From NCBI RefSeq assembly GCF_026262505.1, contig NC_067205.1:4340001-4404000 (forward strand): DNA of 64,000 bases, read 5' to 3'. The translations under genes and the position numbers were made by a program. The notes below the pieces were generated by a model that saw only the letters and a list, made by a program, of their open reading frames with translations, was not told the origin of the DNA and did no database searches. Origin of the DNA: Trichomonas vaginalis G3 (taxonomy: Eukaryota > Parabasalia > Trichomonadida > Trichomonadidae). Positions 1 through 64,000 of the stretch are shown here, in pieces (the first letter of the stretch is position 1; the number at the start of each line of letters is the position of its first letter).

Positions 1-29
1 AACAAGCAGAGTAAATGAACCATTTATTT

Positions 30-901
30 TTATTGACTTTTTACAATTTGAACTTTGTTTGCGTAGATATGAATTCTGAAAGAAGTATGAGGGTCTTGTA
101 TGACTTTGTACTTCTCCCATAGTTCATGTCTGTCAAACTTACCTGCCATGGACTCTTTCATAAGTTCCATGAAATCGTCTTCGGACAATCCAGGGAAAAG
201 TATAATGTCAGTAAGTATTCTTTTAACATCTTTACTTAAACTCTTTGCTGTCTGTACACAAATGACAACTGAGATGTTAAAGTGTCTGAGCTTCTTAAGA
301 ATTCGACACATATCTTGTTCTCTATTCTTAAGCAAAGGATGAGAAGCAAAGTCATCTAAGATAAGAAGACATCTATGAGGGTAAGTCTTCCAATCGTAAG
401 ATTGCAATTTCTTCGAAATGTATTCTATCTCTTTCTGTTTGTTTCTGAAGTGTTTCTTCTCTAATATTCTCTGCATTTCCTCATTTGGGTCTTTAAACTT
501 AGAATTTATATACTCATTTATAGCATTATACTTCAAAACTCTTCTTTGGTACTTCTTTATCCAATCTAACAACTCAGTATCCTTTATACATACTAACTTA
601 GACTTCTTTATAATATCTTTGAACGAATTGACGGTTTGGTCAAATTGACCAGAAGTACTACAAATAACAACTAACTCATAGAATGGGTTCTTCTCATCTA
701 GTTCTTGTTGTTGTGCAGCCATTTTAAGATAAGTGAAAGTCTTACCCGACCCAGGTGGTGCGATTAGACCTGTTATACCATTCTGAGCAAATAGGAACTT
801 GTCATGTATGGGTTTTATCTGAGCATTTTCCAACTTCCTCTTGTTCTTTTTAAAACATTCTCAAATTTCTTGTCAATGTCAGCAAACTTTTTTTCTAACA
901 T
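30..901 (-). pseudogene. A32/FtsK-type genome-packaging ATPase (frameshifted near N-terminus)
   Basis: Packaging ATPase of the FtsK-HerA class, which in Mavericks and related viruses pumps DNA into the capsid. The 267-residue open part shows a Walker A motif (APPGSGKT, about residue 25) and a Walker B strand (LLILDDFA, about residue 155). The copy in B shows that the natural start is the ATG at 901, about 28 codons upstream. In A one base is missing at about 850-856 relative to B, so this N-terminal stretch is out of frame. It lies just downstream of a divergent small gene (934-1386). Family assignment is firm; whether the break is real or a consensus error is open. Confidence 0.85.
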
Positions 902-933
902 ATTTTTAGAAAAATTAAAATTTTTATTTGAAA

Positions 934-1386
934 ATGTCTAGCGATTTCGCTATCTATATTCGAGACAAACTTTTCGACAGCAAAACTCTGTCGACCATAA
1001 AATCTTACATAGTGTAAACAAGAAAGGTGAATTTGTTCTAAAGTTCTGTTTCTGGGAATATGACAAGAACCATAAAACATTAGCAGAGAAGTCTTAAAAT
1101 TTGTCAATGACAGACTTGTTGACAGAGATGACGCCGATTGGAAAGATGAAGTCCAACAAAAGTTCTTAGAATGCAAAGAAGACACATGCGCTGTTCTTGA
1201 AGATGAAATAGAAAACAGAATAGAAGAGCTATTAAAGGACAAAGAACTTTTACATAAATATGGTTCTGAGAAATTTGACATAACTCCACCAGAGAAGAAG
1301 AAGAAGAGAGAGAAGAAAGAAAAGAAAGTAGAAGAAGAGAAGAAAGACCTGAACCAGTTCCAGAGAAAAAGAAATTTGACATGTAA
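934..1386 (+). pseudogene. Small lysine/glutamate-tailed Maverick protein (frameshifted)
   Basis: Counterpart of the intact 151-residue protein at 30893-31348 in B. It begins MSSDFAIYIRDKLF and ends in a charged tail rich in KKKREKK and EEEKK. In A several small deletions (first at about 990) break the frame. It is transcribed away from the ATPase gene, and its 3' end meets the next gene tail-to-tail over a palindromic A/T block. I do not recognise the family; the charged tail suggests a nucleic-acid- or capsid-associated protein, which is inference. Confidence 0.55.
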
Positions 1387-1406
1387 AAATAAAATTTTAT
1401 TTTTAG
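1384..1406. terminator. Palindromic A/T block between convergent genes
   Basis: AAAATAAAATTTTATTTTT lies exactly between the stop codons of two convergent Maverick genes. The same block is present at 30876-30896 in B. It is a candidate bidirectional 3'-end signal, from position and symmetry only. Confidence 0.35.
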
Positions 1407-1819
1407 AACATTTCTGGGTCAATGTCAATGTTCTCTTCCTCTTTAGGAGCAAACACTGGCTTAGACTCTAAAATCTTTTTACCCAATTTACCTTGAACTT
1501 CAACTATCTTAGACTCATAATATTCATAGTCGTCTGCTTTCTTTGGTTCATAAGGTATAACAAGTTTGTATGCTTTGCCTTCTTTAAGGTTTGAAACCTT
1601 CTGTCAAAATTTTCTTTGACTGCTAACAAACCTTCTATGTCTAAGTCTTCAAATTTCGCACCATTTTTAGTCACAATAGCAAACTTAACTGGTTCGATGT
1701 TCCAAACTTTGTCAAATGTAGACTTTTCAAAATGGTAGAAGTAAACATTCAAATGCGAATGGGTCTAGTTCTTCTTTGACTTCTGTCATGTACTTGTTTA
1801 CTGAAATATATTTCGTCAT
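1403..1819 (-). pseudogene. Maverick small conserved protein, about 140 residues (frameshifted)
   Basis: Homologous to 30456-30876 of B. It starts MTKYISVNKYM and ends with an acidic tail (EEENIDIDPEMF). Two small indels (about 1760 and about 1600) split the frame in A, and B is broken at nearby but not identical points. The open middle portion contains STFDKVWNIEPVKFAIVTKN. No family is recognised. Its place between helicase/HNH and ATPase is conserved in both elements. Confidence 0.5.
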
Positions 1820-1854
1820 CTTTTCTATCGGATAAAAAAATATTTTTTTTAAAT

Positions 1855-3086
1855 TTACTCAGAAAAATTTTTCTTTGTATATACGCCGTTCTGATCTAAA
1901 AGATTTTTGACATTTGCCAAGAATGTTCGTTTAGACGCTGCCATATAACCATATTCTTGACAATATTGTTTATATTCATCGTACAATGACCTTTCATCTA
2001 AACACTCAAAGTTAGTCTCATCTATAAACAGTTCATATACACTCTTGTTTGCTTCTAACAATGTTTGTCTCTCTTCGGTATGTGGAATTTGTCTTGGATT
2101 GAACTTAGAAATATCTAATGTCATGAAATATGAGAACAAGTGGTTGTAAAAGTTAGGTGTCAAAGTTTCTGCTAAGTCGTCAAAATATTCTGTATCTTGC
2201 ATATGAGAATCTGACGTTCTGACAACTACATATCTTCTGTCAGAACTTTCTAACTTCATCGGAACAACATTGTTTGAAACCATGATGAAATTTGCAACAT
2301 TTTCACAAACTCTTTGGTCTTTATATTTTCTTTCAACAACTCCAACTTTGTCTGTTATAAGACTCTTCAAAGCATCTGAGTTTAAAACTTTGTTGTATCT
2401 ATACTTTGAAGTTCGTTACATACTATAAGTTTCATATTCTCTATTGAAGAGTTAAATTTACCGCAGATGTTTTCTAAGTTTGTCATATTAGGGTTCGAAT
2501 AGCCCTCTAACAGTTTGCATAAGATATCTGTAAAGAAAGTGTTCTTACCAGTTCCTTGTTTTCCAATTATAATGAGAGCAGTTTCATTTTTAGCACTTGG
2601 ATGTTGTAAGATGTTTGCAAACCAACATAAGATATACTCATAGACTCTTTCGTTTCCATTGCATATAATTTCTTTGACATGGTCTAACCAAGCTTCTATA
2701 ACATTTTCTTTCCATTCTACTTGTTCGTATTTATATCCAGTGAAGATAGAATAGAAGTTTGGAGAAGGTGTATAGAACTTTATACCACGAACTGAAAAAT
2801 CTTCTAACTTTGACAATAAGATATCCCAAGCATCTAACATCTTCATTCCAACTTGTACGACTTTTATTTTCTTAAGTTTCTGTCTACATTCTTGTTCTGA
2901 AACTATTGTCGCTTTAGGTTTGTTAAAGACAACATCCCATTCTTTCATGACATAACATTCTGGGGCAGAGTCGACATAAATGACTAAACGTTTCAAATTC
3001 TCGACTGCTTTGTTATAGTCTCTAAATGGACACATATTTCTGAATGCTTGGAAGTCATAAAAATCTGAAACATCTATTCTGTACAT
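1855..3086 (-). pseudogene. SF3 (D5-like) replicative helicase, one frameshift
   Basis: Superfamily 3 helicase, the class that unwinds DNA at origins in many DNA viruses. The upstream part (2382-3086) has Walker A GKQGTGKN at about residues 171-178 and a Walker B-like strand MKLIVCNEL. The downstream part (1855-2370) has motif C (NFIMVSNN) and the arginine-bearing ESSDRRYVV segment. The two parts are joined across a one- to two-base shift at about 2380. No primase domain is visible in the N-terminal 150 residues. The start is supported by the AT-rich motif at 3087-3116. At this locus B has an HNH endonuclease instead, so the helicase is a variable gene. Confidence 0.85.
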
Positions 3087-3116
3087 TTTTATAAAAATAA
3101 AAAAAATATTATTTTT
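3087..3116 (-). promoter_or_regulatory. Maverick AT-rich start motif upstream of helicase
   Basis: Read on the minus strand, a run of the form TATTTTTTTTATTTTTATA sits just before the helicase ATG. Near-identical motifs precede at least seven other element genes. Candidate element-specific promoter; no experimental support. Confidence 0.5.
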
Positions 3117-3913
3117 TTATTCTTGACTTTGTTGTTCCATTTGTTGCATTTGTTGTTCTTGAGCTATTTGTTGTTGAAGTTGTTCTTGTAATACAATACT
3201 TTCACCAGTTGCATCTTCCAATTCGAAACTTTCTGCCGTCATTGACAAATACATAGGACATAAAAGTTTTACAGGAACAAAGTTTGCGTCAACTAAGGTT
3301 AAGTTTATGTTTGCTAAAGTGTTTGAGTTTACTAAAGCTGAAAACTCTGCATTCGAATGAACAATAGGCAAACCAGCAGAGAAAGTGTTGTTTATACGCA
3401 TGAGTATCTTTTGGTCATAGTAGTTTCTGTCGACATTCGAATAGCACTTTGAACCTAAGTTTGAAACAATATATAAAATAGGTGTGCTTAAAGTCAATGG
3501 AACAGACATTCCTTGTATGACACCTTTTCCTGTTATAGGAAACTGTTGGTAGTAAAAACCAGATATAAGTTTTGTATTATAGCTCATATCGTTTATAGTA
3601 AACTCAGTCGGACATCCAAACATAATGAAACCTGCTCTAGTTGCAGCACATGTTACATCCGTCCTTAAAGTATTAAATAAGTCAACAAAACCTGTTGGTG
3701 GTATATCTGAGTAAGTATCTTCAAAGAAGTATTTTTTACCATTCACAACAACAAAGTCTTCTGGTGTCAAAAGAGCAAAACAGGCTTTAGTCGTCATCGT
3801 GTTTAAGTTAGTTTACAATATCGTCCTTGAGGACTTTGTAAGTTTGTTGTTATAGAATTATATGACTCAGGGTTTTTAGTCGTAATAGTATAAACCACTA
3901 TGTCTTCTGCCAT
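3117..3913 (-). pseudogene. Candidate minor capsid (penton-like) protein, one frameshift
   Basis: About 265 residues when both open segments are considered, beginning MAEDIVVYTITTKNP and ending in a glutamine-rich tail (QQQIAQEQ units). The 226-residue segment 3117-3797 is open, and one base is missing at about 3807 compared with B. It is rich in beta-strand-like segments and lies in the virion gene block. In Mavericks a single-jelly-roll penton protein of about this size is expected; assigning that role here is inference from size and position. B has its own frameshift further downstream. Confidence 0.45.
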
Positions 3914-3917
3914 TTAC

Positions 3918-4193
3918 TTAGCAAATAAATTTTAATGAAATGTTGTGGTCGTCAAATATTTTTATGACGTCTGGGAAACTATATTTTAAGTTCAACGTTT
4001 CACCTCCTTTCATAACGTATATCTTGTCAATGACATTATATGAAACACCACAGCAAGCAATGTCGGGTTCTATTTCTTTGATGTTTATATCGTCTGCCTC
4101 TGTCAAAAGTTTCAATAGTTCTTTCAAAACTTCATGAGGTGCAATGACATATGAGTTCACTTTTACAGGGTTGTGTTCGACCAAGTTTAACAT
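3918..4193 (-). CDS. Maverick conserved protein, 91 residues
   Basis: Intact in A and frameshifted in B (28595-28869). It begins MLNLVEHNPVKVNSYVIAP and has a central CCGVSYNVIDKIYV segment. Its ATG shares one base with the stop codon of the preceding gene (TAATG arrangement), and its stop is 4 bases before the next ATG, so the three genes look like a tightly packed transcription unit. No family is recognised. A soluble alpha/beta protein is likely from its composition. Confidence 0.6.
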   Translation of the reverse strand: MLNLVEHNPVKVNSYVIAPHEVLKELLKLLTEADDINIKEIEPDIACCGVSYNVIDKIYVMKGGETLNLKYSFPDVIKIFDDHNISLKFIC

Positions 4194-4497
4194 TATACCT
4201 AAAGCTTGACAAATCTTCTCCTGAGTTTGAAGTTTGTCTTTAGTTGTTGGTAGTCGTTTCGAATATCTGCAACAGAACTTAAGTCTCTGCTAACTTCAGG
4301 ATATGTTGGTTGTTCTTTTACAGGAACTATTGTTATACCATCTTCGTCTTCGTATGGTTTCCCCACTTCAACATCTCTTCTTTGACATTGACAACAACAC
4401 TTTGACTGTTTGTTTGAGTTGGTGAATTTAACTTCACATCTGCCACCGCCATTAAACCTTTTGAAACACTTACGCTTCTATTTTTCGGAAATGACAT
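4193..4497 (-). pseudogene. Maverick conserved protein, about 101 residues (frameshifted)
   Basis: Counterpart of the intact 28290-28595 gene in B. The start MSFPKNRSVSVSKGL is preserved, but one base is missing after the NVKE codons (about 4372), which ends the frame early. The C-terminal half in B (PVKEQPTYPEV, then QQLKDKLKTQEK) looks helical. The 305-base span against 306 in B confirms a single-base difference. Function unknown. Confidence 0.5.
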
Positions 4498-4515
4498 TTT
4501 ACTTAGAATAAAAAG

Positions 4516-4933
4516 ATGGACGTATTTGAGTATCTCTTCGAATTGAAGCAGAACAAAGTTTACACACACAAACAATACAAATACATTGACAGAATAGTTC
4601 TTTATACAAACAATGGAAAATGTTATAGAATAGCAGTCTTTGCTGAACCAAAATATTTTCATAAAGCAAAGAAAGTTGGTATAACTGAAATGGTGAAAGT
4701 TCTTGACGTTGACAAAAATATCAACAAAACTGACCGATATTTCTAAAGGTAAGTTTATAATACAATTTTATGTCAAAACTGGCGTACTGTCAATATTTGA
4801 CGGAGAGAAGTCAGTTCAAGAACAACTTACTGACCTGCTGCCAAAATCTGCTCGATGGAAGCTGTCGTTATGCCAATCTGAGGAGCCCCAGCAGGTTTCA
4901 TCGAACGAATCTTCAAAAGAGCATCTTCCGTGA
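4516..4933 (+). pseudogene. Maverick protein antisense to the capsid 3' end (frameshifted)
   Basis: Begins MDVFEYLFELKQNKVYTH; the intact 139-residue form is at 27852-28271 in B. In A two bases are missing near 4725, splitting the frame. The final third runs antisense into the last codons of the major capsid gene, and the overlap is kept in both elements. The first 75 residues look like a compact beta-rich domain. Function unrecognised. Confidence 0.5.
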
Positions 4934-6426
4934 AAAGTGCTATTGGTTTTGTAAACTTCTTTGCTTTCAATTCATCTGGACCGTCTCTGTCACCAGTATA
5001 TTGTATTTGACTGTACCAACAGTTGAAATACCACCCATAAAGTCTTCTGAGTCAGCAAATGGAATGCCAAGCCAAAAGTTTGAACGGTCTCCATTTGTAT
5101 ATTGAGTTTTTTGACTCCTGTATGGTCCATACTTTCACATATGGCATAATAGAACTTTGCATTTCAGGGTTAATGGTTGTTGTGAAGTTGTTGTTAAAGT
5201 TCATAGCATCTAATGTCAAGTTGTATGACCTCATATCCTCAACTGTAGAATATTCTTCTCTTGGATAATATTTGCCATCTATGTTTATATGATATTTAAT
5301 ACCAGGGTTGTAGAAACAAGAATAGTCATTTATAGTTCGTCTGAACAGTACAAACATAGTATCTGCATGTTTCATTGCAGTTGTTAAAGCAATATCTGTT
5401 CTTGCACCTGGGTCAGCACTTTGGTTTCCAACTTCACCTGCAAAGTCTTTGACAGATATTTGGTGTATAGGGAACATAAGTGGAACTGCAATATATTTGG
5501 CAGCTAAAGCATTTGAAATATCTGGGTCCAACATATAGACTGCAAGTCTGCTTTCTATTCTCTTGCATTCAAATTTTCGCATGTGAACTTAACTGGGTCC
5601 CAAGCAGTTCCAGCAGCATTGAAATAATAGTTTACTTCAGTGTTGAGGTTTGAGAAACCAAAGTCTAAGTCAACTTTGTCTTTGCAAAATCGGCGAATGA
5701 CGTTGATTTGTTCCCTTACGTCTGTAAGAGTGAATGGGTCTTGTGTTGGTGCAATGACTAAGTTATTTTTGCTTGGAGTAAGTTCGATAGAAATTTTTCC
5801 TGCCCAGTTTGGCAAGTATCTTAAAAACCTGAAGATGAGGAAAGATGACAAAGGAACTCTAAGTTTCAGTTTTACTTTAGTGCAGCAGTTCCATCTGAAC
5901 CAGAAAGGTTAACATAAACTCCTGGAACGTTAGGGTCAAGTCTTCTTATTTTCTCAATAGTTGCATACTGGTCTGTTTGTTCTCTAGCTTGTGGTTGTAC
6001 TGAGTTTCTCAAAGCGAACCATTCATAGTTTGCCCATGTTACTGTTTGAACTAAGTCAGAGTTAGAATATATCTTATATCCCATGAAAACTTCTGGAGCA
6101 TATTGGTATCCGACATAGAAAATTCCATTGCAACCTTTCTTGTCAGACAACTTGGCAGAAGGTTTTATTTCAATGTCTTGTTCCACGTATAAGAAAGAGT
6201 TGTCAATAGAAATAATATGAAACCTGTCGCAAGCAATATCTACTGTTGTTGAAGAACCTTCTCCAAACTCACCTACGTTTCCATAAGAAACAGCAGTTGT
6301 ATATTCGTAAGTTCCAGGAACTATTTCTGACCTTCTAATGGCATTGTCGCATTCGTTATACCATTCGGAAACATTTCCATTCATAGCATCCAAAACTGTT
6401 GGCGTTATATTCTGAGCGGCGTACAT
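4827..6426 (-). pseudogene. MCP: Major capsid protein (double jelly-roll type), broken by indels
   Basis: Counterpart of the intact 535-residue capsid gene in B; the span is 1600 bases against 1608. Start MYAAQNITPTVLDAM. Open segments are 5872-6426, 5555-5851 and 5052-5582, with frame changes near 5880, 5580 and 5090. In an intact copy this protein would form the capsid shell. The breaks fall in short runs or simple sequence, which fits either decay or consensus error. Confidence 0.8.
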
Positions 6427-6427
6427 T

Positions 6428-6634
6428 TCATATGAGTAAAAATATAGAATAGTTGGATTTATATGTCATAATAGAACCCACTGGACCAAGCTTTACTTTC
6501 TTCCTGACTGAGTTTTTAACTCTTCTTTTTCCTTCATTGCCCTCTGCTTGAAGTTGTTGCATCTTTGCATTATGTTCATCTAGTATGTTGCAAATTTCCC
6601 ATGTCCTTTTTGCCTTTTGGCTCTGGTCGCCCAT
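6428..6634 (-). CDS. Small basic Maverick protein, 68 residues
   Basis: Starts MGDQSQKAKRTWEICNILDE, then a glutamine-rich helix and a basic patch (KRRVKNSVRKKVKLG). Its stop lies 1 base before the capsid ATG, so it is probably co-transcribed with it. B has the same gene with one extra base at about 26290. The basic centre suggests DNA or capsid contact, an inference only. Confidence 0.5.
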   Translation of the reverse strand: MGDQSQKAKRTWEICNILDEHNAKMQQLQAEGNEGKRRVKNSVRKKVKLGPVGSIMTYKSNYSIFLLI

Positions 6635-6651
6635 CTCAGGTAACCTATATC

Positions 6652-8551
6652 CTAGAAAGAGTTTGTCATAGTTGTATTTGAGTCTTCGCGTATTGTTTGC
6701 ATGACTCTTTCCTGAGTTTCTGGTTCAAGCTCTTCAAACAGTGCCTGTCCATATGGAATATGCTCGTTTCCAAATATATGTTTTTGTAGCCATTCTGGTT
6801 TTCTTTCCATGTTACCAACTATATCTTTTGTGAATGGGAAAGCTTTTACCCAATCTTTCAGTCTTGCGTCGTTTATTTCTGTAGTTGGTTTTATTTTGTC
6901 AAGGAACATGTTTTTCAATACTAACATTTCATTTGGTACTGTCCATTTGAGTTTTCTTAAATATTCATCCCTTCTCGGTTCATTGTCTGCAAAGTAAGTT
7001 TTTATGACATTTTGTAAACTTTCGTTTGCAAGGTCATGTACAATAGGTTCTCTTCCTTCTCTCCCTAACTTTCTTTCTAAACTCTTCACCAAATATACCA
7101 TCTCTATGGTTCTGTGTAGTTCTTTGAGATAAATGTTCTAGAACGTCAGGTGTTATATTTCCATCAGCCATGTTCATTTCATACTGGTCCAAAATATCTG
7201 CATGTTTCATATCTTTCAATGGCATTAAAGCCGCGCTGAAAATACCAGCTATATCTGGTTCACCATTGACTTCCATTGCGTCTACAACTTCTTGGAATTG
7301 TGGTTGTAAGTTTATGAACCACCTATCTGGATTAGCTTTATGACCCCATCTCATTGTAGTTCCATCGTCTGCAGAAACAAAAGTAGGTTTGTTTCCATCT
7401 TGGTTAGGTTCTGAATGAACTTTAAACAATGTTTCATTTCTATATGTTTTCTTGAAATTTAACCTTTTATTTTCACCGAGTTCATCCGAAGATTGAACGT
7501 TAAATGCTCGTAAGTAAAAAGGGTTGTTGTATTTGTGTACATTTTCTTTCAGTGCTTCCATTCTATGCTGAATATTTTCATCTGATGTTGGAGTCTTTTG
7601 TATGTCGGCAAACATTTTTCGATATTCTTCTACTATGTCAGCCGAATTTTTTTTAGACTCTTGGAAATATTCCATATTCTCCGCATACTCTTGTTGAGGG
7701 TCAAGATTTTTCGGCTGTTCCAAATCTTCATCTAGTTCTGTGAAGTTAGTTTCCAAAGGAGGACTTGTTCGTTTCCTTCAGGCTCTTCTAGCTGTTGTTG
7801 CTGAACTATTTCTTCCATGTCTGGTTGTATCTGAACTTCTTCCTGTGGAGTTTCTTGTACCTCATCTGCTGGCATTTCATATATTCCGAGACCGTTTTCA
7901 ACAATTTCCCTATCTACGTCATCCGCATTCATAAGCTTTTGTTCTTTCGTTCCGTCTCTATTTTTTACGCGTTTCATGACGAAAGTTGAATTGTCATTTA
8001 GCTCTGACATCAAATATCTCGGAGTAAATTCATCCATGTCATTTGGATGATATGCTATTAAATCATATCCCTTAGCGAGCTTGTATTTTCCAGGTTTGAG
8101 ATTATATCCGTTTTTGCTGAGCCATAAAGCTAAATAGGTTCGGGTCAGTATTTCCATCCTTGAACTTTCCAATAGCTTCTTTATATCTGTCACTAAAGTC
8201 AACAGTATCTGGGAAACCACACTCTTCTTTAAGCATTTTTAAGAATTCTTGGTTTCCTTGTTCTCTACTTCTTTTATGTCCTTGCTCTGTTTGTGGTTGT
8301 TGTGCAGGGTTTTTGAACTGTTGGTTGTGTGCTGTTTTGCTGTTGGTTGTGTGCTGTTTTGCTGTTGGTTGTTGTGCATGTTTTGAACTGTTGGTTGTTG
8401 TGTTGGTTGTTGTGTTGGTTTTGGTGCATGCCTGTGTCTGTGTCCATGTGACGATGTAAATGTTTAGGTAGTCCTGGTGCAGGTGCTTCTCTTGGAGGGT
8501 TTGGTGGTATATAAGTTCCACCAGCTGGCACATATGTTCCATCTGCAGCAT
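6652..8551 (-). pseudogene. Large Maverick virion-region protein, multiple frameshifts
   Basis: Several overlapping open segments (8274-8531, 8102-8551, 7732-8220, 7034-7756, 6652-7101) read as successive pieces of one gene of about 630 codons. Order of regions: a proline/glycine-rich start (GGTYIPPNPPREAP), an asparagine/threonine/glutamine-rich low-complexity stretch, a helical segment (EFLKMLKEECGF), a middle domain (YNLKPGKYKLAKGYDLIAY), an acidic glutamine-rich linker, and a C-terminal domain ending TMTNSF. At least four frame changes are needed, near 8300, 8120, 7750 and 7090. B carries a much noisier copy at about 24180-26130. A structural or scaffold role is inferred from position before the capsid gene. 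Confidence 0.5.
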
Positions 8552-8557
8552 AATGTC

Positions 8558-9106
8558 CTACCTGACTTTTCGTTTTAAGAAAGCATTTACTAGGTCTGTT
8601 TTGGTCTGTTGTAACTCTTTTTCTTGACTTTCCACAACAGTTGCTCTAACGGCGTCATAGGCACTTTGAACTGCCTGTCTCGTTGCTGCATCTGTTATTT
8701 TCGTCATATTTTGTGCTACTTCTCTTAACTCTTTGTCGAAACCTTCAGACTTCAGTTTCTTTCCAGATGAGAAGTCGTTCACTTGTTTCACCTTACTATG
8801 AAGAGCTTCGAAAGCGTTCTTAAAGTCAGCATTTGTTAAAGCTTCATTTGAACTATCTTCATCCGCTTGTATTTTTGTCCTTATTGACCCTATGAGTTGG
8901 GCTGCTTTAGCGTTGGCTTGGGCATCTAACCAGTCATTGTTAGCTTTTATATATTCTGCGCTTTTCATTGCCTTTTGCATAGCCGCGTCGTTATTTTTAC
9001 TTTCTTGTGCTAAGTTTTCATACTGTACGGTTTGGTTTTGCAACTGTAAAAGTTTTTCTGCCTTTACATTTGCTTCAACTTCTTTTTTATACTCATCGCT
9101 ATCCAT
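8558..9106 (-). CDS. Helical Maverick virion-region protein, 182 residues
   Basis: Start MDSDEYKKEVEANVKAEKLL. Almost the whole length is predicted alpha-helical from its alanine/lysine/glutamate/glutamine pattern, with long heptad-like stretches and a basic C-terminus (FLKRKVR). There is no membrane segment. It lies 38 bases after the preceding coiled-coil gene and just before the large broken gene. A noisy copy is at about 23645-24185 in B. No named family recognised. Confidence 0.6.
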   Translation of the reverse strand: MDSDEYKKEVEANVKAEKLLQLQNQTVQYENLAQESKNNDAAMQKAMKSAEYIKANNDWLDAQANAKAAQLIGSIRTKIQADEDSSNEALTNADFKNAFEALHSKVKQVNDFSSGKKLKSEGFDKELREVAQNMTKITDAATRQAVQSAYDAVRATVVESQEKELQQTKTDLVNAFLKRKVR

Positions 9107-9144
9107 ATATGTCTTCAGGGCTTTTTGTTTTATCTCTTCATCTT

Positions 9145-9681
9145 TCAGTATTTATATTGAGTAGTATGGTTTTTCAAATTTATGACATCTTGTTCCATTT
9201 TTGCTACTTCTGCTGCTTTTTCTGACACTTTTTTCGCATATTCCTCTGTACTTAGTTCTTTCAGTTGTTCTTCTTTCTTCTTTTTCTCTACGTTTAACTC
9301 ATTGAGTTTCTTTGTGTGTCTGTCATATTCTAGTTTCTTTTCGTTTTCACTTATTTGCTTCTGTATGTCTATGTTTGACTTTTTGACATCTGTTATTTGA
9401 TTTTTGAGTGAACTCAAATTCATTTGACTTTGAGGGTTATAAGCTGTTCCGTCTGCAGCTCCACCATAGCCTGCCATTTTCGCTAAAAGTGCCGCTCTTA
9501 AACCTCCACTCTGTGCACCAACAACTCGGTTTAAAAGCATAGGATTGCTTGACATTTGTTGCAACATAGTGGGGTCATTCAGCATTTGTTGTTGCAACTG
9601 TTGTTGTGGTGTCAGTTTTACTATTGGATGTTTCAATGCTCTCTTCCTCTTACGTATATTCTTACGTAGCTTACGTGGCAT
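9145..9681 (-). CDS. Basic N-terminus plus coiled-coil Maverick protein, 178 residues
   Basis: Start MPRKLRKNIRKRKRALKH gives a strongly basic first 20 residues, as in small viral DNA-condensing proteins. Residues 25-80 are Q/M/G/A rich (QQQLQQQMLNDP, then AALLAKMAGYGGAADG), and residues 95-165 form a coiled coil. It is the first gene of the minus-strand virion block, starting about 270 bases from the divergent 528-residue gene. A core or minor capsid role is inferred. A degraded copy is at about 23345-23690 in B. Confidence 0.6.
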   Translation of the reverse strand: MPRKLRKNIRKRKRALKHPIVKLTPQQQLQQQMLNDPTMLQQMSSNPMLLNRVVGAQSGGLRAALLAKMAGYGGAADGTAYNPQSQMNLSSLKNQITDVKKSNIDIQKQISENEKKLEYDRHTKKLNELNVEKKKKEEQLKELSTEEYAKKVSEKAAEVAKMEQDVINLKNHTTQYKY

Positions 9682-9749
9682 TTTAAGTGAAGTTAAAAAG
9701 CGGTTTTTGACAGATGTTTATATGACACTTTTTGTTCAGCACAAAAAAC

Positions 9750-9948
9750 TACTCGGTCAACGGCGATGACTCTCAAAAACCGTTGTGCAAAAAGTTTTAC
9801 CGTTGGACAAAAAAGCATATATAGAAAACAAAAAACGTTTATAGTTCATTCAATATTTGAGATGGAACGGTTTTCCAACGGTAACTATTAAATAAAATAA
9901 AAAAATAGAGGGGGTTACCGTTGACGAAAACGGTTCATCTCAAACTTT
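9750..9948. promoter_or_regulatory. Divergent promoter region with clustered Myb-type sites and an inverted repeat
   Basis: Seven close matches to CAACGG/CCGTTG or AACGGT occur in 190 bases between the divergent genes at 9681 and 9952. Two of them sit in imperfect inverted arms (about 9857-9888 and 9914-9945, each containing TTGAGATG and AACGGTAAC) around an A/T core. YAACGG is the classic Myb recognition sequence, and trichomonads have many Myb proteins. A regulatory or origin role is inference. Confidence 0.45.
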
Positions 9949-9951
9949 TCT

Positions 9952-11538
9952 ATGAGTGGTCCGAAAAAAACAGTTTATTTTTGTCTAATGGAAGGAAGAA
10001 AAAGTGTCGCAAACAATTCGTCGACTACCTCTGCAGTTAAAGTTCCTACAACTTATGTCTCACCATTCTCAAAACCCTTACAACCTCCTATAATACCAAA
10101 GCAACTTCCTCATACAATTGCAAACAATTCGTCGACTACCTCTGCAGTTAAAGTTCCTACAACTTATGTCTCACCATTCTCAAAACCCTTACAACCTCCT
10201 ATAATACCAAAGCAACTTCCTCATACAATTGCAAACAATTCGTCGACTACCTCTGCAGTTAAAGTTCCTACAACTTATGTCTCACCATTCTCAAAACCCT
10301 TACAACCTCCTATAATACCAAAGCAACTTCCTCATACAATTGCAAACAAATTGTCCAACAATTCAAGACATTCTACTCAAGAAAATACCATACAAACAAA
10401 CGAAACAACAGATACAGTTGTACCAGACACAACAGGACAAGTTTTACAGTCTTCTCCAATTGCAAACCAATTGTCCAACAATTCAAGACAATCTACTCAA
10501 GAAAATACCATACAAACAAACGAAACAACAGATACAGTTGTACCAGACACAACAGGACAAGTTTTACAGTCTTCTCCAATTGCAAACCAATTGTCCAACA
10601 ATTCAAGACAATCTACTCAAGAAAATACCATACAAACAAACGAAACAACAGAGGAACAACCAAGCGCGTCATCGATGACGACAAGGTCCCAGATGAGATA
10701 CCTCGCGTTCGCGAAGCAATTTCAATCAGGAGATACAGAAAATACAGAAGAAAACACTACCATACCTGAACGTGTTCGCAGGCAATATGCTAAAAAAAGA
10801 CTTCAACTCCTTGAAAAACTCAAAAACCAATGGGGAATTCAAGACGACACCGATTATTCGGAAGTGTTTCAGTCTGTTATGGATAGTTTGCAACCAGTTG
10901 AAAATGAAGTTAAAGACCCAGGTGTTCTCGTGGACTTGTTTGTTCAATACTTGCCTGTTACAGCAAACCTAATTGCACTACAAGCCATCGACCAATTTAT
11001 TAGACTTTTCCCCAAAAATATGCAAACTTATTTGCGAAATGTGAAAATTGCTGAGTATGTCAGCATATATCCCAATACCTACAACTATCTCGAAGAATTG
11101 GATGAGTATGGGCAAAGGTCCTTTTACGTATACTTTTTTACCAAACCAGGACAGTCAAAACGGTTATATTGTATACAACCTTTACCAGAATTTCAAGACA
11201 ATTTCCATGTCATATCCACTATAGCGTTAGATACACCAGAAAGAGTTCCATACGGTGGCAAAGTTAGTATTTCAAGCTTCCCGAAAGCTACCAAAGGACA
11301 TCCTATAAAATTGGCAGAATTCACTAATTCAAATTGCCAATTCAAACAGGATGTTGAGTTTGTATTCTTACACGATACCACATTCATAATACAGACACCT
11401 CCAGATGGACTCTACAAAGTATTTATAGCTGGACACGTAGCACCAGATGACGAAGAAGAAGTCGAAGAAATCCTCACCTCAGAGAGCGAAGAAGAAGAAA
11501 ATTTCCAAGACATTCAAGATTCAGAATATACCGAATAA
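9952..11538 (+). CDS. Unrecognised 528-residue repeat-bearing Maverick A gene
   Basis: A fully open gene next to the terminus of A, with no counterpart in B. It starts MSGPKKTVYFCLMEG. Residues 20-130 hold three near-identical 37-residue proline/serine/threonine units, then two and a half 40-residue asparagine/threonine-rich units. After a TRSQMRYLAFAKQF junction comes a folded-looking domain of about 270 residues (helical VLVDLFVQYLPVTANL, then strands such as RSFYVYFFTKPGQ and YGGKVSISSFPK), ending in a very acidic tail. There is no membrane segment or signal peptide. The intact frame and perfect DNA repeats suggest recent expansion under coding constraint. Function unknown; a terminus-proximal accessory gene or fibre-like protein are guesses. 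Confidence 0.6.
   Translation: MSGPKKTVYFCLMEGRKSVANNSSTTSAVKVPTTYVSPFSKPLQPPIIPKQLPHTIANNSSTTSAVKVPTTYVSPFSKPLQPPIIPKQLPHTIANNSSTTSAVKVPTTYVSPFSKPLQPPIIPKQLPHTIANKLSNNSRHSTQENTIQTNETTDTVVPDTTGQVLQSSPIANQLSNNSRQSTQENTIQTNETTDTVVPDTTGQVLQSSPIANQLSNNSRQSTQENTIQTNETTEEQPSASSMTTRSQMRYLAFAKQFQSGDTENTEENTTIPERVRRQYAKKRLQLLEKLKNQWGIQDDTDYSEVFQSVMDSLQPVENEVKDPGVLVDLFVQYLPVTANLIALQAIDQFIRLFPKNMQTYLRNVKIAEYVSIYPNTYNYLEELDEYGQRSFYVYFFTKPGQSKRLYCIQPLPEFQDNFHVISTIALDTPERVPYGGKVSISSFPKATKGHPIKLAEFTNSNCQFKQDVEFVFLHDTTFIIQTPPDGLYKVFIAGHVAPDDEEEVEEILTSESEEEENFQDIQDSEYTE
10009..10650 (+). repeat. In-frame 111-base x3 and 120-base x2.5 coding repeats
   Basis: Units start at 10009, 10120 and 10231 (111 bases each) and at 10342, 10462 and 10582 (120 bases). 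Copies are almost identical at DNA level, and the lengths are multiples of three, so the frame is kept. Confidence 0.95.
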
Positions 11539-11600
11539 AAACTTCATTTATACTAAACATCTTCAGGGCTAGAGGGCACGAAGTGCCTGGAAGCCCCACT

Positions 11601-11631
<31 letters not shown>
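11539..11631. repeat. Terminal inverted repeat end of element A
   Basis: Contains ACTTCATTTATACTAAACATC, a perfectly stacked hairpin at 11566-11597 (GGGCT/AGCCC outer, GGCAC/GTGCC inner arms) and a 28-base T tract. The same order occurs at 45567-45655, and in reverse complement at 21501-21590. Confidence 0.9.
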
Positions 11632-11652
11632 GATTATCAAAAATAAGAAAAA

Positions 11653-12150
11653 CTAGGTTTTGAGAACACTTTTGAGATGATAATCAAAATATTTTGATTG
11701 AAAAATAATATATTATCTAGAATGAATTTTGTTTTCAAATATCTTAACAAATTCTGATAAAATTAAACTAGTTTTTGTAAAGAAAAAAATGAACGAAAAA
11801 CTCTGTAGAATCGGTATTCCAAATGAATACATCCGGTACGAATATGAATGAACGGAAAACTTGAAAGTGGTTGAGCCTCTGCTAACTTACGCGAACAGTT
11901 TTGAAACACAATCACGTTTGAGAAAGTTGTCTCCAGCTATCTTACTGGAAACTAAACGGTTGAGCGCATTACTATATAATCAGTGCCTCATAGCCTTTAG
12001 TTTGTATTAAAAACGAGAAAACTTGTTGAAATGATCAACAAGTTCGAACAAGTTTTCTCGATCTTAAGAGCGGAATGAGTTCCTTATGATGCATACCATT
12101 ATAAATTATTATACATCATAAGGAAAAAACATTCTCCCTAGATAGCTGAG
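11653..12150. repeat. Hairpin cassette, modules in order M4-M3-M2-M1
   Basis: Consecutive imperfect palindromes: GAGAAAGTTGTCTCCAGCTAT (half of M4), the ACTAAA...CCTTTAGTTT module (M3), ACGAGAAAACTTGTT...AACAAGTTTTCTCG (M2), and GTTCCTTATGATG...CATCATAAGGA (M1). The same modules occur in the opposite order at 59587-59908. No gene is visible in 11640-12616. Confidence 0.8.
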
Positions 12151-12616
12151 GCCCTAAATTAACTATTAATCTTTGAGATATTTTTTTATTGAGGTTATAC
12201 GTTTTTCTAAATAATTAAAATGTAAATTTTGATTATGCACTCATCTCTATATTTTTGGCTCTTTAATATATTTGAATCATGATCTGGGAAGAGTTTCAAC
12301 AAAGTAATTCACAAAAGCTATTTTCTTGAAATTTAAAAATCCTGTTTATCATATATTACCAAATTTCAATCCCTACATATTTCAAATATCCTATGAACAT
12401 TTCAAATTTTTGAAAAAACATATTATTTTCCAAATATTTATATGATCAATATTTCTAATAATATTTTCCTGTAAAGCGTCACTTTTTACTTCCTCGCGAC
12501 GATTATTTCCTCTCAAAAAATTCAATAGCTTACATTTTGACAGAACTTAATATGTAACATATAGAAAAACGGTAATCATATTTTAAATAAAAGTGACAAA
12601 TTTAATTCTGAATTGA

Positions 12617-13312
12617 CCATCAATCACCGAAACAACTATTTCCTGTCAAAATGGATTATTATATTATCAAGATAATATTGATTCTCGATATAATTCCATT
12701 ATTATTGATAGATCTTGTATAAATTTCACATTATATAGCATTAATTATTCATCAGTTACTAAAATTTCACTTCCGAATACACTCATTGAATTGCAAGATG
12801 ATGTGTTTATCAATACTCCAATTAAAGAACTTTTTTTGCCTGCATCTCTTACTAAAATCCATGAAGAAGATCCATTTACATTACTGATGAATCTGGAAAA
12901 CTTAAACGTCGATAAAAATAACCCTAAATATGCTTCGGTTGATGGTATATTGTTTAATAAAAACATAGAAGAACTAGTCCATTTTCCAGCAGCAAAAAAA
13001 TTGACAGTTTATTATATGCCAAAAACTGTTAAAATTATTAAAAAACAATCATTATTAGTTCAACATACGTTAACGACTATTATCTTTCAAAACACAATAA
13101 CAGATGTGGAATTTACCGAACTGAAATTTGCAATTGGAATCCGAAGTCTAATTTTTCCATTAGGAGTTTCCATTCCTGGTCAAGTTTTAGATAAATTAAA
13201 TATATATAATATTTCTTATTACTCATTGATCATCAAAACATGTCCAATTGTTTATAATAATGCATACTTTAATTTGTATTTATTGTCTCATTTTATGATC
13301 TATATTTCATAA
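12617..13312 (+). pseudogene. BspA-like LRR gene copy 1, no start codon
   Basis: An open frame running from a TGA at 12614 to the stop at 13310. It carries the trichomonad BspA/LRR_5 pattern: SCQNGLLYYQ, ISLPNTLIELQDDVF, INTPIKELFLPASLTKI, YASVDGILFNKNIEELVHFP, KKLTVYYMPKTVKII. BspA-like proteins are a very large surface or secreted family in trichomonads, implicated in adhesion. No in-frame ATG precedes the first repeat, and the three downstream copies begin the same way after a stop. It ends in a short hydrophobic tail. Likely a 5'-truncated copy, or it uses an unseen upstream exon. Confidence 0.7.
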
Positions 13313-13333
13313 ATAAAATTTATTTTGAATAGA

Positions 13334-13963
13334 TTAACTAATTTGCAACAAAAGAATTTCTAAAAATGAATAATGAATATGGTTACATTCAATCATGTGA
13401 TAATTAAATGATTGAGTCCGATATATTGGTAATTTTAAAAGCAAACTTACGACTGGCTCTAGAATAAAATTATTCTTTTCACTTGCTGCTGGTAAAGTAT
13501 TTGGTTTATTATAACTAGATTTGGCTCCTACTGGATACCACCAATCACTTGAATTTGTGGAACAGTCAAAAAATGAACTTCCACCGATATTTTTTGTAAG
13601 TCCACCTTCAAAAAATTGAGTCCATGATAAGTGAACTTTTTTGTATCCATTAGTTTCTGCTGTACTCTCTTCGGTTGTATCAAAAGGGTGAACTTTTTGA
13701 TACCAGGTATTATTCCCTTCTACTCCATGAACGAGCCAAGTGAATAAGTATCCATTGTTGTCATACCAATAATATTTATTAATTACATTTAGAATTGAAA
13801 ATAAATGGCTATGATTAGTTATATATCTAACTTGATCAATTGTTTTAAAATAATCGCCATTTGTTGCATTATGCTCAAATACTTTAAGATAAAGTTCATT
13901 ATTAATGATATTTATATAATTTCTTAAGAATGTCCCATTAAAATTTAAAACATTTTCTAAAGT
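13334..13963 (-). pseudogene. Start-less fragment of a tryptophan-rich protein
   Basis: A 210-codon frame with no ATG in its first 180 codons, so start-based gene finders miss it. It contains YYWYDNNGYLFTWLVHG, GNNTWYQKVHPFD, KKVHLSWTQFFEGG and SSDWWYPVGAKSSYN, a strongly protein-like composition. The last 30 codons look like read-through. It lies between two BspA-like copies on the other strand. It resembles extracellular trichomonad proteins in style, but I cannot name the family. Confidence 0.5.
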
Positions 13964-14346
13964 TTAGCTTAATTCAAAACAAAAAGTTAATCAGAATTAT
14001 AATTCTGCATATAACCTCAGATCAAAAAAAGAAAAACTCCTTTGATACTTTAATTATTTTCTTTGCATTAATCATTTATGATGCAAAATCAAAGGAAATA
14101 AAAGTTTTAGACACATATTTTCAATTAAGGAAATTCTTCTATTTTTAGCGCCCCTAATCTTTCAAATTTTAAAAGTTTTGAACAAGAATTTGGATAGAGA
14201 TACATTCGCTATAATGCATAAATATCTCTAATTTTTATCGGGATTATAATTTGGAACCATATCCTAAGATGTATTCAAATGAAATAAAAAAAAACATAAG
14301 AATTTCAATAACAAAACTGACAATTTTTATTTAAATGTGTTTTTGA

Positions 14347-15033
14347 TTCATAAGTCAAAAAACATTATATTGTACAGATGGTAATCTTTACAAGCAGAAT
14401 GTCGAAAATCAATACACATCATTACTAATTGATAAAACATGTAGAATTCTTACAAAGAATTGCATTGACTACCCAACTGTAACGGAAATTACATTTTCGA
14501 ATACTATTACTGAGTTACAAGATGATCCATTTATTAACACTCCTATAAAAGAATTAAATTTTCCTGAATCTGTGAAAATAATTTCTGATTTGGATCCATT
14601 TTCTCTTATTTCTTCACTTGAAAATATATTTGTTGATATCAATAATCCATATTTTGCTTCTTCGGATGGTGTTTTATATACAAAACATTTTGAAGAATTA
14701 ATTCATTATCCAACTGCTAAAACAAATAAAGTATATTATCTACCTAATCAAGTTAAAGTAATTAGAAACCAAGCATTTCTGTTTCAGAATAATTTAGTTA
14801 CACTTATTTTCAAGAGTGAGATCATTGAAATAAAGAGAGATTCATTTGATGCAATGGACAATTTGAGAAATTTTGTATTTCCATTAGGTGTTTCATTATC
14901 CAGTTCAATTTTGGATAGACTTAAAAATTATATCATTTCATATTATACTAAAGAAATTTACACTTGTCCAATAGTATACAAAAACATTTTGTTTTATGTT
15001 GATATTCATTGTTTTCTATTTTTATCTATATAA
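14347..15033 (+). pseudogene. BspA-like LRR gene copy 2, no start codon
   Basis: Opens after a TGA at 14344 and runs 228 codons. LRR_5-type repeats are CTDGNLYKQNV, ITFSNTITELQDDPF, ELNFPESVKII, YFASSDGVLYTKHFEELIHYP, KVYYLPNQVKVIRNQAF, NLVTLIFKSEIIEI. It shares about two thirds of its residues with copies 1 and 3. The terminal segment YYTKEIYTCPIVYKN followed by a hydrophobic stretch is the common C-terminus. There is no ATG before the first repeat, as in the other copies. Confidence 0.7.
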
Positions 15034-15437
15034 CGAATAGATTCATCAAAAGAATATCTATTCTCAAGAATAAAGCGATTTATTTTTATAGTTTTAAAAT
15101 TATAATTTTTTTAAGTAGCAATGCAGCATAACCTCTTGATCATTTATCACATATATGAAAATATTGAAAGCTTCAAATATACCTGAAATTGGGCTTTCTT
15201 TTATAGTTTTTTCTGATACCTCCCGCAAAATCAGTCTATTCTGAATTGAAAAGGGGATAGAAAAAGGAGTTTAATGATCATTAATACTCCACGATGTAGT
15301 CATCTTAATTACCAGTTTGAAACTAATGATGGAACCATATTTTGCCGGTTAGCTGCAAAGAAATTTTTTGAAAGGAGTTTCTGGAATAGAGATCTAATTT
15401 TACAAAAAGTGACATATTAATTCTGACTTTTTTATAA

Positions 15438-16115
15438 ATCGCAGAAAAAAAACTATCCTGTAGTAATGGAATTCTTTACAAACAGAATATTGAAAGTCAA
15501 TATACATCTATAAAGATAGATGAATCCTGCATAAATCTCTCAACAAATAGTATTGATTCTGCATATGTTACCAAAATTACATTTCCAAATACTATAATTG
15601 AACTCGCAGATGATGTGTTTGTCAATACACCTCTTAAGGAAATATTTTTGCCAGAATCAGTCCAAATTTTGAATGAACAAGATCCATTTTCTCATTTGGA
15701 ACTATTAGAGAACATATTTGTTGATGAACGAAATCGATTTTTTACATCTTTAGATGGTGTTTTGTATACCAAGAATTTTGAAGAAATTGTCCATTATCCA
15801 ACCGCAAAAACCGCAAAAGTGTATTATTTACCAAAAAATCTAAAAAGAATTAGAAATCAGGCATTTTTGAACAATCCATCGATTACAGCTTTAATATTCA
15901 AAAATGGTATTACATCTGTTGGACATGCATCGTTTTATCTTACCACAAACATTCGAGATTTTATTTTTCCGCTTGGTATAACGCTTCCATCTTCAGTTCA
16001 TAATTCTCTCAAAGATTACACAATTTCATACTACTTCATCGAAAAATGTTCATGTAATATTACAAATTTCAATTTTTGTGCAGAAATAGGATTATTATCA
16101 TTTATATTTATTTGA
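15438..16115 (+). pseudogene. BspA-like LRR gene copy 3, no start codon
   Basis: Opens after a TAA at 15435. Repeats include SCSNGILYKQNI, ITFPNTIIELADDVF, PLKEIFLPESVQIL, FFTSLDGVLYTKNFEEIVHYP, KVYYLPKNLKRIRNQAF. An AAAAAGTGACA motif lies about 30 bases before the open region, as before copies 1 and 4. A CGCAG just upstream could be a 3' splice site, but the trichomonad ACTAACACACAG consensus is absent. Probably surface-protein derived; expression doubtful. Confidence 0.7.
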
Positions 16116-16727
16116 ATTTAATAGTGTAAGAATGAGATCAATTTATCAAGCATAACTAGTAAAATCTTCTAATCATGCTTGAATTAATTAATGAATTCAT
16201 GAATGTCACTTTTAACGCCTAAGAGTCCATGTATAGTTATTATCGTAAATGATAAAATATTCATATCAATATTTGTAGCCTACTGAATCTAAATATCTTA
16301 TTTATTTGAAAATCTATCGTTGGGATATCTTGCGATCAATAAAAAAATTAATTTAATTTATTTCAAATCTCGTTCAAATAAAAGCAGCTGTATAATTTAT
16401 GTGATATAAAGTTAACATAAATTAAGAATGCTTATATGAACATTCATTGGATGTTGTTTCAGGCAAATTTTATTTCGAAATTTCTGATTCTATGAACAAA
16501 ATCAAGTGGCTACTTAATTAATACAGATTGATCAAATAAACATAGAAATTTCTCATCGAAATTTCGCTAATTTCAACAAATCTTTGATGAAAAAATTCAA
16601 ACTCTGTTATATGAGTTGACTTTTGCTAATGTTATACATTTGCAATAGAAATCTGTTTTTATTTCATGGTATTCCTCAAAGGAAAAATTTTAAAAAAGTG
16701 ACACAATCTTATTTTGAAATAATTTGA

Positions 16728-17904
16728 CTATTAATCGGGACATATAATGCCGAAACAACTATTATATATTCATATTTTAATAGTAATGAGATTAGTATTG
16801 GGGATGGGACAAATATTGCACTTATTGATAAAACTTATTCTGGTATTTTGTCTATTCCTGAAAAAATTGAAGGGAGATATGTTACACGAATTGCCAAAAA
16901 TTCATTCACTGATTGTAACTTCATTTCTATCAGACTTCCAGATTCAATTAATTATTTGGGAAATTATTCCTTCAAAAACACAAAAATTAGGGAGTTTATT
17001 GCACCTAGATCTTTATTAACAATAGGTTATTGCGCATTTGAAAGTTCTTCCTTGTTATATGCGGATCTCTCAAAATTTTGAAAATACAAAGATTTTTTAT
17101 AAATCTATGCTTGAAAATGTCAAGTTAAGTAATAATTTAAAGGTTTTGTCACAAGAAATGTTCATATATTCACACTTAAAAAATATAACGATAACTAAAA
17201 GTGTCACAACGATAGGGATGTCATGTTTTTGGGCATGTCAACAATTAGAAGAATTCATCTCTGAAAGTCCATATTTCAAAACATTCAACAAAGTTTTATA
17301 TTCGAACGATCTGAGAACATTGTATGCATATCCATGTAATTCTTTCATCGATATATTACCAACAACTAGATACATATCAAATGTTCGTGGTTTTGGTGCA
17401 ACATCTTTTGTCAACTTTATTTTCAATGTTTCTATCCTCGAGATGGGTCAAGAAGCTTTTCGTGAATGCCAACAACTTGAACTAGTTGATATGAGATGTA
17501 CTCGAGTAAAAATTATACATCATGCTACTTTTTTTAATTGTCCAAAACTTAAAGAAGTAATTTTGCCATATACTATTCAATCGTTAGATTCTTATGTATT
17601 TGGTCTCTCACCAATAAAATTTCTAATAATTCCTCATGAAATAAATATTCACCCTAAATGCTTTGCTGAAAATTGGATTAATGAAGTTGGTTTTTGCGGT
17701 GTTAATGATATTGTAGGTACTCTTCCTTCTGAAATAATCGTTCATGTATCAAAACAATTTCAAGGACAAATTTTTATGAACCATGCCATAACATATCGAA
17801 ATTTAGTTTGTGTTTCAAAAATTTGTCCTTCAATATATGCTAATGATGGAAAAAATCATCACAAGCAACTTTTTTTTGTATATTATGCAATTTTCTATCT
17901 TTGA
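16728..17904 (+). pseudogene. BspA-like LRR gene copy 4, one frameshift
   Basis: The longest of the four. The frame opens after a TGA at 16725, with conserved ETTI codons shared with copy 1. LRR segments are YSGILSIPEKIEGRYVTRI, FISIRLPDSINYLG and REFIAPRSLLTIGYCAF. The frame stops at 17081, and the same repeat series continues in the next frame from about 17075 (LSNNLKVLSQEMFIYSHLK, ITKSVTTIGMSCFWACQQL, KEVILPYTIQSLDSYVFGL) to 17904. The shift lies in a T run at about 17075-17082. Confidence 0.7.
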
Positions 17905-18492
17905 ATGAGTATTTTTAATGTTCTTGATATTTAGTAAAATTTAACTTAACAGAACTTCATGTAATAGCATTTTTATAAAGTTTTGTTTCTTTTTGCATTG
18001 TAAAAAAATAGGGAATCTAATGAGTCATGCTAATCATATCGAATCAAAACAATAATAAAAAAAAATCCAAAATGATTGGAAAAATTAAAGAATCTTGAAA
18101 GTTATATCATTAAAAGATATGTTTCATGTTCATCTTATACTACTTTTATATAGCCTAGTGCCTAAATTAATAAGAGAAATTGAAACATAATCTTAGAACT
18201 ATTATTAGCAGCCATTTTCCATAATTAATGGCTATATTCTTTGAAAGTGCATCGAATTGTTGCTAATGTTTTCAGATCTACTCGAAAAAAATTTCATTAA
18301 CGCAATCTTAATTTTTCTAAGCAAAATTGTTGTAAACAGAAATTCATCAAAAGTGACACCTCAGAAAAGCTAAAATATTGAATTTTTGGAACTTTTGATA
18401 GAGCACGTTTTTAAATATTAATTAAAGTAAATGTATATTTTGTAAAGATTCTTTTTAATAAAAAAATAAAATTTTGAAGAAGAACACAAAAT

Positions 18493-18805
18493 CTTCTGAA
18501 AAATAATATCACATAAACTCATATGTATTTTTCTAATATAATACTATTCTATATAAAAATCAAATTCAATGATCTTAAAAGCGAAGGATAAACCTCAAAA
18601 TTTACGAATATAATGAGTGGATAATAATGCTTATCTATCATAAAACCATTAAATATCAATTTTTGCTTTATACGCCTTATTCCCACTCATTATTCGTAAA
18701 TTTTGAGGTTTATCCTTCGTTTTAAAGATCATTGAATTTGATTTTTATATAATAAATAGGTTATATATATGAAAATCATATGAGTTTATGTGATATTTTT
18801 TCAGA
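18493..18805. repeat. Large inverted repeat, arms about 120 bases
   Basis: The left arm (18493-18613) and right arm (18684-18805) are near-perfect reverse complements; shared segments include ATCACATAAACTCATA and GAAGGATAAACCTCAAAATT. The loop is about 70 bases of A/T-rich sequence. There is no gene in 17905-19304. It is a foldback or MITE-like element, with no clear target duplication seen. Confidence 0.85.
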
Positions 18806-19304
18806 AGATGTTCGATTCTAATATGCCTATCGAAAATAGTACTTCTCAAAGACTTCAACTCTTCGTAATTTCCATTAATTAAATTCTAGAATTATTGTAT
18901 TAATGCTAGATTATTTCATTTTTCTCATCTCCAATTCTACGAATTTACAAATGATAAAAACTAGAGCTGTCACTTATGAATGGAATTTCTGTTGTATTAC
19001 AAAATTTTCTTATCTAGATGAGACTTGATTATTCTAACTGCATTATGTTTAATCAATATTTATTATAAGACGATTCATATAATTAGACATGACATATTTG
19101 TTGACATTCAGAAAATGAGGGTATTTAGCTAAGGTAAATATTAATGCTTTGTGAATTGTAATAGTTAACAGTTTTTGCATCAGGAAATGGTCATTTTTTG
19201 AAAGTGAGTAAAATCGTTCATATTTCGGATAAAAAAGTTTGCTATAGATAGAAATTTCAGGTTTAAATGTAATTTCATCAACAAAAGTAGTTACAATAAA
19301 ACAA

Positions 19305-19860
19305 TTAAATAAAGATGGAAACGTTATCTTCCAAAGCCATCTCGTATTCGTTCATGACATGGGACCAGATGCTTGGATTAATCTGATTTTGTGTATTTTC
19401 AGGTGGAGGGACTGGCGGTGGAGGGTTTTCCGGACGTTTTGGCTTAGATTTTGGTGGAGCCTTCGCCTTGGATTTCTTTTCGGGTTTGTTTCTATCCTTT
19501 TTTGCCTCTAGACAAGGCTTGTTTTGATCGTCATGTACGTTAACATTGATCTCCTGACGCTGCGATAAACGGAGAACTATGCAATGCAGAGAGTCCCACA
19601 CGATCTTTCTGTGATTAAGAAGAATTCCATTAGTGATGTTGGTCTTCTTCTGTTGTCCGTCAGCGCCTTCACGAGTTCTGGCTCGAACAAGCCTTTGTAA
19701 CGTCTGATTACTTGAACTTGATGCGAGGAAATGAATTTTCTCCAAACTTCTGCTCCAAAACTTCAAGGGCCTTATGTATGTCATCTCCATTTTTACTTAC
19801 TTCTTCAGTAATTATGTCATCTTCCTCCTTTGAGAAGCGATGTATGACTCTCTTTGTCAT
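19305..19860 (-). pseudogene. SANT/Myb-like protein gene with shifted frames
   Basis: From the ATG at 19860 the frame reads a SANT-like start (HRFSKEEDDIITEEVSKNG, then a second helix ending FGENSFPRIKFK) before a stop at about 19708. A third helix-like segment (QVIRRYKGLFEPELVK) continues in another frame. The 161-residue frame 19305-19790 supplies a lysine/proline-rich tail (PPKSKPKRPENPPPPVPPP) and the C-terminus. Myb-like DNA-binding proteins are a big trichomonad family. Either a frameshifted gene or two overlapping frames of which only part is real. Confidence 0.4.
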
Positions 19861-20067
19861 GAAATAAAATAAGTCAACGAAAATTTACAAATTGAAATAA
19901 AAAAAATTCGGACAACATAAATTGAAACTTAGATTGATAATAAAGGCTATAGGATTCATTAATGTGGCATAGAATGTGAAAAAAAAGATTCATGTCAAGT
20001 CAGAATAAAAAATTCGGCTTTATTAACATTATTTTCAAATATAAAAAAATAAAAAGTTCTGATTTTA

Positions 20068-20590
20068 TTTATTCTTTGAAGTTTTTCTGGTGACAAAGGT
20101 TGTAAAAAGCTCTTACAACGTAAAAATTTTTGGACCCCCTGAGAATCCCTGATCGAGCAAGTTTGGCAAGTCTCCCTTCAGGAGAGAACATCCAAACGAG
20201 AGAAGCTGTTTTAATCACTTCATGAAGTATCTTATGGATATTGGGTTTAGATATATAGTTTCTAAGCTTAAGGTGGAAAGATTGTTGCGTTTAGAGTAAC
20301 ATGGAGTTTGATGAATGCTCATTTCGATATAGAGCCTTCCATTATCATCATATTGTAAAATTTTTTCATTCAAAATTTAGCTTAGTTAGATTTTTTAATG
20401 TAAAAGTGGCAATATCGATTCGCTTTTTATTTGGAGGGTATTCTTGCGGTATTCCTGAAGCGGTGGTAAGTGTCCGATGGGTTTGCAAATATGTCCTGTA
20501 CAATGTTTTGTCAAAACACACGATTTCATGATGAGGAATTCATCCGGTTTGAATAGATATCCTAGTATGATGGCTAGTGTCAATGTCGAG
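20068..20590 (-). other. Degenerate coding-like remnant
   Basis: Minus-strand pieces such as SKPNIHKILHEVIKTASLV (20190-20265) and YLQTHRTLTTASGIPQEYPP (20400-20510) have protein-like composition but are separated by stops. The first looks like a helix-turn-helix, which could come from a transposase. The evidence is weak. The rest of 19861-21500 shows no gene. Confidence 0.2.
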
Positions 20591-21500
20591 TAAAGTCAGT
20601 CTGCCTTTAGTAACAGTGAAAATAAAGTTGATTCAAGTTGATTTAATCTTGATTTGGTGTTAACTTGAATTGAATTAACAAGAGGTTTTCAGCATTGTTT
20701 TGATGTTGTGGAAGATGGCCGCACTAAATTATGGTTGGTTAAAAACAATTATACTAGTTTTTCTCCAGAGGAAACTTTGTTGATAGCAATTCGTAAATGA
20801 TAATATAAGCACTGTTAACACTTTACATGGCAATTTTTGCAAAAACTTGGGAACATAACAAAATAAGCCAAGTATTCAAGGTAATAGATATTGCTAATAT
20901 ATTAATCAAAATTCATATAATGTAAACGAAATTTCAAAATTATATAATTCCTATTAAAATCGAATAATCGTTTAGAGTCAATTTTACAGGAACACGTCAT
21001 AACATATGAGCGGACTGAAGAAATAAAAGTTAACATTTAGTCTGAAGATTTTGTATATATTACAACAATTAAATACAAGATAATAAGTAATGATGGCTCA
21101 TTTATAACAAGATTAAGATCAAACAAGATTAAGTCATACTGTATTATTTGTAAGAATTTGAGTGGTTAATGAGCTCATATTTCTAATGCTATCATATATC
21201 AGAAAAATAATAAATAATTATAAACGTATTCGAAGCATTAGATTACCCCATAAAAAGTGATATTGTATATATAAGAAGGATGCAATATGATGCAAAGATG
21301 AGCTTAAACTCAACAATTATTTTCCCAAAATTAAAACACTCCGAAACAGATGATGAAAAAATAGTTTAGTTCTGAATAATACGCCATAGCTTGAATCAAT
21401 AGTTGAAGATACTATGTATTGAAACGATGTCACAATATATTCCATAATTACAACGAAAAATATAATAACCTTTGTGAATTCGAGATATTAAGTCGATGAG

Positions 21501-21665
21501 AAAAAAAAAAAAAAAAAAAAAGGCAGTGGGGTTCCAGGCAACTTCGTGCCTTCTAGCCCTGATGTGATGTTTTAGTATAAATGAAGTTTTTATTGGAAAA
21601 TTGTTAGTCTTCTGGGTCGAAAAATTATAATATGTGTCTGCTTTTTCACAAATTTTATGTTTCAA
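21501..21665. repeat. Left terminal inverted repeat of element B
   Basis: Reverse complement of the right end: A tract, GTGGGG..TTCCAGGC hairpin, TTAGTATAAATGAAG, then TTTTTCACAAATT. It differs from the right end by several indels, consistent with the noisy sequence that follows. Confidence 0.85.
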
Positions 21666-21679
21666 TGTTTTGTTAAGAC

Positions 21680-22265
21680 TCTTCGTAAATGTTTTGTCAG
21701 ACTTTTCGTATAATGTTTGTCAAGACTTCTTGTAGTATGTTCTTGTACAAGACTTCTTCGTAAATGTTTTGTCCAGACTTCTCGTAAATGTTTTGTCAAG
21801 AACTTCTTCGTAAATGTTTTGTCAAGACTTCTCGTAAGTTATTGGGTCAAGACTCTTCGTAAAGTTTTTAAAGACTTCTTGTAAATGTTTGTCCAAGACT
21901 TCTTCGTACTGTTTTGGTCAAACATCGAACGTAAACTGTTTGTCAAGATTCTTCGTAAATGTTTTGTCAGACCTCTTTACATGTTTTTGTCAGTGTTTCA
22001 TGTAATGTCTTTGTCAAGACTTCTCGTAATGTTTTCGTGAAGACTTCTTCGTATAATGTTTTGTCAAGACCTTTCCTTTAAAATGTTTTGGTCAGACTTC
22101 TTCGAAATGCTTTTGTCAAGACTTCTTCGTAAATGTTTTGTCAAGAACTTCTTCGTAAAATGTTTTTGCAAGACTTCTTCGAATGTTTGTCAAGACTTCT
22201 TCGTACAATGTTTTTGTCAAGACTTATTCGGTAAATGTTTTGTCAAGAACTTCTTCGTAAATCAG
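21680..22265. repeat. Tandem 25-base satellite, about 20 units, very uneven
   Basis: Unit of the form CTTCTTCGTAAATGTTTTGTC plus AAGA. Almost every unit has its own indel. The same unit occurs 3-4 times cleanly at 35702-35790 and once or twice at 45393-45515, so it is an element-specific satellite expanded at the left end. Confidence 0.8.
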
Positions 22266-22299
22266 ACAAAATAATGTTTAGGTGCAAGAGTGAGATTTC

Positions 22300-22500
22300 A
22301 CTTTTTTTTTTCACCTAATTTTTCACCTACAGTGAAATTTTTCATGAATTTTACATACAAAATAAATGTTATATTAGGTGAGAGGTGGAGATTAGTTCAC
22401 CACACCTGTTTTTTCACCTAATCTTTTCACCTCGTGGAATTTTCATGAATAATTTATCACCAACACACAAATAATATGTTAGCCCAGTGAAGAGGTGAGC
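22300..22500. repeat. Two direct copies of a CACCTAAT-rich unit
   Basis: Both copies hold TTTTTTCACCTAAT, a TTTCACCT element, ATTTTTCATGAAT and an AGTGAAGAGGTGAG-like end, at about 110-base spacing. Absent from A. Function not visible. Confidence 0.6.
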
Positions 22501-23344
22501 CCACTTTTCAACTGTTTCTCATCACTCACTCTATCCACTCACCATTACGATCACATCATACATGAAATTCATCTACCACAACATACTCCGACGCGCAACT
22601 TCTACGACAAACTCCATCAACAAGAGTCTCGCACACACATCCTCTCGCACAGTCTCACACGCACATCTCACCAAAGTCTTTACGCAAGAAATCTCAACAA
22701 AACATAGACAGAAAGTTCATCGCACACACTCACCGACTGCCCACACGCACACCTCCACACAGCCTCTACGACACGAATCTCACTCGCAACACTCTACACG
22801 CAGCTCGCAGAACATCCACGTCGACACACAAAGACTCGCACCACCTCACCTCTCCACTCACACACACACCCTTTTGCGGTCATTTACCGAAGACACTTCT
22901 ACACACATTTTACGAAGAAATCTCAACAAAGACTCTCTACGCACGAAACTATCATCTCACACCCACACACACTCACGACACACATCACAACATCCTTGTC
23001 AAAAACTTTTTTAACTTCCACCTTAACACAATGCACGGTACAGCTATAAGAATATACGTAAGAGGAAGAGAGCATTGAAACAATCCAATAGTAAACTGAC
23101 CCAAGCACCCAACAGCTTTGCAACAACCACACTCCCCCGAAATGAACCCCAATTGCTGCAACAAAAATTGTCAACAACCTATGCTCTTAAACCGAGTTTC
23201 TTGTGCACAGAGTGGAGGTTTAAGAGACGAGCATTTTTAGCGAAATAGAGCAGAGCTACGGTGAGCCCGCACGGAAACCATATACACCTCAAACGTACAT
23301 GAATTCGGATATCAACTCAAAATCAAATTCAGCACACATGTCAA
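22500..23344. other. Low-quality or degenerate stretch without a gene
   Basis: A strongly C/A-biased top strand (CACACA-rich, almost G-free over 22500-22980) with scattered fragments of the 25-base satellite. The open frames here (for example 22562-23014) have repetitive Ser/Thr/His composition and match nothing in A. I see no supportable gene. Confidence 0.5.
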
Positions 23345-26130
23345 ACATCAAACATAGACAATAAAACACAATACATAGGACACACGAAAAGAAAAACAGA
23401 AAATGAACACACAACAAACACAAAGCCCAACTCCTGGTTTAACGATAGAGAAAAGAAGACAAAAGAAAACAGAAAGAACTAAGTAACAGAGGAATATGCG
23501 AAAAAGTGTCAGAAATAAGCCTAGCAGAAGATCAGCAAAATGAACAAGATCATCAAAATATTGAAAAAACCATACTACTCGAATATAAAAGTACTCGAAT
23601 AGATGAAGAAGATAAAACAAACAAAAGCCCTGAGACGATATCCATGGATAGCGGATGAGTATAAAAAGAAGTTGAAGCAAATGTAAAGGCAGAAAAACTT
23701 TACAGTTGCGCACACCGACAGTATGAAAAATTACAGCACAAAAAGTAAATAACGAGCAGACCCAGAAGGAGCAATGAGCAGATATATAAGACTAGACATG
23801 ACATAGGATTTTATGATAAGCCAACGCTAAAAGACCCAGCTTATTAGGGTCAATACGGACAAAAATCAAGCTGATGAAGATAGTCAAATGAAGCTTTAAA
23901 AATTGCTGACTTAAGAACGCCTTCGAAGCTCTTCATAGTAGCCCGCTGAAAAAGTGAAAAGAACTTCTCATCTGGAAAGACACTGAAAGTCTGAAGCTTT
24001 CGACAAAGAGTTATAAAGAAGTAAGCACAAAATATGACGAATATAACAGATGCAGTCAACGAGACAGGCAGTTTCAAAGTGCTATGACGCGTTAGAGGCA
24101 ACTGTTGTGGAAAGTCAAGAAAAAGAGTTACAACAGACCCAAACAGACCTTAGTAAATGCTTTCTTAAAAAACGAAAAGTCAGTAGGCATTATAGCTGCA
24201 GATAGGATACTGTGCCCCACGTGCGTGAGAACTTATATACCACAAACACCTCCAAGAGAAGCACCCTGCACCAGGAACCATAAAACATTACATACGTCAC
24301 ATGAGCACCCAGACACGGATGCAACCCAAAAACACGACACAACAACCAGCAACAACAACCACCATCCCCACCAGCAAACAACCAACACAACACCGCACAG
24401 CACAACAGTTCACAAACCCCTGCACAAACAACCACAAACAGAGCAAGGACCATAAAAGAAAAAGTTAGAGAACACAAGGAAATCCCAGAATATACTAAAA
24501 ACCTACTGAAGAAGCAGATGTGGTTCCCGATACTGTTGACCCTTTTTAGTGACAGATATAAAGAAGCTGATTGGGAAAGTTCAAGGATGGAAAACTGACC
24601 CGAACCTATTTACTTTATGGCGTCAAGCACCAAAACGAGTATAACATCAAACCTGGAAAATACAACTCGCTAAGGGATCTGATTGTATACATAATCATCC
24701 AAAGACATGGCAATAATTCTAACTTCCGCAGATATGGAGTTAGAGCTCAATGACAATTCAACTTTCCGGTCATGAAAACGTAAAAAATGAGACGACAACG
24801 AAAAGAACAAAGCTTAATGAAATCGAGTATGACGTAGATAGTGAAATTGTGAAAACGGTCTCGGAATATATGAAATGCAGCAGATTGAGAGTACAACGTC
24901 CACAGGAAGAAGCTTTAAACAATACAACCAACATGGAAGAAATAGTCAGCAACAACAAGCCTTAGAAAGACTGAAGGAAACGAACAAGTCACTCCTATTG
25001 GAACTAACTTCAACAAACATATGAAAGATTTGGGAACAGCGAAAAATCCTATGACCCTCACAAGAGTAACTGAGTGAATATGAATGCATTCCAAAGTCTA
25101 AGAATAAATTCCGGCTGACATCAGTAGACAGAATCGGAAAAAATGTGCCGACATACAAAGACTCCAAACACGATGAAAATATCAGCAAATAGAATGGAAG
25201 TACTGAAAGAAAAATTACACAAATACAAAACCTTTTTACTTACGAGCATTTAAGCGGTTAAATCTTCGGAGAACTCGGTAAAATAAAAGTTAATTTAAAG
25301 AAAAAACATATAGAAATGAAAACATCTGTTTAAAGTTCATTAGAACCTAACCAAAGATACAAACAATACCTACTTTTGTTCTGCAGCGATTGGAACTACA
25401 ATGAGATGGGTCAATAAATCAACCCGGATGTGGTTCAAAGAACTACAACCAAATTTCCCAAGAATTGTAACGCCAATGGAAGTAATGGGAACAGATAGAG
25501 CTGTATGTGTTTAGCCGGGCTTAATCCATTCAAAGATAGTAAACTGCACGAATTTTGGACGCATCATAGAAAATAACAATGGCTGATGGAATAATAATAA
25601 CACTGACGTTCTAGAACATTTATCGTCAAAGAACTACACAGCAACCATTAAACGAATTGGTAATTTGTGAAAGAGTTAAGAAAGAAAGTAGTGGGAGTCG
25701 AACAGGAAAGAACTATTGACAATGAACCTTGCACACGAAGTTGCAAATAAAGCTTCATAAAAAATCTTACTTTGCCAGGACAAGAATGAGAAAGGGCATG
25801 AATATTTATAAGAAACTCAAATGGACCAGTTACCTAAATGAAATGTTAGTATTGAACAAAACATTTCCTTGCACAGAAATAAAACAACATACATGAAATA
25901 AACGAAACGCAGTACGAAATTGGTAGAAGCCTTTCCATTCACAAAAGAACAAGTTAGTTGGTAACATGAAAGAAAAACCAGAAGGCTACAGAAAACAAAA
26001 TATAATTTGGAACGAGCTTATTCCAATGGACCAGGCACTGGTTGAAGACTTGAACCGGAAACTCAGGAAATGACATGCAAAAATACAGCGCGAACCACAA
26101 TACAGAACAATGACAAAACTCTTTCTAGAA
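23345..26130 (+). pseudogene. Noisy copy of the three virion-region genes of element A
   Basis: Collinear with A 9400-6650 in reverse complement: coiled-coil gene (about 23345-23690), helical gene (about 23645-24185; ends AAACGAAAAGTC as in A) and large gene (about 24185-26130). Roughly every tenth base differs, mostly by indels and A/C substitutions, and no frame exceeds about 120 codons. Immediately after 26140 the match to A becomes almost perfect. No protein can be read from this copy. Confidence 0.7.
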
Positions 26131-26141
26131 TAGGTTACTGA

Positions 26142-26349
26142 ATGGGCGACCAGAGCCAAAAGGCAAAAAGGACATGGGAAATTTGCAACATACTAGATGA
26201 ACATAATGCAAAGATGCAACAACTTCAAGCAGAGGGCAATGAAGGAAAAAGAAGAGTTAAAAACTCAGTCAGGAAGAAAGTAAAGCTTGGTCGGAGTGGG
26301 TTCTATTATGACATATAAATCCAACTATTCTATATTTTTACTCATATGA
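26142..26349 (+). pseudogene. Small basic Maverick protein (one extra base)
   Basis: Same gene as 6428-6634 in A, with one extra base in the GGTCGGAGTGG segment (about 26290). The length of 208 bases instead of 207 confirms it. The start MGDQSQKAKRTWEICN is identical. The capsid ATG follows one base after the stop. Confidence 0.5.
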
Positions 26350-26350
26350 A

Positions 26351-27958
26351 ATGTACGCCGCTCAGAATATAACGCCAACAGTTTTGGATGCCATGAATGG
26401 AAATGTTTCCGAATGGTATAACGAATGCGACAATGCCATTAGAAGGTCAGAAATAGTTCCTGGAACTTACGAATATACAACTGCTGTTTCTTATGGAAAC
26501 GTAGGTGAGTTTGGAGAAGGTTCTTCAACAACAGTAGATATTGCTTGCGACAGGTTTCATATAATTTCTATTGACAACTCTTTCTTATACGTGGAACAAG
26601 ACATTGAAATAAAACCTTCTGCCAAGTTGTCTGACAAGAAAGGCTGCAATGGAATTTTCTATGTCGGATACCAATATGCTCCAGAAGTTTTCATGGGATA
26701 TAAGATATATTCTAACTCTGACTTAGTTCAAACAGTAACATGGGCAAACTATGAATGGTTCGCTTTGAGAAACTCAGTACAACCACAAGCTAGAGAACAA
26801 ACAGACCAGTATGCAACTATTGAGAAAATAAGAAGACTTGACCCTAACGTTCCAGGAGTTTATGTTAACCTTTCTGGACAAACTGCAGCAGCAGTAACCA
26901 AAGTAAAACTGAAACTTAGAGTTCCTTTGTCATCTTTCCTCATCTTCAGGTTTTTAAGATACTTGCCAAACTGGGCAGGAAAAATTTCTATCGAACTTAC
27001 TCCAAGCAAAAATAACTTAGTCATTGCACCAACACAAGACCCATTCACTCTTACAGACGTAAAGGGAGCAAATCAAACGTCATTCGCCGAATTTTGCAAA
27101 GACAAAGTTGACTTAGACTTTGGTTTCTCAAACCTCAACACTGAAGTAAACTACTACTTCAATGCTGCTGGAACTGCTTGGGACCCAGTTAAGTTCACAT
27201 GCGAAAAGTTTGAATGCAAGAGAATAGAAAGCAGACTTGCAGTCTATATGTTGGACCCAGATATTTCAAATGCTTTAGCTGCCAAATATATTGCAGTTCC
27301 ACTTATGTTCCCTATACACCAAATATCTGTCAAAGACTTTGCAGGTGAAGTTGGAAACCAAAGTGCTGACCCAGGTGCAAGAACAGATATTGCTTTAACA
27401 ACTGCAATGAAACATGCAGATACTATGTTTGTACTGTTCAGACGAACTATAAATGACTATTCTTGCTTCTACAACCCTGGTATTAAATACCATATAAACA
27501 TAGATGGCAAATACTATCCAAGAGAAGAATATTCTACAGTTGAGGATATGAGGTCATACAACTTGACATTAGATGCTATGAACTTTAACAACAACTTCAC
27601 AACAACCATTAACCCTGAAATGCAAAGTTCTATTATGCCATATGTGAAAGTATGGACTCATACAGGAGGTCAAAAAACTCAATATACAAATGGAGACCGT
27701 TCAAACTTTTGGCTTGGCATTCCATTTGCTGACTCAGAAGACTTTATGGGTGGTATTTCAACTGTTGGTACAGTTCAAATACAATATACTGGTGACAGAG
27801 ACGGTCCAGATGAACTGAGAGCAAAGAAGTTTACAAAACCAATAGCACTTTTCACGGAAGATGCTCTTTTGAAAATTCGTTCGATGAAACCTGCTGGGGC
27901 TCCTCAGATTGGCATAACGACAGCTTCCATCGAGCAGATTTTGGCAGCAGGTCAGTAA
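26351..27958 (+). CDS. MCP: Major capsid protein, double jelly-roll type, intact
   Basis: 535 residues, one uninterrupted frame from MYAAQNITPTVLDAMNG to IEQILAAGQ. Length, strand-rich sequence and position in the virion block fit the Maverick/Polinton major capsid protein, whose two fused jelly rolls build the icosahedral shell. Visible landmarks are an N-terminal strand region (GTYEYTTAVSYGNVGEFGEG), a central turn-rich segment (SKNNLVIAPTQDPFTLTDV), and a second half (YIAVPLMFPIHQISVKDF; FVLFRRTINDYSCFYNPG). There is no signal peptide or membrane segment. Its last 107 bases overlap an antisense gene. Identification is by family resemblance; a structure prediction would test it. Confidence 0.85.
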   Translation: MYAAQNITPTVLDAMNGNVSEWYNECDNAIRRSEIVPGTYEYTTAVSYGNVGEFGEGSSTTVDIACDRFHIISIDNSFLYVEQDIEIKPSAKLSDKKGCNGIFYVGYQYAPEVFMGYKIYSNSDLVQTVTWANYEWFALRNSVQPQAREQTDQYATIEKIRRLDPNVPGVYVNLSGQTAAAVTKVKLKLRVPLSSFLIFRFLRYLPNWAGKISIELTPSKNNLVIAPTQDPFTLTDVKGANQTSFAEFCKDKVDLDFGFSNLNTEVNYYFNAAGTAWDPVKFTCEKFECKRIESRLAVYMLDPDISNALAAKYIAVPLMFPIHQISVKDFAGEVGNQSADPGARTDIALTTAMKHADTMFVLFRRTINDYSCFYNPGIKYHINIDGKYYPREEYSTVEDMRSYNLTLDAMNFNNNFTTTINPEMQSSIMPYVKVWTHTGGQKTQYTNGDRSNFWLGIPFADSEDFMGGISTVGTVQIQYTGDRDGPDELRAKKFTKPIALFTEDALLKIRSMKPAGAPQIGITTASIEQILAAGQ

Positions 27959-28271
27959 GTTGTTCTTGAACTGACTTCTCTCCGTCAAATATTGACAGTA
28001 CGCCAGTTTTGATATAATATTGTATTATAAACTTACCTTTAGAAATATCGGTCAGTTTTGTTGTTATATTTTTGTCTGCTTCAAGAACTTTCACCATTTC
28101 AGTTATACCAACTTTCTTTGCTTTATGAAAATATTTTGGTTCAGCAAAGACTGCTATTCTATAACATTTTCCATTGTTTGTATAAAGAACTATTCTGTCA
28201 ATGAACTTGTATTGTTTGTGTGTGTAAACTTTGTTTTGCTTCAATTCGAAGAGATACTCAAATACGTCCAT
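27852..28271 (-). CDS. Maverick protein, 139 residues, antisense-overlapping MCP
   Basis: Intact in B. Starts MDVFEYLFELKQNKVYTHKQ; a beta-rich first half (RIVLYTNNGKCYRIAVFAEP) is followed by a helical, serine-rich C-terminus. The last 36 codons lie antisense to the capsid 3' end, an arrangement also present in A, so the overlap is ancestral. The start is divergent from the 101-residue gene at 28290 with only 18 bases between them, implying a shared promoter. Function unrecognised. Confidence 0.6.
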   Translation of the reverse strand: MDVFEYLFELKQNKVYTHKQYKFIDRIVLYTNNGKCYRIAVFAEPKYFHKAKKVGITEMVKVLEADKNITTKLTDISKGKFIIQYYIKTGVLSIFDGEKSVQEQLTDLLPKSARWKLSLCQSEEPQQVSSNEFSKEHLP

Positions 28272-28289
28272 CTTTTTATTCTAAGTAAA

Positions 28290-28595
28290 ATGTCATTTCC
28301 GAAAAATAGAAGCGTAAGTGTTTCAAAAGGTTTAATGGCGGTGGCAGATGTGAAGTTAAATTCACCAACTCAAACAAACAGTCAAAGTGTTGTTGTCAAT
28401 GTCAAAGAAAGAGATGTTGAAGTGGGGAAACCATACGAAGACGAAGATGGTATAACAATAGTTCCTGTAAAAGAACAACCAACATATCCTGAAGTTAGCA
28501 GAGACTTAAGTTCTGTTGCAGATATTCGAAACGACTACCAACAACTTAAAGACAAACTTAAAACTCAGGAGAAGATTTGTCAGCTTTGGGTATAA
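28290..28595 (+). CDS. Maverick conserved protein, 101 residues
   Basis: Starts MSFPKNRSVSVSKGLMAVAD. The middle is acidic and strand-like (YEDEDGITIVPVKEQPTYPE) and the C-terminus helical (DYQQLKDKLKTQEKICQLW). I chose the ATG at 28290 rather than an upstream in-frame start, because A has the same ATG with a stop-prone upstream region. Its stop overlaps the next ATG by one base (TAATG). Function unknown. Confidence 0.6.
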   Translation: MSFPKNRSVSVSKGLMAVADVKLNSPTQTNSQSVVVNVKERDVEVGKPYEDEDGITIVPVKEQPTYPEVSRDLSSVADIRNDYQQLKDKLKTQEKICQLWV

Positions 28596-28869
28596 TGTTA
28601 AACTTGGTCGAACACAACCCTGTAAAAGTGAACTCATATGTCATTGCACCTCATGAATTTTGAAAGAACTATTGAAACTTTTGACAGAGGCAGACGATAT
28701 AAACATCAAAGAAATAGAACCCGACGTTAGTTGCTGTGGTGTTTCATATAATGTCATTGACAAGATATACGTTATGAAAGGAGGTGAAACGTTGAACTTA
28801 AAATATAGTTTCCCAGACGTCATAAAAATATTTGACGACCACAACATTTCATTAAAATTTACTTGCTAA
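28595..28869 (+). pseudogene. Maverick 91-residue protein (one base lost)
   Basis: Counterpart of the intact A gene 3918-4193. It is 275 bases against 276, with one base missing near 28660 after the HEF codons. The downstream frame (KELLKLLTEADDINIKEIEP) is intact to the stop at 28869. Confidence 0.55.
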
Positions 28870-28873
28870 GTAA

Positions 28874-29687
28874 ATGGCAGAAGACATAGTGGTTTATACT
28901 ATTACGACTAAAAACCCTGAGTCATATAATTCTATAACAACAAACTTACAAAGTCCTCAAGGACGATATTGTAAACTAACCTTAAACACAATGACGACTA
29001 AAGCCTGTTTTGCTCTTTTGACACCAGAAGACTTTATTGTTGTGAATGGCAAAAAATACTCCTTTGAAGATACTTACTCAGATATACCACCAACAGGTTT
29101 TGTTGACTTATTTAATACTTTAAGGACGGATGTAACATGTGCTGCAACTAGAGCAGGTTTCATTATGTTTGGATGTCCGACTGAGTTTACTATAAACGAT
29201 ATGAGCTATAATACAAAACTTATATCTGGTTTTTACTACCAACAGTTTCCTATAACAGGAAAAGGTGTCATACAAGGTCTATGTTCCATTGACTTTAAGT
29301 ACACCTATTTTATATATTGTTTCAAACTTAGGTTCAAAGTGCTATTCGAATGTCGACAGAAACTACTATGACCAAAAGATACTCATGCGTATAAACAACA
29401 CTTTCTCTGCTGGTTTGCCTATTGTTCATTCGAATGCAGAGTTTTCAGCTTTAGTAAACTCAAACACTTTAGCAAACATAAACTTAACCTTAGTTGACGC
29501 AAACTTTGTTCCTGTAAAACTTTTATGTCCTATGTATTTGTCAATGACGGCAGAAAGTTTCGAATTGGAAGATGCAACTGGTGAAAGTATTGTATTACAA
29601 GAACAACTTCAACAACAAATAGCTCAAGAACAACTTCAACAACAAATAGCTCAAGAACAACAAATGCAACAAATAGCTCAAGAATAA
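28874..29687 (+). pseudogene. Candidate minor capsid (penton-like) protein, one frameshift
   Basis: The first 135 codons (MAEDIVVYTITTKNPESYNS to KGVIQG) are open, then a small indel at about 29277-29285 shifts the frame. The remainder (PLTLSTPILYIVSNLGSK onward) continues to 29687. The glutamine-rich tail holds extra QLQQQIAQE units compared with A. A has its break at a different place, so the two copies are complementary. The role is inferred from size and location. Confidence 0.45.
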
Positions 29688-29711
29688 AAAAAATATTTTT
29701 TTTTATTTGAA

Positions 29712-29800
29712 ATGTACGCTGAGTTTTGTTGGAGAAGACCGTCAGACAACATGTTTGTTATGATGAGAAGTAAAACATTGCATGAAATAAAAACATTTTT
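29712..29800 (+). pseudogene. 5' fragment of the HNH endonuclease gene
   Basis: Starts MYAEFCWRRPSD, matching the first codons and the upstream AT-rich motif of the HNH genes at 29832 and 39378, then diverges. One of several HNH gene scraps in B. Confidence 0.5.
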
Positions 29801-29831
29801 TTCAAAAAAAATATTTTTTATTTTATTTGAA
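29801..29831 (+). promoter_or_regulatory. Maverick AT-rich start motif before HNH gene
   Basis: AAAAAATATTTTTTATTTTA followed by TTTGAA and the ATG at 29832. The same arrangement precedes 39378 and 29712. Confidence 0.5.
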
Positions 29832-30414
29832 ATGTACGCTGAGTCTGTCGGAAAAGACTGTTGGAAAACTTGTTTGTTAGATGAGAAATATGAAATTCAC
29901 TGTTGTGAGTCATTCGAAGTCAGAAACAAAAAGACAAAAAGAGTTTTAAGCGAATGGGAGCAAAATAACGGATATGCTAGGATGAGGATTGGTGGAAAAC
30001 ACTATTTTAAACATGTTGTCATTGCAACTCATTTTATACCGAACCCTAACAATCTACCCTTTGTAGACCATATAAACCATATAAGAAACGACAATAGACT
30101 TGAAAATTTACGCTGGGTCACTTGTTTCTGAAAACAGTAAGAACAGAGGCAAAATTAGAGATATTGTATTCGAATTTGTCGACGAACTAGAAGATGAAAC
30201 AATTGAAATTACAGACTATGGCAAGCATGCGTTTGAGTTTTACTACTATAGCGAAGAACAAGACTCTTTCTACTTTTATACCGGCGTAAACTATAGAAAA
30301 TTACAAGTATGTTTTACTAATGGCTATGCTTATGTAAACGCTAGAGATACAGATGGAAAAAACGTTAAAATACTTCTTAACAAATTCAAGAAGCTATATG
30401 GCATACCATTTTAA
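29832..30414 (+). pseudogene. HNH homing-type endonuclease, copy 1 (frameshifted)
   Basis: NUMOD4-type start (CLLDEKYEIHCCESFEVRNK) followed by an HNH core (VDHINHIRNDNRLENLRWVT) at about residues 80-100, then a 90-residue C-terminal domain. One extra base at about 30122 moves the C-terminal half into the next frame; the intact paralogue at 38794-39378 shows the joint. HNH homing enzymes cut DNA and spread genes by repair. It occupies the place held by the SF3 helicase in A. Confidence 0.8.
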
Positions 30415-30455
30415 AACGTTTTTAAAAAAAAATATTTTTTTATCCGATAGAAAAG

Positions 30456-30876
30456 ATGACGAAATATATTTCAGTCAACAAATATATGTCAGGACTTAAA
30501 GAAGAACTAGACCCATTCATATATTTGAATGTTTACTTTCTACCATTTTGAAAGTCTACATTTGACAAAGTTTGGAACATCGAACCAGTTAAGTTTGCTA
30601 TTGTGACTAAAAATGGTGCGAAATTTGAAGACTTAGACATAGAAGGTTTGTTAGCAGTCAAAGAAAATTTTGACAGAAGGTTCTCAAACCTTAAAGAAGG
30701 CAAAGCATACAAACTTGTTATACCTTATGAACCAAAAGAAAGCAGACGACTATGAATATTATGAGTCTAAGATAGTTGAAGTTCAAGGTAAATTGGGTAA
30801 AAAGATTTTAGAGTCTAAGCCAGTGTTTGCTCCTAAAGAGGAAGAGAACATTGACATTGACCCAGAAATGTTCTAA
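30456..30876 (+). pseudogene. Maverick small conserved protein, about 140 residues (frameshifted)
   Basis: Counterpart of 1403-1819 in A. ATG at 30456 (MTKYISVNKYMS). Its 421 bases do not divide by three, and frame changes are seen near 30535 and 30685. The C-terminus (SKPVFAPKEEENIDIDPEMF) is open. An AT-rich start motif lies at 30429-30441. Confidence 0.5.
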
Positions 30877-30892
30877 AAATAAAATTTTATTT

Positions 30893-31348
30893 TTACATGT
30901 CATATCTCACCTTCTCTGGAACTGGTTCAGGTTCTTTCTTCTCTTCTTCTACTTTCTTTTCTTTCTTTTCTCTCTTCTTCTTCTTTTCTGGTGGAGTTAT
31001 GTCAAATTTCTCAGAACCATATTTATGTAAAAGTTCTTTGTCCTTTAATAGCTCTTCTATTCTGTTTCCTATTTCATCTTCAAGAACAGCGCATGTGTCT
31101 TCTTTGCATTCTAAGAACTTTTGTTGGACTTCATCTCTCCAAGAGGCGTCATCTCTGTCAACAAGTCTGTCATTGACAAACTTAAAGACTTCTCTGCCTA
31201 ATGTTTTTATGGTTCTTGTCATATTCCAGAAACAGAACTTTAGAACAAATTCACCTTTCTTGTTTACACTATGTAAGATTTTATGGTCGACAGATGTTTT
31301 GCTGTCAAAAAGTTTGTCTCGAATATAGATAGCGAAATCGCTAGACAT
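30893..31348 (-). CDS. Maverick protein with charged tail, 151 residues
   Basis: Intact in B. Starts MSSDFAIYIRDKLFDSKT; residues 20-110 are mixed alpha/beta with a CREATE-free helical centre (WRDEVQQKFLECKEDTCAVL). The last 40 residues are a lysine then glutamate-rich tail with prolines (EEEKKEPEPVPEK). I use the ATG at 31348 because A shares it. It is divergent from the ATPase gene with 36 bases between starts, suggesting shared control. No family recognised. Confidence 0.6.
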   Translation of the reverse strand: MSSDFAIYIRDKLFDSKTSVDHKILHSVNKKGEFVLKFCFWNMTRTIKTLGREVFKFVNDRLVDRDDASWRDEVQQKFLECKEDTCAVLEDEIGNRIEELLKDKELLHKYGSEKFDITPPEKKKKREKKEKKVEEEKKEPEPVPEKVRYDM

Positions 31349-31384
31349 TTTCAAAAAGATAAAAATTTTAATTTTTCTAAAAAT

Positions 31385-32261
31385 ATGTTAGAAAAAAAGT
31401 TTGCTGACATTGACAAGAAATTTGAGAATGTTTTAAACAAGAACAAGAGGAAGTTAGAAAATGCTCAGATAAAACCCATACATGACAAGTTCTTATTTGC
31501 TCAGAATGGTATAACAGGTCTAATTGCACCACCTGGGTCGGGTAAGACTTTCACTTATCTTTAAAATAATGGCTGCACAACAACAAGAACTAGATGAGAA
31601 GAACCCATTCTATGAGTTAGTTGTCATTTGTAGTACTTCTGGTCAATTTGACCAAACCGTCAATTCGTTCAAAGATATTATAAAGAAGTCTAAGTTAGTA
31701 TGTATAAAAGACTCTGAGTTGTTAGATTGGATAAAGAAGTACCAAAGAAGAGTTTTGAAGTACAATGCTATAAATGAGTATGTCAATTCGAAGTTTAAAG
31801 ACCCAAATGAGGAAATGCAGAGAATATTAGAGAAGAAACACTTCAGAAACAAACAGAAAGAGATAGAATACATTTCGAAGAAATTGCAATCTTACGATTG
31901 GAAGACATACCCTCATAGATGTCTTCTTATCTTAGATGACTTTGCTTCTCATCCTTTGTTAAAGAACAGAGAACAAGACATGTGTCGAATTCTTAAGAAG
32001 CTCAGACACTTTAACATCTCAGTTGTCATTTGTGTACAGACAGCCAAGAGTTTAAGTAAGGATGTAAAGAGAATACTTACTGACATTATACTTTTCCCTG
32101 GATTGTCCGAAGACGATTTCATGGAACTTATGAAAGAGTCCATGGCAGGTAAGTTTGACAGACATGAACTATGGGAGAAGTACAAAGTCATACAAGACCC
32201 TCATACTTCTTTCAGAATTCATATCTACGCGAACAAAGTTCAAATTGTAAAAAGTCAATAA
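31385..32261 (+). pseudogene. A32/FtsK-type packaging ATPase (broken after Walker A)
   Basis: ATG at 31385 (MLEKKFADIDKKFENVLNK). Walker A APPGSGKT is followed after five codons by a stop at about 31562, caused by a net four-base insertion relative to A (TCTTTAAAATAATGG against TCTTAAAATGG). The rest, including Walker B LLILDDFA, is open to 32261. A's break is in the N-terminal leader instead. This enzyme would drive DNA packaging; neither copy in the window reads through as given. Confidence 0.85.
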
Positions 32262-32344
32262 AAATAAAGAGTTTGAGTCTTAGTCTGTTGTGGTGCTGGG
32301 GCTGTCGGTTCTTCTGGCTTTGGAAGACATTCAGGAAGAGGAAC

Positions 32345-32372
32345 GTCGGACATTCGTTTGTGTCTTAACCGT
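32345..32372. repeat. Single copy of the GTCGGACATTCG repeat
   Basis: GTCGGACATTCGTTTGTG with CTTAACCG, also found three times in tandem at 36600-36672. It marks the left edge of the inserted 21-mer region. Confidence 0.7.
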
Positions 32373-32379
32373 CTTTGTT

Positions 32380-32966
32380 CTGAAAAAGTACAATATTGTC
32401 TTGAAAAAGTACAATATTGTCTTGAAAAAGTACAACATTGTCTTGAAAAAGTACAATATTGTCTTGAAAAAGTACAACATTGTCTGAAAAAGTTCAGACT
32501 TGTTCTGAAAAAGTACAGCTGTACTCAAATTTGAGAGACATTGTACTGAATTTATACAACATTGTTCTGAAAAAGTACAATATTGTACTGAATTTATACA
32601 ACATTGTCTTGAAAAAGTACAATATTGTACTGAATTTATACAACATTGTCTTGAAAAAGTACAATATTGTCTTGAAAAAGTACAATATTGTCTTGAAAAA
32701 GTACAATATTGTCTTGAAAAAGTACAATATTGTCTTGAAAAAGTACAACATTGTTCTGAAAAAGTACAACATTGTTCTGAAAAAGTTCAAGACTTGTTCT
32801 GAAAAAGTACAGCTGTACTCAAATTTGAGAGACATTGTACTGAATTTATACAAACATTGTTCTGAAAAAGTACAATATTGTACTGATTTATACAACATTG
32901 TCTTGAAAAAGTACAATATTGTACTGAATTTATACAACATTGTCTTGAAAAAGTACAATATTGTAC
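32380..32966. repeat. Array of about 25 near-palindromic 21-mers
   Basis: Two alternating 21-base units, AAAAAGTACAATATTGTCTT plus G and AATTTATACAACATTGTTCT plus G, each centred on a palindrome (GTACAATATTGTAC is perfect). Units are phased at two helical turns. Both strands are open over 150 codons only because 21 is divisible by three; the peptides are simple LKKYNIV or KTMLYFF repeats and are not counted as genes. Absent from A at the corresponding place. Confidence 0.9.
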
Positions 32967-32975
32967 TGACTCAGT

Positions 32976-33077
32976 ATGGAGCTTGACCCCTTAGACGAAG
33001 CAATTTATCTAATTGAAATTAACGAGCTTGTTAAAGACTTCCTCAGGCAGAATGTAAAAGGCAAGCTTGAAAAATAA
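32976..33077 (+). CDS. Small acidic ORF after the 21-mer array, 33 residues
   Basis: MELDPLDEAIYLIEINELVK plus a short basic end; no low complexity and a proper ATG and stop. It directly follows the last array unit, as if the array were its leader. Too short to assign; it may be chance. Confidence 0.3.
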   Translation: MELDPLDEAIYLIEINELVKDFLRQNVKGKLEK

Positions 33078-33086
33078 ATGGTTCAT

Positions 33087-33948
33087 TTACTCTGCTTGTT
33101 TGAAGTTGTCAAAATACTCTGTTATTTTTTCCTTTAACAATGGCAAATCTTCTTTGAAGGTAAGTATTGTACAACCTTTCATATAATAGTGTGTTTGAGG
33201 TAACGTATCTTGAACTATCTGTTTAACATCTTCATTTGGTGTCATTGAAATCGGTAAGTTTTCGCGATAGAACCAATTTCTGTCAGATTTGTAAATCTTA
33301 GCAAGGTCGTAAAAGCTTTTTGTTGTTCTTCTGACTAAATGCAACATAACCATATCTCTGTCTTCTTCATTTTCCATCTCTTCAGTGTAAATCATATACT
33401 TATAGTTCTTTTCCTTTCCTTTTGGTACCGAACGTGGTATTCTTTTCTGAATGCTTTTTGTCTTTTGCTTCAAGCTTGTTTCTCTAGCTCTTCACGTTCT
33501 TGTCTGTGAATTTCGTCAAGAAGTCTGTAAATATTCCAAGCATAACGAGGCGAAGCCACATTGCAACAGCATTTACAAGAAGTCTATGTACATAATATCC
33601 TCTCAAAACCGTTTGGCAATTTTTCACGATTTTCATAGAGTTTTGGCGAGTAAAGATTTTTTACTTACTCGCTGTTCTTCACTGTTTTTCAGAAAAAAGT
33701 ATGTCTCGCTGTGCTTCGCTCAAAAATTCTTGTGTGCTTTGGTTCCTAAACCAGTCTTGTGGTTTCTTAGTATCTGGAGCAAAACATGCTGTCAAAATAC
33801 TTTGCATTTGGTACATGTCATCTTTGACCGAACGAATGAGACGGAGTTGTTTGTTAAACTGTATGTACTCATATTCTTCATTTATAGCTTCATGAACGAT
33901 AGCAGTTGTTGTGTTCTCTGTTGTTGACATATCTGTCTTTACATACAA
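33087..33948 (-). pseudogene. KilA-N protein with DUF3627-like C-terminus, broken
   Basis: Reading from 33948: MSTTENTTTAIVHEAINEEY, helices, then a KilA-N-like segment (KKPQDWFRNQSTQEFLSEA). After a divergent repeat-containing stretch (33590-33690) comes YYVHRLLVNAVAMW, the typical second half of KilA-N, and then the 128-residue frame 33087-33473 (YMIYTEEMENEEDRDMVML; MKGCTILTFKEDLPLLKEKI). KilA-N proteins are DNA-binding proteins of large DNA viruses and phages. At least two frame changes and an inserted repeat split the gene. Confidence 0.55.
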
Positions 33949-34120
33949 AATAAAAAAATAAAAAAAAATAAAATTAACTTTATTTTTTCTATCTGTATCT
34001 TAAGGAAATTCATGATTTTCATAGAGTTTTGGCGAGTAGGGAAAAAAACGGTCTAGAGAATTTTCACGATTTTCATAGAGTTTTGGCGACTACGTTTTCT
34101 TACCTACTCGCTGTGCTTCA
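33626..34120. repeat. Three copies of a TTTTCATAGAGTTTTGGCGA repeat
   Basis: Copies at about 33626, 34008 and 34062, each followed by AGTA or ACTA and, in two cases, by CTTACTCGCTGT and CTTCACTGTTTT. The first lies inside the broken KilA-N gene, so the unit seems to have inserted or been converted there. Confidence 0.7.
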
Positions 34121-34217
34121 CTGTTTTCGTACGGAATCTCTTCTCTCGGTTTACATGTAAGCAATCTATATGCCATTTTACTCAGATTTTTGTGCTGAAT
34201 TCAGCAAAAAATATATT

Positions 34218-34266
34218 TTTAGGGTAGAAGGTTAGATATAACCTGTCTTCTACCCTCTTTTCTACC
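34218..34266. repeat. Foldback unit (GGGTAGAAG...CTTCTACCC), copy 1
   Basis: Hairpin with an inner palindrome AGGTTAGATATAACCT and outer arms GGGTAGAA/TTCTACCC. Copies 2 and 3 are at 35810-35860 and 45420-45472, beside the 25-base satellite. Element-specific; function unknown. Confidence 0.75.
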
Positions 34267-34310
34267 CCAGTTATTTTATAAGCGTTTTACATGGTAAACG
34301 TTATTTTTAC

Positions 34311-35618
34311 ATGTATTTTTCAGCAACTTCGTCAAATAATTTTATAGCAACTCTATCTCATCTACTTTCAAACGTTTCTTTACCTTTTATGGGAGCACCA
34401 TACATTTTCTCAAACTTTTCGAGTAGTTCTGTTTCAGCAGCTCTCATATCGTTAACTAACACAACCTTGACTCTATTGACTTGTACTGTCATATCTTAGA
34501 GTTATATTATATGTCCTTCCTATCTTATATCTTTTTGTGTTGAAGTCCTTCGGTTTCTGAACGATGTAAAGTAAGCCTTCACTGCAACGTTCTGAGTCGA
34601 ATAAACCATATGTTATGAAGTTATATCCAACAACTGGGTCAATCCATACAAAACTATTGGTATAAGACTTTTGTCTATAAGATATGCTGTAGTTCCATAA
34701 GAATCTTACCGATATCATAAGCTCAGGATTTCTTGTCAAAATTTTTCTGAGTAGAAGCAATTCTAACCCAGTCCTTTGCTTTCTTTCCAGATGGAGATAA
34801 AATGTCTGACAAAGAATATTTGTTGTATTTCTTGAGTATCTTACGTTAAATCACCTATTCTAACCACTTTGGTGTCATTGTCTATCTTTCCAACTGTTTC
34901 AAACTCATTGTTTGACATTTCTGTCTTTAAGTCTGCATAGTCGTTTCTCATACGTTCTATCTCTTTGACGGAGTAGTTATATTTCCTCATTGCTGCTTTA
35001 CATTTAGAACATTGTGGGTTCAACTTTGCGTTATATTCTGAAACCTTACCTGCTAAAACAACCAAGGCGTCCAATGGTTTTCTTTAAATCTGACAGTTGT
35101 GGTTTTATCTGTTCATTCCATATCTTACCTCTTCTATCTTTATCTCTTATCTGCCATACACATTTTGCAGCTAACGAAACAAAGTTGTCGTAGGTCTTAA
35201 ATTCTTCAGATTTATATATGTCAGAAACATTCTTATATACCATGTCGCAATCTTTGTCCATAACCTTATGGTTGCAATGAAATCCAAGAAACTCATAGTT
35301 TACCTTTCGTATGAACTTCTTTATTTCTACTGAGTCAGTTGCTTTGACTTCTATTTCATCGAATTCTGGAATAGTAAGCTTTTGTTGTTGGATTTCAGGA
35401 AGTTTAGGTAGATGGTCAATAATATCCTGCATTTCATAAAGATACTGTTCATTTGTTTCATCTTTCGCACTACAGTCCAAAGTACTTGTTAAAAGTTCTT
35501 GCTTTATCTTCTGGATTTCTGTCTCAAAAGTATATGAAGAAGGAATGAAGCTTTTCATCTCTACTAACATTGAAGTTGGGTTCATGACTAACGAGTTTGG
35601 TGCTGTTGTTGCTAACAT
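34311..35618 (-). pseudogene. KilA-N plus T5orf172-like protein with long N-terminal domain, several frameshifts
   Basis: Starts MLATTAPNSLVMNPTSM at 35618 after an AT-rich motif. Segments in order: helical N-terminal region with CSKCKAAMRKYNYS, then a KilA-N-like block (NKYSLSDILSPSGKKAKDWV, RIASTQKILTRNPEL, TNSFVWIDPVVGY), then a T5orf172/GIY-YIG-like domain (GLLYIVQKPKDFNTKRYKIG, then ELLEKFEKMYG). Frame changes are near 35075, 34845 and 34478, so it may be one broken gene or two adjacent ones. Such KilA-N/T5orf172 fusions are typical of large DNA viruses. Confidence 0.55.
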
Positions 35619-35652
35619 GTTCTTACAATAAAAATAAAAAAATATTTTTTTA
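35619..35652 (-). promoter_or_regulatory. Maverick AT-rich start motif before 35618
   Basis: Minus strand: AAAATATTTTTTTATTTTTA then TTGTAAGAAC and ATG. The gene at 36555 has the identical TTGTAAGAAC spacer. Confidence 0.5.
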
Positions 35653-35701
35653 AAAAAACCAACTTTATTTTTTATTTCGGGAAAACTCATGAGGTTAGAA
35701 A

Positions 35702-35860
35702 ACATGTACGAAGAAGTCTTGACAAAACATGTACGAAGAAGTCTTGACAAAACATGTACGAAGAAGTCTTGACAAAACATTTACGATGAAATCATGAAAA
35801 TTCAAGAGGGTAGAAAAGAGGGTAGAAGACAGGTTATATCTAACCTTCTACCCTAAAATA
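35702..35860. repeat. Clean 25-base satellite (x3-4) and foldback unit copy 2
   Basis: ACATGTACGAAGAAGTCTTG plus ACAAA in tandem at 35702-35790, followed by the GGGTAGAA foldback at 35810-35860. The same pairing is at 45393-45472 near the right terminus. Confidence 0.8.
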
Positions 35861-35894
35861 TATTTTTATTGAATTCAGCAACAAAATGGTTCAT

Positions 35895-36555
35895 TTACTC
35901 ACAATATTTTTGTACAAAACGACCCCAAGCTTTTAACTTCTTTTCTGCAGCTTCTAATGCTATCTTAGCGAGTTCATATTCTCTAAATTCTCTCTTTAAA
36001 TCTTCTTGTTCCCATTGGTCTAGTTCGTATGGAGAATCTCTATAACCAGAACATATCTCACGTTCATGTTCTATTTGTTTTTCATGCATTTTTCTAACTT
36101 CTTCTTCAAACAAAGGTTTTGCATTCTCTACTGTATCTTCAAGTTCTTCTTCATCTAACTTCTCATGAACTTTCTTGTCTATGGAGTCCATAATTTTTCC
36201 AACTGCTATACAATATTTTGGAGAAGCCCACATTGCAATATAGTTTACGAGTCTTGGGTCTACATACATTCCTCTAACCTGTTTGATTTCATCGGGAATT
36301 CCTGCATTAACATTGTATAAAAAGCAACCCGCGGAATTCCGCGGGGTGGTATTCTTCACAAAATGCCTTAAAATACTCTTCCCAGGACTTATTTTCCAAC
36401 AACCTTCTAAAGTCTTTCCTAAACTGCTGACATATCTTTGTTGCATTTATATAACCATCCTTGTCTCTACGTAAGACTTCAATACCGTTATAGGTGCCTT
36501 TTGTGAATGTTTCGCCATTAGATTTGTTCGTGAACGTTTTTGCTTCGACTGACAT
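35895..36555 (-). pseudogene. KilA-N DNA-binding protein, split at a palindrome
   Basis: The first frame (36307-36555) gives MSVEAKTFTNKSNGETFTKG and the KilA-N core (DKDGYINATKICQQFRKDFR). The second (35895-36446) gives RGMYVDPRLVNYIAMWASPK and a long acidic coiled-coil C-terminus. The frame change lies at or beside an 18-base perfect palindrome, CCCGCGGAATTCCGCGGG, at about 36330-36348. KilA-N proteins are viral DNA-binding factors. The two halves together have normal family order, so a single indel separates them. Confidence 0.65.
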
Positions 36556-36590
36556 TTCTGTTCTTACAATAAAAATAAAAAAATATTTTT
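36556..36590 (-). promoter_or_regulatory. Maverick AT-rich start motif before KilA-N gene
   Basis: Minus strand: AAAAAATATTTTTTTATTTT then TATTGTAAGAACAGAA and ATG. It matches the motif before 35618 over more than 30 bases. Confidence 0.5.
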
Positions 36591-36597
36591 TGGTGGG

Positions 36598-37045
36598 ACG
36601 TCGGACATCCGTTTGTGGCTTAACCGTCGGACATTCGTTTGTGGCTTAACCGTCGGACATCCGTTTGTGGCTCGACCTCAAAACAAGCATTTTGTGAAGA
36701 ATATACCAACCGCCGGAATTCCGACGGTTGCTTTTTTTTATACAAAATTCAAGAGTTTTGTGTGTTTTCTACGATGTTGTCAAAATGTCATGTTGTCTCG
36801 CTTTTTCAGAGAAGTTAAAATTACCTGGTGACCTGGTGACCTGGTTCCACCTAAAATATATTTTTTGGTGTAAATTCATGAGTTTTGGTTGAAAAATACG
36901 GTGGAGCCAAAAGTGGCTCGACCTCAAAACAAGCATTTTGTGAAGAATATACCAACCGCCGGAATTCCGCGGGTTGCTTTTTTTTATACAAAATTCAAGA
37001 GTTTTGTGTGTTTTCTACGATGTTGTCAAAATGTCGTGTTGTCAC
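36598..37045. repeat. Tandem GTCGGACAT repeats and two copies of a KilA-N-derived block
   Basis: Three 27-base units at 36600-36672, then two about 240-base-spaced blocks (36674-36800; 36916-37040), each with CAAGCATTTTGTGAAGAATA, CCGGAATTCC and TTTTTTATACAAAATTC. The block matches the palindrome region inside the KilA-N gene, so it is a duplicated gene scrap. No gene otherwise in 36600-37125. Confidence 0.7.
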
Positions 37046-37126
37046 ACTTTTTCAGAGAAGTTAAAATGACCGAGGCACATAGGCACATAGGCACACCTAA
37101 AAAAACATCTAACCAAAACTCTTTTT

Positions 37127-37987
37127 TCAATACTTTTTCAGCACTTCTCCGTAGTTATATATGAAAGACAATTCGAGATAAAAGTCGTAGTACAATGGAA
37201 CAATATGTTGCACACCATTTGTTGTGAACCAAACTTGAAAGTCAGAGAAACTGTTACTAGGTGGTTCGTAGAATTTAGAAGCAAAGTCATAAAAGTCCTT
37301 ACCAATACAAAGAAAACTATTGTTGCTTGAACTAAAACTTGCATGACACATAACATTTTGAGGGTCAAACACGTTTCTATAAACTGTCAAATCTGTTGGT
37401 GGGCGTATAAACCAGAACGGACCGTCAGGTGGTAATGGTTCGTTCTGGTTTAGTAACCGAAGAAATTGTGCCCAAGAACGTTTGTCTACTTGCCAAAATA
37501 AAAACTGTGTATCTCTTGGAGGGTTATTTTCAATCCTTTGAAATGAAACTGTGGAGTTCATCTTGTCATATTCTAGTTTCAGATAGTATGTTCCATTTAG
37601 TAAAGAATCGTATTTTTCTTGAAATTCCCAGTAGTATTTGTTTATTTGAGTTTGAAAGTCATTTAGAGTTTTTTCAAGATTTTCGTCTGAACGAACTGTA
37701 AAGATTCTCATTTCATCAAATTTGTCTAGTAGACCATCATGACCTCTATACCGCCCATGAAAATATACCGCAAACATAAACGCGTTAGTTCTTTTTGAAA
37801 ACAAAACTCTTCTAAATCCTATTGCCTTTGCATCTGAAGGACTTTGAAGCCAACGAATTGGAAAGTCAAACCTGTAAGCACCGGATGAAATTTCTTCATC
37901 TGAAATAGTCATACCGGCGTTTGTGAAGATATAGTCTAACGGTTTTGTATCTGCTGCTTTTGTTCTTTGTTTTTCAACCTGAAACAT
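37127..37987 (-). CDS. Maverick B paralogue pair, member 1, 286 residues
   Basis: Intact. Starts MFQVEKQRTKAADTKPLDYI; contains RFDFPIRWLQSPSDAKAIGF, DPQNVMCHASFSSSNNSFLC and ends YLELSFIYNYGEVLKKY. Strongly aromatic and strand-rich, with no signal peptide or membrane segment. A divergent, broken paralogue lies at 42906-43752 on the other strand. Two related virion surface or vertex proteins would be one explanation; the family is not recognised. Confidence 0.6.
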   Translation of the reverse strand: MFQVEKQRTKAADTKPLDYIFTNAGMTISDEEISSGAYRFDFPIRWLQSPSDAKAIGFRRVLFSKRTNAFMFAVYFHGRYRGHDGLLDKFDEMRIFTVRSDENLEKTLNDFQTQINKYYWEFQEKYDSLLNGTYYLKLEYDKMNSTVSFQRIENNPPRDTQFLFWQVDKRSWAQFLRLLNQNEPLPPDGPFWFIRPPTDLTVYRNVFDPQNVMCHASFSSSNNSFLCIGKDFYDFASKFYEPPSNSFSDFQVWFTTNGVQHIVPLYYDFYLELSFIYNYGEVLKKY

Positions 37988-38045
37988 TTAATATATGTAA
38001 AAATATACTGTTTTAAAATAAATGTTTTAACTTCATATTTCTCAT

Positions 38046-38765
38046 CTAACAAACAAGTTGTCTGACTGCTTGAGGGTTAGGTTGGTACCATTCGAACTTC
38101 ACGCTTACAATTCCTTCAATTGCATTCAAAATGTCTGAGTCGGAGTCAACCATTTGTTCTCTCTTTGTAGTCTTGAAAGCGTCAAGAAGTTTTGCAGCTG
38201 TTGTGACATTGCCATTTGCATAGTATATATGACCGTCCAAATCTGTTATGGTCAATCTGAGGTTATATCCTTTCTTATTTCCGTCTTGTATGGCAGCAAG
38301 TAGACCCATGAAGCCTTCTTTGTTCTTTCCTTCGTCAAAGTTTACTGTAAAGGTTCGACCAGATGTAATTTGACTTCTAACTTCACGGTACTTTTCATAT
38401 GCATATCTTGTTCTTTCCATGGGAGCATGTTTGTCTTCACCCTTCCCTTTTTTCCGTCTCAAAGGATGCAATTGTTCGTCATGTTTCCAATAGAATCTGG
38501 CAAAGCCGTCGTGTCCCTCAACTTGAGGCTCACTAACATCGAAAGGCATGTCCATAAGACGTTCTTCTTCTAACCTCTCTAGTCTGTTTGGATAATTTGC
38601 GCGCGCGGTTTCTAAATCCATCTCATAGCGAAGACCAGACAATTTGTCATAGACTTTTATTGGCTTTCCCTTCCTATATTTAAACTTCTTTGAAACTTTC
38701 CAACCATATCTTTCTAACTCTGCTTTTATTCTAGCAGATTTTCTATCCATTCTATGCGGTGGCAT
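38046..38765 (-). CDS. Maverick B protein, 239 residues, basic
   Basis: Start at 38765 (MPPHRMDRKSARIKAELERY), just after an AT-rich motif, is preferred over a longer upstream frame that runs into the HNH gene. The N-terminal 60 residues are basic (KVSKKFKYRKGKPIKVYD), the middle is R/K/E-rich, and the C-terminal half is strand-rich (GYNLRLTITDLDGHIYYANG). The last four codons coincide with a stray piece of HNH-gene sequence, so the original stop may have been replaced. Function unknown. Confidence 0.55.
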   Translation of the reverse strand: MPPHRMDRKSARIKAELERYGWKVSKKFKYRKGKPIKVYDKLSGLRYEMDLETARANYPNRLERLEEERLMDMPFDVSEPQVEGHDGFARFYWKHDEQLHPLRRKKGKGEDKHAPMERTRYAYEKYREVRSQITSGRTFTVNFDEGKNKEGFMGLLAAIQDGNKKGYNLRLTITDLDGHIYYANGNVTTAAKLLDAFKTTKREQMVDSDSDILNAIEGIVSVKFEWYQPNPQAVRQLVC

Positions 38766-38793
38766 TTCTATAAAAATAAAAAAATATACTGTT
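38766..38793 (-). promoter_or_regulatory. Maverick AT-rich start motif before 38765
   Basis: Minus strand: GTATATTTTTTTATTTTTAT then AGAA and ATG. It sits between the stop of the HNH gene and this start. Confidence 0.5.
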
Positions 38794-39378
38794 TTAAAAT
38801 GGTATGCCATATAGCTTCTTGAATTTGTTAAGAAGTATTCGAACGCATTTTCCATCTGTATCTCTAGCGTTTACATAAGCATAGCCCGTCTTAGTAAAAT
38901 ATACTTGTAATTTTCTATAGTTTACGCCGGTATAAAAGTAGAAAGAGTCTTGTTCTTCGCTATAGTAGTAAAACTCAAGCGTATGCTTGCCATAGTCTGT
39001 AATTTCAATTGTTTCATCTTCTAGTTCGTCGACAAATTCGAATACAATATCTCGAAATTTGCTTTTGTTCTTATTGTTTTCAGAACGAGTGACCCAACGC
39101 AAGTTCTCAAGTCTATTGTCGTTTCTTATACGGTTTATATGGTCTACAAAAGGTAAATTGTTAGGGTTCGGTATAAAATGAGTTGCAATGACAATATGTT
39201 TAAAATAGTGTTTTCCACTCATATCCATAGTAGTATATCCGTCATTTCGCTCACATTCGCTTAAAACTCTTTTTGTCTTTTTGTTTCTGACTTCAAATGA
39301 CTCACAACAGTGAATTTCATATTTCTCATCTAACAAACAAGTTTCCCAACGGTCTTCTCCAACAAACTCAGCGTACAT
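38794..39378 (-). CDS. HNH homing-type endonuclease, intact, 194 residues
   Basis: Starts MYAEFVGEDRWETCLLDEKY. A NUMOD4-like N-terminal segment is followed by the HNH core: histidines in GKHYFKHIVIATHF, then VDHINRIRNDNRLENLRWVT, about residues 60-105. The C-terminal 90 residues include DIVFEFVDELEDETIEITDY and a strand-rich domain. Such enzymes make site-specific cuts that promote their own copying. B also holds a broken full copy (29832-30414) and at least three scraps, showing activity or past recombination inside this element. Confidence 0.85.
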   Translation of the reverse strand: MYAEFVGEDRWETCLLDEKYEIHCCESFEVRNKKTKRVLSECERNDGYTTMDMSGKHYFKHIVIATHFIPNPNNLPFVDHINRIRNDNRLENLRWVTRSENNKNKSKFRDIVFEFVDELEDETIEITDYGKHTLEFYYYSEEQDSFYFYTGVNYRKLQVYFTKTGYAYVNARDTDGKCVRILLNKFKKLYGIPF

Positions 39379-39411
39379 TTCAAATAAAATAAAAAAATAT
39401 TTTTTTTTGAA
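39379..39411 (-). promoter_or_regulatory. Maverick AT-rich start motif before HNH gene
   Basis: Minus strand: AAAAAATATTTTTTTATTTT then ATTTGAA and ATG, nearly identical to the motif before 29832. Confidence 0.5.
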
Positions 39412-39420
39412 AAAATGTTT

Positions 39421-39534
39421 TATTTTAAATGGTATGCCATTTCATATTTCTCATCTAACAAACAAGTTTCCCAACGGTCTTCTCCAACAAACTCAGCGTA
39501 CATTTCAAATAAAAATAAAAAAATATTTTTTTCT
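39421..39534 (-). pseudogene. Internally deleted HNH gene remnant
   Basis: The first 21 codons of the HNH gene (ending LLDEKYE) are joined directly to its last codons (ATGGCATACCATTT in reverse), with its own upstream AT-rich motif at 39506-39532. About 500 bases of the gene are missing. Confidence 0.8.
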
Positions 39535-40118
39535 TTACTTTACATAACCGCCTGCTGCCAAAAGTCTTTGACGCCAACCCATACCAGCTAATGAAGGTTG
39601 ACTTGGTTTAGTTTGGAAACTAACCTTTGGTTTTGGTTTATCTTCAGTTTTTGGCTCACCTTCTTCTATCGGTTTTTCGTCACTTTTTGGTTCACCTGAC
39701 TTTACTTCACTTGCAGGTATGGTTGTGTCGTCAACATCTTCATAAATATCATATGCCATTTGTTTTTGTTTTCCTTTCAACTTTTTGTGTTTGTTGTAAA
39801 GTTTAGAATATTTTGACTCTAAGTCAATGAGATGTTCTATAATGAACTGTTGGTCGGTGAAGTAAACTTTTCCATCTGTTGTCTCTTTAACTCCTTCAGA
39901 CTTCAATATTTTATTTGTGAGAGTCTGTTTCTTTTTTGAGATACTAGCCGTTCCATTTCTATGAAAAGTGACTTTATAGTTAGGGTTTGTATTTCCAGAC
40001 CTGGCACTTTCTATTATTGAATTTTTCTCTTCATCTGTAAGTTCTTTGACAGGTTTTGACAATGGTTCTGAACTTTTTGTTTGTGGTGTCAAATCTACCG
40101 TTTCAACTTCTTCGTCAT
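39535..40118 (-). pseudogene. Maverick B lysine-rich protein, about 190 residues, shifted at start
   Basis: The long frame covers 39535-40092 (TPQTKSSEPLSKPVKELTDE ... RQRLLAAGGYVK) but has no ATG. The ATG at 40118, placed after the same ACTGAGATGAA leader as its neighbour at 40293, is one base out of frame. Charged, helical middle (EHLIDLESKYSKLYNKHKKL) and a proline/lysine-rich linker (EDKPKPKVSFQTKPSQPS). Function unknown. Confidence 0.5.
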
Positions 40119-40137
40119 TTCATCTCAGTAAAAAATT

Positions 40138-40293
40138 TTAGTTTGGTTTGTTTTCAACTGGTTGTTTAGGTTTTTTAAGTCGGTCTAAAACTTCCTGAGG
40201 TATAGGAAGAACTTGACAAACACGTGGTTGTGTAACTGCTGGAAGTCGACAAATCCATCTTGAACCCATTTGTCTCAATGCTGTATTGTTCAT
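40138..40293 (-). CDS. Small Maverick B ORF, 51 residues
   Basis: MNNTALRQMGSRWICRLPAV followed by a proline/lysine-rich end (VLDRLKKPKQPVENKPN). It has the same leader (ACTGAGATGAA before ATG) as the gene after it and lies in the same-strand row 39535-40714. Plausible small virion protein; no family recognised. Confidence 0.45.
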   Translation of the reverse strand: MNNTALRQMGSRWICRLPAVTQPRVCQVLPIPQEVLDRLKKPKQPVENKPN

Positions 40294-40312
40294 TTCATCT
40301 CAGTAAAAAACT

Positions 40313-40714
40313 TTACATTCCCCACGTTTGAGGCGGTTGAGGTTGGTTATTGTTTACCCACTGTTGTGCATGGTTATATCCTCTGTTAAAGAATCTTTCA
40401 CCTTGGTCCATATAGTGTCCTGCTTGGTTATAGTAGTCATTTGCTTTGTTATAATAGTTTCCTGCTTCTCTTCCTACATTGTCCATCCATCCTTGAACTT
40501 TTCCTCTTGTTTCAGGATTTGGAATAAGATTTGTTGCATCTCGTGCTACCTCCCAACCTTTCTGTACAGTTTGTATAATAGGTTGTGCTTTCTCTTTCAG
40601 TATACCTAATGTACTCAAAATCTTTCTTCCAACTCCAAATACACCTCTGGCTATTGTTCCAACTGCGGGCAAAAATCTGGATGCAACTCCTGCTAATGCG
40701 CCAAATAAACCCAT
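40313..40714 (-). CDS. Glycine/alanine-rich amphipathic minor virion protein, 133 residues
   Basis: Starts MGLFGALAGVASRFLPAVGT, a hydrophobic glycine-rich amphipathic N-terminus like membrane-active minor capsid proteins (adenovirus pVI style). It continues with helical segments and an asparagine/tyrosine/glutamine-rich end (YYNKANDYYNQAGHYMDQG). Divergent from the integrase gene (17 bases between starts). The role is inferred from resemblance and location. Confidence 0.5.
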   Translation of the reverse strand: MGLFGALAGVASRFLPAVGTIARGVFGVGRKILSTLGILKEKAQPIIQTVQKGWEVARDATNLIPNPETRGKVQGWMDNVGREAGNYYNKANDYYNQAGHYMDQGERFFNRGYNHAQQWVNNNQPQPPQTWGM

Positions 40715-40731
40715 TTCTTATAGGGTAAAAA

Positions 40732-41691
40732 ATGACGAATCCAAACAAGGACCCCTATGTTTCTAAAGCGACAAAGAAAGCACTCATGGTAAAAATCTTT
40801 AGTTCAACACCAAATGCTTGGTTTATGGATATCTTGGAAAACATTCCGAGGTATAGAGAAGATGGACCTCCATACTGGCTAATATTTGTCGGTCAAAACA
40901 CAAGATACTGTGAAGCCATACCATTACAGTCCAAAAATATTTTAGATATCTTAGCAGCTTTGACAATATTTGTTGACAAATACCATCCAACAAAACTGAC
41001 ATCTGACTGTGAAAGTTCTTTCAAATCAGATGATGTAAAAAACTATCTGCGTTCAAAAAATGTAAACCAATATTTCATTGTCGACCAAAACCATTCTGCT
41101 CTTGGTGTCATTGACAGTTGTATAAAAATCTTAAGAGACTTAAACCAACCACAAGGTGGTGAGGTAGATGAAATGTCATATGACGACAAATATAGACATT
41201 TCTCCATGGCAAAGATGAGACAAGTTTTAAATATTTACAATAGCCGTAAACAAAAAGGTTTGGGAAACCATTCCCCTGAAGAAATGAAAAACAACCCTGA
41301 CTTAGAGAAAGACTATATATTTAATAGTTTAGTCAAAAGAGACAAACAAGAAAGAATGCCAGGCTTCAAACTTAAGAAAGGTGACAAAGTAAAAATAGAA
41401 ATACCTAAACGCGACCCATATGAAAATACTATTGACTATGACAACAATGGGAACTCGACAGGTACTCACATTCGTGTTCGTAAAAATAGAAGAAAGTATA
41501 CAAGAGAATATTATGAAGTTTTAGGCAAACATGGCAAAATGTACAGACTGCAAGCAGAAGATAAAACTACTATTGTCAGACCTCGTTTCAAACTTGTCAA
41601 AGTTCAAGGTGGTATACTTTCAAAGACAGTTCCTAACAAATATAAGACAACTCCTGACGAATATGCTAAAGAAGTTGAAAATGACGACTAA
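40732..41691 (+). CDS. INT: Retroviral-type (RVE) integrase, 319 residues
   Basis: Maverick/Polinton c-integrase, which inserts the element into the host chromosome. The RNase H-like core is visible: first acidic residue in AWFMDILENI (about residue 33), second in KLTSDCESSFKS (about 100), and third position in SALGVIDSCIKIL (about 134), where an aspartate stands where many integrases have glutamate. The C-terminal third is basic with an SH3-like stretch (FKLKKGDKVKIEI; RPRFKLVKV). No zinc-binding HHCC domain or chromodomain is visible. Intact. Its stop overlaps the fibre gene stop by 4 bases (convergent genes). Confidence 0.9.
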   Translation: MTNPNKDPYVSKATKKALMVKIFSSTPNAWFMDILENIPRYREDGPPYWLIFVGQNTRYCEAIPLQSKNILDILAALTIFVDKYHPTKLTSDCESSFKSDDVKNYLRSKNVNQYFIVDQNHSALGVIDSCIKILRDLNQPQGGEVDEMSYDDKYRHFSMAKMRQVLNIYNSRKQKGLGNHSPEEMKNNPDLEKDYIFNSLVKRDKQERMPGFKLKKGDKVKIEIPKRDPYENTIDYDNNGNSTGTHIRVRKNRRKYTREYYEVLGKHGKMYRLQAEDKTTIVRPRFKLVKVQGGILSKTVPNKYKTTPDEYAKEVENDD

Positions 41692-42887
41692 GCATTTCTA
41701 TACCATGCGTAAACTGTCATGTAAGGTGGCATGTAGTCTTTACTTTGTCCCGTTGTTTGCGTATATCCCGAAACGCGATGTGTATGGCTTCCTCCTACCT
41801 CAGTGTTACTCCAGTAACAATTTATAGCAAACTTAACGTCCTCTTTAACATCATATCCTTTACCTTTTGTCATTCCTGACCAATCCCAAAATCTATGACT
41901 ATGCAAACCTGCTTCAGATGTACTTAAATTTATGTAGTGACTGTGCGCAGGTAAATTTGCACCTGAAATCGTTTTACTTCCACCTGTTTCCTTTGAAGAG
42001 TTTGCACAATACAAAAACCTGTCGACTATTTGAGTCCAAGTTCCAAAACCAAGTACTACTTCTGGTCTGGTAGAGTTCATTGACGTATAAATAGAACCTA
42101 TAGGATATAATGTTTGAAGTATTTCTGTCTTTAATGTTTGAAGCTCTGTTTTGTCTGCTTTTTTATATAACTTTTCTTCAAGTTCATTTACGTCAGAGAT
42201 GCTATGTCTATGATATTTTTGTGGGTATGTTCCTTCTGTCCATGTGAAAATATACTCTTTTGTTGCATCTACATATCCTTTTATCCATGTCGAGTCTGCT
42301 TTTGTATTCCTTAACTCTGTAACACCTTTCTCAAGCTCTTTCAACTGTTGTCCATCTTCCATTAAACCTCTGGTATGACTTGAAACCGTTTGTGCCAACA
42401 TATCTACAGTTTCTTTGTCAGCTTTAAGGTCTAAACATTCTGAAACCCACCCTGTATTGGCTTTACCTTCTAAAATCTTCGATGTCCGTTCATGGTACCA
42501 TTCAACCATTTTTTTAATTTCTTCATCTTTTTCATCCACATATTCCTTATCTGCCTTCTTCACTAACCCACTAGCCACATATGCTATTGCATCGTCTACA
42601 TACTCTTTGTCAGCTTTGTTGTCAATATCTGCCTTCAAAAGAAGTTCATCTATAGGTTTCTCGTTTAAAGTTCTTTTTGTTGGATTTATACAAACAGTAT
42701 GGTTCTTACTGTCTTGAAACAGAAACTCGTCTGTCAATGGGTTTATCGTCAGTTTTAAGTTTCCTTCTTTCAATGACTCAGATATCTTAGAATAGTTTGA
42801 AAAGTTTGTTGTGTTCTTATTTAGAGCTTGCAAAATGAGTTGTCGGTTGTGTTGTATTTCTCTCATAGACGCTGTTTCTTTCGACAT
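41688..42887 (-). CDS. Fibre-like protein with phage tail-collar/gp10-type C-terminus, 399 residues
   Basis: Residues 1-85 are an attachment-like head. Residues 85-250 contain four KADKEYVD/KADKETVD-type units and heptads, the trimeric-fibre style seen in phage long tail fibres. Residues 260-399 match the phage tail-collar / gp10-gp12 C-terminal pattern: YPIGSIYTSMNSTRP, FGTWTQIVDRFLYC, LPAHSH, GSHTHRVSG and the terminal YMPPYMTVYAWYR. The HxH motifs bind metal in phage relatives. In a Maverick this would be a receptor-binding spike. Intact, with start at 42887. The best explanation is capture from a bacteriophage or bacterial prophage; the family match is from memory of motifs and should be checked by structure search. 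Confidence 0.8.
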   Translation of the reverse strand: MSKETASMREIQHNRQLILQALNKNTTNFSNYSKISESLKEGNLKLTINPLTDEFLFQDSKNHTVCINPTKRTLNEKPIDELLLKADIDNKADKEYVDDAIAYVASGLVKKADKEYVDEKDEEIKKMVEWYHERTSKILEGKANTGWVSECLDLKADKETVDMLAQTVSSHTRGLMEDGQQLKELEKGVTELRNTKADSTWIKGYVDATKEYIFTWTEGTYPQKYHRHSISDVNELEEKLYKKADKTELQTLKTEILQTLYPIGSIYTSMNSTRPEVVLGFGTWTQIVDRFLYCANSSKETGGSKTISGANLPAHSHYINLSTSEAGLHSHRFWDWSGMTKGKGYDVKEDVKFAINCYWSNTEVGGSHTHRVSGYTQTTGQSKDYMPPYMTVYAWYRNA

Positions 42888-42905
42888 TTTTATTCTAGAT
42901 AAAAT

Positions 42906-43752
42906 ATGCTTTCAATAGAAAAAGAAAATTCAAGAGTTGCTACAACTAAACCATTAGATGAACTTTTTACGAATGTCGGTCAAAAGTTTGAGACAGAGAC
43001 CGTAAAGCATGAAGGCTATCGTTTTGACTACCCACTAAGATGGTTAAGAGACCATCCGTCACAAAAGCTATTGGCTTTCGTAGAATGAAGTTCATTTCAG
43101 AAGCCATACATGGTTTCCCATTTACGGTCGCTTTTGAAGTTCGATACTATAACAAAGAAAAACGTACGTATGAGAAATTTGAACAGGGAAAACTTTTACA
43201 AGTGAATTTGCTTGTAAACTTAGAAACAACTCTTCAAGCTTTTCAAGAAAAAATAAACGATATCTATCTCGAATATGCAAAACAGTACAACATTGACGAA
43301 GGAGAGTACCATCTCGATATTATATATGACAGGAAAAATGCAACTGTTAAAATCAATAAAATAGAAGACCTTGGAGAAAACGTTTATATTTCTACAAAAT
43401 ATAACAACTTGGCATGGCATAGATTTATGAGGATGTTAAATCAGCCTGCATGGTATCCAGTACACCCGGACTATTATGAAGTCGAAAACCCTAATGGAAC
43501 ATATGAAAATGTTTTCGACTCAGATGCATTATAGTTCATGCTTCATTTTCTGGTGCACAAAACTCTTTTTTATGCTTGGCAAATGACTTTTACGAAAAAC
43601 CTACAAAGCTATATGAACCACCGAGTGGAAGTATTTCGGATTTTCAAGTATGGTTTACTACAGATGGAAGAAAGAGAATAATTCCATTATACCATGCGTT
43701 TTACTTAGAACTTAGTTTCATATACAACTACTATCGAACGGTAAAAATATGA
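42906..43752 (+). pseudogene. Maverick B paralogue pair, member 2 (two frameshifts)
   Basis: Starts MLSIEKENSRVATTKPLDEL and follows 37127-37987 domain by domain (YRFDYPLRWLRD; AIGFRRMKF; YENVFDSDA). Frames change at about 43050 and 43533, and the C-terminal third continues with internal stops near 43678-43745. Divergent from the fibre gene (18 bases between starts). It may be a degraded duplicate. Confidence 0.55.
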
Positions 43753-43756
43753 TTTT

Positions 43757-43999
43757 TTAATAAGGTTGAGGTGTTGGATTTGGTTGCCAACTAGACTGTG
43801 GTGCAGGTTCAGGCTGTTGTATAACAGGAGCTTGCTCTTCTGGTTCAGGGTCTTTAGGTATAATACCACGAACTGACCTACTCTTTTGCCAATATTTTTG
43901 ACTCCGTTTCCAAATTCCTCTTCCGACGGTTTTTATTCCATTCCATATACCTCTTCCAACATTTCGAAAGAAGTTTCCTATCTTACTGAAGAAACCCAT
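43757..43999 (-). CDS. Short amphipathic peptide protein, 80 residues
   Basis: MGFFSKIGNFFRNVGRGIWN begins a strongly amphipathic, cationic helix repeated by GIKTVGRGIWKRSQ; the C-terminal half is proline/glutamine-rich (APVIQQPEPAPQSSWQP). It resembles membrane-disrupting viral minor proteins; with 40313-40714 it makes two such genes. Function inferred. Confidence 0.5.
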   Translation of the reverse strand: MGFFSKIGNFFRNVGRGIWNGIKTVGRGIWKRSQKYWQKSRSVRGIIPKDPEPEEQAPVIQQPEPAPQSSWQPNPTPQPY

Positions 44000-44017
44000 T
44001 TTACTATATGTAAAAAT

Positions 44018-44380
44018 CTAATGTCCGCCTAGTCTCTTACGTTTCCTGTTGAGTTCCATAGCATTCTTTAACTGGAGCTCATACATTCTATTTCTCCTCT
44101 GGTAGAAAACATACTCTGGGTCAACTCCTGTGTTCGCGTCATCTGCATAGAGTTGTTTATATCCCACTTCAGGGTTTGTATAAAACTCTTTCCATCTCAT
44201 ATTTGCATACCATGGTGGCAAACCTAACGCAGCGTCATTTGACATGGCAGTTTGCATTTGTACATCTGTTGGCACTTGACCATAGTTTGCCATTGCAGTT
44301 TGTATTCTAACTTCATTTGGAATATTCTCTGGGTTTGGTTGTCCAGGTTGCTGTGCATTCGCTAAGTTCTGTGCGTCCAT
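44018..44380 (-). CDS. Maverick B protein, 120 residues, basic C-terminus
   Basis: Start MDAQNLANAQQPGQPNPENI; contains two similar units (EVRIQTAMANYGQ and DVQMQTAMSNDAA), a WYANMRWKEFY segment and a basic tail (NRKRKRLGGH). Its stop is 18 bases from the upstream start of the amphipathic gene. Probably virion-associated; no family recognised. Confidence 0.5.
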   Translation of the reverse strand: MDAQNLANAQQPGQPNPENIPNEVRIQTAMANYGQVPTDVQMQTAMSNDAALGLPPWYANMRWKEFYTNPEVGYKQLYADDANTGVDPEYVFYQRRNRMYELQLKNAMELNRKRKRLGGH

Positions 44381-44403
44381 TTAATATTAGATAAAAATAT
44401 CTC

Positions 44404-44535
44404 TTACGAGTACATATACTGAACATTTGCAGGCATTGGTTCATCTTCATATTCTCTATATCTTTCTGCCACGTCAAATAAGTAAATGACACAATGGAAA
44501 AAGCCTAAAACAAGTAGTCCTATTTCAAACCACAT
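44404..44535 (-). CDS. Single-pass membrane micro-protein, 43 residues
   Basis: Starts MWFEIGLLVLGFFHCVIYLF, one clear transmembrane helix, then a charged tail (AERYREYEDEPM). It overlaps the 3' end of the methyltransferase gene by 16 bases, so it is probably translated from the same transcript. Too short for gene finders; composition and placement support it. Confidence 0.5.
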   Translation of the reverse strand: MWFEIGLLVLGFFHCVIYLFDVAERYREYEDEPMPANVQYMYS

Positions 44536-45338
44536 TTACTTACCAATAAAATTTCTTTGTTATGACACTTTCTCCAGTTTATAGGACCTCTCTCATATTC
44601 TATCTTATCGTATCTAAAATCATAGTCATGTATGTCCTCTAACCATCTCATGACACTTTCCAAACCACTTTTATCGGATGTAAAGTAAAAGCATGGATGG
44701 TTATGTAAAACGTCTAAAGTTTCTAAAGAGTCTCTCAAAGTCCAGTCTACTTGGTATTGAAAATCCCATGTGTTATAGAACGGCGGGTCCACTATAAAGA
44801 AAACATTTTCCTTGTCTTTATATTTTTCATACAACTCTGTCCAATGACATCTCACAAACTCTATACCCTCAATATATTTTTCTATGTTCTCTTTGAAAAC
44901 ATTTGTATAGTTAAGATATAAAACTTTTGACATAAGTGTTTCAATGTCATGAACTCTTATAGCACCACTATATAATAGTCTAGCAGATATACTATCCCAG
45001 TCAATATACTCTGCCTTTTTCAAAACCTCTCTGACAGTATTTTTCTTATCTAATGGTATACGTTCCATCTTACCTATAGGTATCTTTTCTTTTAACGCTT
45101 TCAATATATTGTTTGTGTCTGGTATATGTTTGAGACGGTCCATATAGTTGTCGAAGTCATTGCATATAATCTTTGAGTCTGGGAATATTGTATGGCACAA
45201 ATGGGATATATAGAAACTTCCACCGAACAAATCTACAAATGTTAGACCATTCGGTAGTTTCTTAAGTTCTCTCAATAGAATATCTTTACATCTACTCTTA
45301 TTTCCAAAGAAGGGTAACGGTGGTTTTGTAAAATTCAT
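44520..45338 (-). CDS. D12-class N6-adenine DNA methyltransferase, 272 residues
   Basis: Dam/D12-type enzyme that methylates adenine N6 using S-adenosylmethionine. Motif X-like PLPFFGNKSRCKDIL is at residues 8-22, SAM-binding FVDLFGGSFYISH at 34-46, and catalytic DPPFY at about 184. The order (X-I-IV) is the D12 alpha class. Full length and intact, first gene inside the right terminus. N6-methyladenine has been reported in Trichomonas DNA, and Maverick-borne methyltransferases are a plausible source. In B it could mark element DNA for expression or protection. The function call is strong; the recognition sequence cannot be read. Confidence 0.9.
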   Translation of the reverse strand: MNFTKPPLPFFGNKSRCKDILLRELKKLPNGLTFVDLFGGSFYISHLCHTIFPDSKIICNDFDNYMDRLKHIPDTNNILKALKEKIPIGKMERIPLDKKNTVREVLKKAEYIDWDSISARLLYSGAIRVHDIETLMSKVLYLNYTNVFKENIEKYIEGIEFVRCHWTELYEKYKDKENVFFIVDPPFYNTWDFQYQVDWTLRDSLETLDVLHNHPCFYFTSDKSGLESVMRWLEDIHDYDFRYDKIEYERGPINWRKCHNKEILLVSKCGLK

Positions 45339-45392
45339 TTTATATATATAATAAAAATGTTTTTTCCTGAAAAGTGACAGAAAAGTGACAAA

Positions 45393-45515
45393 ACATGTAC
45401 GAAGAAGTCTTGAAAATTCAAGAGGGTAGAAAAGAGGTTAGAAAAGAGGTTATATCTAACCTTCTACCCTAAACATTATTTTTGTCTGATTTTACGAAGA
45501 AGTCTTGACAAAACA
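45393..45515. repeat. 25-base satellite units and foldback copy 3 next to right terminus
   Basis: ACATGTACGAAGAAGTCTTG units at 45393 and about 45490 bracket the GGGTAGAA-type foldback at 45420-45472, mirroring the expanded array inside the left terminus. Confidence 0.75.
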
Positions 45516-45625
45516 TGAAAACATATATAATTTGTGAAAAGCTCCTGGAAGACCCGTATATAAGAACTTCATTTATACTAAACATCTTCGGGGCTAGAGG
45601 GCACGAAGTGCCTGGAAGCCCCACT

Positions 45626-45655
<30 letters not shown>
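45516..45655. repeat. Right terminal inverted repeat of element B
   Basis: AATTTGTGAAAAG, ACTTCATTTATACTAAACATC, the hairpin at 45590-45623 and a 27-base T tract, matching the left end in reverse complement and A's end directly. Host sequence begins at about 45656 with AAAAATATC. Confidence 0.9.
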
Positions 45656-45660
<5 letters not shown>

Positions 45661-45707
45661 TATCATGATGTTAAATTTTATTAGTGATTTAAAAAATATA
45701 ATGAATT

Positions 45708-47156
45708 TTAAACTTCCGCAGGTTTGTCATCATTAGAATGATTTTGATCAGAAGGTGAATGAGGTTGTGATTGTGATTGTGGAGGTACTTGAGGAGGAAT
45801 TTGTGGTTGTTGTGGTTGTTGTGGTGATTGTGATTGAGGAGGAACTTGTGGAGGTGATGAGTATTGATAATATTGTGGATATTGATAGTTTCCTTGGAAT
45901 TGACCATTTTGTTGTGGATTTGGAGGTTGTGTTTGTGATTGAGGATTTTGAGATTGAGGAGGAACTTGATATGGATATTGACCTTGAACTGGAGGTTGTT
46001 GATATTGGTATGGATATTGATAATTGTATTGATATTGTTGATTCTGACCATTGGCATTAACAGGTTGTTGTTGTTGTTGATATTGATACTGATATTGAGG
46101 ATAATAATACTGAGCTTGTTGTTGCTGTTGCTGCTGGGGAACTTGTTGATTATTATCTTTTTGTTTCTTCTTGTCTTTCTTATCTTTCTTCTTATCAGCT
46201 TTATTCATCTTTTTAAGAGCCTTCTTTTCACCTTCAACATCATTAACTTTTACGTTTTCCAAGTAAATCAACTTTTTCTCGAATTCTCTTTCATCTTCAT
46301 TCAAACTTGGACATGCGTAAATAAAAATATAAAGTAGATATGGACCAAAGAATGCAAGCCAAAGTATATTTAATGAAAATCTTATTAAGCAATAAAATGC
46401 ATGAGGTACATCAATAGCTAAGAAAACACAAGGAGGCATATAGTCAGCACATTCTTGATAACGTTCTTTCAACCATTTTTGATCATCATAATAACATTTG
46501 AAAGGATTGTATGGACATGAATTATAATCCCAGAATTGTTTATAACATCATAGTCTCTTGGCTGGATGTAAATCTTCGTGTGTGTAGTAATAATTGATGA
46601 TTCGTGTCCAATTTGGAGTATTATCACAACATGCACACATACATCCTGCACGAATGAATCGATTTGGATGAATACATGCAAATGTTGAAACAACAATTAA
46701 TATGACAAGACTAATTCCGTAATATATTCCTAATACAATTCCAATAATTGTTCCTGTATTTGAGCCTAATACATTTCTCTTTTGCAAATTAAAATCATTT
46801 GTCGAAACTTTTGATAATTTGATCAAAAATGATCTTTTTGAATTATCCATTGGTTTGGAAAGTCTTATTATTACTGAAGATTCATTCAAAATTACTGAAT
46901 GATTTTGATGAATATTTTCATGAGAAATAAAAGGTGTTGTAGTATTATTTTTGTAAATGTTAGCTGTTATTTTATGATGCTTTGGTAAATCTATCAAAAT
47001 ATGTTCATTTTCCATCAATTTTTCCTTCAAATTAATTGAAATTTGAATTTCTTCCTTATTTGCAATTGTTGCTTTGATGTATAGTGGCTTTCTTCCTAAT
47101 TGTTGGATATCTTGATTTGTTTTAATATATTGCAATGAAAAAATTAAATATAGCAT
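45708..47156 (-). pseudogene. Membrane protein with P/Q-rich tail, one in-frame TGA
   Basis: The upstream frame (46548-47156) has a hydrophobic leader (MLYLIFSLQYI), a 130-residue ectodomain, a transmembrane helix (TIIGIVLGIYYGISLVILIV) and a Cys-rich segment (CMCACCDN), then TGA at 46548-46550. The same frame continues without loss into CYKQFWDYNSCPYNPFKCYY, a hydrophobic region (LNILWLAFFGPYLLYIFIYA), a lysine-rich stretch and a 120-residue proline/glutamine/tyrosine tail. The halves make one coherent membrane protein. The same TGA occurs in the neighbour at 48536-48538. It could be a nonsense mutation, read-through or recoding. Element B lies 52 bases beyond its stop. Confidence 0.6.
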
Positions 47157-47671
47157 ATCTTGGTAAAGAAAATAAAATAAAATAAAAAATATCGTTGAGT
47201 GTCACAAAATTTATAGGTTTGTTATGGGCGTGCATATACCTATAAATATGTTATAACTGAATCTTTTTGTATGATGATGTTTTTAAATAAATATATGATA
47301 ATGCATTTTGGAAAATGATAAAAATTTTGAACTGAAATTAAAAAATTCAATGAATTACATCAATTCTGTAAGTACGATACATAAAAGAAATAAATTGATG
47401 TAAAACTGAATCATTGACTTATAGTTTTATAATGAAATGCTAAGAAAACATTACATAAAAGATTTGACGGTTTTAGTAGTTTTTTGCCAAAACCGTTTTG
47501 ACACATGGTCGTTCAAAAATAATTTTTTTATAAATTGAATTAAAATTCTCCTGATACCTATGAAACTATATGTTGTATTTAAAAATCAAATATCAAAACC
47601 ATTGTATAAACATTGTTCACTTTTATTTGTATTAATAAAAAAGTAATAATAATAAAAAAATATCATTAATT

Positions 47672-48762
47672 TCAAACTTCAGCAGGTTTGTCATCATTAG
47701 AATGATTTTGATCAGAAGGTGAATGAGGTTGTGATTGTGATTGTGGAGGTACTTGAGGAGGAATTTGTGGTTGTTGTGGTTGTTGTGGTGATTGTGATTG
47801 AGGAGGAACTTGTGGAGGTGATGAGTATTGATAATATTGTGGATATTGATAGTTTCCTTGGAATTGACCATTTTGTTGTGGATTTGGAGGTTGTGTTTGT
47901 GATTGAGGATTTTGAGATTGAGGAGGAACTTGATATGGATATTGACCTTGAACTGGAGGTTGTTGATATTGGTATGGATATTGATAATTGTATTGATATT
48001 GTTGATTCTGACCATTGGCATTAACAGGTTGTTGTTGTTGTTGATATTGATACTGATATTGAGGATAATAATACTGAGCTTGTTGTTGCTGTTGAGGAAT
48101 TTGTTGTTGATTGTTTTGAGGAGGTTGATAATTTTCCTTTTGTTTATTTTGTTTCTTCATTTCTTTCTTCTCCTTCTTTTTCTCTTCTTTATTCATCTTT
48201 TTGATTGCTTTACGTTCTCCTTCGTAATCATTAACTTTGACATTTTGGAGATAAACTAATTTCTTCTCAAGCTCTTTTTCATCATCATTCAAACTTGGAT
48301 ATGCGTAAATGAAGATATAAATCAAATATGGACCAAAGAATGCGAGCCAAAATATATTCATGAAGAATCTAAGTGTGACATAAAGATTATAAGGAATATC
48401 AATACAAATTAGAATAGGCCAAAAACAGCATTCTCTTTCAGCACTAGAACAGATTTCCTTTTGCTTCTCATCATCACAAGCAAAGCATTTCATTGGAGCT
48501 GGACATGAATTATAATCCCATAATTGTTTATAACATCATAGTCTCTTGGCTGGATGTAAATCTTCGTGTGTGTAGTAATAATTGATGATTCGTGTCCAAT
48601 TTGGAGTATTATCACAACATGCACACATACATCCTGCACGAATGAATCGATTTGGATGAATACATGCAAATGTTGAAACAACAATTAATATGACAAGACT
48701 AATTCCGTAATATATTCCTAATACAATTCCAATAATTGTTCCTGTATCTGTTCCTAATACGG
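47672..48762 (-). pseudogene. 5'-truncated paralogue of the P/Q-tailed membrane protein
   Basis: Retains the transmembrane and Cys-rich part (48540-48762), the in-frame TGA at 48536-48538, a diverged middle (ACDDEKQKEICSSAERECCF; WLAFFGPYLIYIFIYAYPSL) and the P/Q tail. Homology to 45708-47156 ends at about 48762, and no ectodomain follows. The tail (47682-48094) and TGA region (48501-48760) are almost identical to copy 1 while the middle differs by roughly a third, a mosaic typical of gene conversion. Confidence 0.6.
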
Positions 48763-49360
48763 CTAATTATATGTAAACTTCACAAATTTGTAATTCAAAT
48801 TAAATTATCGGAAATCATTAAATAAAAATTCCTAAAATTGTATCTAAATGAGATAATTTGATTCCTGTGTCAAATCATGGCAGAAAATCTGAAAAGTAAT
48901 GAACCGAAGGAGATCAGTTATCGGTTATATTTCCCATAACCGAATTAAATTAAAGAAATTATCTCTGATATCAAAAAACACAGTAATGTGCAAATTTTAT
49001 TGATGAAAAAATGCATTTTATCAATGAAATAACAGAAATGTTTCCTATCATATCCATGAGTAAATGAATTCTTTTATAAGATAGTACAAGAAACCTATAT
49101 TAGTGCTAAATTTTGCAAATCAACATCAATTCATATCGAAAAAAGCTAAATTCTGAAGATGAATACAATCTAGATACATTTTGAAACATGTGTGCATCGG
49201 AAATGCATAAATATTCTGGTGATTTCATGTGATTTTCAGATGATTTATTTCTTTGATTACAGGTATAAAAAAAGTTGAAGATTTTGATGCTTGGCCAATA
49301 TCATAACAATATATTTTGAGAGAGACAAAAATTTCTCTCTGAATTTGACATCGTTAAAAA

Positions 49361-50461
49361 ATGGGTGAATTTGAAGTCAATTTGCAAGCCCTGATTAGGC
49401 AAATCAGAGCTGAGCAATATGAAATCAAAGTTCATGCTCTCGCAAGTATGTATGAGTTTTTACGTGACAATATTGTTCCTTTTTCAGTATTTGAAGATGA
49501 ATTCGATGATCTTTTCGAATCCATTTTCCATGAAGTTGTTTATTGCAAGTATAAGAGTGACCACGACTTGGCGCTAGCAGTTATTTGTGTTCTTTCATTA
49601 AGTTATGGAGATTTGATTGAAGATAACGTCGTAGATTTCATCAAACGCCTAATTCCAGAGTTTGAGAATGCTACAAACAAAAACTCGTTCATGTTCTTTG
49701 CAATTGCCTTTTCAATGGCCTTCTCCGTAGATAATGATGAACTTTGTGAGAAATTATTCTCAGAATACATCGAATTGATCCTCAACAAGAAAGGTCGTCC
49801 AATGAGATTATCACCGATGTCAGTTTCATACATATTTACCGGATTAAATTTATTAATGTCAATATTCTCAGCGAAGTACGCCACTGAGACCTTTAAATCT
49901 GATCTCGAGGCAGTAATCATCCAAGGCATACACAGTGCTCATGCAGATATCGTAAGACCAGCGATAGAAATGGCCGGTGTCATTTACGAGTCATATCTCA
50001 ACCAGGAACGTAACTATTACATGCAGGAAGACCAATCCAGGTTATTTGCCATGCAGTTCCTTAAGAAATTGGAAGAATCCGGAGATAGAATTGGGAAAAA
50101 GAGCGAAAGCAAAAGTATTAAGGCCTGCTTACTACAAGTACAAGGTTTCTTACAAGGAAAGGAAACATTCGTTAAATACAAATTCCTTGAACAAGAAATC
50201 AAATTTAATAATATTCAATCTCAGATCATTATCAACTGTATCAAGGATATCCTTAAGACAGGATTCCAGATGCACATGATAAAGAACTCCCTGATCCAGT
50301 CTATTCTCGAATACCGCTTGGCACCACTCAGAGAAGGAATAATCAACAGCAAGACGATCAGAAAAATTCAGCAGTCGAGGGAAGTTAAAAAAGACAGGGA
50401 CCAAGACAGGGAAAAGAAGAGGAAGCAGAAGGAAGAGAGAATGGAAGATGACCATTTCTAA
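49361..50461 (+). CDS. IFRD-like (interferon-related developmental regulator) protein, 366 residues
   Basis: Helical-repeat protein with the IFRD family layout: N-terminal armadillo-like helices (YEIKVHALASMYEFLRDNIV; SDHDLALAVICVLSLSYGD) and the conserved C-terminal block (KFLEQEIKFNNIQSQIIINC; HMIKNSLIQSILEYRLAP), then a basic tail (REKKRKQKEERMEDD). IFRD proteins are eukaryotic co-regulators of transcription, recently also tied to ribosomes. Intact, single exon, with a short AT-rich leader. Family call by overall pattern; orthology to a named gene is not claimed. Confidence 0.65.
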   Translation: MGEFEVNLQALIRQIRAEQYEIKVHALASMYEFLRDNIVPFSVFEDEFDDLFESIFHEVVYCKYKSDHDLALAVICVLSLSYGDLIEDNVVDFIKRLIPEFENATNKNSFMFFAIAFSMAFSVDNDELCEKLFSEYIELILNKKGRPMRLSPMSVSYIFTGLNLLMSIFSAKYATETFKSDLEAVIIQGIHSAHADIVRPAIEMAGVIYESYLNQERNYYMQEDQSRLFAMQFLKKLEESGDRIGKKSESKSIKACLLQVQGFLQGKETFVKYKFLEQEIKFNNIQSQIIINCIKDILKTGFQMHMIKNSLIQSILEYRLAPLREGIINSKTIRKIQQSREVKKDRDQDREKKRKQKEERMEDDHF

Positions 50462-51079
50462 TTTTTATAGCTTATTTTTAGTTTTATTAATGAATAAAAT
50501 GTGTTTTATTAAAGTTATCTTTATGTTACTTGAAAAATTTAGAAAAATTCTTTCTCAAAATTAGGAATTTCATAATAATTATATGATCATTTGTTATATT
50601 TCCTTGTAAAACTAACAAATATCTATCTGTTTTTAGAGCTTTTCTTAGTTTCATAGCAAATTCTGATACAATTTAATGATCCAAAGCTATTTTAGAAGTT
50701 ATCATAAAGAAATTTGAGATTTTACCACCAAAATTAAGATGAGTTTTTGATATTTCTTATTAATTCCACTTAAATTGTTTTGAAATTATTTAATTGAACA
50801 TAAGAAAAGATTTTTATTAGTAATTTTAGGATGTAATCGTAATACATTTATGTAAATATCAGATCTACACTTAGAAGAAAGCTAGAATACAAGAGTATTA
50901 AAAAAAAATTAACAAGATTATAAGTTAACCTAGAAATTAGTAAGGCATTTTGGATTAATTTGATAACATATTTTATATTTAAGTTATCAGATGATATTGT
51001 TGATGAATTAAAAATATGAAAAAATGAAATAAGGATTAAGGAGAAAGAAAATATACTAACAGTTTATACTAGAAACAAA

Positions 51080-52492
51080 TCAATCAGATACATAATCGGA
51101 TGATGTGTAATATTCGTTGTCGCTTGCAGATATTGCAGGAGGAGGCGAAATAGACCTCTTTGGAAGTGTAGAAGCAGGAGCTCTTTGAGGCTGGATGATT
51201 GGTTGTGGTGTTGGTGAGCTAATTCTATTAGATTTCTGGTTCATTATCTTTTGATAACAGTTAAAACAGACTTTTACAGGAGTTGGTGATACCCCCTTAA
51301 CAATAGCTCTATATTTAAGGCAATCTGAACAAGCAACAGCACCGCACGCTCTGCAATGGTGTCTTCTGACAAAAAATGTATGTTCTTGGTGACAAATCAT
51401 GCAAACTTGAGTGGAACTATCAGGCATCCATATTGGCGCGACCTCGAAATTATTATCTGTACCTGCCTGAACGTTTGAAATTGAGTTAGATATGGCGTCA
51501 TACCAAGATTTCACTTCGCTGGCTGATTTGAACTCCAATACGAATGATTTCCTTGGCGAATATATAGATATACAATGTATATCTGCTTTAGGGAGTTCAA
51601 TTTTCATCTTAGATAAATGATATGCGGCCGGAACCATCCATTTGCCTCCATGAGGCTGTGCGTATACGAAGAAGTCGGAGAATAATATAATGATGCGTTC
51701 CGAAACATCTTTTCTGCAATGCTTGAGACATGTGCCTTGTTTTATGAATCTTCTTCCTGGTTCTACAATTGGGAATGGTTCTATCAAGAAATTCTTGGCA
51801 ATCTTCTCGAGTATTGGTATAGAATCGATAGACATCAATATGTTCTTGCAATTGTTCGAGAATTCGACCATTTCTTGAGTTCTATTTGTTGATATAAGTT
51901 TAGAAGCCTTTAAAACTAAAGATGCGATATCAGATATGTATGTTAATGGTTCGCGGAATAAATGGATAAACAGTTTCGATTTTGGTTCAAGATGATCAAC
52001 ATTTATAGAAAATGTCTGACACATTGGTTCAATTTCGAGACATTTTGCAATGTATTGCTGATGTATTGGAACGACATTAACTGTATGTATAATTTCATTG
52101 AAAAAGATGTAATAATCTGAAAGAGGATTTGTAAGAATGCGAGAGAGGGCATTTAGTAATAGAATATGAATGCTTTCTAAATTCTGAATAGGTGGAATAA
52201 GCTTTGTTGGTATTAATGCAAAGTTATCAATGCAATTCGCAACAATTTTGTCTTTTAAGTATCGAATTGTTGAAATAAATTCTCTTTCTCGTAAATATGT
52301 TTCGATAACGATTCTTACTTGTGGTGAATCACGCTTTAAAAGGTCAATTAAAAAGTAATCTGTTGATTCTAAACCGGAAATTTGAGCAGCCATTAATTCT
52401 TTCGGTTCTATAAGAAGAGGAAACGGGGGATCCTCATTGAATAATCCCTTTTCTGGAATTGAAATCTCATCAAAGATTGAGGGATGAAACAT
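51080..52492 (-). CDS. DH/PH/FYVE (FGD-like) protein, 470 residues
   Basis: Start at the ATG 52492 (MFHPSIFDEISIPEKG); an upstream GTG is not needed. Residues about 60-240 are an all-helical RhoGEF-like (DH) region with low conservation. A PH-like domain follows (RIIILFSDFFVYAQP; DIHCISIYSPRKSFVLEFKS), then a FYVE zinc finger (about 350-420: CMICHQEHTFFVRRHHCRAC, then CSDCLKYRAIV and VCFNCYQ), with the RRHHCR signature that binds phosphatidylinositol 3-phosphate. The C-terminus is proline/serine-rich. It probably links Rho-type GTPase signalling to endosomes. Intact, one exon. Confidence 0.8.
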   Translation of the reverse strand: MFHPSIFDEISIPEKGLFNEDPPFPLLIEPKELMAAQISGLESTDYFLIDLLKRDSPQVRIVIETYLREREFISTIRYLKDKIVANCIDNFALIPTKLIPPIQNLESIHILLLNALSRILTNPLSDYYIFFNEIIHTVNVVPIHQQYIAKCLEIEPMCQTFSINVDHLEPKSKLFIHLFREPLTYISDIASLVLKASKLISTNRTQEMVEFSNNCKNILMSIDSIPILEKIAKNFLIEPFPIVEPGRRFIKQGTCLKHCRKDVSERIIILFSDFFVYAQPHGGKWMVPAAYHLSKMKIELPKADIHCISIYSPRKSFVLEFKSASEVKSWYDAISNSISNVQAGTDNNFEVAPIWMPDSSTQVCMICHQEHTFFVRRHHCRACGAVACSDCLKYRAIVKGVSPTPVKVCFNCYQKIMNQKSNRISSPTPQPIIQPQRAPASTLPKRSISPPPAISASDNEYYTSSDYVSD

Positions 52493-53104
52493 TGACACTT
52501 TTTCGAATAATTTTTTATAAAAAACATCACTATATTCATAGATTATTAATAGAAAACAATTCGAAAAAAGATGAGAGAAAATTTTTTATTTAATTATCCG
52601 TATAAATTCAGAATAAACCACAAATTTTGAATGTAAACGGCAAAAATAGTAAATATTTTATACTACCAGACCTTCAACCACACTAATAGTACTGGAAACA
52701 AAGTACCCCATAAACAGCTGATTATGCTTTCATCGGGCATTAACCAATCTTCGGTGGAATTCAGAATTTGTAAAGTTATAATAAGAAAACTGAGATGCAT
52801 ATATCATATATTAGATTTCTAATCATCTGATAATTGATTTTTTAAGCTTAATTTGGACATTTTCATGAAGATTCCCTATAATATTGAGGCACATTTGGTA
52901 GTTTTGATTGTCATTTTGAGTATTGCCTATTTTCGTAAATTTTAGTTGTATCATATATGAGTATATTGGAATTAAAGATAATTTCTCACTAAATAATATA
53001 TCATAAAGTCTGAAATCTAAATAAAATGAAAGACTTAATAATATACATTAATATTTCTTTATTTTTATGTCTGGTAAAAGTTATGTAATTTTTTACACTT
53101 TCTG

Positions 53105-54463
53105 ATGACTGAAGGAGAAATTATTCTTAGAACTTTTTGCACAAAATATAGAGATTATATAGATACAATTAACACATTGTATTTACTAAAGGATGGAGAT
53201 CCCGAAGTGTTGTTCAATCAAATCGATTATATCATAAATAAATTCAAAATTGATCCTTATTTCTTTCAAGTCCTTTGCAGCCGAGCAAGTTCCGAAAATT
53301 TAGTAGCGCTTCCCATATACTGGGGTATTTTTAAGTTACTTTATAGTTTTTACCCACGAAAATTAAATTATCGCGATTTCACGCCAAGATTCAGAAGTTT
53401 AATAGTCAAACAATTCGGAACAGGCATCGACATGAATATTGATGAGTATAAAGATCAAACAATTCGTCAAATCTTACAAGTTTACAAAAGATCTTCGTTA
53501 AAATTTTATTTAATGCGGGATGATGTCGAATTTCTCATGGAAACATGCTATAAGAGAGATTGGAAGCCAAACCATACATACGGATCATTAAAATTAATCG
53601 ATTGGTGCAGTAAATTTGGTTCATACAAATGTTTCAAGTTTTTGAAAGAACTTGGTGCCGAAATTACAAACGAAACATTAATACAAAGCATGATTGGAGG
53701 TAACAGCATGATTATTTCCGAAATTTTCTATGAAATTACGAAAATCGATATTAATAATCGATTTTTAGATGCATTACTTCACATTCAAGATATGAATTTA
53801 CTTATTGACATTGCACCAAAGTTTATTAATCTATTTGACTATCTTTCTACTTTTATTTATGATAATTTGAATCTTTTCTTTTTAAAGTTCGCATTGACAC
53901 ATGATTTAGATTCTGCACTTTGTACAGCTGTTTACTACAACATCTCATCTTTAGTTGTTGATTTTGTTGAATTAGGAGCAGATGTAAACGGAAAAACCAT
54001 TTTTTCATCACCATTTTTAGCCGCGAGTAAAATTGGAAATTTAGAAATGCTTAAACTATTCTGTGAACATGGTTGTGACCTCAACAAATTCAGTATTAAT
54101 CCTTTTCATTTCGCAGCAAAAAATGATGATTTGGAAATGGCAGATTTTCTTTATAAAAATCATTGTGACATTTATGCTACAGAACTAAATAATAAATTAC
54201 CAATCGAAATTGCTATTAGTAACAGATCAGAAAAAGTCATTAGATACTTGTTGTTGAAAGATCCTCTTTTTGTTATGAAAGCTGATTTTCGCATGAATGA
54301 AGTCAGTAAATCGATATATTATGAATACTGTCGAAGAGGAATTGTTAATTGGATCAATATTTTCAGAGATGTATTTGACGCATTAGGAGATTACTTCAAG
54401 TACCCTTTATTATCTATTCTTATTATATATTTTCTTAATTTTTACTATATCAATACATTATAA
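53105..54463 (+). CDS. Ankyrin-repeat protein with DUF3447-like N-terminus, 452 residues
   Basis: A trichomonad-expanded family. The N-terminal 150 residues are helical (DGDPEVLFNQIDYIINKFKI). The ankyrin region spans about 155-400, with recognisable repeats such as SSPFLAASKIGNLEMLKLF, NPFHFAAKNDDLEMADFLY and LPIEIAISNRSEKVIRYLL. The last 20 residues are hydrophobic (LLSILIIYFLNFYYI), possibly a tail anchor. Starts ATGACTGAAGG directly after TACACTTTCTG, a weak Inr-like sequence. Protein-protein interaction role; partner unknown. Confidence 0.8.
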   Translation: MTEGEIILRTFCTKYRDYIDTINTLYLLKDGDPEVLFNQIDYIINKFKIDPYFFQVLCSRASSENLVALPIYWGIFKLLYSFYPRKLNYRDFTPRFRSLIVKQFGTGIDMNIDEYKDQTIRQILQVYKRSSLKFYLMRDDVEFLMETCYKRDWKPNHTYGSLKLIDWCSKFGSYKCFKFLKELGAEITNETLIQSMIGGNSMIISEIFYEITKIDINNRFLDALLHIQDMNLLIDIAPKFINLFDYLSTFIYDNLNLFFLKFALTHDLDSALCTAVYYNISSLVVDFVELGADVNGKTIFSSPFLAASKIGNLEMLKLFCEHGCDLNKFSINPFHFAAKNDDLEMADFLYKNHCDIYATELNNKLPIEIAISNRSEKVIRYLLLKDPLFVMKADFRMNEVSKSIYYEYCRRGIVNWINIFRDVFDALGDYFKYPLLSILIIYFLNFYYINTL

Positions 54464-54822
54464 AATCTTTATTTATTTTTCATACCTAAATATCAATTCT
54501 TTGCTAAAATTTTATTGCTAATTGTATTTAATACTTTATTGTTTCATTTCACAAAATTATTCATATCACAATAAGAATAATTTTCATTTGAATTAAAGTC
54601 AGATCGGTGTAAGTGCTCCCATAAGGGAATATTACTACTTTCTAGCATTAGTTCATAAAAACAACAAATTCTTACGTCTGCATTGAGATCTATAGTAACT
54701 TCTTTTTCTAAAATACATTTCTACTAATTTACATGGATCTGCGAAATTTTTCATTAAACTTCATAAGATATCAAAAATGAGTGTTGATTATCTTCGAACA
54801 CTGATTTATATTCTATGTGGCA

Positions 54823-55788
54823 TTAAATTTGTTTTTGTAAATGATTTTTGTCGAGATAAAAAATAATACTTGGATCTTCTAATAAACAATAAATGAGATT
54901 GCGGAATTTAGAATGTATTTTCATGTAGTTGATATTTAATTCGGCTTTGCATTCATATGTTTCATAAAAATATAAATCATTTTCAAATGAATTTGTATGG
55001 GCATCTGATGTATCAACAAATTCAGTCGTTCCGTTCAACTCATAAATACAATGAATTAATTTGGATTTACCTGGACTATATCCATAAAATGTATTTGCTG
55101 CTTCGTTCTGAGTAATGATACAACTTTTAAATGTAAATTGATAATTAAATGTCGCAATTAATTGATCTGGAGATGAATTATTGTGAATATTGCAATTAAT
55201 TATAGAAAATGGCTTGGAACTACCCATATTGAAACAATAAACATTTGTTGCTGTGTTACTTAAAAATAAAGAATATGTAAAATTTCCTTCAAAAAATGTA
55301 ATTTCAAGCCAAAATGCTGCTCCTTGATTTGTACTGCAATATGAAACATTGACTCTAGAAATAATAACTTCACTATGTCCATGATGAATAGAAGCATCTC
55401 CATTTGATTTTCCTAATTTTGAATATGATGATTCGATATTATCGTTTTTCTCTTTTTGAGAGTCAGAATTTCTGATATAACAGTGTTGACCAAATGAAGT
55501 ACTGGAACAATTGAATGAACAAACTCTTTTCTGGACAAAATTTCCATTTCCTTTCAAGTATAAATTACAACCATAATCACTAACTTCATTATTATAGAAT
55601 AGAGAAGATTCAACAAGGATCTTAGTGGATATTGTACCCGATTCATATGATAAAAACCTTGATTTACTGTTTGAGAAAACAACTTCGTAGATATAGTAGC
55701 TTTTATCGTTAACAATATTACCTGTATAATAACTATCATTTGTTCCTTCGTAGTAATCGTTCCAGCCTAAATTTATGGTTCTTATCAA
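54823..55788 (-). pseudogene. Beta-helix-like surface protein fragment, no start codon
   Basis: The open frame begins after a TGA without ATG (first codons near LIRTINLGWNDYYEG). Asparagine/serine-rich repeats such as SSLFYNNEVSDYGCNLYLKG, VNVSYCSTNQGAAFWLE and INCNIHNNSSPDQL look like rungs of a right-handed parallel beta helix, common in trichomonad surface proteins. 321 codons, likely 5'-truncated. Exact family unknown. Confidence 0.5.
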
Positions 55789-55799
55789 ATTTAAATTTT

Positions 55800-57300
55800 G
55801 GTTTCAATGAAATTTCTTCACTGTAATACCATAATATTTTTCTACATAGGTCTATCATATGTTTATTGTCCAATTTCTTGATAATTACTAACAAAGTTTT
55901 GATAAAATAATGAAGAGAGATTGTTTTTGTCCATTAAAAAACCGCAGAATCATCTCAATTATTCAAAAAAAATGTTTTTAGTACATTAACAATGCCAAAT
56001 CGTTAAGGGTGCACACGAGAGGATCATGTAAACTTCAGAATTTAGAACCTTATTTTTAGGCATTATCTTGGCTACCCATTTAGGCTCGAAAAGCAAAAAA
56101 TATCAAAAAATACAACTTGACTCCATTATGACCCTTTCATGGAGGTAGTTTTTATCCGCTAGTATTTTCCCTTTGAATCTCTTTACAATTCGAAATCAAA
56201 TTCAAATCTCAGTAGAAGAAAGGAAGAATCGACTTACTACGGTTGTAATACGAATAAATACATATATTTAATTATTTTTATTTACATAATAATTGTTTGA
56301 AGCTCATATTCCATCAAATTTTTAAATAAAAACATTAAAATGTTGAAAATGTTCATATATTTTAATAGGGTTTTGGCACTTTATTGAGGAATTACTACAT
56401 ACATAGTCGAACTGAACTTGATATTTTGAAATTTAAATTATTTATCAAAATTAAAATTTAACTTGAAATTTATAATTATTTAGTCATATTTTGCATAATT
56501 CTAAGTAGATTTTGTAAAAAATCAAGAAAGAAAAATTTTAACGTGCTTTATTTTTTCTTTTTTATAATAATACATATTATTATATAATTAACATATTCAT
56601 AATGTTTCACCCTTTCAAAGATATAATCCTCCTCTCAAATAAACGTACATACGGGTGGCCTCTTTTTTCAAAAAATTAAAATTTGAAATTTTGGGCTCAA
56701 ATATTAGAGATTTTTTCAACCTTCAACGATATATGTTGTCTATATCAGACCTCCTTTCTTTTTGATACTTAACATTGTTCCTAAATCTTAGCCGTTAAGG
56801 CTGTTCTGAAAATATTTTTTTTTCGAAAAAATTCGAAAAAAATTCTTAAAATTCAAAAATCCCTTAATTCCTGAGGATTTTGGGAAAAAGTTTTTACATG
56901 AACATGTGTATATTATATGAAGTATATTGATAAGGTAAAAATCAAATTTTATTGCATATTCATCGAGAAAATAAACTAACGAATCCCTCAAAATTGAGAG
57001 GGTAATCCTCCTCCTCTCAAATAAACTTACATACGGGTGCACCCTTAATACTTTAAGGATCCCACTTAGAAAAACCCTTATCCAACTCTAGAATTATGCT
57101 ACATTTTAGCGGGACACTCTTCAACTTCAATCATTTCCTATTCTAGTGGCAATTGAAATGCTTGATCAAAAATGATGATTGTATGCCATCATAAACAATA
57201 CCATTACAAATGTAAATAAAACCTTGAACTTGTCCATTCATATGAATGATTTTTTTCAGTGAATTCTTATTTATCAATTTACATGAAAAATAAAAAAATC
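55800..57300. other. Gene-free interval with two copies of a short repeat
   Basis: CCTCCTCTCAAATAAACGTA followed by CATACGGGTG occurs at about 56625-56657, and with one change at about 57008-57041, bounding a 380-base unit with the AAAAATTCGAAAAA hairpin-like sequence inside. GGGTGCAC also occurs near 56007. No coding evidence. Confidence 0.5.
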
Positions 57301-57372
57301 AGCCATGGTGGGACTTGAACCCACAGTCTTCTCCTTAGAAGGGAGACGCAGTATCCATTTTGCCACATGGCT
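57301..57372 (-). tRNA. trnR-UCU: tRNA-Arg (anticodon UCU)
   Basis: The 72-base cloverleaf folds fully: acceptor AGCCATG/CATGGCT, anticodon stem TCTCC/GGAGA with loop CTTCTAA (anticodon TCT), T arm GTGGG-TTCAAGT-CCCAC. It reads AGA codons, the main arginine codon in this A/T-rich genome. The internal A and B boxes are intact, no intron is present and CCA is not encoded. A T-rich run follows on the transcribed strand (57286-57299), as expected for RNA polymerase III termination. Confidence 0.95.
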
Positions 57373-57892
57373 TCACATTTAAACAATAATAACATCATTT
57401 ATAATCAATTCAAATAATGTTCGGTTCAAACAGACTTTTTGGAATTTAATGAAAATTAGCCGAAATGCATCGAACAAAATTGCTAGAGGCTAAGGAATCT
57501 ATCACAACAAAAAATTTACTTTAGAGTTGTTTTATTGGGTCAGCCAAATATGTTTTTTTTTCCTATATATATAATATATATGTGTTTATTTCTTAAATTT
57601 TAAAGTATCCGTTTCCTTAAAACTGGAGCTTACTGAGACCTTAAATTTGAAAAATTGATGCTATTGTATTTCCCAATTTTGATATTTTATCGATAAAATA
57701 AAAATTTCAAAAATATTCTTATCGAAAAGAGGCTATTGATTTTTTAAAAAATAGCATTATGCATTTAAGAAATGAAAAATATTGATTTGTTTCAGCTCCA
57801 TCTTAATTAATAAGTGAAAATATGATAATATCGTTTCAAACCACAACATAGCACTTCATAGCTACGGTATCTGATATTGCCTTAAGAGTGCG

Positions 57893-58532
57893 GGACAAAT
57901 TTGCCAACTGTCACTTTTTCAATAACCTTAAACTACGCTTTTCTAATTTTTTTTAAAAATAACCTTAAATTATATTTGAAGAAATTATGTCTATGATATA
58001 TGTTTTATGCTAGAATCTTGGAGTTTTCATGCACTACACAAGAGCTCCAAGGTTCCAAGAGTGAATGCTCAATAGCAATTATAAAGATGTACCTTTTCAA
58101 AATGACTTTTACTGATTAAATTTAATCAATAGAAGACATTTTGAAAAGGTACCTCTACAATTAGATATACAAGAGATTCAAAGCTTCATTTCAGATAGAT
58201 TTGAAACTTTGAAACTCTTGGTAGATTTTGAGTGAATGCTGACAATCATCTTTGAGAAGGTTTTCTTAAAGAAAACCTTCTCAAAGAGGTTTCTCAGGAG
58301 CCCTGAGGCTCCCTTTCGTAATGATTGGGAGCCTTGGGGCTCCTGAGACGAAGAATGGCTTCGCCGAATCTTTGATCAGCAGAGGCCAAATGAAAAGGCC
58401 TCTGCTGATGGATTCTCAGGAGCCCTGAGGCTCCCTTTCGTAATGATTGGGAGCCTTGGGGCTCCTGCAGCAGAGTATCGCTCCGCTCCATTAATTTTTT
58501 TTTAAAAAAGTGCCGTGTGGCAAATTTGTCCT
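57893..58532. mobile_element. TIR-bounded, hairpin-packed non-autonomous element
   Basis: Terminal inverted repeats: GGACAAATTTGCCA followed by ACTGTCACTTTTT at the left and its near reverse complement (AAAAAGTGCC, TGGCAAATTTGTCC) at the right. The inside is a row of hairpins: TACCTTTTCAAAATG/CATTTTGAAAAGGTA, GAGAAGGTTTTCTT/AAGAAAACCTTCTC, two copies of CAGGAGCCCTGAGGCTCCC...GGGAGCCTTGGGGCTCCTG, and ATCAGCAGAGGCC/GGCCTCTGCTGAT. No open frame of note and no obvious target duplication. Confidence 0.75.
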
Positions 58533-58628
58533 AATTTTTTGCCCAATATCAGTTCGAATTGTAAATAAAATGAGTGTAGTAGCAATTGCTAGTTTTTTTT
58601 TGCAAAATTTATTGAAAATCTTACAGTT

Positions 58629-58641
58629 TCACTTCATTTTT
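58629..58641 (+). promoter_or_regulatory. Inr-type initiator of the thioredoxin gene
   Basis: TCACTTCATTTTT close to the trichomonad initiator consensus TCA(+1)YTWYTCATTA, with the presumed +1 A at 58631, 19 bases before the ATG. Short 5' leaders of this kind are usual in Trichomonas. Confidence 0.65.
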
Positions 58642-58649
58642 ACATAAAA

Positions 58650-59015
58650 ATGCTCAGTTCGATATCTTCTTTTGCACGTTTTGCTCTAGACCATTTTGAA
58701 GGTTCACATATTGACCTCAAAGGACTTGTTGATAACACTAATGGCTTAGTTGTTGTTGATTTCTTTGCTGATTGGTGTGGACCATGCAAAAACATTGGTC
58801 GCATACTTCCAAAAATTGCTGAAGCCTATCCAAAGGTAACAATACTGAAAGCTAATGTTGACGAATCCCCTGATCTTGCTGAACATTTCAAAGTCGAAGT
58901 TGTTCCACAATTTAAGTTCTTCAAAAAGTCTGGTAGTAATGAACTCAAAGAAATCAGAACAATTGTTGGAGCTGATGTCGACACTCTTACCAAATATATT
59001 GACGAACTTCAATAA
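58650..59015 (+). CDS. Thioredoxin, probably hydrogenosomal, 121 residues
   Basis: Small dithiol oxidoreductase that reduces protein disulfides with electrons from thioredoxin reductase. The active site WCGPCK is at about residues 42-47, preceded by VVVDFFAD. The cis-proline region is VVPQFKFFKK and the C-terminal helix TLTKYIDELQ. The first 13 residues (MLSSISSFARFAL) look like a short hydrogenosomal leader: MLSS start, Ser-rich, one Arg just before the likely cleavage point. Length is about 107 residues after the leader, the normal thioredoxin size. Intact, single exon, with its own Inr. Confidence 0.9.
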   Translation: MLSSISSFARFALDHFEGSHIDLKGLVDNTNGLVVVDFFADWCGPCKNIGRILPKIAEAYPKVTILKANVDESPDLAEHFKVEVVPQFKFFKKSGSNELKEIRTIVGADVDTLTKYIDELQ

Positions 59016-59546
59016 ATTGCTTATTCTATCATCGTATTTATCTACTTCTGTTTTACATATTTTATACTTGATATTATTCTAATTTTATTTGAAATATTTA
59101 TAAATGTAATTAAATTGCTTGTAGCACTTGGTTATGGACTTAACAAAGTGTACATTTAAATCCAAAAACCAATAAGCAAATCTTTTTAATATAGATGAAA
59201 AAATAAGAAAGAAATAATAGAACAAAATGCAAAATTCCTGTAGGAATAGATAAGATCTATGCATTCCCTTATAAACATTAGTTCATATCACAACGAATAT
59301 TAAAAATCTGATTTAAATTTAAGTTATAGCAAACCTGTAAACGTATTCATTTTTTAACTTGAAATGAAGAATTGTTGCATGCTAAGATCAGTCATAATGT
59401 AAACCTCTCAATTTTATTGTCGTGGGAAGTATCTCAATTCCTTCAAAAAAATTGAAAAACTATTTAATTTTAAAAATATAATACTTTTAATTAGTTAATT
59501 AATTGGAGATATTTTTTAAAAAATCACTTTTGATAATACTTTTGAG

Positions 59547-60085
59547 AACTTTAATTAAAAAAATATATTCAAAAATATCCAGGATATCAAGAGGGAATTG
59601 TTCCTTATGAGGTATATAGTTATGATGTATACCTCATAAGGAACAATTCCCTCCTTAAAACGAGAAAACTTGTTCGAAATTGTTTATCATTTCGAACAAG
59701 TTTTCTCGTTTTTAATAAGAAACTAAAGGCTATGAGGCACTGATTATATATTAGGCCTCACAGCCTTTAGTTTCTAATAGATAGCTGGGAAACTTTCTCC
59801 AAATGATAAGTTATTCAGAGAAAGTTTCCCAGCTATCAAGAGGGAATTGTTCCTTATGAGGTATATAGTTATGATGTATACCTCATAAGGAACAATTCCC
59901 TCCTTAAAATCGTAGACATTTTTATACTTATTAATCAACCATTCAAAATCATATTCCTCTGAAAAGTTATTTTATTAAAAATTTAGAATTTTAATAAATA
60001 TAGAGTTTGAATTTCATACAATACCTATATATTTCAATAATGGAATTTGAAAACCATTCTCAAAAGTTCTCAGAAAACCTTTTTT
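59547..60085. repeat. Hairpin cassette, modules M1-M2-M3-M4-M1
   Basis: Five perfect or near-perfect hairpins back to back: M1 GGGAATTGTTCCTTATGAGG (59590, repeated at 59841), M2 ACGAGAAAACTTGTTCGAA (59658), M3 GAAACTAAAGGCTATGAGGC (59719), M4 GATAGCTGGGAAACTTTCTC (59781). The outer flanks carry inverted CTTTTGAGAACT (about 59548) and AGTTCTCAAAAG-like (about 60060) sequences. Same modules as at 11653-12150 but in the opposite order. No gene. Confidence 0.85.
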
Positions 60086-60548
60086 TCATTAATTTTAAGA
60101 AATCTGAGTATTAAATTAAGTGATAAATTCGTTTGACACTACTTTAATTTTTAAATTCAAAAAATTATATGTGCTTCTTAAAACGACTCAAAAAAATTTT
60201 ATTATAAAATAATATATAATATTAAAAATCCCACAACATTTTTTTACTTTACATAATCGTACTTCCTAGACGATTAATTTCCACTCAATTTCTATCGTTG
60301 ACCGAACTTAGCATGCAACAGAATCATTGATGGACATTTTCAATAGTTTTCAAAAGTTCTGACGATTTTGATTTCGGTTTTATTTATATATAAAGTTGCA
60401 TATTTCACTAGAGTTAGGATTTTATGGTTCTGAAATTTCTGAAAAATATTATCCTTTTTATTAATAATCAGATAATTAGTATCAGCTTAATCAGATTTCA
60501 TAATCCATTATAAAAAGATGGAGGATGTTTTATTGTCGTCTAGAAAAA

Positions 60549-60592
60549 GTGACAAAATTATTATTGTCGTCAGACGACAATAATAATTTTTG
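60549..60592. repeat. Short perfect hairpin after an AAAAAGTGACA motif
   Basis: ATTATTATTGTCGTC/GACGACAATAATAAT with a one-base loop, directly after AAAAAGTGACA at 60546. The rest of 60090-61330 shows nothing coding. Confidence 0.7.
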
Positions 60593-61339
60593 TTTTAAAA
60601 TTCGTACAATTCATTTCTAACATTTTAATTTAGATAGGAACATGCTCTATTATATATAGAATCATGTGGATATGCAGTGGATGTATGGTTGTATATCATG
60701 CAACTTGATCACATTAGATTAAAGTTGTTTTTGACATATAACAGATAAAATTCATTGGTTCATATCGGAATACCTATAGTAATGCATAAAATATAGAAAT
60801 AAGTGCAAAAACACATATTTTAATTTTTGGAGATTCTTTATCTAATTTTATTAAATGGTAAGAGATGTGTTTGACATTGTGTTATAATTGTAATATATGT
60901 TTCTATACTACTTCTAATGTGTTTATTTGTGTATCTCACAGAATGAATATAGAGAATATATTCCAAAACTTTATTATTGCAATTATTAAAGTTTGAGCAA
61001 TAGTATCAGGTTATTGAAATGTGAAATAGTTAGATTTTACTGTGAACAATAGATAATTTAATAAAATGAATATAAATAGTTTCATTTTTAATTTATATAT
61101 TTGAATTAATTATTTTATACAACACATAATGAATATTACTACTTGAGATCCTATTATTGGTTTTCTTCATTAAAATAGTCTAGTTTTATAACCAATTTTG
61201 GAAATCTCAGCACAAAATTGCATTTTCAACTGATTTGAGCCAGGAATATTCATTACTATGCTTTTATAGGCTGGACATATGAAATAGAAATCAAAATTCT
61301 CAATGTTTTTAATATAATTTATAGTATATATTTCAGGAG

Positions 61340-62280
61340 CTGCAATGGAAGCAAAAATCGCTCCAGTAGTACCAGTAAGCCTGGAAGGAAGCCCATTCTC
61401 ATGGTTTGGACTTCCTTCAAGGCTTTCTTGGATAAAATAAATCTTAATTTATTGTTAAGGGAGTATTTTTTCAGGAACTGGTCCCTACTGTGGCCAAAAC
61501 TTCGTAATGGTCCGTTCTCAGGGCCAGATTCCTCTCCTGCCGCCATAGATCATGGCAGCATTTGCGAAAGCTGGCTCTGAGAACTGTAAGCGAGGTTGTA
61601 GCATCTGTAGAGGTCAGATCCTGCATTTTTAAGTCTTTCAGGATCGAGATGATAGGAGATCGTCAATGATGCGGACGATCTCCCTCAACCTCGATCCTGA
61701 GGATTGATCTTGCAGGCTCTGACCTCCATTGTGGCCAGAGCTTCGTAATAATATGTTTTTAGGGACAGATTCCTCACCTGCCGCCATAGATCATGGCGAC
61801 ATTTGAGAAAGCCGGCTCTGAGCATTATTTGCGAAGTTCTGGTCTCTCATGAGGCCAGGACCTGTAATATGAAGTCTTTCAGGGCCGAGTTCTCACGAGA
61901 TCATCTACCATGATGACGAAGATGGAAAAACTCGGCCCTGAGGATTGATCTTGCAGGCTCTTGCCTCTGATAAGGCCAGAGCTTCGTAGGGACGTTCTCT
62001 CGGGACTGGAATCCTCTCCGACCGCCCGAATCAGGGCGGCCTTTGAGGAAACCGGCCCCGAGGATGCTTTGCGAAGCTCTGGCCTTTCCTGAAGCCAGAG
62101 CTTGTGAGTTTCATTCAGAGCCAAGTTCCTCTCGGATCGTGCCTAATGAGGACGACCGTGAGGAACATGGCTTCGAGGATATGAATTGTGAACTCTGGCC
62201 TCGATAAAGGCCAGAGTTTTTAAGTGAATGTTTTGATGGGATGAGCCTATGATCTTTAAGCTCGTCCCATCAAAACATTT
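61340..62280. repeat. GC-rich array of alternating long and short hairpins
   Basis: At least four cycles of a short hairpin (GCTCTGGCC...GGCCAGAGC family, at about 61725, 61965, 62075, 62190) alternate with long ones that start CAGG-CCGAG or similar and return after 30-40 bases (61638-61705; 61880-61945; 62003-62065; 62115-62180). The connector GAGGATTGATCTTGCAGGCTCT is shared by two cycles. A final ATGTTTTGATGGGATGAGC/GCTCGTCCCATCAAAACAT hairpin closes the array at 62229-62279. GC content is much higher than the surroundings. Minus-strand frames here are palindrome artefacts. Confidence 0.8.
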
Positions 62281-62499
62281 GTTTAAAAATTGAATTAATA
62301 ATTATCGTATATATTGAAAAAATAAACTTGAAAAAATTGTTATATATAAAGAATATAATAAAATAAACATAAAATTAAATAAAAATTTCCAAAAAAAATT
62401 CAAAATTCTGAATTTAAAATAAAAAATTATAAATTTCATATGAAAATTAAGAATTTGGAAAAATCGAGATTTATAAAGTAATGTTATATATGGTTTAAA

Positions 62500-62826
62500 T
62501 ATGGCAGTCCCAACGGGAACCGCGGTAATTTACCGAGGTTTCCGCACACCGGTCCCTTTTTTAAGAAATTTTTTAGATTAAAAATATGCTTTGTAAATCA
62601 TTTTTTGTAAATCGGCAAAAATTTGGAAATATTCTGACGACAATAAATCTGGGAATAGTATTTTAAATACGAGAACAACCTATTTAAAAGTGTTTCGCTC
62701 GATTTTGTATAATTTCAAATTTTCGCATATAGCTTTCCGTGAATTACCGTGATTTTACCGCCACATCAATAGTTTTGACCCTATATTACCGCACGGCAAA
62801 TGCTTTCTCGATTTTGTACAGCCCTA
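62500..62826. mobile_element. hAT-like MITE, 327 bases, with 8-base target duplication
   Basis: GGTTTAAA at 62492-62499 and again at 62827-62834 is a perfect 8-base target-site duplication. The element begins TATGGCAG and ends CAGCCCTA (reverse complement TAGGGCTG), i.e. short terminal inverted repeats TA(T/G)GGC(A/T)G; the right end TAGGGCTGTACAAAATCG is typical of hAT transposons. The inside has repeated TTACCG/CCGCAC words and no gene. Non-autonomous; it would depend on a hAT transposase elsewhere. Confidence 0.75.
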
Positions 62827-63008
62827 GGTTTAAATGAGAATATGATTATTAATTGAGAGTTTTAGATAGAATTTGAGAATAATCATTTCCAAAAAAAAAG
62901 AAATTTTTCTAAAATGAGTTTACCTTTGCATAGGATGATGCTCATTCCTTGCAAATATAAAATCATTTTCTGAAATATAAGGCTAGATTCACATTCTTCA
63001 GATCAATT

Positions 63009-63232
63009 GCAAGTTTTTCCTGATTTGCTCATGTATTTGCAGGGTCTATCACTAGGACCCTGCACCTGTATGAGCAAATCAGGAATTGTATCTGACACAT
63101 TTGCATCAAAGAAAAAAAGTGCAAGTTTTTCCTGATTTGCTCATGTATTTGCAGGGTCTATCACTAGGACCCTGCACCTGTATGAGCAAATCAGGAATTG
63201 TATCTGACACATTTGCATCAAAGAAAAAAAGT
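63009..63232. repeat. Two tandem 112-base units, each a hairpin
   Basis: Identical units start at 63009 and 63121, with a third start (GCAAGTAATCC) at 63233. Each contains CCTGATTTGCTCATG...ATGAGCAAATCAGG and inner GCAGGGT/ACCCTGC arms around CTATCACTAGG, then TGTATCTGACACATTTGCATC. The small frames here are repeat artefacts. 63240-64000 holds nothing recognisable. Confidence 0.9.
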
Positions 63233-64000
63233 GCAAGTAATCCACCATATGAGCATACATTCGGTGGACAACCAAATTATACCATGTATATATGCACTTA
63301 TACTGAGTATATTGATATATAAGTTGTTTATGCAATCACAAAACCAGCGCTATTCATATCTTTGATATATATATATTCAAGAAACAACGATAGAAACTTG
63401 GATACATATCTTAAAAAAGGGGAATTACGAGATATTGTTTAATTGTGTTTGCATTTGTATATTATAATGCCTTTAATAAGCTATTATTGATATTTAGAGC
63501 AATATAGAGATTAGAATTAATAAAATTTTAAAATAAATAAATTAAATTATTATTATGAATATTTACCACCAAAATACCGACACAACCATTTTTTACCATT
63601 CATAGAATCACTATTATTAATTATTTAGCTTAATTAAAATTAATTGATTCTTGCCTTATGCGTTGGAATAACTCAATTAATGGTATACAAAATGATGTTC
63701 ATGAGCAAAGTTATATATCATTTTCTAAGGTAATATTATATTAAAATCTATTTAACTAAGATAATATTATATAACATATTTCCATTTATATTGCCAATTA
63801 GTTTAAAACATAAATAATAAGAATTATTGTGTTAGGAAAACGCAACTATTGATATCATGAAAAATAATTGAATTTGTGGTTTAAATACACATTTTTAAAG
63901 GGTGCATATACCAAATTTTACCTACTAATTCTATAAAGAACATATAGGTCATATGCTATATTAATGCATGAGAAGATCAAATCATAAAGAACAACAAATT

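Follow-up and report, generated by a model that had tools for sequence, protein, structure and literature searches.

A 399-residue open reading frame in Trichomonas vaginalis is a real and standard gene of a Polinton-like virus (PLV) lineage, and it probably encodes the attachment fibre of a virus of this kind that has integrated many times in the T. vaginalis genome, where its tip would act in receptor binding. The gene lies in a window (the whole stretch analysed, 64,000 nucleotides; G000:C3:4340001-4404000) of a 180.85-Mb assembly. The frame has 399 codons, a stop and no internal stops, which agrees with the sequence-only reading. That reading had also described a C-terminus with the layout of phage gp10/gp12 tail-collar domains behind four fibre repeats of the KADKEYVD type. 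All of the C-terminal motifs it quoted (YPIGSIYTS, FGTWTQIVDRFL, LPAHSH, GSHTHR and MPPYMTVYAWYR) occur in the translation, as do four KADK blocks (KADKEYVD twice, KADKETVD and KADKTELQ once each). The gp10 part of the description stands: the Pfam profile Gp10_C (PF21939) matches residues 256-397 with 95.4 bits against a curated cut-off of 27 (E 7.3e-27), covering profile positions 1-138 of 139, and PHROG tail families match at 2.4e-18 and 3.6e-15, far above chance. The gp12 part does not, as Collar (PF07484) is absent from the seven Pfam families listed for the fibre at E≤10; the gp12-type identity is therefore unsupported and the tip is worded here as gp10-type. For the phage tail repeat PF12789 the window fibre scores below the threshold (24 vs 27 bits), and many sister copies have it as a precomputed database annotation.

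Table 1. Features of the (+) element copy that carries the fibre gene, in window positions.
Feature	Position	Strand	Remarks
Left terminal inverted repeat	21501..21593	+	89% to right end over 94 columns
Major capsid candidate, 535 aa	26351..27958	+	size, place, 23% identity over 295 aa (E 1.5e-12) to a PolB Maverick protein
Minor capsid candidate, two open pieces	28874..29687	+	28.8% over 125 aa to a PolB-element protein, E 5e-8
A32-type packaging ATPase	31569..32261	+	Pox_A32 30.1 bits vs 22.8, on window 31524-32261
DUF3839 protein	35046..35780	-	
KilA-N domain protein	35895..36446	-	
Second DUF7777 protein, 286 aa	37127..37987	-	
Small protein, 133 aa	40313..40714	-	beyond integrase in 30/30 copies; no family above cut-off
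rve-type integrase, 319 aa	40732..41691	+	PF00665 E 1.8e-7, 31.8 bits (0.8 bit below curated cut-off), positions 7-98 of 102
Fibre gene, 399 aa, intact	41688..42887	-	anchor residues 1-~95, repeat shaft ~96-245, gp10-type tip ~256-397
DUF7777 gene, divergent from fibre	43040..43534	+	frame changes break window copy
Conserved element protein, 120 aa	44018..44380	-	no family
DNA methyltransferase-like protein, 272 aa	44520..45338	-	Pfam MTS sub-threshold only; DPPF motif by eye
Right terminal inverted repeat	45560..45649	-	

The gene belongs to an element with a fixed surrounding (Table 1). The fibre gene stands tail-to-tail with the integrase gene in 30 of 30 copies (the window's and 29 others, the best-scoring ones); past the integrase comes the 133-aa gene, and the fibre's opposite flank has a DUF7777 gene. 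The two frames of the window copy overlap by 4 bases at their stops. The 133-aa protein may resemble a minor virion protein. A relative at C3:23287000-23305000 carries, in order, the minor capsid candidate, a D5-like helicase (DUF5906 and Pox_D5), the A32 ATPase, KilA-N, T5orf172, DUF3839, a further KilA-N, DUF7777, two further genes, the 133-aa gene, integrase, fibre, DUF7777, the 120-aa gene and the methyltransferase-like gene. The order in the (+) element of the window matches it from the 535-aa capsid candidate to the methyltransferase-like gene, between the inverted repeats. Genes that are interrupted in the window are open in related loci, with a 262-aa copy of the minor capsid candidate in L034 and intact 282-aa copies of the DUF7777 gene beside the fibre in L031 and L033.

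The element had been described as a eukaryotic Maverick that forms capsids. It is an integrating element with an rve integrase (0.8 bit under the cut-off) and terminal inverted repeats, as in Mavericks/Polintons, and with the A32 packaging ATPase expected of a PLV. Protein-primed PolB was not found: two PolB pieces from the same genome match nothing in the window or in L031-L034 at E≤1, so the name Maverick does not apply in the strict sense. PolB elements are present elsewhere in the genome (at least 91 scored of 2554 candidates), and none of 71 fibre places lies within 30 kb of any of 60 PolB places on C1, C2, C3, C5 and C6. Position thus gives weak support for setting the fibre elements apart from PolB elements, because both lists are partial, with C4 and small contigs left out. 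As to the capsid, the major candidate has no Pfam or PHROG match and a PDB search with it returned nothing below E 0.5; its relative in a PolB element likewise lacks a Pfam, PHROG or meaningful PDB match. The two genes are candidates for the double jelly-roll major capsid protein and the minor capsid protein of a PLV, put forward by size, order and similarity to genes of a PolB Maverick.

The fibre is a large family in T. vaginalis. The protein database holds 976 relatives at E≤1e-3, the best 120 of which are all named T. vaginalis G3, many under names such as "Baseplate structural protein", "phage tail repeat-like family" or "tail fiber protein, putative". Searching the genome with the fibre gave at least 197 matches on many contigs, a lower bound from 104 scored of 6385 first-look candidates, and most copies among the matches listed have no internal stops. 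Contamination or a chimeric insert, which the sequence-only reading had named as a possible refutation, is rejected by this family of proteins, its many genome copies and their conserved neighbours. The database name "keratin-associated protein family", given to several gp10-tipped T. vaginalis proteins (P0148, P0154, P0156 and others), seems to be a misannotation.

In 36 aligned fibre proteins the anchor and both ends of the tip hardly vary, the anchor being missing in P0049 only, and the shaft varies in the number and kind of its repeats. Thirty copies were taken by fibre score, and being the best-scoring they are close relatives and favour intact genes; 22 of them are open from the start of the anchor to the end of the tip. 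Over these 22, pN/pS (codon bootstrap) is 0.30 (0.18-0.54) for the anchor, 0.58 (0.37-0.96) for the shaft and 0.59 (0.36-0.96) for the tip. With partial frames included (28 copies), dN/dS is 0.25, 0.63 and 0.66, respectively, and the integrase has a value of 0.26 over 15 copies. The anchor is constrained. A looser constraint on the tip than on the anchor is suggestive only, because the bootstrap ranges overlap.

A second type of element bears a fibre with the same kind of tip. The PolB element at C3:22127000-22147000 (L120 and L121) encodes a 570-aa protein that aligns with the capsid candidate of the window over 295 aa at 23% identity (E 1.5e-12), and a 280-aa minor capsid-like protein. On the opposite strand, with its start 19 bases from the gene for the latter, lies an 870-aa fibre with Gp10_C at 1.6e-24. 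Nothing in this protein matches the window anchor significantly (best E 0.12). Against P0054, a protein of the window anchor type, the 870-aa fibre is identical at 84/90 positions in residues 621-720, 55/70 in 721-790 and 28/71 in 791-870; against the window fibre the same three segments give 12/14, 56/70 and 28/71. This comparison covers one PolB element, and P0054 was used as a protein alone. The mosaic is most readily explained if shaft and tip recombined while the anchors stayed apart. Such recombination is a pattern known from phage tail fibres. In the same L120-L121 stretch, L120 1-618 seems to be the end, with the methyltransferase, of an element of the D5 type lying beside the PolB Maverick, and L120 3591-4496 encodes a zf-MIZ (SUMO-ligase-type) protein.

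Relatives of the tip are found in phages. It is matched in 338 of 50,697 phage records at E≤0.01. Of the 30 that were listed, antireceptors of L. delbrueckii phages have the lowest E, 6e-12, and tblastn of the whole fibre against phage records matched none over at least 80% of its length. Scanning IMG/VR with the single fibre protein gave no relatives; the scan with alignment A2 gave 532 candidate stretches, 463 of them coding for relatives, of which 80 were kept. Identity over the tip is mostly 30-40%, with up to 51% over short stretches, and several of these relatives sit inside phage tail modules. When 22 proteins of the window element were compared with the 80 loci (E≤1e-3), only the fibre matched, together with HNH in two loci, so no Polinton-like element with a gp10-type tip was recognised among them. 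A PHROG scan covered ten genes in six of the loci, and L039 and L043, with one gene scanned in each, had no PHROG family, so that phage identity was shown for only some of the relatives. The window anchor (residues 1-100) occurs at E≤0.01 in 128 of 312 fetched proteins. Of the 120 T. vaginalis relatives listed, 118 have it; the other ten proteins came from later searches and are all named T. vaginalis, one of them (P0251) being weakly matched, through its repeats. The anchor is absent from the unnamed metagenome proteins among those fetched.

The tip tree was built from 73 hand-chosen rows (30 of the 80 IMG/VR loci, three phage records, 28 metagenome proteins and 12 T. vaginalis proteins). The 12 T. 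vaginalis rows group with two metagenome rows in a single supported set (98/89), which lies within metagenome and phage rows. One of these two metagenome rows, P0157, has a Trichomonas shaft by eye; this protein begins with MCIRDR, presumably a sequencing-adapter artefact. Three of 33 viral rows (L040, L050 and L065) fall on the T. vaginalis side of the midpoint, the nearest being L040, which has phage tail genes. Transfer of the tip from phage is the more economical reading of this tree, with a direction that we infer only, because the root is a midpoint and the bootstraps are unsettled.

Nearly the full length of the T4 gp10 C-terminal domain profile (2fkk; PF21939) is matched, whereas here the tip ends a repeat-shaft fibre whose anchor is found only in T. 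vaginalis among the proteins fetched. With phage antireceptor and fibre proteins (L. delbrueckii phages c5 and Ld3; L040 and L045 in IMG/VR) the tip domain is shared at about 30-40% identity, but theirs stand at the ends of tail modules and belong to tailed virions; no phage tail genes were seen in the fibre-bearing element. Structure prediction, proposed earlier as a check against gp10, gave a partial match. The full-length model, from an alignment of 36 closely related copies, was useless (pLDDT 32.6) and was replaced by a model of the tip only from 56 diverse rows, with a mean pLDDT of 69.8 and confidence only in the first ~45 and last ~10 residues. These two ends are also what is conserved across the 56 rows. 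The best PDB match of the tip by both sequence and fold is 2fkk, with TM-scores of only ~0.3 and 52-70 of 157 residues aligned to gp10 entries, and none of the PDB matches of the tip has an E as low as 1e-3.

If the protein is an attachment fibre, three copies would twine into one fibre, the element-specific N-terminal anchor would plug into the capsid (penton), and the gp10-type tip would make contact with the trichomonad surface, allowing particles to enter new cells. At least two co-resident element lineages appear to swap modules of shaft and tip, each keeping its own anchor, and the swapping would allow binding specificity to change, as in phages. It is possible, though doubtful, that two integrated Polinton-type lineages in one protist both exchange a phage-derived shaft and tip under fixed anchors and still spread as particles. 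A different part for the same protein would be that of a capsid vertex or assembly component, with recognition placed elsewhere and the tip a trimerisation and capping module that has no receptor role. T4 gp10 is a baseplate structural protein and is not known as the receptor binder, and the conserved, best-modelled ends of the tip would suit such a module. We nevertheless consider it rather unlikely, as it is in the distal tip that the element types differ most (28/71, compared with 84/90 for the shaft) and related proteins of phages carry the annotation antireceptor.

The element might also now be a pure transposon that copies the fibre gene along as a relic. The window copy, with its minor capsid and DUF7777 genes interrupted, may for this reason be dead; an integrase frame of at least 250 aa with the usual start is present in only 16 of 30 copies, and the pN/pS ranges of shaft and tip reach 0.96. 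Yet the low values for the anchor and the integrase, and the 22 open copies (from a sample favouring intact ones), speak against a relic, which we regard as improbable. That the host has taken the fibre over as its own surface or secreted adhesin is more improbable still: this parasite lives by adhesion and the copies are many, most of those listed being free of internal stops, but the integrase and DUF7777 neighbours are kept in all 30 copies compared, and a signal peptide or membrane segment is not evident by eye. An attachment fibre of a PLV remains the reading that we prefer.

The idea of a phage-derived spike in such elements is less new than the sequence-only reading implied: in the available part of PMC12220804, PLVs use bacteriophage-like fibres, and T. 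vaginalis PLVs have phage tail repeats and collagen. Idea and host are thus shared, and phage tail repeats are annotated in sister copies here. The term gp10 is absent from the main text as available, and neither a gp10-type tip nor a fixed integrase neighbour nor an anchor/tip mosaic was encountered there, supplements aside. The Organic Lake virophage proteins OLV18 and OLV19, given in the part of PMC3671162 available as "Phage Tail Collar Domain" proteins "(adsorption on virus host?)", likewise put a phage tail domain in a related small eukaryotic virus; they are named Collar and not Gp10_C. The accessible parts of PMC12695648 and PMC12802312 do not mention the fibre, and among the literature matches listed no title was recognised as describing a gp10-type tip or an anchor/tip mosaic, supplements aside. 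The gene is therefore of a known kind, and its new parts are the gp10-type tip, the fixed integrase neighbour and an apparent exchange of shaft and tip between two element types.

It has been an open question whether T. vaginalis carries its huge number of Mavericks as a burden of transposons or as a set of viruses, and the report of capsid genes is recent. According to the available part of PMC7805220, T. vaginalis was among those with Polintons then without a detectable MCP; PMC10120064, as far as available, reports 4,841 MCPs in T. vaginalis, where capsid genes had earlier not been found. A constrained fibre gene in a fixed place with exchangeable tips is what would be expected of viruses that find and enter new cells, and the fibre offers a definite protein to seek in particles. 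The gene further provides a clear example of a eukaryotic virus-like element that carries a tail domain of phage type, and module trading between lineages, if true, would be a eukaryotic counterpart of phage host-range switching.

The window itself holds two copies of the element in opposite orientation, one at 18-11630 (-) that is cut by the window edge and one at 21501-45649 (+), with blocks 18-6634 and 26142-32273 about 92-100% alike; D5 in the (-) copy is in two pieces. Just within the inverted repeats lies a minisatellite of ~25-bp units (21663-22274 and 45386-45510). The methyltransferase-like gene is kept at element ends (44520-45338 in the window, 1-618 in L120), and this element gene is unmentioned in the available part of the host 6mA paper (PMC12695648). 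An HNH endonuclease gene at 38794-39378 is lacking at that place in L031 and present in L032. HNH-related sequence stands inverted at 29785-30320, after the minor capsid candidate of the (+) copy (inverted repeats I7 and I12), and has the look of a homing-type insertion.
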